From a virus: a stretch of 29,648 nt of DNA. The stretch covers positions 1-29,648 of the IMG/VR virus record IMGVR_UViG_3300011430_000033; one strand, written 5' to 3'. The translations under genes were made by a program, and so were the position numbers. Below the pieces are notes generated by a model, which was given only the letters and a program-made list of their open reading frames with translations, searched no databases and had not been told where the DNA came from. Below, one piece after another: positions 1-29,648 of this stretch; within the stretch, counting starts at the first letter, position 1, and each line of letters starts with the position of its first letter.

Positions 1-107
1 ATATCCGCATCTTTCATCCCCTGAACCCGGTCGAGCGCCGCCGCGGCCCGGTTAAGGGCCTCGGAACCAATGACGATTCCGGCGGGGGCTGCTTCAACCA
101 CGGTCAT
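1..107 (-). CDS. Partial gene, unknown function, leaderless start
   Basis: This is the 5' end of a minus-strand gene that runs off the left edge; 35 codons are open with no stop. The protein begins MTVVEAAPAGIVIGSEALNR and continues with an Ala-rich, probably helical stretch. I do not recognise a family. The start is chosen because a promoter (TTGACA, 17 nt, CACTTT) ends only 6 nt upstream of the ATG at 107, so the transcript should begin at or next to the start codon. A second in-frame ATG at 110 lies only 3 nt from the -10 box and would probably not be transcribed. It follows the tail-fibre genes, so it may be late, but its function cannot be inferred. Confidence 0.6.
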   Translation of the reverse strand, partial: MTVVEAAPAGIVIGSEALNRAAAALDRVQGMKDAD

Positions 108-113
108 CATATT

Positions 114-142
114 AAAGTGCCTAGTTTTGACTACTCTGTCAA
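114..142 (-). promoter_or_regulatory. Sigma70-type promoter for the partial gene at 107
   Basis: Reading the minus strand, a perfect -35 TTGACA (142-137), a 17-nt spacer ending AGG, and -10 CACTTT (119-114) are seen. The stop codon TGA of the preceding gene (141-139) sits inside the -35 hexamer. It matches the architecture of the promoters at 5020, 11354, 15591, 22285 and 23631. Confidence 0.75.
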
Positions 143-1038
143 GCACTGATTTCAACGCCACCCGGTTCCAGAATCAGGCGAACCTTCCATTTGGACGCCG
201 TCAGCGTCGTCGGGTTCCCGGTGTCCTTCCGGTGAGCATGAAGCTCGACTCCAAAAACGATGCCGATGTAGGTCGCGTTTTTGTAAATCGTGTGCGGGGC
301 CCCGCCGTCGGAGTAAAAGCTAGTGAACGGAATTTCGTCATTCTCCTCGAACCCATCATCTCCCGCGGCGTCGTCGCAAATGAGAACCGCTTCAACGATG
401 CGCGGGGAGCCGTCGAACCCGTGTTCAAACTCGTCAACCGAGTTGAGTGTAACGGCCCGTTCGGCTACGACCGTTTCGCTTTCCCAAATCGGAGCGCTAC
501 CGCCCGCGTTCATCCGCAACTTCGCGCGAGCCGCGCCAAGTTCGAGCTTGGTCAGCGGGATACCCGAGGCGAGCTTCGCCGCGGTGACAGCGAGGTTCGC
601 AATTTTCGCAGTCGTGACCGCGCTCGGTCCAATTTTCGCAGTCGTGATGGATTCATCTTCGATGACCGCCGTCACAACCTGCGTCACCCATCCCGTGTCC
701 GTCCCCATGTAGGTGTAGAGGCCGACAATCGCGTCGCCAAGCGTCTTGAGCCAGAGGGAATACTCCTCGGGGTCAGGCTCGGAGGCACCGATGAAAATTT
801 CGTCCTCGGTCGAGGCGGAAAGGTCCAGCGGAACATATTCTGAAGTGTCGGTGTCCCAAACCCAAAGCTGGGTCCCGCGGAACCAAGGACTATTGTCGGT
901 CGGTTCCGTGTCGCTGATGGTCACGGTGACGGCGTCAGACGTGATGCTCAGACGGTCCAAGAACGCGTTGATAAGTTGCTGCGGGGTGCCGCGGAAATTG
1001 CTGGGCAGCGGTGCCGCCGATACGTCCATGTTAATCAT
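139..1038 (-). CDS. Tail fibre/spike-like structural protein
   Basis: 299 aa. The middle carries the heptad-like 'TTAKI..SAVTTAKIANLAVTAAKLA' pattern (about residues 130-155), a repeat type common in phage tail fibres and other trimeric virion proteins. The N-terminal part (about 55-110) contains 'W.RGTQLWVWDTDTSEYVPLDL' and 'GASEPDPEEYSLWLKT', similar in style to fibre attachment regions. The C-terminal half is beta-rich with no catalytic motif I can see. The start ATG has GGGAG 9 nt upstream and lies 4 nt after the FN3 gene's stop, so both are probably cotranscribed. It is the last gene of the tail block. Role in adsorption is inferred from the repeat and position. Confidence 0.65.
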   Translation of the reverse strand: MINMDVSAAPLPSNFRGTPQQLINAFLDRLSITSDAVTVTISDTEPTDNSPWFRGTQLWVWDTDTSEYVPLDLSASTEDEIFIGASEPDPEEYSLWLKTLGDAIVGLYTYMGTDTGWVTQVVTAVIEDESITTAKIGPSAVTTAKIANLAVTAAKLASGIPLTKLELGAARAKLRMNAGGSAPIWESETVVAERAVTLNSVDEFEHGFDGSPRIVEAVLICDDAAGDDGFEENDEIPFTSFYSDGGAPHTIYKNATYIGIVFGVELHAHRKDTGNPTTLTASKWKVRLILEPGGVEISA

Positions 1039-1042
1039 AAAT

Positions 1043-1693
1043 TTATGCTCCCGGAGTCACTAACACCGTAACGCTATCACTCGGCGCGAAAGGTTTGTTC
1101 GCCCGAATCCTGAAGGTCCAGAACGACGCAGGCGCCGCCAGACCACTAAAGGTATATTCATGGACAAGCCCGATGTCCAAGTCATTGAACTCAGCGTAGA
1201 ACGCCTCGTTGTCCGGACCCAAGTCAATAAAGTAGTTGATGACCCCGGAGGCCGGCACCCACCGCGCGGTAAATCCGTCCGCGGTGATGTTCCAACTGAC
1301 TTCCGAGTCCGGAATGATGACCGGCGGGTCAGCCGCAACGTCGCCTTCCGGAGCCGCGGCGGTGAACATCGGGTGCGACGGCAAACTATCGCCGACCGAG
1401 TTCGTCGCGATGACGCGGTAGAACGCAAGCTCGGTGATGCTGACATCGTCAACCGTTTCGTAATCCTCGCCACTGGCTTCGATGGACACCAAATCAGTCC
1501 AGATTCCGGAGGGTCCCGATTTCCTCTGCAACCGGTAGCTTGTCGCCGTGTCAACGGCCCCCCAACGAACCTGACCGACGAAGGCCCACGACAACGAAGG
1601 TTGCGCCGGCACGAACTCGACGTCAAGCGTCGGGCACGAATACCGGGGCTCGTAAGCTTCGCGGACCTGAAAAACTTGTGGTGCGATGTTCAT
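1043..1693 (-). CDS. Fibronectin type III domain virion protein
   Basis: 216 aa with two tandem FN3-like folds. The first (about 25-115) has 'LSWAFVGQVRWGAVDTATSY.L' followed by 'FYRVIATNSVGDS'; the second (about 120-215) has 'VSWNITADGFTARWVPASGVINYFID' followed by 'YTFSGLAAPA..WTFRIRANK'. The Trp/Tyr spacing and the closing A.N.VGDS-type strand are typical of FN3. Such domains decorate tail and capsid proteins and often bind carbohydrate or cell surface loosely. The gene starts 2 nt after the stop of the large tail gene and ends 4 nt before the next fibre gene, so it sits within the tail operon. Domain call is fairly sure; exact virion position is not. Confidence 0.75.
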   Translation of the reverse strand: MNIAPQVFQVREAYEPRYSCPTLDVEFVPAQPSLSWAFVGQVRWGAVDTATSYRLQRKSGPSGIWTDLVSIEASGEDYETVDDVSITELAFYRVIATNSVGDSLPSHPMFTAAAPEGDVAADPPVIIPDSEVSWNITADGFTARWVPASGVINYFIDLGPDNEAFYAEFNDLDIGLVHEYTFSGLAAPASFWTFRIRANKPFAPSDSVTVLVTPGA

Positions 1694-1695
1694 GT

Positions 1696-3720
1696 TTAGA
1701 CCAGACTGCCGCCGACGTAATCCGGGACCACCGCGGCGACGTTCGCTTCAGCTTTGGCCGAGGCAACCTGCGTCGCGCGCTTGTCCGCGTCGAGTTGCGA
1801 AATGCTGCTGATGACCGTGCCGACTCCGTTTGCGCCGTAGTTCCCGATTTGAGCCCGGACAGTTTTCGTCGCGGTCCAAGTCTCGGGCGCTTCATCCAAA
1901 TCGGCCTCATCCTTCGAGGCGGCTCCATCGAACCGAACGAAGTGGTCGGCGACCTCGGGATTTTCCTGCATCCCGGTGTCGGGGTCCGAGACCATGTCGG
2001 CAAACATCCGCAACATGCGAATCGCGCAAGGACCTGAACCGTCCACTCGAAATTGGAACGCCGAATCAATGGCTTCCTTCTCGGCCTCCACCTGATAAAC
2101 CTGACCCTCCACGCCCGACGCGGTGAGGTCGTCCTCATCCATGTCGCGAACGTCCTGCGTCCGCGCGAGGCGGGATTGCGTCTTGAACGCGAACAACGTG
2201 TTGCCCGAACCGGAGGCCGAGCTAGAGCCGGAGCCCGAGCCCGAGGCGGCACCATCTTCGGCGCCGTATTCCTGCGTTGCTACCACATTACCTTCGACGG
2301 CGTGAAAAATTGGTTTGCTGAACGACTTCCATCGGCCCCGGCTGGCCCCCGCCCAAGAGAACTTGAGATGAACCTCGCCCGCCAGTTCCGATAACGCGTA
2401 TTCAAGGAAGCGGAGTTCCTTCGGAGACGCATTGCCGCCAGTGTATGCGCGGGACTCCATCGCCCAAGGGAAATCGCACCCGTTGTCGCGCCGGTCGTCG
2501 GTGAACAATTCATAGAGACGGTTCTTGCCGTCGTCGTCTGCGCTCAGACAGAATAACCGGGTCCGGCCATTGACTTTGACCGACGCATACTCGACCGGAT
2601 TGATGCCGGTCCAGATGCTCGCCCAAGCCGACGGGAACTCCTCGTTCAACCGGTCGTTCGTGTTCGAGTCATAGACCCAAGTATGTTCGTTTTTCAGGTT
2701 CGCGTGCGGGACACTGGTGAGGAGGAAATTTTCATAGTGTGCGCTCGCAACCTTGGACAAATCTTCATTCAGATTGGACGAGGAGCGGGTCATCTCCCGG
2801 TCAACATAATCCATGCGGCCCGATACGTTCGAGTTGTGCGCGGAGTCGAGCCGGACAGTGCCGAAGTCCGAGAACCACCACAACATGCCCGAGTGATTTA
2901 CGACGCTGCGGTCAGAGACGCAACCGATGTTCGGAAAAATGTCCGACTGAAAATCTTCGATGGTCGGCCACAAGTTTCGGTTCAGGATGTTCGAGCGGAA
3001 CAGGGACGTCGAGGTTCGCGTGTAGCACACGAGCGGATTCTTCGTCTGCGAAACCGCGCCCGGGAGCGGGGCCATCGCCGTGATTGAATCCGGAAGGATG
3101 TAATAGCTGATGCCCCCGAGTTGGTTCACCGTCTGTTCGAGGAACGTCGTTGGGTCGCCGATGTCGCCAGCGTAAAGGCGTTCACCATTGGCAACCCATA
3201 ACCGGGACCCCGCGAAGGCCATTACGGTTCCTTGCGGAGTCTTGTTGGCGCCTGTTACGGCGGTAAGGACGTGACCATCGTAGTAGAGCGGCGGGCTGAC
3301 GCCGTCCTGCAAGAACAGGAGCTTGCGGGGCGTGATTAACTTGAGCGAGTCGTCCGGGTTGCGTTCGACGGACTGCGTCGTCATCGCGTGCCAGACTTGC
3401 TCCGACTTGGCGTAGAGTTCGGCGCCGGCAACTTGGGCGTAATCGGTGAACGGCTTCTTCGTGGCGTAAACTTTTCCAGCGATGATGGGGAGTATCACCG
3501 GGTTTCCCTTGCGCGGATGAAAAACCTTGAGCCCTTGCGGGATGCCGTCAGGCAGCGTCAGGACAACCCGATGACCGGGCCGGGACTTCATGGCGCCGCC
3601 GCGGTTGAGCATGTTCAGGGAATAAACATACGACTCCGGCCCCAAGGTGAAGGGGTCGGATACCGAGTCCATCCCCTTCGCAAAGCGGGTGTCTCCATCT
3701 TGAACAATCGGGACTGCCAT
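1696..3720 (-). CDS. Large tail protein, tail tube/stabilisation (gp10- or gp12-like) candidate
   Basis: 674 aa. The opening 'DTRFAKGMDSVSDPFTLGPESYVYSLNMLNRGGAMKSRPG' style, then blades with 'LLFLQDGVSPPLYYDG', 'FAGSRLWVANGERLYAGDIGDPTTF' and 'GMLWWFSDFGTVRLD', is typical of the beta-propeller-like podoviral tail tube or DNA-stabilisation proteins. A Gly/Ser linker (around nt 2200-2270, SGSGSGSSSASGSG) separates this core from a C-terminal region of about 170 aa. It follows the 313-aa adaptor candidate by 1 nt, an order common in podoviruses (adaptor, then tube/hub). No signal peptide or transmembrane segment is seen. The family assignment is by overall pattern rather than a single diagnostic motif. 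Confidence 0.6.
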   Translation of the reverse strand: MAVPIVQDGDTRFAKGMDSVSDPFTLGPESYVYSLNMLNRGGAMKSRPGHRVVLTLPDGIPQGLKVFHPRKGNPVILPIIAGKVYATKKPFTDYAQVAGAELYAKSEQVWHAMTTQSVERNPDDSLKLITPRKLLFLQDGVSPPLYYDGHVLTAVTGANKTPQGTVMAFAGSRLWVANGERLYAGDIGDPTTFLEQTVNQLGGISYYILPDSITAMAPLPGAVSQTKNPLVCYTRTSTSLFRSNILNRNLWPTIEDFQSDIFPNIGCVSDRSVVNHSGMLWWFSDFGTVRLDSAHNSNVSGRMDYVDREMTRSSSNLNEDLSKVASAHYENFLLTSVPHANLKNEHTWVYDSNTNDRLNEEFPSAWASIWTGINPVEYASVKVNGRTRLFCLSADDDGKNRLYELFTDDRRDNGCDFPWAMESRAYTGGNASPKELRFLEYALSELAGEVHLKFSWAGASRGRWKSFSKPIFHAVEGNVVATQEYGAEDGAASGSGSGSSSASGSGNTLFAFKTQSRLARTQDVRDMDEDDLTASGVEGQVYQVEAEKEAIDSAFQFRVDGSGPCAIRMLRMFADMVSDPDTGMQENPEVADHFVRFDGAASKDEADLDEAPETWTATKTVRAQIGNYGANGVGTVISSISQLDADKRATQVASAKAEANVAAVVPDYVGGSLV

Positions 3721-3721
3721 G

Positions 3722-4663
3722 TTAGTTTAGTTGGTCGCAATCCGAGATTGATGCCGCGTCCGTCACTTGTATCGGGTGCGCGACCACCGGGTTGCGAGTA
3801 ATCTGTTCCTCACTGAGCCAGCGAACCGCGGTCGCCTCGAACGCTTCACCCTCGGCGAATCCGCCCGGCGTGTCGTAAGCCTTCATCGCGCGGAGCATCA
3901 TAATCACCGCTTGGTTGCTGTGTAACGGGAGCAAATCGTAGCGGCTGCGCGGGACCACCGTGCGCCGACGAAATTTGATACGAACCTGACTCACGCAATG
4001 CGAGAGTTGAATCCGGCGATAGCGCGGGATGGTTTCGTAAGGTTGATAGACGCCGAGGAGAACTTCCTCGTCCTCGTCCACCGTCACGAGCTTAATCGGG
4101 CCCTCGGTGAGGTCCTTGGTAATTTTCGTGATGCGCGTGAAAAAGGGTGCGTCCGCGTCATTCACCCCGATTTGGAGTGTGACTGGAACTAGATAGCCGT
4201 CAACGAACACGCCCGCGGAGATTTCCGTCCGGACCCAGTTTTGGCCTTGGTCGTAGCCGAACACTCGAAGGGATTTCCCCACGTCCGCGGATTCAACGCA
4301 GTAAGCGTGCAACTGAAAAGGACACGCAAGCTCGCGATAAGTGCAAGCGTCGCCGAGGTCGGTGTATTCATATCGGATGGCTTGACCGCATTGACCGGGG
4401 CCGTTCAAATGGAACTGAAATAACTCGTCACGGCCTAGAGCCGGGTTCTTGTTCATGTTCACCGCGATTGGCGTCTCAATCTCCGGTGGCAACGTCACAA
4501 TCTTGCCGGAGACGCAAATGTCGAGCGTCCCGAGCAAGGGGTCGAAGTCGCCTTTGTTGGCGAGTAGTTCGACGGCGTCGCCGATGCGTGTAAACGTCCA
4601 AGCGTCGTCGGAATTTCCGACAATCTTCTTGACTTCTTTCCAGATGTCATTGACCAGAACCAT
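3722..4663 (-). CDS. Tail adaptor/tail tube A-like protein
   Basis: 313 aa. The N-terminus 'VNDIWKEVKKIVGNSDDAWTFTRIGDAVELLANKGDFDPLLGTLDI' resembles head-tail adaptor or tubular tail proteins of podoviruses, which begin with a helical segment that opens as 'lv..l.....e..t..ria.aVelLar'. The C-terminus 'LLPLHSNQAVIMMLRAMKAYDTPGGFAEGEAFEATAVRWLSEEQ' is helical and also fits. Its position directly before the 674-aa tail protein supports the role. The ATG shares one base with the stop of the 111-aa gene (TAATG). Function is inferred from pattern and synteny. Confidence 0.55.
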   Translation of the reverse strand: MVLVNDIWKEVKKIVGNSDDAWTFTRIGDAVELLANKGDFDPLLGTLDICVSGKIVTLPPEIETPIAVNMNKNPALGRDELFQFHLNGPGQCGQAIRYEYTDLGDACTYRELACPFQLHAYCVESADVGKSLRVFGYDQGQNWVRTEISAGVFVDGYLVPVTLQIGVNDADAPFFTRITKITKDLTEGPIKLVTVDEDEEVLLGVYQPYETIPRYRRIQLSHCVSQVRIKFRRRTVVPRSRYDLLPLHSNQAVIMMLRAMKAYDTPGGFAEGEAFEATAVRWLSEEQITRNPVVAHPIQVTDAASISDCDQLN

Positions 4664-4998
4664 TAGTAATCCTTTTTCAACTTCGCCGCAACAGAGGCCG
4701 CAATCTTGTCGAGCGCGTCGCCGGTATCCGCGTCGAGGTCAACCTCCTCGGCGTCGGCCTTCTCAATCGCGAGGATGTCGAGCGTCAGACAAGTCTTTTC
4801 CGTCTTGAGGTTCTCGCTCCGGTTGCAAATCTTGTAGCGAACCGTCATTGTGCCTTCCTCGGGCAGTTTGGCGAGTTCGACGTCCTCAATCCCCTCAATG
4901 TAGAGGCTGGGATAAACGACTTCCGGTTGTTTCTCGCCCGGACTGACCGGGCAGCAACAGGAAGGGTCATATTTTCGACCGAGTTTGATGACTTTCAT
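4663..4998 (-). CDS. Hypothetical virion-region protein
   Basis: 111 aa, beginning MKVIKLGRKYDPSCCCPVSP with three consecutive cysteines and ending in an acidic then Lys-rich tail (DLDADTGDALDKIA...KLKKDY). The open frame extends to 5124, but a promoter (-35 at 5048-5043, -10 at 5025-5020) lies inside that extension, and the extension is Arg-rich and unconvincing, so I place the start at 4998, about 15 nt after the expected transcription start. No clear Shine-Dalgarno is present. The middle 'GTMTVRYKICNRSENLKTEKTCLTLDILAIE' looks like a beta-sandwich. I do not recognise the family. It is the first gene of a transcription unit that feeds the tail adaptor and tube genes. Confidence 0.6.
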   Translation of the reverse strand: MKVIKLGRKYDPSCCCPVSPGEKQPEVVYPSLYIEGIEDVELAKLPEEGTMTVRYKICNRSENLKTEKTCLTLDILAIEKADAEEVDLDADTGDALDKIAASVAAKLKKDY

Positions 4999-5019
4999 GC
5001 GAGTTGAGTTCCCTATACC

Positions 5020-5048
5020 GATATGCCGACTTTTGACCCTCTTGTCAA
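5020..5048 (-). promoter_or_regulatory. Sigma70-type promoter of the tail subcluster
   Basis: Minus strand: TTGACA (5048-5043), 17-nt spacer ending AGTCGG, CATATC (5025-5020). The AGTCGG-CAT core is shared with the promoters at 11354 and 23631. Transcription should begin near 5013, giving a leader of about 15 nt before the ATG at 4998. Confidence 0.8.
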
Positions 5049-5057
5049 GGGCTATTT

Positions 5058-5873
5058 TTACATTAACCGAGCGACGGCGACGCGGTGGACGTTCAAGGCG
5101 TAAGTCGCGCTTTGGGCGTTCCAATGAATGTTGAACCCATCGAAAAGGCCGTTAGTAGGTTCGTCAACAGTGGCTACGGCTATGCTAGTTTCCGCGCTTC
5201 CGCTCGCTGTTCCGTAATTGTAGAGGTTGGTCGTTCCTGAAACTGGCGTGGATGCCAGATTCATAATGTCCCAAAACATGCGGTCGCTCTGGTTGGCCCC
5301 ACGGAAATACGCGGTGGAGTTACCGAAATGGGCGTTGCTAATGAGGTAGTTTGTGCCAACTGCCCCAGCGGACCCGCGTGGTTTCTTGATGTCAAGGAAG
5401 TGCATCGTGCGCTCCCGCTCGGCTCCGGCAAACCTTGTCGAAATGCCTCCGACCCCACCAAACGCAGAAGCCAAGGCTGTAAAAGTCCTCGTCGTATTAT
5501 GTTTGTGAACAAACTGGTTGCTGCTGGTTCCTGCGGTCAGCACGACTTTCTTGGTTGTGGCGCCACCTTGGTCCGTCCCGGCGCTGAAGTTCGCCCCGCC
5601 GATAGTGGTCCCAAACTGGTATCCCAAAAAATTCGCGCAGGTAGCGGACGAGTAAGGGTTCGACGTCCCGGAGCATAGTCCCCAAGCCGCGTCAAAGGCA
5701 GTGAAAGTCCCGTTTCCGGTATATTCGATTTCAAGCATGACCCCGATGCGAACGGCATACCAGTTGGAGCCCCAATCGAAGGTCCGACGGAGGTCAGTGT
5801 GAGATGCGTCCTCACCAATGGTGAGGTATTTGGAGACGTCGTTTCCAAACGTGTGAGATGCAATGACAGACAT
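5058..5873 (-). CDS. Structural protein of unknown type, fibre-region
   Basis: 271 aa, rich in Gly, Ser, Thr and aromatic residues, with a beta-strand look throughout (for example 'FDWGSNWYAVRIGVMLEIEYTGNGTFTAFDAAWGLCSG'). No membrane segment, signal peptide or catalytic motif is evident. It starts 4 nt after the stop of the repeat fibre gene and ends 10 nt before the -35 of the next promoter, so it closes a transcription unit. Composition and position suggest a virion appendage domain, perhaps a receptor-binding or fibre-tip protein. I do not recognise a named family. Confidence 0.6.
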   Translation of the reverse strand: MSVIASHTFGNDVSKYLTIGEDASHTDLRRTFDWGSNWYAVRIGVMLEIEYTGNGTFTAFDAAWGLCSGTSNPYSSATCANFLGYQFGTTIGGANFSAGTDQGGATTKKVVLTAGTSSNQFVHKHNTTRTFTALASAFGGVGGISTRFAGAERERTMHFLDIKKPRGSAGAVGTNYLISNAHFGNSTAYFRGANQSDRMFWDIMNLASTPVSGTTNLYNYGTASGSAETSIAVATVDEPTNGLFDGFNIHWNAQSATYALNVHRVAVARLM

Positions 5874-5877
5874 ATTT

Positions 5878-6912
5878 TTAACTCAGAACCCAGTCGCCGT
5901 TAAATCCCCAGCCGCCCGTAAAGCCGCTCGTCGCGCCGTCCGCGTAATCCCGCCACGCGTCCACGGCCAACCCTTGAGCCCCAACTGCCGTGGGGACCCC
6001 GTTTACCAAAGTAATTTGAATGGTCGGGGTCGCCCACCGGTCGGCGCTCACGAACATGAACCCGGAGGCCCCACCAAAAATGGAGGTCCACGAATGGTCG
6101 TAATCCGACGCAGAATCTTTTGTGAGGACCTGACCGGTCGTTCCCCCCGCGGGAACTTCGTGGATGTCCTCCCAATCGTGGTCATAGTCAGACCCGCTCA
6201 ACTTCAGGAGCGCTTGACGCAGACTTCCGCCCGCCGGGACCTCGTGAACATCCTGCCAAGTGTGCGCGTAATCCGTTGCGGACGTTTTACGCAACGCTTG
6301 AAGATTCGTTCCGCCCGCCGGGACTTCGTGGAGGTCTGTCCAATCGGCATCGTAATCGGTGCCACTGAGTTTGAGTAACCCCTGACGAACGGTGCCCCCG
6401 TCGGGGACCTCGTGGATGTCCTCCCAAGCGTGGTCGTAATCCGCGTTCGTGCTTTTCAACAGGGATTGCCGAGTCGTTCCGCCCGCCGGGACTTCGTGGA
6501 GGTCAGTCCAATCAGCGTCGTAGTCGGTGCTACTCAGCTTCAGCAAGCCCTGACGAACGGTGCCCCCGTCGGGAAGTTCGTGAACGTCCACCCACTCGGT
6601 ATCGTAGTCAACATTGGATGCCTTGACCAATTTTTGACCTGTGGTGCCCCCCTCGGCCACACCGGGTCCGGTTTCGCCCTGAATCCCCTGAATCCCCTGA
6701 ATCCCCTGAATCCCCTGTTCGCCCTGTTCGCCCTGTTCACCCTGAATCCCCTGTTCACCCTGAATCCCCTGTTCACCCTGCGCGCCCGTGTCGCCCGTGT
6801 CGCCTTTGGGGCCCCCGTAAATGATTTTCTCCGTGCTGTAACACGGCTTCTTGATGGAAGCCTTGCGCGCTCGGGAACAGGAAACAATCCGTGGTGGAGT
6901 GCAATCGCTCAT
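5878..6912 (-). CDS. Tail fibre with collagen stalk and 26-aa repeats
   Basis: 344 aa. Residues about 33-84 are collagen-like Gly-X-Y with runs of GEQ and GIQ, expected to trimerise as a thin stalk. Residues about 89-275 hold seven imperfect 26-aa units of the type 'GGT.RQ.LLK.S..DYD..W.D.HEVP'. Such 'GQVL.K.S..DYD..W' units are frequent in phage tail fibres. The last about 65 aa form a distinct tip (from 'SIFGGASGFMFVSADRWATP'). The ATG overlaps the stop of the preceding gene (TAATG). Host recognition is inferred from family type. Repeat copy number could vary between relatives because the DNA repeats are highly similar. Confidence 0.8.
   Translation of the reverse strand: MSDCTPPRIVSCSRARKASIKKPCYSTEKIIYGGPKGDTGDTGAQGEQGIQGEQGIQGEQGEQGEQGIQGIQGIQGIQGETGPGVAEGGTTGQKLVKASNVDYDTEWVDVHELPDGGTVRQGLLKLSSTDYDADWTDLHEVPAGGTTRQSLLKSTNADYDHAWEDIHEVPDGGTVRQGLLKLSGTDYDADWTDLHEVPAGGTNLQALRKTSATDYAHTWQDVHEVPAGGSLRQALLKLSGSDYDHDWEDIHEVPAGGTTGQVLTKDSASDYDHSWTSIFGGASGFMFVSADRWATPTIQITLVNGVPTAVGAQGLAVDAWRDYADGATSGFTGGWGFNGDWVLS
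6085..6650 (-). repeat. 78-bp tandem coding repeats in tail fibre
   Basis: Seven imperfect units of about 78 bp encode the DYD..W / HEVPAGG repeat of the fibre. Units differ mainly at third codon positions and in a few residues (HELPDGG, HEVPDGG, HEVPAGG). Confidence 0.8.
6674..6780 (-). repeat. 9-bp microsatellite-like collagen repeats
   Basis: On the plus strand, GAATCCCCT, GTTCGCCCT and GTTCACCCT 9-mers alternate in tandem. They encode the GIQ/GEQ collagen triplets. Near-identical adjacent units make slipped-strand length change plausible without breaking the frame. Confidence 0.8.
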
Positions 6913-8147
6913 TATTCAGGAACTTCGATTCGGACCTGACCGTCGCCGCCGTTACCGCCGGGGTTCGTGTCGTCCGTAATGCTGTTTGAGTCGTCAATAT
7001 ACTGACCGCCCGCGGCACCGCCGCCGGGAGTCTCGCCATCGCCGCCTTGGATTCCGCCTACGCCGTCGCGACCACATTTGCCGCCGACGTCATTGAGCGC
7101 ATCGAACCCGGGCTTCAGAGTCGTGCCCGTGCCGCCCGTTCCGCCCGTGCCTTCGCCGGCAGGCGTGTCACCATCTTGACCGCCGTCGCCGCCGTTCGCT
7201 TCGACGTGCGTCGTTAGGAGTTCTTGGAAAAGGGAGTTCTCGCCGTCGTCGCCATCATCCCCGCCAATGCCGCCGGCACCGACCGTGATGGTGTATTCCG
7301 TCAACGGAGTGACCGTGATAGTTTTCTCGGCGTATTCGCCGCCGCCCCCGCCGTGGCCTTCAGTGCCGCCAGCCGTCGGAGTGGAAGCACCGCCGCCCCC
7401 GCCGCCGCCCCAGCAACGAACGCGAAGCTCGGTGATGTCAGCCGGACAAATCCAGCTATGCACGCCCGGAGTGCGGAACGTCCAGACCGTCGCCGGCTCC
7501 TCGCCGCTCGCGCCGTTGGCACCAGTCGCACCGGTTGCACCATCTTCGCCGGGCACGCCCTGCGGACCTGCTTCGCCGGGAATACCCTGCGGACCTTGGA
7601 CGCCTTGCGGCCCCGAGGCTTCAGGAACACCGCTCGGCACAATCTTCACGCCCTCGGCAACCGGGGAACCTTCGGACAAGTTGAACTCGGGACCGTAGAG
7701 GTTCACGAGCGTAATCGTGTCCACGCCGACCGCGGAGACTTGAAAATATCCGGTCGGGCCGGAACACCAGACGATTTGGCCGACCGCGAACGGTGCCACG
7801 TTGTCAACGGAGACTTCGACGGTGCCGTCAACCGCCGGCATGACGAAAGCTTCCGTCACCAGTGTAAACGCATCAGCGCCGTTGAGGCCGTTGATGTAGT
7901 CCTCAAGAATCCGTTTCAAGTAACAGGCCAGACCTTCACCCTCGACGCGCGGGATGAGCGTGTCGTCAATCGTGATGCCAGTGTCAAGGTCGCAGGGAAG
8001 TTCCCAAACGACTGTCCCCTCCTCCTCGCCCTCGGACTTCGTCACCGTGCCGAAGAACTGCGCGATGAAGTTCTCCATCATGCTCGGGAGCGTTTCGCTC
8101 TCGGGCGTATTTGTCGGGCAGTCGGTATCGTCGCAGTTGCAGGCCAT
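6912..8147 (-). CDS. Collagen-like, glycine-rich fibre protein
   Basis: 411 aa. It starts with a Cys-rich head (MACNCDDTDCPTN), then a globular region to about residue 175, a short collagen stretch (179-215, GPQG/GIPGE/GATGATG) and a Gly-rich C-terminal domain (220-411). That domain begins 'WTFRTPGVHSWICPADITELRVRCWGGGGGGG', a pattern known from phage tail tips and adhesin-like proteins in which polyglycine helices pack around a beta core. The ATG has a good Shine-Dalgarno (AAGGA, about 7 nt upstream). It follows the lipoprotein gene by 9 nt and overlaps the next fibre by 1 nt. Virion location is inferred. Confidence 0.75.
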   Translation of the reverse strand: MACNCDDTDCPTNTPESETLPSMMENFIAQFFGTVTKSEGEEEGTVVWELPCDLDTGITIDDTLIPRVEGEGLACYLKRILEDYINGLNGADAFTLVTEAFVMPAVDGTVEVSVDNVAPFAVGQIVWCSGPTGYFQVSAVGVDTITLVNLYGPEFNLSEGSPVAEGVKIVPSGVPEASGPQGVQGPQGIPGEAGPQGVPGEDGATGATGANGASGEEPATVWTFRTPGVHSWICPADITELRVRCWGGGGGGGASTPTAGGTEGHGGGGGEYAEKTITVTPLTEYTITVGAGGIGGDDGDDGENSLFQELLTTHVEANGGDGGQDGDTPAGEGTGGTGGTGTTLKPGFDALNDVGGKCGRDGVGGIQGGDGETPGGGAAGGQYIDDSNSITDDTNPGGNGGDGQVRIEVPE

Positions 8148-8156
8148 AAAAATTCC

Positions 8157-8897
8157 TTACTTGGTGTCCGTCAGGTTCCGGACCACTTGCCGGACCTCGC
8201 GGGATTGTTCTTCCTTGTGCGCGCTCGTGAACAACTCCAAGACCTCATCTTTCGTGAGGGTTGGAGCCGAGTGTTCGCCAATCCAACGACTAAATTTATT
8301 TCCGCCGGCCACGACTTCGGAGAACCCCTTGTTCACGACCGTCGAGGCGACGCGACCCGCGGTGTTCACGCCAAGGCCGACCACCGGGTTAATCATCCCC
8401 CACACTTTGAAGGCAACCCAAATCAAAGCGATGACCGCCAGAGCGAGGAACCACATCGTAAAGTAGCCAACCGAAAACAGTCCGGTCCCTTCGATGTCCT
8501 TGCCGACGAGCGGGGCGACATCCTCGCGATATTTGTCGAGCTTCCGGTCGAGCTTCGCGATGTTCGCGTCAACTTTTTCAACGAGCTTCACGGTCGAACC
8601 TTCCCAAGGCTGGCTCGGGGGCCCGAGTGAATCCGTTACCGCTTCAGTGAGCGCGGCGGTTTCCTGTGCCGGCACCGTCACCGCGGACGAAGAACCTTCC
8701 TTGATGGCGTTAATCCAAGTCTCGTGCGCTTTCAGTGCAGCACGGGCCGCGGCCTGCTTCTCCGTGTCCGCTTGGGCGCGCGTGGCGACCGGAACGGCCT
8801 GAACTTCCTTCTGGAAGAACTCCACGGGCTTCGGCGCGAGCAAGCATCCCGAGAACAGGACCGGGACGAACATGATTGAGATGAGGGACTTTTTCAT
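8157..8897 (-). CDS. Predicted lipoprotein with a second membrane segment
   Basis: 246 aa. The N-terminus MKKSLISIMFVPVLFSGC is a lipoprotein-type signal with the lipobox Cys at residue 18 (the -3 residue is Phe, slightly unusual). Residues 25-125 are Ala/Lys/Glu-rich and probably coiled. A clear transmembrane helix lies at about 141-165 (FSVGYFTMWFLALAVIALIW), followed by a soluble C-terminal 80 aa. I chose the ATG at 8897 because it gives the signal peptide and overlaps the upstream stop (TAATG); the longer frame adds an implausible extension. Next to a coiled-coil/membrane gene, it could belong to a lysis or envelope-disruption module, but it does not match a canonical spanin and may be a membrane-directed accessory protein. 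Confidence 0.65.
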   Translation of the reverse strand: MKKSLISIMFVPVLFSGCLLAPKPVEFFQKEVQAVPVATRAQADTEKQAAARAALKAHETWINAIKEGSSSAVTVPAQETAALTEAVTDSLGPPSQPWEGSTVKLVEKVDANIAKLDRKLDKYREDVAPLVGKDIEGTGLFSVGYFTMWFLALAVIALIWVAFKVWGMINPVVGLGVNTAGRVASTVVNKGFSEVVAGGNKFSRWIGEHSAPTLTKDEVLELFTSAHKEEQSREVRQVVRNLTDTK

Positions 8898-9235
8898 TAG
8901 CGTAACCAGATGGACAAACCCCATCCGATGAGTATGACCGACACACCACCAAAAAACGAGACGACCGTCCACCCGGTCTTAATTGAGTTGCGCGCGGCTT
9001 CAAGAGCGGCGATGCGTTCCTCGACCTGCTTCTTGTCCGCGGCGGCTTCCGTGGCTTTGCGTTCCAACGCTTCCCAAGTCGGGAGCTTGGCGAGATGAAC
9101 TTGAATCTCGCCGAGTGTCTTGACGATAGCCTTAACGTCTGGCTTCAGTTCGGACATCTGAGTAAGGAGTCCCTCAATCCGCGACTCGGCTACTCCGACG
9201 CGTTCAGAGACATTGATTGTTTTCTTCGCGGACAT
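8897..9235 (-). CDS. Coiled-coil protein with C-terminal membrane helix, holin-like candidate
   Basis: 112 aa. Residues 8-85 are strongly helical with heptad character, and residues 88-110 form one transmembrane helix (TGWTVVSFFGGVSVILIGWG) ending SIWLR. This soluble-coil plus C-terminal-anchor layout is found in some phage holins and hemolysin-XhlA-type proteins. The ATG at 9235 follows the upstream stop by 1 nt; an upstream in-frame start at 9244 would add three residues. It is followed directly by the lipoprotein gene. No endolysin is adjacent, so the lysis role is a guess from topology. Confidence 0.55.
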   Translation of the reverse strand: MSAKKTINVSERVGVAESRIEGLLTQMSELKPDVKAIVKTLGEIQVHLAKLPTWEALERKATEAAADKKQVEERIAALEAARNSIKTGWTVVSFFGGVSVILIGWGLSIWLR

Positions 9236-9236
9236 A

Positions 9237-9857
9237 TTAAGCAATCGCCCAAGAGAACGCCAGAACCGTCGAATCCAAGTTACCGCTCGGGCGAACGGCT
9301 CGGATGTAATACTCGTAGTCGTGATTGTTCAGGAACCCGGGCATACCGCCCGTCACATGAAGGTGCCCGGTGATGGCCCCGAGATTCGGGAGCGCCGTTT
9401 CCTGCAACGTGAACGCCTGTGCGACCGTGACGTCCCGGCCCCAAAGTTCGTAAGCAGTCTCGTCGCTAACCGTGTCCTCAATCAAGAAGCTTTGGTCGCT
9501 AATCCCGTCGCTCATCCAGAGCGTGAGGACCGGAGGCTCAGGTTCCGGAACCGAATCCTCGCCGGCTTCAATGAGCGCGAGAATCGCCTTCAAGTGTTCC
9601 GTGTTCATGCACCCGACACCGAGGCCGCTCATGTGCCGGAGCAAATCGTTGTTACCGTCAATCGGGTGTGGCGTCAATCCACGGGCCACACAGATTTTGC
9701 GGAGAAGGTCGTTTTGAGAGTCACCCGGCTTGGGGGTTCCACCTTCTTGAACCAGCCACTTCTCCAAAAAATTGTGGAACGTGTCGAGCGGCTTGGGGGT
9801 GCCGCCGCGGGTGATGACGATGTCTCGCGCGAGTTCGTGTTTAGAGCGGATGTTCAT
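9237..9857 (-). CDS. Structural-region protein with three N-terminal repeats
   Basis: 206 aa. The first 75 residues contain three copies of a module of about 22 aa with the core GGTPKP.D...N.L...., the third reading GLTPHPIDGNNDLL. The remainder (from about residue 110) is beta-rich ('VLTLWMSDGISDQSFLIEDTVSDETAYELWGRDVTV') and may be an Ig- or FN3-like domain. AGAGAG just upstream of the ATG may serve as ribosome binding site. It lies between the capsid gene and the membrane-protein genes. I do not recognise the family; repeated short modules could be binding motifs for a virion partner. Confidence 0.6.
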   Translation of the reverse strand: MNIRSKHELARDIVITRGGTPKPLDTFHNFLEKWLVQEGGTPKPGDSQNDLLRKICVARGLTPHPIDGNNDLLRHMSGLGVGCMNTEHLKAILALIEAGEDSVPEPEPPVLTLWMSDGISDQSFLIEDTVSDETAYELWGRDVTVAQAFTLQETALPNLGAITGHLHVTGGMPGFLNNHDYEYYIRAVRPSGNLDSTVLAFSWAIA

Positions 9858-9876
9858 TTTCTCTCTTTAGCAAAGC

Positions 9877-9906
9877 GGGGCCAGCCAACTCTCGCTGACT
9901 GACCCC
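9877..9906 (-). terminator. Hairpin after capsid gene, possible terminator or attenuator
   Basis: Minus-strand RNA GGGGUCAGUCA can pair with UGGCUGGCCCC across an 8-nt loop (11 bp, two G-U pairs). The following sequence is only GCUUUGC, so the U tract is weak. It may attenuate read-through from the highly expressed capsid gene into downstream genes rather than stop it fully. Confidence 0.5.
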
Positions 9907-9944
9907 ACTCTTTTGCCCCCTAGATGGTCTTGCGACCAATTCGT

Positions 9945-11183
9945 TTACGAGCTTGCGTCCTCAATTACCGTGAGGCCGAGGTCAACCTGATTGCGCTTGA
10001 AGGCAATCGGGATGATGTGCTGCGGACGGAGCGGCTTGTAGGCGCGCGTAATCTGATAGTTGTGCCAACCGAAGTCACCCCACTGGTTGCACGCGTTGTC
10101 CTTGATGTAGTGCCATTCCAGTTCGCCAGCGTGAAGCTGGGGCGCGAACTTGAAGGTCCCTTCACCGACGTATTGCTCGGGCACTTGGCGCTCGAAGGTG
10201 CCGTCAGCGACGAGCAACAGGATTTCGTAAGTCGCATTGACCCATTCCGGATTCGCTTCGGCATACACCGTGCAGTCCGAGGAGTCATCCGCAACCGCGG
10301 CAACCGGGTTCAGGAAAACCGGGATACCTTCCTCGTCCAGTTCATTGAACCGGAGAGGGCGATGGGTCGTGCCGAACGCGATACCGCGGTAGGCCGGGCT
10401 GGACTCGAACGCGTAAGCGCTCAGGGCCACTTCACCCAACTTGTAGCCGCCGGACGTGAACGCCAGCAAAACATTTTCGACGCCGACTTCGGCCCGGAAC
10501 GATTCGATGATGTCCGCGCCACCGATGGCCCGGAAGTGAGGTTGAGCCTTGCCGTCAGCGGCGAACATTTCACCGAACAGACCTTCTTTGAGGTAGCGCG
10601 CCCAAGCGTGCAGAGCCTTGAAGGACAGAGCGGCGTCAGGAAGCGCGAGGCCATCCCAAGTGATGTCAATGTCGGTTTCGGACCCGCCGACGGTGTTGTC
10701 AGCGAGGGTCGCACCGGCTTTCGCCGTCGCCTTGGTCGCGGACTTCAAAGTCAACTGAGCCTGAATGTCAGCATTGATATACTGAGTGATGAGCTTGCGG
10801 AGCGCGTCCTCGGCGGTCTGGTAGGACGTCTTGAAAGCACCAAAGCCTTCTTTGACGCACACCTTGGGACCCTGACCGCGCTTGCCTTGCAGCTTATAGC
10901 TGAACTCGACCTTGCCGGTCTTTTCCTGAGTTCCGCGGGAGCCGCAAAGCTGCGTCTGGTCCGTGAACGTAGGAACGGCCAAGCTGTCGCCGGGCATTGC
11001 CTGCATCTCAACGGCAGAAACGACGGTGTCGCCCATGCCAGAGCGGAAAGTGCCGCCCGAGAGGATGCCGATGAAAGGGGAATTAGCCGCAAGAGCGCGT
11101 GCTACGGAACCGACGAGACGGTTCGTGTCCCGAACTGCGATGTCACAAATCGCACTGGGCTGCAAATCACATTCGATAGCCAT
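9945..11183 (-). CDS. Major capsid protein candidate
   Basis: 412 aa starting MAIECDLQPSAICDIAVRDT. I place the start at 11183 because GGAG lies 8 nt upstream; the frame stays open upstream but has no such signal. The protein is soluble, of mixed alpha/beta composition, with a size typical of HK97-fold capsid proteins, and contains a helical stretch (YQTAEDALRKLITQYINADIQAQLTLKSATKA) like the long spine helix. Its own strong promoter, a terminator before it and a hairpin after it, and its position after portal and scaffold, all support the role. No specific capsid motif was verified, so this is mainly synteny and size. Confidence 0.65.
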   Translation of the reverse strand: MAIECDLQPSAICDIAVRDTNRLVGSVARALAANSPFIGILSGGTFRSGMGDTVVSAVEMQAMPGDSLAVPTFTDQTQLCGSRGTQEKTGKVEFSYKLQGKRGQGPKVCVKEGFGAFKTSYQTAEDALRKLITQYINADIQAQLTLKSATKATAKAGATLADNTVGGSETDIDITWDGLALPDAALSFKALHAWARYLKEGLFGEMFAADGKAQPHFRAIGGADIIESFRAEVGVENVLLAFTSGGYKLGEVALSAYAFESSPAYRGIAFGTTHRPLRFNELDEEGIPVFLNPVAAVADDSSDCTVYAEANPEWVNATYEILLLVADGTFERQVPEQYVGEGTFKFAPQLHAGELEWHYIKDNACNQWGDFGWHNYQITRAYKPLRPQHIIPIAFKRNQVDLGLTVIEDASS

Positions 11184-11353
11184 AAAATTATCTCCGATAC
11201 TGTCCCGGAAGTTTGTTGGTCCGGGTGGTTGTTTACCGCGTGCAATCCCCAACATGAGGACCGCTTACTTACTCAACCCCCTCCCGGCCAATCGGAGAAG
11301 CGCTATCAGGCCCGTTCTGACCGAGCCACGTCAGAGAGTTAGGCTCTACACTT
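11184..11353 (-). other. Long 5' leader of the capsid candidate gene
   Basis: About 160 nt lie between the expected transcription start (near 11347) and the ATG at 11183. There is no convincing upstream ORF besides an in-frame extension lacking a ribosome binding site. It may stabilise the capsid mRNA. Together with the promoter (11354-11382) and terminator (11440-11472) it fills the gap between capsid and scaffold genes. Confidence 0.45.
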
Positions 11354-11382
11354 AATATGCCGACTTGGAGGTCACTTGTCAA
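11354..11382 (-). promoter_or_regulatory. Strong promoter of the capsid gene
   Basis: Minus strand: TTGACA (11382-11377), 17-nt spacer ending AGTCGG, CATATT (11359-11354). It is the best match to the shared minus-strand promoter pattern. Unlike the portal promoter it is followed by a long leader and a Shine-Dalgarno. Confidence 0.85.
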
Positions 11383-11439
11383 GCACAATCCGTGCCAAGG
11401 ACCGATTTTACTCAAACCGATAGTTCTTACCGGACAGTG

Positions 11440-11472
11440 AAAAACCCCGGAACCAGTGAAGGCCCGGGGTTT
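11440..11472 (-). terminator. Intrinsic terminator after scaffold candidate
   Basis: On the minus strand AAACCCCGG (11472-11464) pairs perfectly with CCGGGGTTT (11450-11442) across a 13-nt loop and is followed by a continuous T tract (five Ts including the stem end). It lies about 27 nt after the stop of the gene at 11499 and just upstream of the capsid promoter. Confidence 0.8.
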
Positions 11473-11498
11473 GATTGAGAGAGTGCGTTTACACGCTC

Positions 11499-12977
11499 TT
11501 ACATGGTTCGGGCCGCAATAAGCTCCTTGGCGTAGGCGTCGAGGGCTTCGGACCCCTTGCGGGTGTCGAGGATTCCCTCCTTGGGCGCCGGCTGGACGAT
11601 GTCGGCTCCGCTTCCACCACCGCGCGGCAGTTCCGCCTTCTTGATGGCGAGCAATTCCCTCTCGGCCTTGTCCTTGGCAGCAACCGCCGCCGCGAGCTTG
11701 GCCGTGAGGTCCGCAGTCGCGGTCGCAACCGCCGCCTTGCCGGCCTCGACCTGTTTTTCGAGTGCTTCGATTTGGCCCTTCTGGCGGTAAGCCATCACGG
11801 TGCCAACGGCGAGTTGCGCGTGCATGTCGGGCGACCGGTCCTTGAGCAAGCTTTGGAGCTTGGTCATGTAAGCCGAGGCGTCCGCGTTAGATTGTTCGAT
11901 TTGCGTCTTGACCTCGGGGGTCGCGTCCGCAGGGACCGGCTTCGTCGCCATCCAGCCGAAGTTCTTGATGTAGCCGTTCGCCGTGTTGGTCAATTCGGCC
12001 ACTTCCTTCGTCTGACGCTCCGCGATGTAAACCGAGGCGTTCTTTTTCGCGGCTTCGTAGGCTTCGACCTTCTGGTCTTTCAAGCGCTCGTTGTCCACGA
12101 GGGTCGCTTCGATGAACCGGCGCACCGGCAGCGTGAGCTTTTCCAGCACGGGCGGCAAGTCAATCTGGTCGGGCCCGCCGAGCGCTTTGATTTGCTCAAT
12201 CGTCGCGTCAGACATTCCGCTCTCCTTGAGCTTTTTGTAAATGCTGGCAACATTGGCGTCGAGCTTCGTGGAAAACTCCTTGAGGCGTGGGTCGCTCTCA
12301 ATGTCGTGCGCGTGACGGTAGGCGCGGAGTTCTTCCAACTCGGCGGTGACTTCCGGCGTGATGGCTGGGGTGCCTGCGGCCTGCGCTTTCGCGGCTTCGA
12401 GTTCCGCCGTCAATTTCTTGGCGGCTTCCTTCTCGGCGGCGACTTCCGCGGTGAGTTTATCCCGAGTCTCGCGTGCGAGTTTCTTCAGGGCTTCAAATGA
12501 CTCGCCGGACTTCGGCTTCGTGTGCGGCGGGAGTTGAATCTCGTCAAACGCGTCCTTGGTCGGAGGAGCTTGGCCGGATTTGGCCGCTTCGGCTTCGGCA
12601 TCGGCCTTGGCTTTCGCTTCGGCATCGGCCTTGGCCTTCACAGCATCGTCAATGGAACCGCCACCAGACGCGTTTTCCGCCTTGGCTTTCGCGTCCGCTT
12701 CTTCCTTGGCTTTCGCATCGGCAGCGGCCTTCGCGGCTTCGTCAGGTTGGCCGGATTTGGCCGCTTCAGCGTCAGCCTTGGCTTTCGCATCCGCTTCTTC
12801 CTTCGCTTTCGCGTCGGCAGCGGCCTTGGCAGCGTCATCGGGCTGGATGTCATCCGAGGGGTTGAGTTCCTTGAAAATTGCGTCAAGGGCGTTACCAGTC
12901 TCCGCGGACGGAGTGATTTTCATGTCGAACTGTTCATGCGGCGCCGTGGCCGCGTCGAGCGAGCGTAGTTTGGGCAT
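11499..12977 (-). CDS. Ala/Lys-rich scaffold-like protein
   Basis: 492 aa, highly charged and helical. Residues about 45-140 are low-complexity Ala/Lys/Asp/Glu repeats (AKAAADAKAKEEADAKAKA, with AEAAKSGQ recurring three times). From about 160 on it continues as coiled coil (for example 'LTAEVAAEKEAAKKLTAELEAAKAQ' and 'ALEKQVEAGKAAVATATADLTAKLAAAV'). Long coiled proteins between portal and capsid genes are normally internal scaffolds. I use the ATG at 12977, 2 nt after the upstream stop; an alternative is MKITPSAETG at 12923. No protease motif is seen. An intrinsic terminator follows. Function inferred from composition and position. Confidence 0.65.
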   Translation of the reverse strand: MPKLRSLDAATAPHEQFDMKITPSAETGNALDAIFKELNPSDDIQPDDAAKAAADAKAKEEADAKAKADAEAAKSGQPDEAAKAAADAKAKEEADAKAKAENASGGGSIDDAVKAKADAEAKAKADAEAEAAKSGQAPPTKDAFDEIQLPPHTKPKSGESFEALKKLARETRDKLTAEVAAEKEAAKKLTAELEAAKAQAAGTPAITPEVTAELEELRAYRHAHDIESDPRLKEFSTKLDANVASIYKKLKESGMSDATIEQIKALGGPDQIDLPPVLEKLTLPVRRFIEATLVDNERLKDQKVEAYEAAKKNASVYIAERQTKEVAELTNTANGYIKNFGWMATKPVPADATPEVKTQIEQSNADASAYMTKLQSLLKDRSPDMHAQLAVGTVMAYRQKGQIEALEKQVEAGKAAVATATADLTAKLAAAVAAKDKAERELLAIKKAELPRGGGSGADIVQPAPKEGILDTRKGSEALDAYAKELIAARTM

Positions 12978-12979
12978 AG

Positions 12980-13288
12980 TTAGCTAGGGGTTGTCCGTTC
13001 ACCGTCTGACCATAACGCGTCCTGTTCAATCGGCGGATACATTTCCGCCGCTTGTTCATTTTCAACCTCAACAGGAGGTTCAGTCAACGCGAGAATTTGT
13101 GCGAGGGCGGATTCGTAGCCGCCGACGGCTTTGGCTTGGAGCGCAACCGTGTTCAAATCGGAGCCAGTCGCGAGGGACGGGCGCGCATGAGCGAGGTTGT
13201 CGAGAAAAAGTTGGCCGGTTGCGGACTCAAGGAACTGCTTTAGTATTCCGGCAGAACCCTTGGACCATCCGGGGGAGGATGATTTCAT
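12980..13288 (-). CDS. Small protein between portal and scaffold, unknown
   Basis: 102 aa. Its ATG overlaps the portal stop (ATGA), so translation is probably coupled. The centre (about residues 12-70, 'GILKQFLESATGQLFLDNLAHARPSL...ALQAKAVGGYESALAQILALTEPP') is helical, and the C-terminus is acidic with several prolines (PPVEVENEQAAEMYPPIEQ). Small helical proteins here in podoviruses are often of unknown function or assist in head assembly. I do not recognise it. Confidence 0.65.
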   Translation of the reverse strand: MKSSSPGWSKGSAGILKQFLESATGQLFLDNLAHARPSLATGSDLNTVALQAKAVGGYESALAQILALTEPPVEVENEQAAEMYPPIEQDALWSDGERTTPS

Positions 13289-15585
13289 GCTTTAGATGCT
13301 GGTGCAGGTTTGGGCTTCTTCAAAAGTTCGAGCTTCGCCAGTTCTTCCGGCGATTCAGTGTGCGGGATGAACCCGGCGGCAACCTCCATCTGCTTTTGGA
13401 TGGACGGAGGAGCCTTCTCGTAAGGAATCGAAATTCGCTCGTTGTTCGACGCCTTCTGCGTGTTCGTCGGCAATTCTTGCTCGCCGTTCGGGCCTACGGG
13501 CGACACCAAAGGAGGCGCACCATCGGGCGAGGGCTGTTGAGCCATCTGTTGAGCTTCGAGCGAGCCCGGAACCGTCTTGGCAGCAAGTTCGGCCTGCTCT
13601 TGAGCGACCTCGGCCTCAATCGTCTCAAGCTGTTGGAGTGCCTTGCCCAATTCCTGCAACCATTTCCGCATTTCGGCAGTCTCAGCCTTCATGCCGGCCT
13701 GTTCCATCGCCAAAACGTGCTGCGTCGCGTGCGCGGCGAGTGAATTAAGCAACGGAATCGCGGTCGGGTTGTCAACGGCCTGCTGAACCAGTGGTCCGGC
13801 GACCTGTTGGAGAATTTGAAGGTGAACAACGTGATTATCACGCGGCGAAACTTCGCACTCCTGACCTTCTTCGAGCAAAAGCATCTCCATCTTCTGCTGA
13901 CGGGCGTTTTCGTTCGACTCGGTCGGGTCGTTCTGCGCGAGGAGGACACCTTTGGCGAACTCGGGGTTGACTTTCGCTTCGAGCGAGCGTCGTTCGAGTT
14001 CGTATTGATTGTAAAGCGGGTTGCCGCGGGCTTCCTGCGCGACCATGATGATGCGTTGGCGTTCGTTCTCGGAGTAATCCTGAATCGCGGCCACCGCGGG
14101 TTGGTTCGCGAGGTAGTCAATCTCCTCACGGCTCATGTGCTTGAGGAGGACTTCCTGCAAATTCTTCGCGGCCCGGTCAATCGCACCTTCAGCGCACAAA
14201 CGGCGTTGGACCGTGGACATCAGGCGCGCAAACTGCACCAAAAAGCGTTCGATGACGGCGTCCCGGCGTTCCTCCTCGCGCGCGGCGTTGAGTTCAACCG
14301 CGGCTTTCGTGACGCGCTCGCCTTCTTGAAGCTTCGGGGACGTGGAGCCGGCGACTTGGTCGAGAATTTCAGTGAGGAAGCGGTCGAGAGCGAAGAAAGG
14401 TTCGACGGCACCGTCAATTTTGTGCTGCTCGACGGTGTAACCGCTCGCGATGAGGATGGCATTGCCGACCACCGACATGCGGAAGCGTTTGATGTTGCGT
14501 TCCTCGCACGAAAGGACGAGTTTTCCGCTCAGTTGGAGCCGGTCAACGACGTCATTACGCGCCCGGTCGAGGATGCCAGCCAGATTGTAGAGTTCGCGAC
14601 CGATGCCCTTCGAGCCTTGGAGCTTGCCGTTGCCGTGTTGGAACGAGAAGAAGGCGCACGCGTCGCTCATGGACGCGAACTGCTTCGATTTCCAGAAAAG
14701 TTGCTTGTCGCTCTTGGCGTCGAACGCGACGTGCGTGATGAATCCGTCCACTTCGGCAATCAGGACGTGCCAGACCTCGACGGTTTTGGCGCCGTAGAAG
14801 GACTGAATGACGTTCGACTCGCGCGAGAGGTCCGCATACATCCGCTCGGGGTCGCTTTGCTGCGATTTCCGGTCGTCCGGCGTGGCCGTGTTGATGGATT
14901 CGGTGACATTGTTGACGTCCCAACCCGCGGTCTTGGCTGCTTCCTTGTTCGCGATGAGGTCGAACATCTGATGGATGAGGTAACTCTCCTTCAGGGCGAC
15001 GACTTGAGCGCTCCGGGACGTGTGCTTGGTGCCTTGGGGGACGAGGAAATGGTCTTGTCGGTAAAACGAGGGGAACCAAGAGGTCGTGTCGAGCCATCCG
15101 AGTGCTACGAACCCGAACAGGCTGTTTTCCTGTGAGATGTTCGAGAGCAATTCGTCCCAATCTTCGTGTTGCCGGCAAGTTTTCGTGACCTCGGTGCGGA
15201 AGATTTCCGTTTTCTTCGCTGCGTCGGCATACCGCTCGGGCAACGCGGACGCCGTGAGGTATCGCATGTTGCGGACGGCGGTCGTAAACCGCGGCACCAC
15301 TTTGTCAATCAGGGTCCCGAGCGGCTTGGTCGTGAAATTTGCCTTCCACGAGAGCCCGTCGGCGGTCAACCGACCCGGGTCATACGGGCGTTCGGCATCA
15401 TACTTGCTCTGGATTCGAGCGTTTTTGATGTTCCGGTCCCGCGATTCATTTTGGAGTCCTTTCACCAAAGCTACTGCCTGCCCGATACTTGTGAGCGCTG
15501 GCGTATGCGCGGCTCCCCCGGCTTTGAGTTCCGGTGAATTGGGTGCATCGCCTTCTTGGCGTTGCGTCGAGGTAGTAGCTTCCAC
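13285..15585 (-). CDS. Portal (head-tail connector) protein
   Basis: 766 aa, in the size range of large podoviral portals. Features that fit the portal family are the N-terminal 'FTTKPLGTLIDKVVPRFTTAVRNMRYLTAS' segment, 'SLFGFVALGWLDTTSWFPSFYRQDHFLVPQGT', the central 'GIGRELYNLAGILDRARNDVVDRL' stretch and a long helical, Gln/Glu-rich C-terminal region (about 560-680) like an extended barrel. The frame starts with GTG at 15585, which lies 5 nt after the -10 box of a perfect TTGACA promoter, so the mRNA should be leaderless; there is no Shine-Dalgarno. The position between terminase and scaffold agrees. The end overlaps the next gene by ATGA. Confidence 0.8.
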   Translation of the reverse strand: MEATTSTQRQEGDAPNSPELKAGGAAHTPALTSIGQAVALVKGLQNESRDRNIKNARIQSKYDAERPYDPGRLTADGLSWKANFTTKPLGTLIDKVVPRFTTAVRNMRYLTASALPERYADAAKKTEIFRTEVTKTCRQHEDWDELLSNISQENSLFGFVALGWLDTTSWFPSFYRQDHFLVPQGTKHTSRSAQVVALKESYLIHQMFDLIANKEAAKTAGWDVNNVTESINTATPDDRKSQQSDPERMYADLSRESNVIQSFYGAKTVEVWHVLIAEVDGFITHVAFDAKSDKQLFWKSKQFASMSDACAFFSFQHGNGKLQGSKGIGRELYNLAGILDRARNDVVDRLQLSGKLVLSCEERNIKRFRMSVVGNAILIASGYTVEQHKIDGAVEPFFALDRFLTEILDQVAGSTSPKLQEGERVTKAAVELNAAREEERRDAVIERFLVQFARLMSTVQRRLCAEGAIDRAAKNLQEVLLKHMSREEIDYLANQPAVAAIQDYSENERQRIIMVAQEARGNPLYNQYELERRSLEAKVNPEFAKGVLLAQNDPTESNENARQQKMEMLLLEEGQECEVSPRDNHVVHLQILQQVAGPLVQQAVDNPTAIPLLNSLAAHATQHVLAMEQAGMKAETAEMRKWLQELGKALQQLETIEAEVAQEQAELAAKTVPGSLEAQQMAQQPSPDGAPPLVSPVGPNGEQELPTNTQKASNNERISIPYEKAPPSIQKQMEVAAGFIPHTESPEELAKLELLKKPKPAPASKA

Positions 15586-15590
15586 AATGT

Positions 15591-15619
15591 TAAATGCCTG
15601 TTTTTGAGTGCCGTGTCAA
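15591..15619 (-). promoter_or_regulatory. Leaderless promoter of the portal gene
   Basis: Minus strand: TTGACA (15619-15614), 17-nt spacer ending AGG, CATTTA (15596-15591), then 5 nt and the GTG start of portal. The expected +1 coincides with the start codon. Confidence 0.8.
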
Positions 15620-15628
15620 GAAGAATCG

Positions 15629-16366
15629 TCACAGACCCCGGGGCGTATATTCCTCCGAGTGAGTGATGTGGTGCAGAAATTTGACCATCTTGCCCCCGGA
15701 GGTAAGGGAACCGTCCCCGATGCTGAAAACTGCCCGGTTGCCGATGCGGCGTCGGATTTCCTTCTCGTCCACCGGTTCAGAGATTTTCAGGTCTGACAAC
15801 CGCCCCGCCTCGACGTCGAACGTGTTGCCGTAGAGCGACCTGAACAGGGGCGAGGGGCTCAAATCCCACTTAACTCGACCGACTAAGTCGAGAAAGCGGT
15901 CCCGTTGCATTAGCATGGGGACGTGAGTCTCGAAGCTGCGGGTCGTAAGCTTCATGGCCTTCAGGGTCCGAGCGGTGTTCACGAGCGCCATGTGGTAGCG
16001 GGAACTCTTGTCCGCGCGCGAGGCAATATGTTCTTCAAGCGTCCCGCTCGCCGTCGGGGTGATGGCGTCGGCGTCCACTTCCCGGCAGAAGAAAAAGTCG
16101 TCGTTCATCAAGATGAAGTCGTTGAGCGCCGTCTCGTGCTTGGCGAACTGGACGAGCTTCGCCCGGACGCAGGTTGACTTGTCCTTGCCGACGTCCTTCG
16201 CCCCGATGTATTGGAAGTCCACGTCCACCGGTCGCCGCGGGAGGTCGCCGATAACGTAGATGCGGCGCACGTTCTTAACGAACCGTTGGACGGTCATCAG
16301 TGAATACTTGATTTCGAGGTCGTTGTATTTCGACCCCGAGCCAAGGACGTAGAGGATGTCTTTCAT
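15629..16366 (-). CDS. Stealth-like sugar-phosphate transferase
   Basis: 245 aa. Residues 14-42 'YNDLEIKYSLMTVQRFVKNVRRIYVIGD' match the conserved region 2 opening of Stealth proteins (N.ELkYSLRs......I.ivtD), and 84-93 'FILMNDDFFF' matches its hallmark 'FIYfNDDvFf'. 'THVPML..RDRF' at 147-157 resembles conserved region 3 (H.P). Stealth enzymes transfer hexose-1-phosphate from nucleotide sugars when building capsule or wall polymers. I do not see conserved region 1, so this is a short form. The ATG at 16366 overlaps the upstream stop (ATGA) with GGAG/AGAG upstream. It is the last gene of the operon holding the terminase and other sugar enzymes. Substrate is unknown; it may modify host surface glycans or virion proteins. 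Confidence 0.75.
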   Translation of the reverse strand: MKDILYVLGSGSKYNDLEIKYSLMTVQRFVKNVRRIYVIGDLPRRPVDVDFQYIGAKDVGKDKSTCVRAKLVQFAKHETALNDFILMNDDFFFCREVDADAITPTASGTLEEHIASRADKSSRYHMALVNTARTLKAMKLTTRSFETHVPMLMQRDRFLDLVGRVKWDLSPSPLFRSLYGNTFDVEAGRLSDLKISEPVDEKEIRRRIGNRAVFSIGDGSLTSGGKMVKFLHHITHSEEYTPRGL

Positions 16367-16950
16367 GTCTCTTTTCTCCAACAGTTCGCCGGGGCCTCCG
16401 CGACCGGGCGGGGGTTCAACCGGGCGGCGGCGATGGCCAACTCATCCCGGCCTTGGACGCAACACTTGCCAGCGATGGTCGCGTTCGGTTTGTCCGGCGC
16501 CAGAATCTTGTTGACGGACTCCGTGCTGACGGTCTGACACACGCGGCAGATGTCGGCCCAGTTAATCGCGTAGGGGCACGTCGCGCAGATGTCCGCACGG
16601 CGTTGGATTTCCTCGGGCGTGGCCTTCTCCATCGGGCCGGCCTTCAGCGTCCGCTTGATGTCGTGGACCACATGCGACACGAGGGCCTTGGCAATTAGCG
16701 TCGGCTTCTGGCTCGTGTTCTTCGAGCAAAGCTCCGGCTGCGCCTTGCAAATCTGTTCGGTGATTTCCTGCATCGGCTCGCCGGGCGGCTTCTTCAACCG
16801 CTTCCGGTAGAGGCGCACGGACTCGGCCAGCTTCGTGAGGTTGGAGGCGACGTGCGTCACGCCCAGTTCATCCTTGAAGCGATAGCCGGCGCGCGGGTGC
16901 AACGATGGTTTGAGCCGCAATCGTGTCGGCGGGTAAAAAACGGGTGTCAT
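16363..16950 (-). CDS. Cysteine-rich, probable zinc-binding protein
   Basis: 195 aa. The C-terminal half has C122-x2-C125, C135-x2-C138, C163-C164 and C190-W, the type of ICxxCP...C..C...C...W arrangement found in small phage proteins of unknown role that probably bind zinc. The N-terminus (FKDELGVTHVASNLTKLAESVRLYRKRL) is basic and helical. It overlaps the terminase stop and the next gene's start by ATGA at each end, so it is translated as part of the packaging/sugar operon. I do not recognise a named family; nucleic-acid or metal binding is a guess from the cysteines. Confidence 0.65.
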   Translation of the reverse strand: MTPVFYPPTRLRLKPSLHPRAGYRFKDELGVTHVASNLTKLAESVRLYRKRLKKPPGEPMQEITEQICKAQPELCSKNTSQKPTLIAKALVSHVVHDIKRTLKAGPMEKATPEEIQRRADICATCPYAINWADICRVCQTVSTESVNKILAPDKPNATIAGKCCVQGRDELAIAAARLNPRPVAEAPANCWRKET

Positions 16951-18845
16951 GTCATCCAGTCTCCGGTTGAATTGCCCTCAAGACTGTCCTGAGAGCTTGT
17001 TACGTCTGTGAGCATCGGCACGGGCGCGCGGGGGTCAAGTCCCGAGGACGCGTTCGTGATGCCGGCCATGTCGTCGAGCGAGTTCGGTGCGATGTTGAAG
17101 GCGACCCGCACTCCATGAAGAAGCAGGGTAAGTGCATCGGCCTTGTTAGGACTTGAGTTACCGCGGCTTTGGTATTCATCTTTGGTTTCAACCTTCGTGA
17201 GCTTGCCGCTCGCATACCTGCGACCTTCAAGCTCCTTCGCCAGTTCGTCCGTGAAGGCCGACGGCTTGATGCGGATGAAGTTGAACTCGGCCCACTTCTT
17301 CAATGCGAACCAAAGCTCCGAGACAATGCGCTCGTATTCTTCTTTCGCGGTCTTGGTGTCGTCCTCAAGAATTTTCTTCTCCGTGGCCGACTGCATGTAG
17401 TTCACGCCGCGGACCTCGTCGGACCAAAGTGACTTGAGAAAATCATGGACCCCGGCGCCGTTGCCCGTGCGGTCGAGCATCAGGTGCCCCGGCTTGATTT
17501 TCAACTTCTGGCAAGCGCTCTTGATTTCTTCCGCCATCTTGACGGTATCGCCTTTCGGGAGCGGGAAGATTTGGTCAACCTGCAACGCCCAGCGGAACCG
17601 CGTTTGATTGTTGCGGTCTTTGAAGATGACCTCGCGGCCTTTGGGGTGGTCGAATGAAGCAGGATAACGGACGCCAACCGCTCGACCAAATCTACCAACC
17701 GCAAGCTCTGCTGTATCGCCTCCCTCAAGTGCCAAGTCGCCGCCCGCCACGATGTCAGGTTCTTCGGAGAACATGAACTCTCCGCGCGTGCGGGTGAGTA
17801 GAGTGGATGGGAGGACGGAAAAGGTTGCGCCCCCTTTGGGGAAGCAGGCGCGTGCCATTGTCCAATACCCCGGAGTGTCCGTGCCGCCTGAATTGGTGAT
17901 GATTCGTTGGAAGCCTTCATAAGTTTGGAGTCCGGGAAAGATTTCCTTTTTCTCAAGGACGTTCTCCGACTTGGCGGCGTCGAGGCGCACGACATTCCAA
18001 CCGCGTTTGCTCGTCCACTGTTGGTCGGCGTCGGCGTCGAAATGTTCCCAACCCTTCGTCGGCTCGCACCGGAGCGCGACCTGTCCCGTCGGGTCCTCGG
18101 GGTTGAAGGCGCCCATGATTTTGACGGCGTCAATGTCGGTCGTCAGCGTGCCCGCGAGATTGTCCACGTCCTTCCAGACGCCGAGCGGAATCTTTTCCAT
18201 TTCGTCGAGGAAGAACCGGCTCCGGCTCATCAGTCCGAGCGTCGGGTGCGCCACCTTACGGGGGACACGTTTGCGACCCTGTAACCGGCCAGCGGGACGT
18301 TTGCCAAGCGGAATCACAATACCGGTAATGGCTCCTTTGCGGTTCTTGGTGTCGAGGCCGATGAACAAGTCCCCGATGATACCGGGCAATGGAAGGGTAG
18401 AAGCGTTGTGCAGGCTTACCAGATGCGTGAAAAGATTGTCCTTGAGATGGTTCTCGCTCGGGCCCACAAGTGCGACGTTCGTGAACTCCGGGTCGCGAAT
18501 CCAGTCGAGCAACAACCAGACGCCACCGGAGTAGCTTTTCGATTGACTCGCGGCGCCCATGAACATGCTCAAGCTCGTCGTGCGAAGGGCCTCCCAAACC
18601 ATTTTCGTCGCGCGCGGACGCGGGTCGAATAAATTTTTCCCCCATAGTAATCCTGCGGCGTCCTCGTAGCGGTTGTTGTTGAGGCAGTAAAAAAGCAGGG
18701 AGTTGTTCCACTCAAGCGCGACCTCCTGCTTGTCCACGGCGCGCGGGTTGGCGCCGGAGAAGGACGCGATGAGGCGCCCGGCGTCAATGTGCTGGTCGGC
18801 GTGCAAGTGGCCCCCCACCTGAATGATTAACTCGTCCCGGTTCAA
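16947..18845 (-). CDS. Terminase large subunit (TerL)
   Basis: 632 aa from a TTG start. The ATPase part shows a Walker-A-like GAASQSKS (97-104) and Walker B plus catalytic Glu in FFLDEME (211-217). The nuclease part shows D370 (AGGDLALEGGD), D458 (LMLDRTGNGAG) and SPNKADA with D570, which fit the RNase-H-like metal site. It cuts and pumps DNA into the procapsid through the portal. The TTG overlaps the stop of the 77-aa gene (TTGA), in the same way as the ATGA junctions around it; a GTG ten codons on is the alternative. An open extension to 18941 would overlap that gene in another frame and is less likely. The flanking sugar enzymes are unusual neighbours. Confidence 0.9.
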   Translation of the reverse strand: MNRDELIIQVGGHLHADQHIDAGRLIASFSGANPRAVDKQEVALEWNNSLLFYCLNNNRYEDAAGLLWGKNLFDPRPRATKMVWEALRTTSLSMFMGAASQSKSYSGGVWLLLDWIRDPEFTNVALVGPSENHLKDNLFTHLVSLHNASTLPLPGIIGDLFIGLDTKNRKGAITGIVIPLGKRPAGRLQGRKRVPRKVAHPTLGLMSRSRFFLDEMEKIPLGVWKDVDNLAGTLTTDIDAVKIMGAFNPEDPTGQVALRCEPTKGWEHFDADADQQWTSKRGWNVVRLDAAKSENVLEKKEIFPGLQTYEGFQRIITNSGGTDTPGYWTMARACFPKGGATFSVLPSTLLTRTRGEFMFSEEPDIVAGGDLALEGGDTAELAVGRFGRAVGVRYPASFDHPKGREVIFKDRNNQTRFRWALQVDQIFPLPKGDTVKMAEEIKSACQKLKIKPGHLMLDRTGNGAGVHDFLKSLWSDEVRGVNYMQSATEKKILEDDTKTAKEEYERIVSELWFALKKWAEFNFIRIKPSAFTDELAKELEGRRYASGKLTKVETKDEYQSRGNSSPNKADALTLLLHGVRVAFNIAPNSLDDMAGITNASSGLDPRAPVPMLTDVTSSQDSLEGNSTGDWMT

Positions 18846-19075
18846 AGCTTGTTGGTCCGTCGTTTCTCCGGCACCGTGTTCAAGTGGACATAGAGCCCGA
18901 GCGTTTCGTCGGTCGGCTTCTGTGCCGGGCAGTCGGCCCACTGACTCGCGACCGCACGAGCGTTCTTATCTGCGTTCTTGGTGAAGTAAAGCAGGTCGTT
19001 CGCTTCCTTCAAGTTGTCCGGAAACATTTGCAGGCAGATATTGCCGCACGGGCTCAGATGGTATTTGATTCTCAT
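18842..19075 (-). CDS. Small Cys-containing protein of unknown function
   Basis: 77 aa, MRIKYHLSPCGNICLQMFPDNLKEANDLL-type start, soluble and charged, with cysteines at 10, 14 and 49. Its ATG overlaps the stop of the GT25-like gene (ATGA), and its stop overlaps the TTG start of TerL. The frame is open upstream to 19219 but that part duplicates the coding region of the GT25 gene in another frame. I do not recognise it. Its place directly before TerL could suggest a packaging accessory role, but the sequence gives no proof. Confidence 0.6.
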   Translation of the reverse strand: MRIKYHLSPCGNICLQMFPDNLKEANDLLYFTKNADKNARAVASQWADCPAQKPTDETLGLYVHLNTVPEKRRTNKL

Positions 19076-19827
19076 TTCAAGCGGGTTGGATTGCCGTAAA
19101 GTCGCCGACCGCCACCGATGGTGAGGAACCGTTTCTTCCGAATCCGGACGGCGGCGCGGTCCTTGGGTGTCGCGGGCTTTTCCTCGACGAGCGAACCTTG
19201 GCTGCGGTCGTGGTCCCAAGGCGAAGGCTCAATGAACCCGAAGCAACCTTTGAAGGTGTCCGGAATTTCTTGGTCAATCGGCCAGCCGGACCAAGGTAGG
19301 TTCGAGAAGTGGTCCGCGGCCTCGCGCGTCATCAGATACGCCAGCGAGCCGAGAACGCAATGCCAGCCACCTTCCTCGGTTTGCTTGGCGTCGTCCTTCA
19401 GAACGTAGAGCGGTCGGTTCGCCACCGTGCGAAGAACGCGAAAGCGCTTCAGGTCAAAGAGCCGCCCGTAGGTGTTGAAAACGTGGAGGTCCTGATGCTG
19501 GTGCATGTCCGCGACGCAGGCGTTCACGATGTCCTTGTATCGCCCGGTGTTCGGCACCGCGTCGTCCTCGAAGAACAGACCAATCGGTTTGCCGGTCGCG
19601 ACAAAGAGCTTCATCATTTCCTGATGCCCGCGCCAGACCCGATAGTGCGTCTGGATTTTGCAGTGGCCTTCAAACGCCGGCACGAACTTCGCATCCGCCG
19701 GAACCTCCCAGTCGGGGTTGATGTAAAACGTCGCGTCATCGTCCTTGAGCCAAGGCTTCACGAGCGGCGTGCGCTTGGGCGACGTCAGGACGTAACTAGG
19801 AACGGTGAGTTGACCGTATTTGCTCAT
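19072..19827 (-). CDS. GT25-like glycosyltransferase
   Basis: 251 aa. The protein has GLFFEDDAVP (83-92), the donor-site DD motif of glycosyltransferase family 25 (LPS beta-galactosyltransferase type: 'flEDDa'), then GSLAYLMTREAADHF (160-174), which corresponds to 'a.aYlisr.gA..l', and PIDQEIP (183-189), matching the 'piD..l' motif. A C-terminal 'SPWDHDRSQGSLV' matches the usual 'P.l..q....S' end. Such enzymes add galactose or glucose to lipooligosaccharide. No signal or membrane segment is seen, so it acts in the cytoplasm. ATGA overlaps join it to the pyruvyltransferase-like gene before it and the 77-aa gene after it. Confidence 0.75.
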   Translation of the reverse strand: MSKYGQLTVPSYVLTSPKRTPLVKPWLKDDDATFYINPDWEVPADAKFVPAFEGHCKIQTHYRVWRGHQEMMKLFVATGKPIGLFFEDDAVPNTGRYKDIVNACVADMHQHQDLHVFNTYGRLFDLKRFRVLRTVANRPLYVLKDDAKQTEEGGWHCVLGSLAYLMTREAADHFSNLPWSGWPIDQEIPDTFKGCFGFIEPSPWDHDRSQGSLVEEKPATPKDRAAVRIRKKRFLTIGGGRRLYGNPTRLK

Positions 19828-20525
19828 AGATTTTGGAACACGTTCAGGAGCGGCTTCAGGTTCAGTTTCCCCGGCAGAACTGGCTTCGCATCCGCGACCC
19901 GCTTCCAGTGCGGCAGCTTGATGCCGACGCTCGCGGCGTAATCACGGAACTTGGTGCCATCACCGAAAAGGTTGTTCGTGAGTTCAACCCAACACGCCGG
20001 GATGCCGTAGGCGTGCGCGAGAATGATGCCGTGCAGGCTGCTCGAATAAATCGTGTCGAACATCCGCATGTTGTCAATCACGCCGAGCGGGTCGCCAAGC
20101 GGGTTGATGACTGGCAGGCCCGTGGCTTTCGCTTCTTCCAAATCGCAGTAGTGCGCGAAGAACGCCGGGCCCCCGAGCTTGATGACCTTCTGGTCGTAAA
20201 CGTGCGGCATCAAGAGGGCCGGGTCCCCGAACACTTTCGGACACTCGCCGCCCGACCGAAGAACCGCGTGCCGGGTCATTGGTCCACGCACCGCCAGATA
20301 TTTCGCATCCGGGTTTACACTGTCGAGCCGGTTGCCGATGCCAGAGCCGAGGACGGTGACACCGGGCCGCGCCCATGTGGCAATCGTCCCGATGCAAATG
20401 TAATCAGCTTCGTCCTTGGAAGCCCACTCGACCTCGTAGCCGAAGCCCTTCAGGAGTTCAGGCGTCAGGACGTCCCCGCAGTTGCCGGGTTCCTTCATCC
20501 AGAATACTCGAAGGGTCTTGCTCAT
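19824..20525 (-). CDS. Polysaccharide pyruvyltransferase-like protein
   Basis: 233 aa. Features of the polysaccharide pyruvyl transferase family are GNCGD (14-18, family 'N.GD'), VRGPMTR (79-85, 'vRgp.s...l'), GDPALL (100-105) and SSSLHGIILAHAYGIP (161-176, 'sSRLHg.i.A...giP'). These enzymes put pyruvate ketals on sugars of exopolysaccharide, cell-wall polymer or lipid-linked glycan. The protein is shorter than many family members (usually 300 aa or more), so it may be a compact version. It is soluble with no membrane helix. ATGA overlaps connect it to glycosyltransferase genes on both sides, which supports a shared pathway. Substrate is unknown. Confidence 0.75.
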   Translation of the reverse strand: MSKTLRVFWMKEPGNCGDVLTPELLKGFGYEVEWASKDEADYICIGTIATWARPGVTVLGSGIGNRLDSVNPDAKYLAVRGPMTRHAVLRSGGECPKVFGDPALLMPHVYDQKVIKLGGPAFFAHYCDLEEAKATGLPVINPLGDPLGVIDNMRMFDTIYSSSLHGIILAHAYGIPACWVELTNNLFGDGTKFRDYAASVGIKLPHWKRVADAKPVLPGKLNLKPLLNVFQNL

Positions 20526-21331
20526 CGCGTCGCCGCAAAGATGGACGGCGGCATCGCTTCTTTTTCACCGGGCTTCCAGTCGCGAAGCTCAGGCCAGATT
20601 TGATACGGCTTGTAAAAATGGATGTTCTTCTGGCCGGGCGCCAGATTCGGCAGCTTGTCGTTGAGCCAGCCTTCGTAATCGTATTTCGGGTCATCGTAGT
20701 GACCGCTCCGCTTGTGCTTGAGAATGTTCTCAGCCATCGTCGGACGAACGCCCGTGAAGTGATAGATGAGCCGGGCCGGGATGGTCGCCAGCTTGCAGTT
20801 CACCCCGCGGCAGTTGACAAACTTCACCCCGGGCCCAACGTAAGCGGTCGCCGTGTCCTTGGCTCCCTCGACCGGGTAGGGAGGAATCCCCACAACGGGT
20901 ATCATGCCGACGGCTACTGCTTTCGTGCCACGGCGCGCAAGGTTCCAAATCCGATGGAACGTGCCACCAGTCCAAAGCTCATCGCCATCAACGACGAGGA
21001 TATGATTGAAGCCGAATCCGCGAACGTCGTTGAGACAGGTGTTGCGGAAGTTCGTCTCAGTGTCAATCCGCGTCTCACCGTCGAGGAACGTGACGTCCCT
21101 TCGGATGAGCGCGGTCGTGGCGCCGGCCCTTTGCAACTTGACCTGAACCCGGTGAAGCTCGTCGGTGTAATCGTCGGGGACCACTTCTCCGGACCAGTAG
21201 TGTGACGGCTGGAAAAAGAAAAACGTCTTGATGCCCTGCTTGAGGAGCGACTCGCAGACCTCGAACAAGCAGATGTCGTCCCGCACCACTTGCAGGTAAG
21301 CGCAGAAATCTTTCTTCAGCACGGGGCGCAT
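20522..21331 (-). CDS. Glycosyltransferase with DGDE motif (GT-A fold candidate)
   Basis: 269 aa. VVDGDELW at 113-120 is a DXD-type nucleotide-sugar/metal site after a hydrophobic strand ('GFNHILVVDGDE'), as in GT-A enzymes of the 'family 2-like' class. Upstream 'CLFEVCESLLKQGIKTFFFFQPS' resembles the first strand/helix unit, and 'LIYHFTGVRP..AENILKHKRSGHYDD' resembles the acceptor-side His region of enzymes annotated as glycosyltransferase family 2/92-like. No transmembrane segment is seen. It starts 1 nt after the stop of the 285-aa gene and overlaps the pyruvyltransferase-like gene by ATGA. Family is reasonably supported; the sugar is unknown. Confidence 0.65.
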   Translation of the reverse strand: MRPVLKKDFCAYLQVVRDDICLFEVCESLLKQGIKTFFFFQPSHYWSGEVVPDDYTDELHRVQVKLQRAGATTALIRRDVTFLDGETRIDTETNFRNTCLNDVRGFGFNHILVVDGDELWTGGTFHRIWNLARRGTKAVAVGMIPVVGIPPYPVEGAKDTATAYVGPGVKFVNCRGVNCKLATIPARLIYHFTGVRPTMAENILKHKRSGHYDDPKYDYEGWLNDKLPNLAPGQKNIHFYKPYQIWPELRDWKPGEKEAMPPSIFAATR

Positions 21332-21332
21332 G

Positions 21333-22190
21333 TTACTTCGCGGCCTTTCGTTTGCCGGCCCCTCGGCCCGAGGTCTGGTTGCGTGGCGTTGACTTTTTCC
21401 GCTTGACAGATTTCTTGGTGTTGACGACCGCGGGGGCGCTGATGATTTCCATTAGCTCGGCCAGAGACTTGCCGCGAGATTTTGCCGCACACTCGGCTTT
21501 GACCTTGTCAGTCCACTCACGGAACTCAGTGGCATCCATCCGTTGCGGGGTGTCCATGCGCTCGAAGTCCCAAACCATGATGTCGAACTCCGCGTTCTTC
21601 CATTCAGGATTGCGGACCCAAGTGCGTGTAAACGTCCCCTCGGTTTCCGGCAAGGCGTGTTCAATAGACACGATGCGTTTAGTCTCACCGAGGCGTTGAG
21701 GAAAAGGACCCCCGGGAAGGAACCGATACCAAGGCGTATCGTAAACGTAAGGGCACTCGAAACTTTGGTCCGAGGCGAGGAGCCACGCCTTTACCCGGCG
21801 ACAAGCGGCCCGGAACTTGATGATTTGGTGTGTGAACCAAGCGTCAAATTCCCCATAATGGCGACGAAGCTCCGAGCGAATGGTCGTAGGTGACTGGTCG
21901 CCGTGGAACAAGTTGCCGAATCCGCGGAGCGGGAGACAGGGCCAAAGGCACTTCTCGAAGGTCGAAAGGAACAGGTCATCAGTCGCCGGTTGAGCAAGTG
22001 CCCGGAACTGGTCCCAAGTTCCCTGCAACTTGATACGCCTCCCGGCGACCACGATGGGGACCTTCAGCATGACTTCCTCCTTGGGACCGCCGTAGCCTTT
22101 TGGCATGGCGCGAAGGTGGCCGAGGACTTGGTGGTAATTACCCCCGCATTTCGAGCGGAGCCAGTCTTTTACAATCTCAGTGATTTTCAT
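21333..22190 (-). CDS. Unknown protein with basic C-terminal tail
   Basis: 285 aa, first gene of the terminase/sugar operon. It has many Trp and Arg residues, a central region 'LRRHYGEFDAWFTHQIIKFRAACRRVKAWLL' and a strongly basic, probably disordered tail (last about 35 residues, KRKKSTPRNQTSGRGAGKRK). The tail suggests nucleic-acid or anionic polymer binding. I see no catalytic motif and do not recognise a family. The ATG at 22190 lacks a Shine-Dalgarno; it overlaps (ATGA) the stop of a possible 31-aa ORF, which could supply coupled translation. It is separated from the next gene by 1 nt. Confidence 0.6.
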   Translation of the reverse strand: MKITEIVKDWLRSKCGGNYHQVLGHLRAMPKGYGGPKEEVMLKVPIVVAGRRIKLQGTWDQFRALAQPATDDLFLSTFEKCLWPCLPLRGFGNLFHGDQSPTTIRSELRRHYGEFDAWFTHQIIKFRAACRRVKAWLLASDQSFECPYVYDTPWYRFLPGGPFPQRLGETKRIVSIEHALPETEGTFTRTWVRNPEWKNAEFDIMVWDFERMDTPQRMDATEFREWTDKVKAECAAKSRGKSLAELMEIISAPAVVNTKKSVKRKKSTPRNQTSGRGAGKRKAAK

Positions 22191-22282
22191 TTTCTAGGGG
22201 TGCCGCGGTGCGCGAGTTTCCCTCTTTCAGGGAGGGTGAGCCGCTCGCTTTTGTTCGTTGCTCTACACCGCAGCGGACACAT
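22187..22282 (-). CDS. Possible 31-aa leader ORF
   Basis: 31 codons, MCPLRCRATNKSERLTLPER..., very basic, with its TGA overlapping the ATG of the 285-aa gene. The ATG lies only 2 nt after the -10 box of the promoter at 22285, so it may be upstream of the transcription start, which is a point against it. It contains a small CCCTC/GAGGG hairpin. Weakly supported. Confidence 0.25.
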   Translation of the reverse strand: MCPLRCRATNKSERLTLPERGKLAHRGTPRK

Positions 22283-22284
22283 AC

Positions 22285-22313
22285 AAAGTGCCGAGTAGCT
22301 CAGAGTTTGTCAA
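22285..22313 (-). promoter_or_regulatory. Promoter of the terminase/sugar operon
   Basis: Minus strand: TTGACA (22313-22308), 17-nt spacer ending CTCGG, CACTTT (22290-22285). The stop of the preceding ORF falls inside the spacer. Leader to the ATG at 22190 is about 90 nt. Confidence 0.75.
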
Positions 22314-22935
22314 TAGGAATTTCGTCTCGCGAGTGACTTTTTATGCCGCGCGGCGAGGAGTGAGCGAAAGTTGGGGGGTTGGTCTGGCCCCCCTCCGGTT
22401 GGCACGATTCCTGCATCACGTTAGCGATAACGGGAGCCTGCATCGCCTGCTTCGCGTCGAAGGTCGAGGACATGGGATTACTTATCCCATCGCCTGCGTT
22501 GCAATGATAGCTAGTTGCGTGGGGGCTTTTCGGTAGCACGTCCGAACAGGGTTTGTGCCACGACCTGTGTGCCATCCAGAGGCGTGCCACCTGTGCCACC
22601 GATGGCACACATCCATGTGCGAAAGTGGCGCATGTAAGGGATTCCGACAGTCTCGGCCAATACTCTCGGGAGTTTCGCTCGAAAGGACTTGACACGCGCC
22701 CAACGTAAGGCCGAAAGCCTAGCTTGACCGCCATCGCTTCGAGGTTGCGGATGGAGCGAAGGGCTGACCCGCAATGGAAAGGACGCGTGAGGGTTCCGGG
22801 GTTGCCGCCGCGGGCTTCTATATTACGACGCCACGACGAACCAAAGCGCGCCTTGAAAAAGCAGAGGAGGTCCGCGCGGTATTGCTCAAGCGCCGCATCA
22901 AGCGGGAGCGGGGAGATGTGCGGGCGGGGGCGCAT
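22300..22935 (-). CDS. Unknown ORF, possibly frameshifted
   Basis: 211 codons, overlapping the small terminase candidate by 38 nt. The first about 80 residues (starting MRPRPHISPLPLDAAL, with FFKARFGSSWRRNIEARGG) have the strong third-position GC of the neighbours. From about 22690 to 22511 another minus-strand frame (open 22774-22511) has better codon use and a more protein-like sequence ('RAKLPRVLAETVGIPYMRHF'). After that this frame looks coding again, and an internal ATG at 22473 could start a separate 57-aa protein (MSSTFDAKQAMQAPVIANVM...). Thus this may be two genes, or one gene with an indel or programmed shift. No family recognised. The end overlaps the next promoter. Confidence 0.45.
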   Translation of the reverse strand: MRPRPHISPLPLDAALEQYRADLLCFFKARFGSSWRRNIEARGGNPGTLTRPFHCGSALRSIRNLEAMAVKLGFRPYVGRVSSPFERNSREYWPRLSESLTCATFAHGCVPSVAQVARLWMAHRSWHKPCSDVLPKSPHATSYHCNAGDGISNPMSSTFDAKQAMQAPVIANVMQESCQPEGGQTNPPTFAHSSPRGIKSHSRDEIPIDKL

Positions 22936-23479
22936 TGAGTTGTTCCTTCACGACTGCGGCAGAGTCAATCCCGAGCTTGTCGGCTGCGCTCATTGCCTGC
23001 ATCACCATCAACGCGATGCTTGAGCCCTTCTGTCCCTTCGCGTTGCCGTCTGGCCGTTCGTCGGCGGTATCACCAAGCGCGCGTTGCGTCATCGCCTGAC
23101 ATGCTTCGAGGCCCTTGACTAGGTCCGTCAGTGGCCGAGTGTTGAACGATGAGCCATGCGCGTTGTGAGTTGTGAGAAGCTCCACGAGTTCGCTTGCGTC
23201 CTTGGCAGAGAGTTCAGTCACGAGCTTGTCGAGGATGGACCGCATCCGATGCGACTGGACAAAGTTGACGGCGCGATTGATTTGAACCTGCGCGTCTTGT
23301 GAGTCACCTTGCCGGACTTGGTTCCAACGCTCAACCTTGTCTTGCCACCGCTCAACGATTGCGAGTTGTCGCACGTCCTGCGGGTCGAGGTTCAAAGCAA
23401 CCGCGGTTTTATCCGCGTCGCCGTTGAACATCAGGAAATGCTCGAAGATGCTGGCAACGTCCAGTTCGTTTTTGTTCAT
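22898..23479 (-). CDS. Terminase small subunit candidate
   Basis: 193 aa. Residues about 20-46 (GDADKTAVALNLDPQDVRQLAIVERW) form a helix-turn-helix of the kind found at the N-terminus of small terminases, followed by helical oligomerisation-type sequence (about 60-150) and a Pro-rich tail (PPPAHLPAPA). This subunit recognises phage DNA and regulates TerL. The start ATG overlaps the stop of the 48-aa gene (TGATG). It lies at the head of the late block, about 4 kb before TerL, rather than adjacent to it; the sugar-modification genes sit between. Function is inferred from HTH, size and gene order. Confidence 0.6.
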   Translation of the reverse strand: MNKNELDVASIFEHFLMFNGDADKTAVALNLDPQDVRQLAIVERWQDKVERWNQVRQGDSQDAQVQINRAVNFVQSHRMRSILDKLVTELSAKDASELVELLTTHNAHGSSFNTRPLTDLVKGLEACQAMTQRALGDTADERPDGNAKGQKGSSIALMVMQAMSAADKLGIDSAAVVKEQLNAPPPAHLPAPA

Positions 23480-23625
23480 CAGTATCCCGAGGGCTTGGGC
23501 TGCGCCTGTTGCTGCTTCGCTTTCCAGTCGCGCCGGTCCTTCAGTCGCTTCTGACGCGTGGCCGACTCGCGAAGGTCGCGGACGTGCTTGGGCATCCCTT
23601 TATAGAGTGGAGATTTATCGCTCAC
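23479..23625 (-). CDS. Leaderless 48-aa basic protein
   Basis: 48 aa from GTG: MSDKSPLYKGMPKHVRDLRE..., very rich in Arg, Lys and Gln. The GTG lies 5 nt after the -10 box of the promoter at 23631, and the stop shares bases with the next ATG (TGATG), so a single transcript would translate this protein first and couple it to the small terminase candidate. Coding is supported by the exact promoter/start spacing, also seen at 15585 and 107, and by the clean stop/start overlap. Function unknown; the basic composition suggests nucleic-acid contact. Confidence 0.65.
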   Translation of the reverse strand: MSDKSPLYKGMPKHVRDLRESATRQKRLKDRRDWKAKQQQAQPKPSGY

Positions 23626-23630
23626 GATAT

Positions 23631-23659
23631 GAAATGCCGACTTTCGCACCATCTGTCAA
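23631..23659 (-). promoter_or_regulatory. Leftward promoter of the late block
   Basis: Minus strand: TTGACAGAT at the -35 side (TTGACA 23659-23654), 17-nt spacer ending AGTCGG, CATTTC (23636-23631). It nearly duplicates the rightward promoter at 23953 (shared CTCTTGACAGAT and TCGGCATTTCA parts). Confidence 0.85.
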
Positions 23660-23699
23660 GAGCTACTTGGAAAACAGGCCCGCGGCCCGAGAATTTGTA

Positions 23700-23867
23700 A
23701 CCATACACCTTTCACCGGACGGGCGGGCCTATTGACTCTGATTCTGTTGTTTTTCTTATGGCCCCTTTTGAGTATATGTAATATAAAATTATTTACGCGG
23801 AATAGACATAACAAAAACAACAGAATTGAAGCTATTAGGCCCGCCCGTCCGGTGAAAGGTGTATGGT
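23700..23867. repeat. 168-bp near-palindrome between divergent promoters
   Basis: Outer arms 23700-23731 and 23836-23867 are perfect 32-bp inverted repeats, GC-rich. Inner arms (23732-23760 / 23807-23835) pair over ATTCTGTTGTTTTT and TTATG with one mismatch, after a 9-nt mostly mismatched bulge. The 46-nt centre is AT-rich (TATATGTAATATAAAATTAT). No target-site duplication is visible at its edges. It carries no gene. Candidates are a replication origin, a regulator site, a bidirectional termination/insulator structure, or a MITE-like element. Confidence 0.9.
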
Positions 23868-23887
23868 CCGCCTCCTCGCTCATCGCT

Positions 23888-23928
23888 GGCGACCTGTGAC
23901 CGGTTCCCGGCGACCTGTGACCTGTGAC
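23888..23928. repeat. Short CTGTGACC direct repeats
   Basis: GGCGACCTGTGACC occurs at 23888-23901 and 23909-23922, followed at once by TGTGAC (23923-23928). They lie between the palindrome and the AP2 gene promoter and could be regulator-binding or iteron-like sites. Confidence 0.7.
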
Positions 23929-23952
23929 TGTTTACACGCGACCGATTCCTCT

Positions 23953-23980
23953 TGACAGATTGCTTGCAACTCGGCATTTC
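23953..23980 (+). promoter_or_regulatory. Rightward leaderless promoter of the AP2 gene
   Basis: TTGACA (23953-23958), 16-17-nt spacer ending CTCGG, CATTTC (23975-23980), then AATTAC and GTG. GTTTACACGCG (23930-23940), 12 nt upstream of the -35, also occurs at 27251-27261. Confidence 0.8.
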
Positions 23981-23986
23981 AATTAC

Positions 23987-24751
23987 GTGGACAATACATC
24001 TGACATCAAACATCGAACACAGACGCCGCTGATTCCCTGCGAAGGGTTCATCGGGGTTTACTCACGCGCGGGCGCCGGCAACGGTGCGACGCGATTCCAT
24101 GCCCGAGTATCCTTGCCCGGCGGTGCGGGGATTTACGTCGGCTCATTCCCTGACACGGGCCAAGCTGCGCTTGCTTATGACAACGTCGTGCGCTGCTTTG
24201 TTGCGAACAAGCCCGAGGGATTCAAATACACTCCGGGCATGAATTATCCGGGCATCAGTGACCCGCCGCCGGCCAGTGAGCGCGCCAATGAACTGTTGCC
24301 CAAGTTCCTCGCCGCGGTGAACAAGCGACTCGCCACCATCAAGCCGAAGGAAGTTCGCTCGCGCAATCTCAACCTGAAGCTTGGCCGACCGAATACGCGC
24401 CCGATGGTCGAGTTCAATCTTCTCACGCTGCGTGACTGCCTGCTGCGGCTTTCGCAATTCCAGTTCACTCCACCCATCACCGAAACTCTGCACAGTTTTT
24501 CCGCTGCGCTACAAGGGCTGCTCACATATCACAAGGTTGACGTCGCCAAATGCACGCCACAAAATCCCGACGCCGCCGCGTTTCAAAAACGGATTGACGC
24601 GTTGGTTCACGAGGCCAACGTGCAACGCGGGCTCGCTGAACTGCAAGGGGGCTGTCCTAAAACCGGGCGATACATTCCCGCGGACGCTGGCGGCTCCGTT
24701 CCCGCGGTGCCGACGTTCTCCGACATCAAATGCCCGGGAGACTTGACCTGA
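23987..24751 (+). CDS. AP2-domain DNA-binding protein
   Basis: 254 aa from a GTG that lies 6 nt after a -10 box, so translation is probably leaderless. The open frame continues upstream to 23924, but that would place the promoter inside the gene. Residues about 20-84 form an AP2/ERF-like domain: GFIGVYSRAG..., RFHARVSLPGGAGIYVGSFPDTGQAALAYD. This matches 'GV......W.a.i...gk.iylG.F.t.eeAA.AYD'. In phages AP2 domains usually occur in HNH homing endonucleases; here no HNH is fused, and a separate HNH gene lies three genes on. The C-terminal 150 aa are mixed helical with no clear motif. It may be a transcription regulator or DNA-site recogniser. Its own promoter region carries repeats it could bind. 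Confidence 0.75.
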   Translation: MDNTSDIKHRTQTPLIPCEGFIGVYSRAGAGNGATRFHARVSLPGGAGIYVGSFPDTGQAALAYDNVVRCFVANKPEGFKYTPGMNYPGISDPPPASERANELLPKFLAAVNKRLATIKPKEVRSRNLNLKLGRPNTRPMVEFNLLTLRDCLLRLSQFQFTPPITETLHSFSAALQGLLTYHKVDVAKCTPQNPDAAAFQKRIDALVHEANVQRGLAELQGGCPKTGRYIPADAGGSVPAVPTFSDIKCPGDLT

Positions 24752-24984
24752 TGTATAAGAATTATTTCAAAGGTTGCCGCACGGTTCACCAACTGGACCC
24801 GCGCTGTTGGGTTGATGAGACGTTGCGCCAAGAGGCCAAGGCCAAACTCCTGAACGCGGTAGCGCACGCGCTCGCGACTTCCAAGGATGAAAGGCTGTTG
24901 GCACGGGCGCGAGGCCTGCCGGCGCGACTGGCGGAGATGGAAGCCGCCGCGCAACAAGACCCGGGGCCGGGCCCGCGCGTATGA
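24751..24984 (+). CDS. Small protein, unknown
   Basis: 77 aa, starting MYKNYFKGCRTVHQLDPRCW. Its ATG shares a base with the stop of the AP2 gene (TGATG), so it is coupled. The rest is Ala/Arg/Glu-rich and helical (ETLRQEAKAKLLNAVAHALA). An upstream in-frame ATG at 24730 would lie inside the AP2 gene and is less likely. No family recognised. Coding is supported by the overlap chain with both neighbours and by GC-rich third positions. Confidence 0.6.
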   Translation: MYKNYFKGCRTVHQLDPRCWVDETLRQEAKAKLLNAVAHALATSKDERLLARARGLPARLAEMEAAAQQDPGPGPRV

Positions 24985-25406
24985 TTGGCGGCGCTCCTCC
25001 CGACCAATGGACGGACACCGCGCCCAAGGAGTCCGCGGTTGACGTATTCCTGAAAAGCTCCGGGCTTCTTCGTCACCGACTCAAGCCCGAGACGACGTTA
25101 CAACGTCTGAGGCGTGAACGCCCCGAGCTTTTTTTGAGCAAGCAAGAACGGGACGACCTGAAGTATCAATGGGGCGACACCATCATCCGGCAGGACATGG
25201 AAAAGAACTGGCGGAACCGCAACCTGTGTGCCGGCGCTCCGGCTCCGCTGCTGACGGAGGCAGGCCGGGCCATCCGCCAACGGGAAACCAACACGGAGAA
25301 ATGCCGGCGATACCGCCAGCGTCAGGCCATCGCCCGCGCCAAGAAAAAGAGACTTGACGCCGAGGCCGCACCCGTCCAACCTCCGGCGGATGGGCAAGTA
25401 TCATAG
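24981..25406 (+). CDS. Hypothetical basic helical protein
   Basis: 141 aa. The ATG overlaps the preceding stop (ATGA). The sequence is helical and charged, with 'TTLQRLRRERPELFLSKQERDDLKYQWGDTIIRQDMEKNWRNRN' and a Lys/Arg-rich end (RRYRQRQAIARAKKKRLDAEA). This may contact DNA or RNA. It overlaps the HNH gene start by 17 nt in another frame. I do not recognise the family. Confidence 0.6.
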   Translation: MIGGAPPDQWTDTAPKESAVDVFLKSSGLLRHRLKPETTLQRLRRERPELFLSKQERDDLKYQWGDTIIRQDMEKNWRNRNLCAGAPAPLLTEAGRAIRQRETNTEKCRRYRQRQAIARAKKKRLDAEAAPVQPPADGQVS

Positions 25407-25734
25407 AGAACGGGCCAGACGCAAGCGCGCCGACATGGAGCTTGCGCTAGGGCACCAGTGCGCGCGGTGCCGCACATACGAGGGGCTGACCTTCGATTGT
25501 GTTACGCCGTGCGGCCACGACCACCACCGCGAGAACGCGTCAGGCCGCATGACTTTCTATTGGGCACAGGCGCGGCTCCTCAACGTGCAACTGCTTTGTG
25601 AATCCTGCAACGCGTCCAAGGGTGACGACGCCACCGACTACCGCCGGCCCGAGGACATGATTTTGGCCGTCGCGTTTGCTCAAGCATTGCCCATGCCAAG
25701 ACCGAGAAAAGAATCTTCGCAAAATCCGTTCTGA
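25390..25734 (+). CDS. HNH endonuclease family protein
   Basis: 114 aa from MGKYHRERARRKRADM. It has the zinc-finger-like HNH arrangement: C24-x2-C27, then GHDHHREN (H43, D44, H45, H46), NVQLLCESCNASKGDD (65-80) with C70-x2-C73 and N74. This is the typical beta-beta-alpha metal nuclease core ('vDHi..........NlqlLC..CN..Kgd'). Such small HNH proteins act as homing nucleases or assist DNA packaging. An upstream in-frame start at 25354 is possible but lies deep in the previous gene. It is the last gene of the AP2 unit before the next private promoter. The HNH call is well supported; biological target is unknown. Confidence 0.8.
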   Translation: MGKYHRERARRKRADMELALGHQCARCRTYEGLTFDCVTPCGHDHHRENASGRMTFYWAQARLLNVQLLCESCNASKGDDATDYRRPEDMILAVAFAQALPMPRPRKESSQNPF

Positions 25735-25738
25735 GGTA

Positions 25739-25767
25739 TTGACCCGGGGCCGGCGCCCGTGTAGGTT
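25739..25767 (+). promoter_or_regulatory. Leaderless promoter cassette
   Basis: TTGACC (25739-25744), 17-nt spacer, TAGGTT (25762-25767), then 7 nt and ATG at 25775. This is the most divergent member of the plus-strand cassette family. Confidence 0.6.
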
Positions 25768-25774
25768 CAGGGCC

Positions 25775-26266
25775 ATGAGTTCAACCATTTCTGAATCGAA
25801 GCCGGTCGCCCTCACCTTCACCGCCGACGGTCGCGTCGCCTCGGGCATCCCTGAGACGGGCCGCAAGGTTCGCCGCATTGCCGAGCAACTCCGCGCCGCC
25901 GGCACCCCGTTCACGCTGACCGTGTCGGAAACCGAATACTCCGACTCCACCCGCCTTTTTTACTGGTTCACGGTCAAAGAGTCCGCCGTGCGCCGCCCGC
26001 ACTCCTACGGCTCGCTCTACGCGTCCTACCTCTGCGCGGGTGTCCGCTTGTCCGTCGCTCACGCCGGCTCCGGTGGCCGCACCTGTGAAGCGTTCGCGGG
26101 CGGCACCAAGCAGGACTTTGGCAAGGGCTCCAAGAAGCTCAAGACCGCGCGCGACTTCGTGCAATGGGCGAATATCACCTGTGCGCACCCCTACAAGCCG
26201 ACGCCCGAACAGGCCGCGGAGGACGCCGTCACCGAAGCCAAGTATCAGGCCGCAATCATCGCTTGA
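25775..26266 (+). CDS. Unknown protein of the leaderless series
   Basis: 163 aa, starting MSSTISESKPVALTFTADGR. The open frame reaches upstream to 25676, but those codons overlap the HNH gene and the promoter, so I start at 25775. The fold looks alpha/beta ('GIPETGRKVRRIAEQLRAAGTPFTLTVSETEYSDS'), with 'YASYLCAGVRLSVAHAGSGGRTCEAFAGG' in the middle. No known motif is recognised. Its TGA lies inside the -35 hexamer of the next promoter. It is probably an early accessory gene. Confidence 0.65.
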   Translation: MSSTISESKPVALTFTADGRVASGIPETGRKVRRIAEQLRAAGTPFTLTVSETEYSDSTRLFYWFTVKESAVRRPHSYGSLYASYLCAGVRLSVAHAGSGGRTCEAFAGGTKQDFGKGSKKLKTARDFVQWANITCAHPYKPTPEQAAEDAVTEAKYQAAIIA

Positions 26267-26290
26267 CACTGGGCCCGACCCGTATATCTT
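26263..26290 (+). promoter_or_regulatory. Leaderless promoter cassette
   Basis: TTGACA (26263-26268) with the upstream gene's TGA inside it, 16-nt spacer ending GACCCGTA, TATCTT (26285-26290), then GACCAC and ATG at 26297. Close to the cassettes at 28382, 29038 and 29411. Confidence 0.8.
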
Positions 26291-26296
26291 GACCAC

Positions 26297-27004
26297 ATGA
26301 ACGACACCACGACACCCGCGCCGACCGCTACGCCCAAGGCGCATCCGTTTGAACTCGCCGGCATGGGCCGTGGCCCTTACCGCTTCGCCGGCTTCGCGCA
26401 GATTCCGTCCGCGCACCTTGCCGAGAATAATCCGTCGGCCTACAACGCCGCGCTTGCCATGCTCCCGAAGGACCTCCGCGGTGGCTGCGGCACCTGCCAG
26501 AACTGCGGCATGGCTATCTCGAATATCTATATCGTGGCCGATGCCGACGGCGCCCGCTACGGCGTGGGCTGCGACTGCGTTGAGAAAACCGGGGACGTGT
26601 GCCTGTCCAAGCCGGTCCTGATTGCCAAGAACAAGATGGAGCGTGAGGCCCGCCGGCAGAAGGCCGACGCCAAGCGCCGCGAGAAGCACGCCAAGTGGAT
26701 GCTCGCCATCTGCCCGACGGGCGAGACGAACGCCGAGCGCATCATCCGCGAGAACCGCCAGCGTGAGGACGGGCTCGCCACCTTCCACGCCGCTTGTGAC
26801 GCGCGGATGGAAAGCTTCGCTGACGTGGTCGCTGCGCTGCCCGAGGGCAACGACTTTTTCGCCAGCCTGATTTTCCAACTCTCTCACCGCTCGCTCACCG
26901 ACCGGCAGGCGTGGTGCATCGCCGAGCAAATCCTTGGACGCCGGGGCGCTGCCTCGACTGAAGGTGAAACCCTCGTCGCGCGGCTGACCGCGCCCGTCGC
27001 ATGA
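26297..27004 (+). CDS. Cys-cluster protein, unknown
   Basis: 235 aa. A cysteine cluster C64-x2-C67-x2-C70 and C92-x-C94 lies around 'CGTCQNCGMAISNIYIVADADGARYGVGCDC', which looks like a metal-binding ribbon. It is followed by a basic helical stretch (KNKMEREARRQKADAKRREKHAKW) and a C-terminal helical region. This suggests zinc and nucleic-acid binding, but I do not recognise a named family. The start coincides with the expected +1. The stop overlaps the ATG of the 66-aa gene (ATGA). Confidence 0.65.
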   Translation: MNDTTTPAPTATPKAHPFELAGMGRGPYRFAGFAQIPSAHLAENNPSAYNAALAMLPKDLRGGCGTCQNCGMAISNIYIVADADGARYGVGCDCVEKTGDVCLSKPVLIAKNKMEREARRQKADAKRREKHAKWMLAICPTGETNAERIIRENRQREDGLATFHAACDARMESFADVVAALPEGNDFFASLIFQLSHRSLTDRQAWCIAEQILGRRGAASTEGETLVARLTAPVA

Positions 27005-27201
27005 GCGCCACCGCTTCAGACCATGCGACGTTCGATTGCGTCTATCGGGGCCAGTGGTTCACGCTCGCCTCGGGCGCGCGGCACCGCAGGGATAACGTCG
27101 GCGTCCCGGGTAGCAAGCTGCCGGACCATTACCTGATTTATGACAGGATGCACCGGGTCCAAACGGTGCCCAAGGCCGAGGTTCACATTCGTTGGTCATA
27201 A
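27001..27201 (+). CDS. Small protein, unknown
   Basis: 66 aa, MSATASDHATFDCVYRGQWF..., beta-rich (FTLASGARHRRDNVGVPG, YLIYDRMHRVQTV). Its ATG overlaps the preceding stop, so it is translationally coupled. Nothing recognised. It is followed by about 200 nt without a gene. Confidence 0.6.
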   Translation: MSATASDHATFDCVYRGQWFTLASGARHRRDNVGVPGSKLPDHYLIYDRMHRVQTVPKAEVHIRWS

Positions 27202-27404
27202 ACGCTCATCATGGTCAATTCTCGTCATAGTCGCAATCGCTCTAGGATGCGTTTACACGCGTCGAGTCCCTCGGATGGGACGACCATAGCGCCCATTTCT
27301 TACAACTTGTTCCAAGTGACTGATTCCCTGTTACTTGTGACCATTTGCCTTGTGTTGTATTACATACATCAAAACGCCCTATAACTCAACCACGGAGGCC
27401 AGAA
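27202..27404 (+). other. Intergenic control region
   Basis: About 200 nt without a gene. It holds GTTTACACGCG (27251-27261), identical to the site upstream of the AP2 gene, a dyad ACTTG-TTC-CAAGT (27305-27317), the promoter at 27335-27363 and the Shine-Dalgarno of the next gene. It is the longest gap of the rightward block. Confidence 0.6.
27335..27363 (+). promoter_or_regulatory. Promoter with leader, dyad upstream
   Basis: TTGTGA (27335-27340), 17-nt spacer, TATTAC (27358-27363). Expected leader is about 35 nt and ends with GGAGG (27394-27398), 6 nt before the ATG at 27405. This is the one plus-strand gene with a strong Shine-Dalgarno. A dyad 18 bp upstream could be an operator. Confidence 0.5.
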
Positions 27405-27806
27405 ATGAGCGTTAACGATAACGGGATTGTGACTAAGTCCAATAACTATTTGAGCCAGTTGGCACAGAAGGTGCATCAGGCCGAGAACTACCAGTCCGAG
27501 GTTGTCCGCGTCGTCGCCGAACGCATCGCCCTTTGCCCGAGGCAATACATCGGGGACCAGATGCCTGACGGTCGCATCGTCAACCTCCGGCCCGTGAAGG
27601 GCGAGCGTGACGCCCTGACGCCTGCCGAGGAGATGGTCCTAGCCTACTCCCGGCGCCGGCTGGGCCTCGCGATGATGGAGCTTCACCGGGCCCGTCGAAA
27701 AATATACCTTGACGAACAGGCCCGAGCCGTCCATATTCACGACCATGAAAGACGGACTCTACAACGCGGCGGTTTGGATGCCGGCGGAACTGACGGTTCC
27801 ATTTGA
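27405..27806 (+). CDS. Unknown protein with Shine-Dalgarno start
   Basis: 133 aa, MSVNDNGIVTKSNNYLSQLA..., helical N-terminal half (AQKVHQAENYQSEVVRVVAERIAL), then 'PRQYIGDQMPDGRIVNLRPVKGERDALTPAEEMVLAYSRRRLGLAMMELHRAR'. A start at 27345 is possible in frame, but GGAGG fixes 27405. The last 62 nt overlap the next gene and its promoter, so its C-terminus is read in another frame across a regulatory region. No family recognised. Being SD-led among leaderless genes suggests different expression control. Confidence 0.65.
   Translation: MSVNDNGIVTKSNNYLSQLAQKVHQAENYQSEVVRVVAERIALCPRQYIGDQMPDGRIVNLRPVKGERDALTPAEEMVLAYSRRRLGLAMMELHRARRKIYLDEQARAVHIHDHERRTLQRGGLDAGGTDGSI
27709..27737 (+). promoter_or_regulatory. 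Leaderless promoter inside the preceding gene
   Basis: TTGACG (27709-27714), 17-nt spacer, CATATT (27732-27737), then CACGACC and ATG at 27745. The CATATT box resembles the minus-strand promoters more than the TAGATT cassettes. Confidence 0.7.
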
Positions 27807-28116
27807 AGGCGCCATCGTCCCCACCTACTCGGCTCACGCGCTTGAGGAGTCACGCAACGACCGCTACGGTCGCGTTGCGCTTCCCTGCACGCTGGACGTT
27901 TACACCGACGACGTTGTCGAAGTGGAAGTCCGCGACGGCAAGCCGGTGAAGGCCGTCATCCGCCAGCCGCTCGACGACCGCCGGGACGTTGTCTGCGTCG
28001 TCAATTTTCCTGAAGTCACCAAGACGAGCCGCGTCAGCTTCGTCCGCACCGTCTGGATTAACAAGGCGAACGACGCGCACAAGACTCTCAAACGCAACCT
28101 CTACATTCAATCCTAA
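27745..28116 (+). CDS. Unknown protein, leaderless
   Basis: 123 aa, MKDGLYNAAVWMPAELTVPF..., beta-rich with an acidic middle ('LDVYTDDVVEVEVRDGKPVKAVIRQPLDDRRDVVCVV') and a basic end. I start at 27745, at the expected transcription start; the in-frame start at 27709 lies on the -35 box. No known motif. It shares 62 nt with the end of the previous gene. Confidence 0.65.
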   Translation: MKDGLYNAAVWMPAELTVPFEGAIVPTYSAHALEESRNDRYGRVALPCTLDVYTDDVVEVEVRDGKPVKAVIRQPLDDRRDVVCVVNFPEVTKTSRVSFVRTVWINKANDAHKTLKRNLYIQS

Positions 28117-28128
28117 CACCAAAAAATT

Positions 28129-28377
28129 ATGCCATCCGCACAAGTCACCGCCCTCAAAAACATCGCGTCCATCCTGCATCACGCCAAGTCCGCGCTCGAC
28201 CAGATTGATTGGACCGACGCCCAAGTCCGGGACGCCGCCATCGGCGCCGACCTGACCGCCCTTGAGACGCACCTTGACAACACCCGGGGCCGTCTCTCGA
28301 CGCTCATTGGCCGCGTTCACCTGAAGGACGCGCAGTTCGCGGACTTCTGCCGCGTTGTAGCCTCCTCCGCGAAATAA
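28129..28377 (+). CDS. Small helical protein, unknown
   Basis: 82 aa, MPSAQVTALKNIASILHHAK..., nearly all helical (ALDQIDWTDAQVRDAAIGADLTALETHLDNTRGRLSTLIGRVH). It begins 12 nt after the preceding stop with an A-rich upstream stretch and no Shine-Dalgarno or private promoter, so it is likely cotranscribed with the gene at 27745. Nothing recognised. Confidence 0.6.
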   Translation: MPSAQVTALKNIASILHHAKSALDQIDWTDAQVRDAAIGADLTALETHLDNTRGRLSTLIGRVHLKDAQFADFCRVVASSAK

Positions 28378-28381
28378 TCGT

Positions 28382-28409
28382 TTGACACCGACCACAACCC
28401 GTATAGATT
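28382..28409 (+). promoter_or_regulatory. Leaderless promoter cassette
   Basis: TTGACA (28382-28387), 16-nt spacer ending CAACCCGTA, TAGATT (28404-28409), then GACACC and ATG at 28416. Confidence 0.85.
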
Positions 28410-28415
28410 GACACC

Positions 28416-29027
28416 ATGAAAACGATTCTCTCCGGTCACACGAGCCCCGAAACTGCTTACGTCGTCAACGATTACCCGTATGGCTTTCGCCTCCGCTGCC
28501 AGATTCGCTACTGGGTCGAGTTCAAGAAGAACAAGGGGTGCCGCGTCGTCAGCCAGACCTCGAACCCGAAACGCCCGGGGCTCGTCTGGAACAAGCCGAA
28601 GGCCGGCACCTATTCCGACTTTGGCGCCGTCCTTTTCCTCGACTCCGCGACCGGGCACGTTGACTGGGCCGTCGTGACTTCTTACTCGGACCTGACGACC
28701 ATTCGCGAGTTCGCATCAACCTACGCCCCGGGACTGTCACCTGACGCCCTTGTCGCCTTCAACCATTGGCACAAGCTCAAGGAGGTTTACGAGGCCAACC
28801 GTCAGACTGACGCTAACCCTGCCGGGTTCCCCTACCAGTATGCCAGCATCTTCGCGACGCTCGTCGTGACCGGTGGCAAGACCGAGGAGAACGCCCGCGC
28901 CATCGTCACCGGGATGATTGAGAAGTCCAAGGCCGCGGCGGCAGGCATCATCAACCCCGAGCCCGTGCGGGTCCTCGTGTGTGACGCCGCCGGGGTGCGT
29001 GACGAAACCGCTGCCGGCGTCCTCTGA
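28416..29027 (+). CDS. Unknown protein, leaderless
   Basis: 203 aa, MKTILSGHTSPETAYVVNDY.... The first half is beta-rich ('GFRLRCQIRYWVEFKKNKGCRVVSQTSNPKRPGLVWNKPKAGTYSDFGAVLFLDSATGHVDW'), the second half helical. This type of protein occurs in phages and plasmids without a known role; I recognise no catalytic motif. The start lies exactly at the expected +1 of the cassette. Confidence 0.7.
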   Translation: MKTILSGHTSPETAYVVNDYPYGFRLRCQIRYWVEFKKNKGCRVVSQTSNPKRPGLVWNKPKAGTYSDFGAVLFLDSATGHVDWAVVTSYSDLTTIREFASTYAPGLSPDALVAFNHWHKLKEVYEANRQTDANPAGFPYQYASIFATLVVTGGKTEENARAIVTGMIEKSKAAAAGIINPEPVRVLVCDAAGVRDETAAGVL

Positions 29028-29037
29028 AAATAAATTG

Positions 29038-29065
29038 TTGACACCGCGCGCAACCCGTATAGATT
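29038..29065 (+). promoter_or_regulatory. Leaderless promoter cassette
   Basis: TTGACA (29038-29043), 16-nt spacer ending CAACCCGTA, TAGATT (29060-29065), then CACCGAC and ATG at 29073. Confidence 0.85.
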
Positions 29066-29072
29066 CACCGAC

Positions 29073-29414
29073 ATGAAATTAACTCAAGCCGAAGTCCGCG
29101 CCAAGCTCAAGTCCCTCGGTATCGCCTTCAAGTCGCTCCCGCAGACGCGCGAGTTCAAGGTGGCCGGGTTCTACTTCACCGACGATTTGCAGGACGCGCT
29201 CCTGACGGGCCGGGTCCTTGGCACCGTCAAGGTCCTGAACAACAAGGCCGACGTTTACACCAAGCGCGGACGCATCTACGCGACGAGCGGCACATGGACC
29301 CACTCCGCAACCAAGGGCTGCGTCCAGTTCGCGCAACACGGGCCCGACGGCCAGAAGTTCACCATCCCCGTTGCTGAGATTCACGACGGCCACGGCCAGC
29401 CGATTTTCGCCTGA
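29073..29414 (+). CDS. Unknown protein, leaderless
   Basis: 113 aa, MKLTQAEVRAKLKSLGIAFK..., with 'EFKVAGFYFTDDLQDALLTGRVL' near the start, a helix then two strands and helix, followed by a beta-rich end. No known function. Its TGA lies inside the -35 of the next cassette (CTGACA). It starts at the expected +1. Confidence 0.7.
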   Translation: MKLTQAEVRAKLKSLGIAFKSLPQTREFKVAGFYFTDDLQDALLTGRVLGTVKVLNNKADVYTKRGRIYATSGTWTHSATKGCVQFAQHGPDGQKFTIPVAEIHDGHGQPIFA

Positions 29415-29438
29415 CACCAGCCGCAACCCGTATAGATT
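29411..29438 (+). promoter_or_regulatory. Leaderless promoter cassette
   Basis: CTGACA (29411-29416) with the preceding stop codon inside, 16-nt spacer ending CAACCCGTA, TAGATT (29433-29438), then GACCAC and ATG at 29445. Confidence 0.8.
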
Positions 29439-29444
29439 GACCAC

Positions 29445-29648
29445 ATGAGCAAATCATCCATCAGCAACGAACCGCCGGCCCTGCCCGTCATCTGCCGCAC
29501 GACCGCTGGGCAATTCTGGATTCAGGAACAGGCACCCGCCGGCAATTTCTTCGACTCCATCGGGTTCCCCGTCGGCATGACGAAAGCCGAGGCAACCGAA
29601 AAACTCCGCTCGTGGCAGAAGTCTTTTCCCTCGCGCGTGTGCAGGCTC
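29445..29648 (+). CDS. Partial gene, unknown, leaderless
   Basis: 68 codons, open to the right edge, MSKSSISNEPPALPVICRTT.... It has an IWIQEQ-like strand, then 'GMTKAEATEKLRSWQKSF', a helix often seen in small phage proteins where an enzyme partner is not known. Start fixed by the cassette. No family recognised. Confidence 0.6.
   Translation, partial: MSKSSISNEPPALPVICRTTAGQFWIQEQAPAGNFFDSIGFPVGMTKAEATEKLRSWQKSFPSRVCRL

Follow-up and report, generated by a model that had tools for sequence, protein, structure and literature searches.

Which signals drive the expression of genes whose start codons have no Shine-Dalgarno (SD) sequence and lie only a few nucleotides behind promoter-like elements? 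This question is raised by the right arm of the DNA analysed here, the whole linear virus record of 29.6 kb (29,648 nucleotides; hereafter the window), which is probably a phage fragment. It consists of a long leftward structural block, as judged from tail-fibre and weak terminase matches plus a terminase alignment, and a rightward arm that carries a series of promoter-ATG cassettes, termed class A. Based on the sequence, we consider it likely that the class A genes are expressed as leaderless mRNAs from serial single-gene promoters.

Six class A cassettes are found on the plus strand, at the coordinates given in a preliminary description of this DNA. Written as -35 hexamer, spacer length, -10 hexamer, gap and predicted leaderless start, they are TTGACC-17-TAGGTT-7-ATG25775 (25739..25767), TTGACA-16-TATCTT-6-ATG26297 (26263..26290), TTGACG-17-CATATT-7-ATG27745 (27709..27737, within the preceding ORF), TTGACA-16-TAGATT-6-ATG28416 (28382..28409), TTGACA-16-TAGATT-7-ATG29073 (29038..29065) and CTGACA-16-TAGATT-6-ATG29445 (29411..29438). 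A TTGAC-type -35 had been described for all of them, which is correct for five but not for the copy at 29411 with its CTGACA; likewise, the described -10 elements TAGATT, TATCTT and CATATT account for all copies except that at 25739, whose TAGGTT was not listed. The identical spacer end of three copies, CAACCCGTATAGATT, was confirmed. All six sites have the hexamer spacing of sigma70-type promoters (16-17 bp), their -10 hexamers agree with TATAAT at three to four of six positions, the gap between -10 and ATG is always 6 or 7 nt and the ATG begins 34-36 nt after the first base of the -35. A weak, probable seventh copy (25354..25382, plus strand; TTGACG-17-CAACCT-7-ATG25390, spacer end ACCCGTC) precedes an HNH gene (ATG 25390, plus strand; PHROG match). 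The -10 elements in front of 25775 and 25390 are weak.

The number of these cassettes by far exceeds expectation. The pattern [TC]TGACN-N16/17-[TC]ANNTT-N6/7-ATG matched six times on the forward strand between 25400 and 29648, compared with a mean of 0.002 in dinucleotide-shuffled sequences (at most one match per shuffle; 1000 shuffles). Over the window as a whole, six forward matches and one reverse match stand against 0.01 expected, and a similar pattern, reversed as a control, gave no match in the window and none in the related genome G400 described below.

The genes behind the cassettes are a mixed collection, all on the plus strand: three genes of unknown function encoding proteins of 163 aa (25775..26266), 235 aa (26297..27004, weak match to PHROG 2319) and 113 aa (29073..29414), a PHROG 24108-family gene of 123 aa (27745..28116), whose start is backed by homologues that align from residue 1, a gene of a conserved phage family (28416..29027; SPETAYVVNDYPYGFRLRC...) and an ORF that runs past the right end of the window (29445..29648). 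It may be mentioned that the TGA stop codons of the genes at 25775 and 29073 lie inside the -35 elements at 26263 and 29411, respectively. The absence of SD sequences noted earlier was substantiated by the calculated duplexes with the anti-SD sequence, which range over the six starts from +1.2 to -3.5 kcal/mol, with +0.4 to +1.2 kcal/mol at five of them and -3.5 kcal/mol at 25775. By contrast, the gene at 27405..27806 (plus strand), which has no cassette, is led by CGGAGG with a duplex of -9.5 kcal/mol. A layout of one promoter per gene, as previously proposed, therefore applies to six, possibly seven, genes; it does not apply to the genes at 27001, 27405 and 28129, which have no cassette. Apparently, the layout is not universal, and some genes of the right arm have an SD or a start-stop overlap, the latter being the case for gene 27001. 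Since gene 28129 lacks a cassette as well as an SD, the absence of an SD alone is no proof of a leaderless start.

According to the mechanism that we propose, the cassettes would be sigma70-type promoters composed of a TTGACA -35, a spacer of 16-17 bp with the conserved end CCGT and a YANNTT -10. The start codon would be placed where RNA polymerase usually starts, 7-8 nt after the -10, and the mRNA of each gene would then be leaderless, its 5' AUG being read directly by the ribosome. Both the transcription start sites and the leaderless translation are inferred from this geometry, and since the polymerase can shift +1 by a few nucleotides, some mRNAs may have leaders of 1-3 nt, in particular at genes with a 7-nt gap. 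An AUG without SD would be poorly used within a longer transcript, and genes that have neither an SD nor start-stop coupling would for this reason keep their own promoter. Promoter and start codon would thus make up a small module that could be placed before unrelated accessory genes and that, in two cases, would even supply the stop codon of the gene upstream. On the structural strand, a second promoter family is predicted to abut the start codon in the same way at part of its genes and to produce leaders at the rest.

The preliminary description had made its reading depend on the recurrence of the motif in related phages. The family of the protein encoded at 28416 comprises 63 viral loci, and one of them (L079) lies on G400, a record of 75 kb that is syntenic with the window; terminase (67% identity), portal-like protein (63%) and capsid-like protein (69%) are found in the same order. 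In G400 the motif does recur, with a gap of 5-7 nt as in the window: there are about eleven class A cassettes, and the promoter-ATG pattern gave 11 matches compared with none in the reversed control. The strongest single result was obtained with class A sites defined without a start codon. With a pattern whose letters were picked after viewing both genomes but which left the distance to the start codon free, 11 of 11 sites, five of which belong to G400 and the others to the window, had an ATG or GTG 6-7 nt downstream. At these 11 sites, as at the six cassettes of the window, the first base of the -10 is 12-13 bp upstream of the start.

The class A strand of G400 also codes for a DNA polymerase A, a helicase-like protein and a sigma70-family protein, and the gene of the latter is itself located behind a class A promoter. 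A location on the strand with these genes agrees with early or middle expression of class A, which is plausible; the layout as such would not be confined to early genes, since leaderless-type starts are also predicted at structural genes. A scan of viral contigs with the exact spacer of the window (TTGACA...CCGTATAGATT...ATG) returned no match beyond the window's own record, so this spacer sequence is private to the window phage. Searches of viral contigs with the terminase and the 27745 protein of the window revealed no relative; in tblastn searches of named phages, these two proteins had no more than distant matches, and the portal-like and capsid-like proteins had none.

The promoters of the second family, class B, have the form TTGACA-N17-CAYNTT or similar with a spacer end of GG or CG, and lie mostly on the structural strand in both the window and G400. 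About half of the sites abut a start codon, often GTG. Four sites in the window are of this kind: 23952..23980 on the plus strand (TTGACA-17-CATTTC-6-GTG; predicted leaderless start GTG 23987 in ORF 23924-24751) and, on the minus strand, 23631..23659 (predicted leaderless start GTG 23625; same layout at the G400 orthologue, ATG 9884), 15591..15619 (TTGACA-17-CATTTA-5-GTG; predicted leaderless start GTG 15585 of the portal-like gene 13285-15585) and 114..142 (TTGACA-17-CACTTT-6-ATG; ATG 107, leaderless or with a leader of 3 nt, in a gene that runs past the left end). The portal-like gene of G400 shares the GTG layout (20239, TTGACA-17-CATTTA-5-GTG). Leaders are predicted for three further minus-strand sites: 11354..11382, with a leader of about 90 nt before the capsid-like gene 9945-11255 and also leadered in G400; 5020..5048, with a short leader before ATG 4998 and again leadered in G400; and 22285..22313, which precedes gene 21333-22190. 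Portal and capsid were assigned by position. In several class B sites the gap is 9, 12, 15 or 21 nt.

Could the arrangement have a simpler explanation? TTGAC is frequent in the window (more than 100 sites on both strands together), and promoter-like hexamers in intergenic gaps would adjoin start codons anyway; the shuffled sequences, the spacer sequence common to the copies, the recurrence in G400 and the empty controls refute chance, to which we assign practically no weight. More serious is the idea that the cassettes are ordinary promoters with very short leaders of 1-5 nt, or with starts slightly within the ORF, and that no special mechanism is involved. It draws on the gap of 5-7 nt seen across all copies and on the longer gaps of several class B sites. 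However, drifting leaders would spread wider than the 6-7 nt found at every one of the start-independent class A sites, and we regard this explanation as unlikely. It is more improbable still that the motif is not a promoter at all but a translational or regulatory signal near start codons. A repeated, conserved element at a fixed distance before the starts of unrelated genes is what such a signal would look like, and the Start-Associated Sequences (SAS) of Cluster K mycobacteriophages (PMC3203893) are a precedent. But the cassettes contain both sigma70 hexamers at 16-17 bp, have almost no complementarity to the 3' end of the 16S rRNA (-3.5 kcal/mol at 25775 and none at the other five sites), and class B copies occur also about 100 nt from the start codon, as promoters do. 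Leaderless transcription from class A promoters thus remains our preferred reading.

Which sigma factor reads the two classes is a separate question. The sigma70-family protein of G400 scores above the TIGR02937 cut-off, and its region 2 is nearest to RpoH. The GGCATNTT of class B resembles the -10 element of RpoH, CCCCATNT, and the phage protein may read the class B promoters. With respect to this question alone, the opposite assumption, that the housekeeping sigma factor of the host reads A and B as mere sequence variants and that the phage sigma has its targets elsewhere, is about equally probable: TTGACA, the spacer of 16-17 bp and a YANNTT-like -10 are common to both classes. Against it stand the RpoH-like features just mentioned and the fact that the classes are largely strand- and region-specific.

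Is the leaderless layout a property of the gene or of the lineage? Among 52 other loci of the 28416 family at which the start could be located, only L079 on G400 has it. Most of the others have purine-rich, SD-like leaders, with 28 loci reaching -6 kcal/mol or lower, which argues that the layout at 28416 is specific to the window lineage and not to the gene. Another locus (L085) lies on G401, a record of 180 kb that is apparently unrelated to the window phage and has 38% GC over the 20 kb examined. G401 has 26 promoter-ATG matches, all forward, whereas the control gave no match; nine of nine start-independent sites within the 20 kb examined had an ATG at 6-7 nt, and six of them open an ORF of at least 35 codons. 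Its cassette consensus, TTGACATCCA...TGATACACT, differs from that of the window. Smaller sets of cassettes (TGTGNGATAAT-like) are present among leadered genes at L005 and L076, and no cassettes were found at L107 and L108 (capsid 40% identical). In a more distant syntenic relative, G408, whose capsid-like protein is 54% identical to that of G400, just one site resembles class A; a different repeated element, CACTGTTTWA, stands a few nucleotides before the start codons of the portal-like gene and four further genes, and the sigma homologue is only 26% identical to that of G400. This is consistent with a sigma factor and a class B promoter that changed in concert, with an unaltered distance to the start codon. 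Going further, one may speculate, with considerable reservation, that several unrelated phage lineages converged on a genome-wide promoter-start cassette, with up to dozens of monocistronic leaderless genes, and that in the window lineage the promoters fall into two temporal classes, of which the second is read by an RpoH-like phage sigma that is itself made from a leaderless transcript of the first class. If so, accessory genes would largely do without polycistronic, SD-led expression.

A host among the Verrucomicrobiota is plausible only. The generic layout TTGACA-N16/17-TANNTT-N6/7-ATG was found 82 times in 39 Verrucomicrobiota genomes compared with 6 times in the reversed control; the corresponding numbers are 18 and 6 in 40 Pseudomonadota and 22 and 19 in 31 Bacteroidota genomes. 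Together with this enrichment, the scarcity of SD sequences in some Verrucomicrobiota (PMC10783764) makes such a host conceivable. A gap of 16-17 nt is also enriched in Verrucomicrobiota (48 compared with 4). Class B was considered as a host marker and rejected, as Verrucomicrobiota (3 matches in 195 genomes) are no richer than Pseudomonadota (4 in 200). The class B scans gave 6 scattered matches in viral contigs and 15 in genome contigs, three of the latter in Verrucomicrobiota, which is estimated to be no more than chance.

If the class A genes are leaderless, they would evade any control that acts on SD recognition, and each gene could be gained or lost together with its full expression signal, which takes up about 37 bp. 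The layout would also allow start codons to be predicted from promoters, and the gene calls of uncultured phages to be corrected accordingly. Natural material on when and why phages prefer leaderless over SD-led translation is offered by G401, with its 26 copies, and by the pair of window and G400, and the co-occurrence of a phage sigma gene with a second promoter class is amenable to direct tests in vitro.

In T4- and SPO1-like phages, temporal control is exerted by a phage sigma factor. The likeness to the present case lies in the sigma70-family protein and in a separate promoter class for the structural strand; the difference is that the sigma gene, a candidate for such a role, is present in G400, with the distant homologue in G408, and not in the window. 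Leaderless transcripts have reportedly been seen in the Thermus phages phiYS40 and P23-45. Bacterial leaderless genes have a TANNNT box, the -10, whose first base lies some 12 bp upstream of the start (Zheng 2011, PMC3160421), and have been described together with their -10 motif in Deinococcus-Thermus (PMC12340547) and in mycobacteria (PMC4633059). They resemble class A in the distance of the -10 (6-7 nt before ATG or GTG) and in the lack of an SD, but class A belongs to a phage, has a strong TTGACA -35 and a CCGT spacer end common to the copies, and occurs at serial neighbours. SAS, known from Cluster K and also from Cluster EF Microbacterium phages (PMC7302621), are like class A short elements repeated at the starts of unrelated genes, but they are located at the ribosome binding site and pair partially with 16S rRNA, whereas class A is a two-hexamer promoter without SD complementarity. 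A further comparison is with the Cluster O mycobacteriophages (Corndog group), in which PL1, PR2 and PL2 are predicted to be leaderless (PMC4351075). A genome of this group has three such promoters, whereas there are six to seven in 4 kb of the window, about eleven (class A) in G400 and 26 in G401, for the most part one to each gene. None of the papers accessible to our literature search describes a phage with many leaderless promoters that each serve a single gene. Leaderless mRNA as such is familiar; serial promoters of this type, each for one gene, look like a new variation at such a density.

Cassettes of the form TTGACATCC...TGNTANNNT-N6/7-ATG occur 26 times across the 180 kb of the phage record that carries L085, all on a single strand, and this phage is apparently unrelated to the window phage. 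On the minus strand of G408, a more distant syntenic relative (loci L110-L112), a CACTGTTTWA element is repeated a few nucleotides upstream of the start codons of five genes; no clear TTGACA -35 was found with the elements at these five genes.

In the second promoter family (class B), about half of the sites abut a start codon, often GTG. At L105 of the 75 kb syntenic relative G400 (G400:63306, minus strand), a class B promoter ends 6 nt ahead of a six-codon mini-ORF that opens with GTG (VNKLPL). The stop codon of this mini-ORF and the ATG that starts a 731-aa gene overlap as ATGA, and the mini-ORF may encode a leaderless leader peptide coupled to this main gene. In the window, a 61-nt inverted repeat (23700-23760 and 23807-23867, 89% complementary) separates a pair of class B promoters, at 23659 and 23952, that point away from each other. 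Two Verrucomicrobiota contigs share TTGACAAAYATATTCGTAAGTCGGCATWT (L014 772-800, minus strand; L022 2654-2682, plus strand), which closely resembles the class B element.

The product of window 28416-29027 belongs to a conserved phage protein family found on >60 viral contigs (L004-L007 and L043-L101 among the members), with the N-terminal motif SPETAYVVNDYPYGFRLRC.IRYW and no Pfam or PHROG match for the window protein. Sugar-modification-like genes are interspersed with structural genes at 15629-21331 (minus strand), where a Stealth CR2-like gene (15629, minus strand) and a polysaccharide pyruvyl transferase gene (19824, minus strand) are located; a tail-fibre-like gene contains collagen-like 9-nt repeats (6664-6814).

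G400 has its own sigma70-family gene, preceded by a sigma70-type (class A) promoter-ATG cassette. It encodes a factor of 232 aa (L105 951-1649 = G400:60351-61049, minus strand; TIGR02937 above cut-off), whose region 2 is nearest to that of RpoH.
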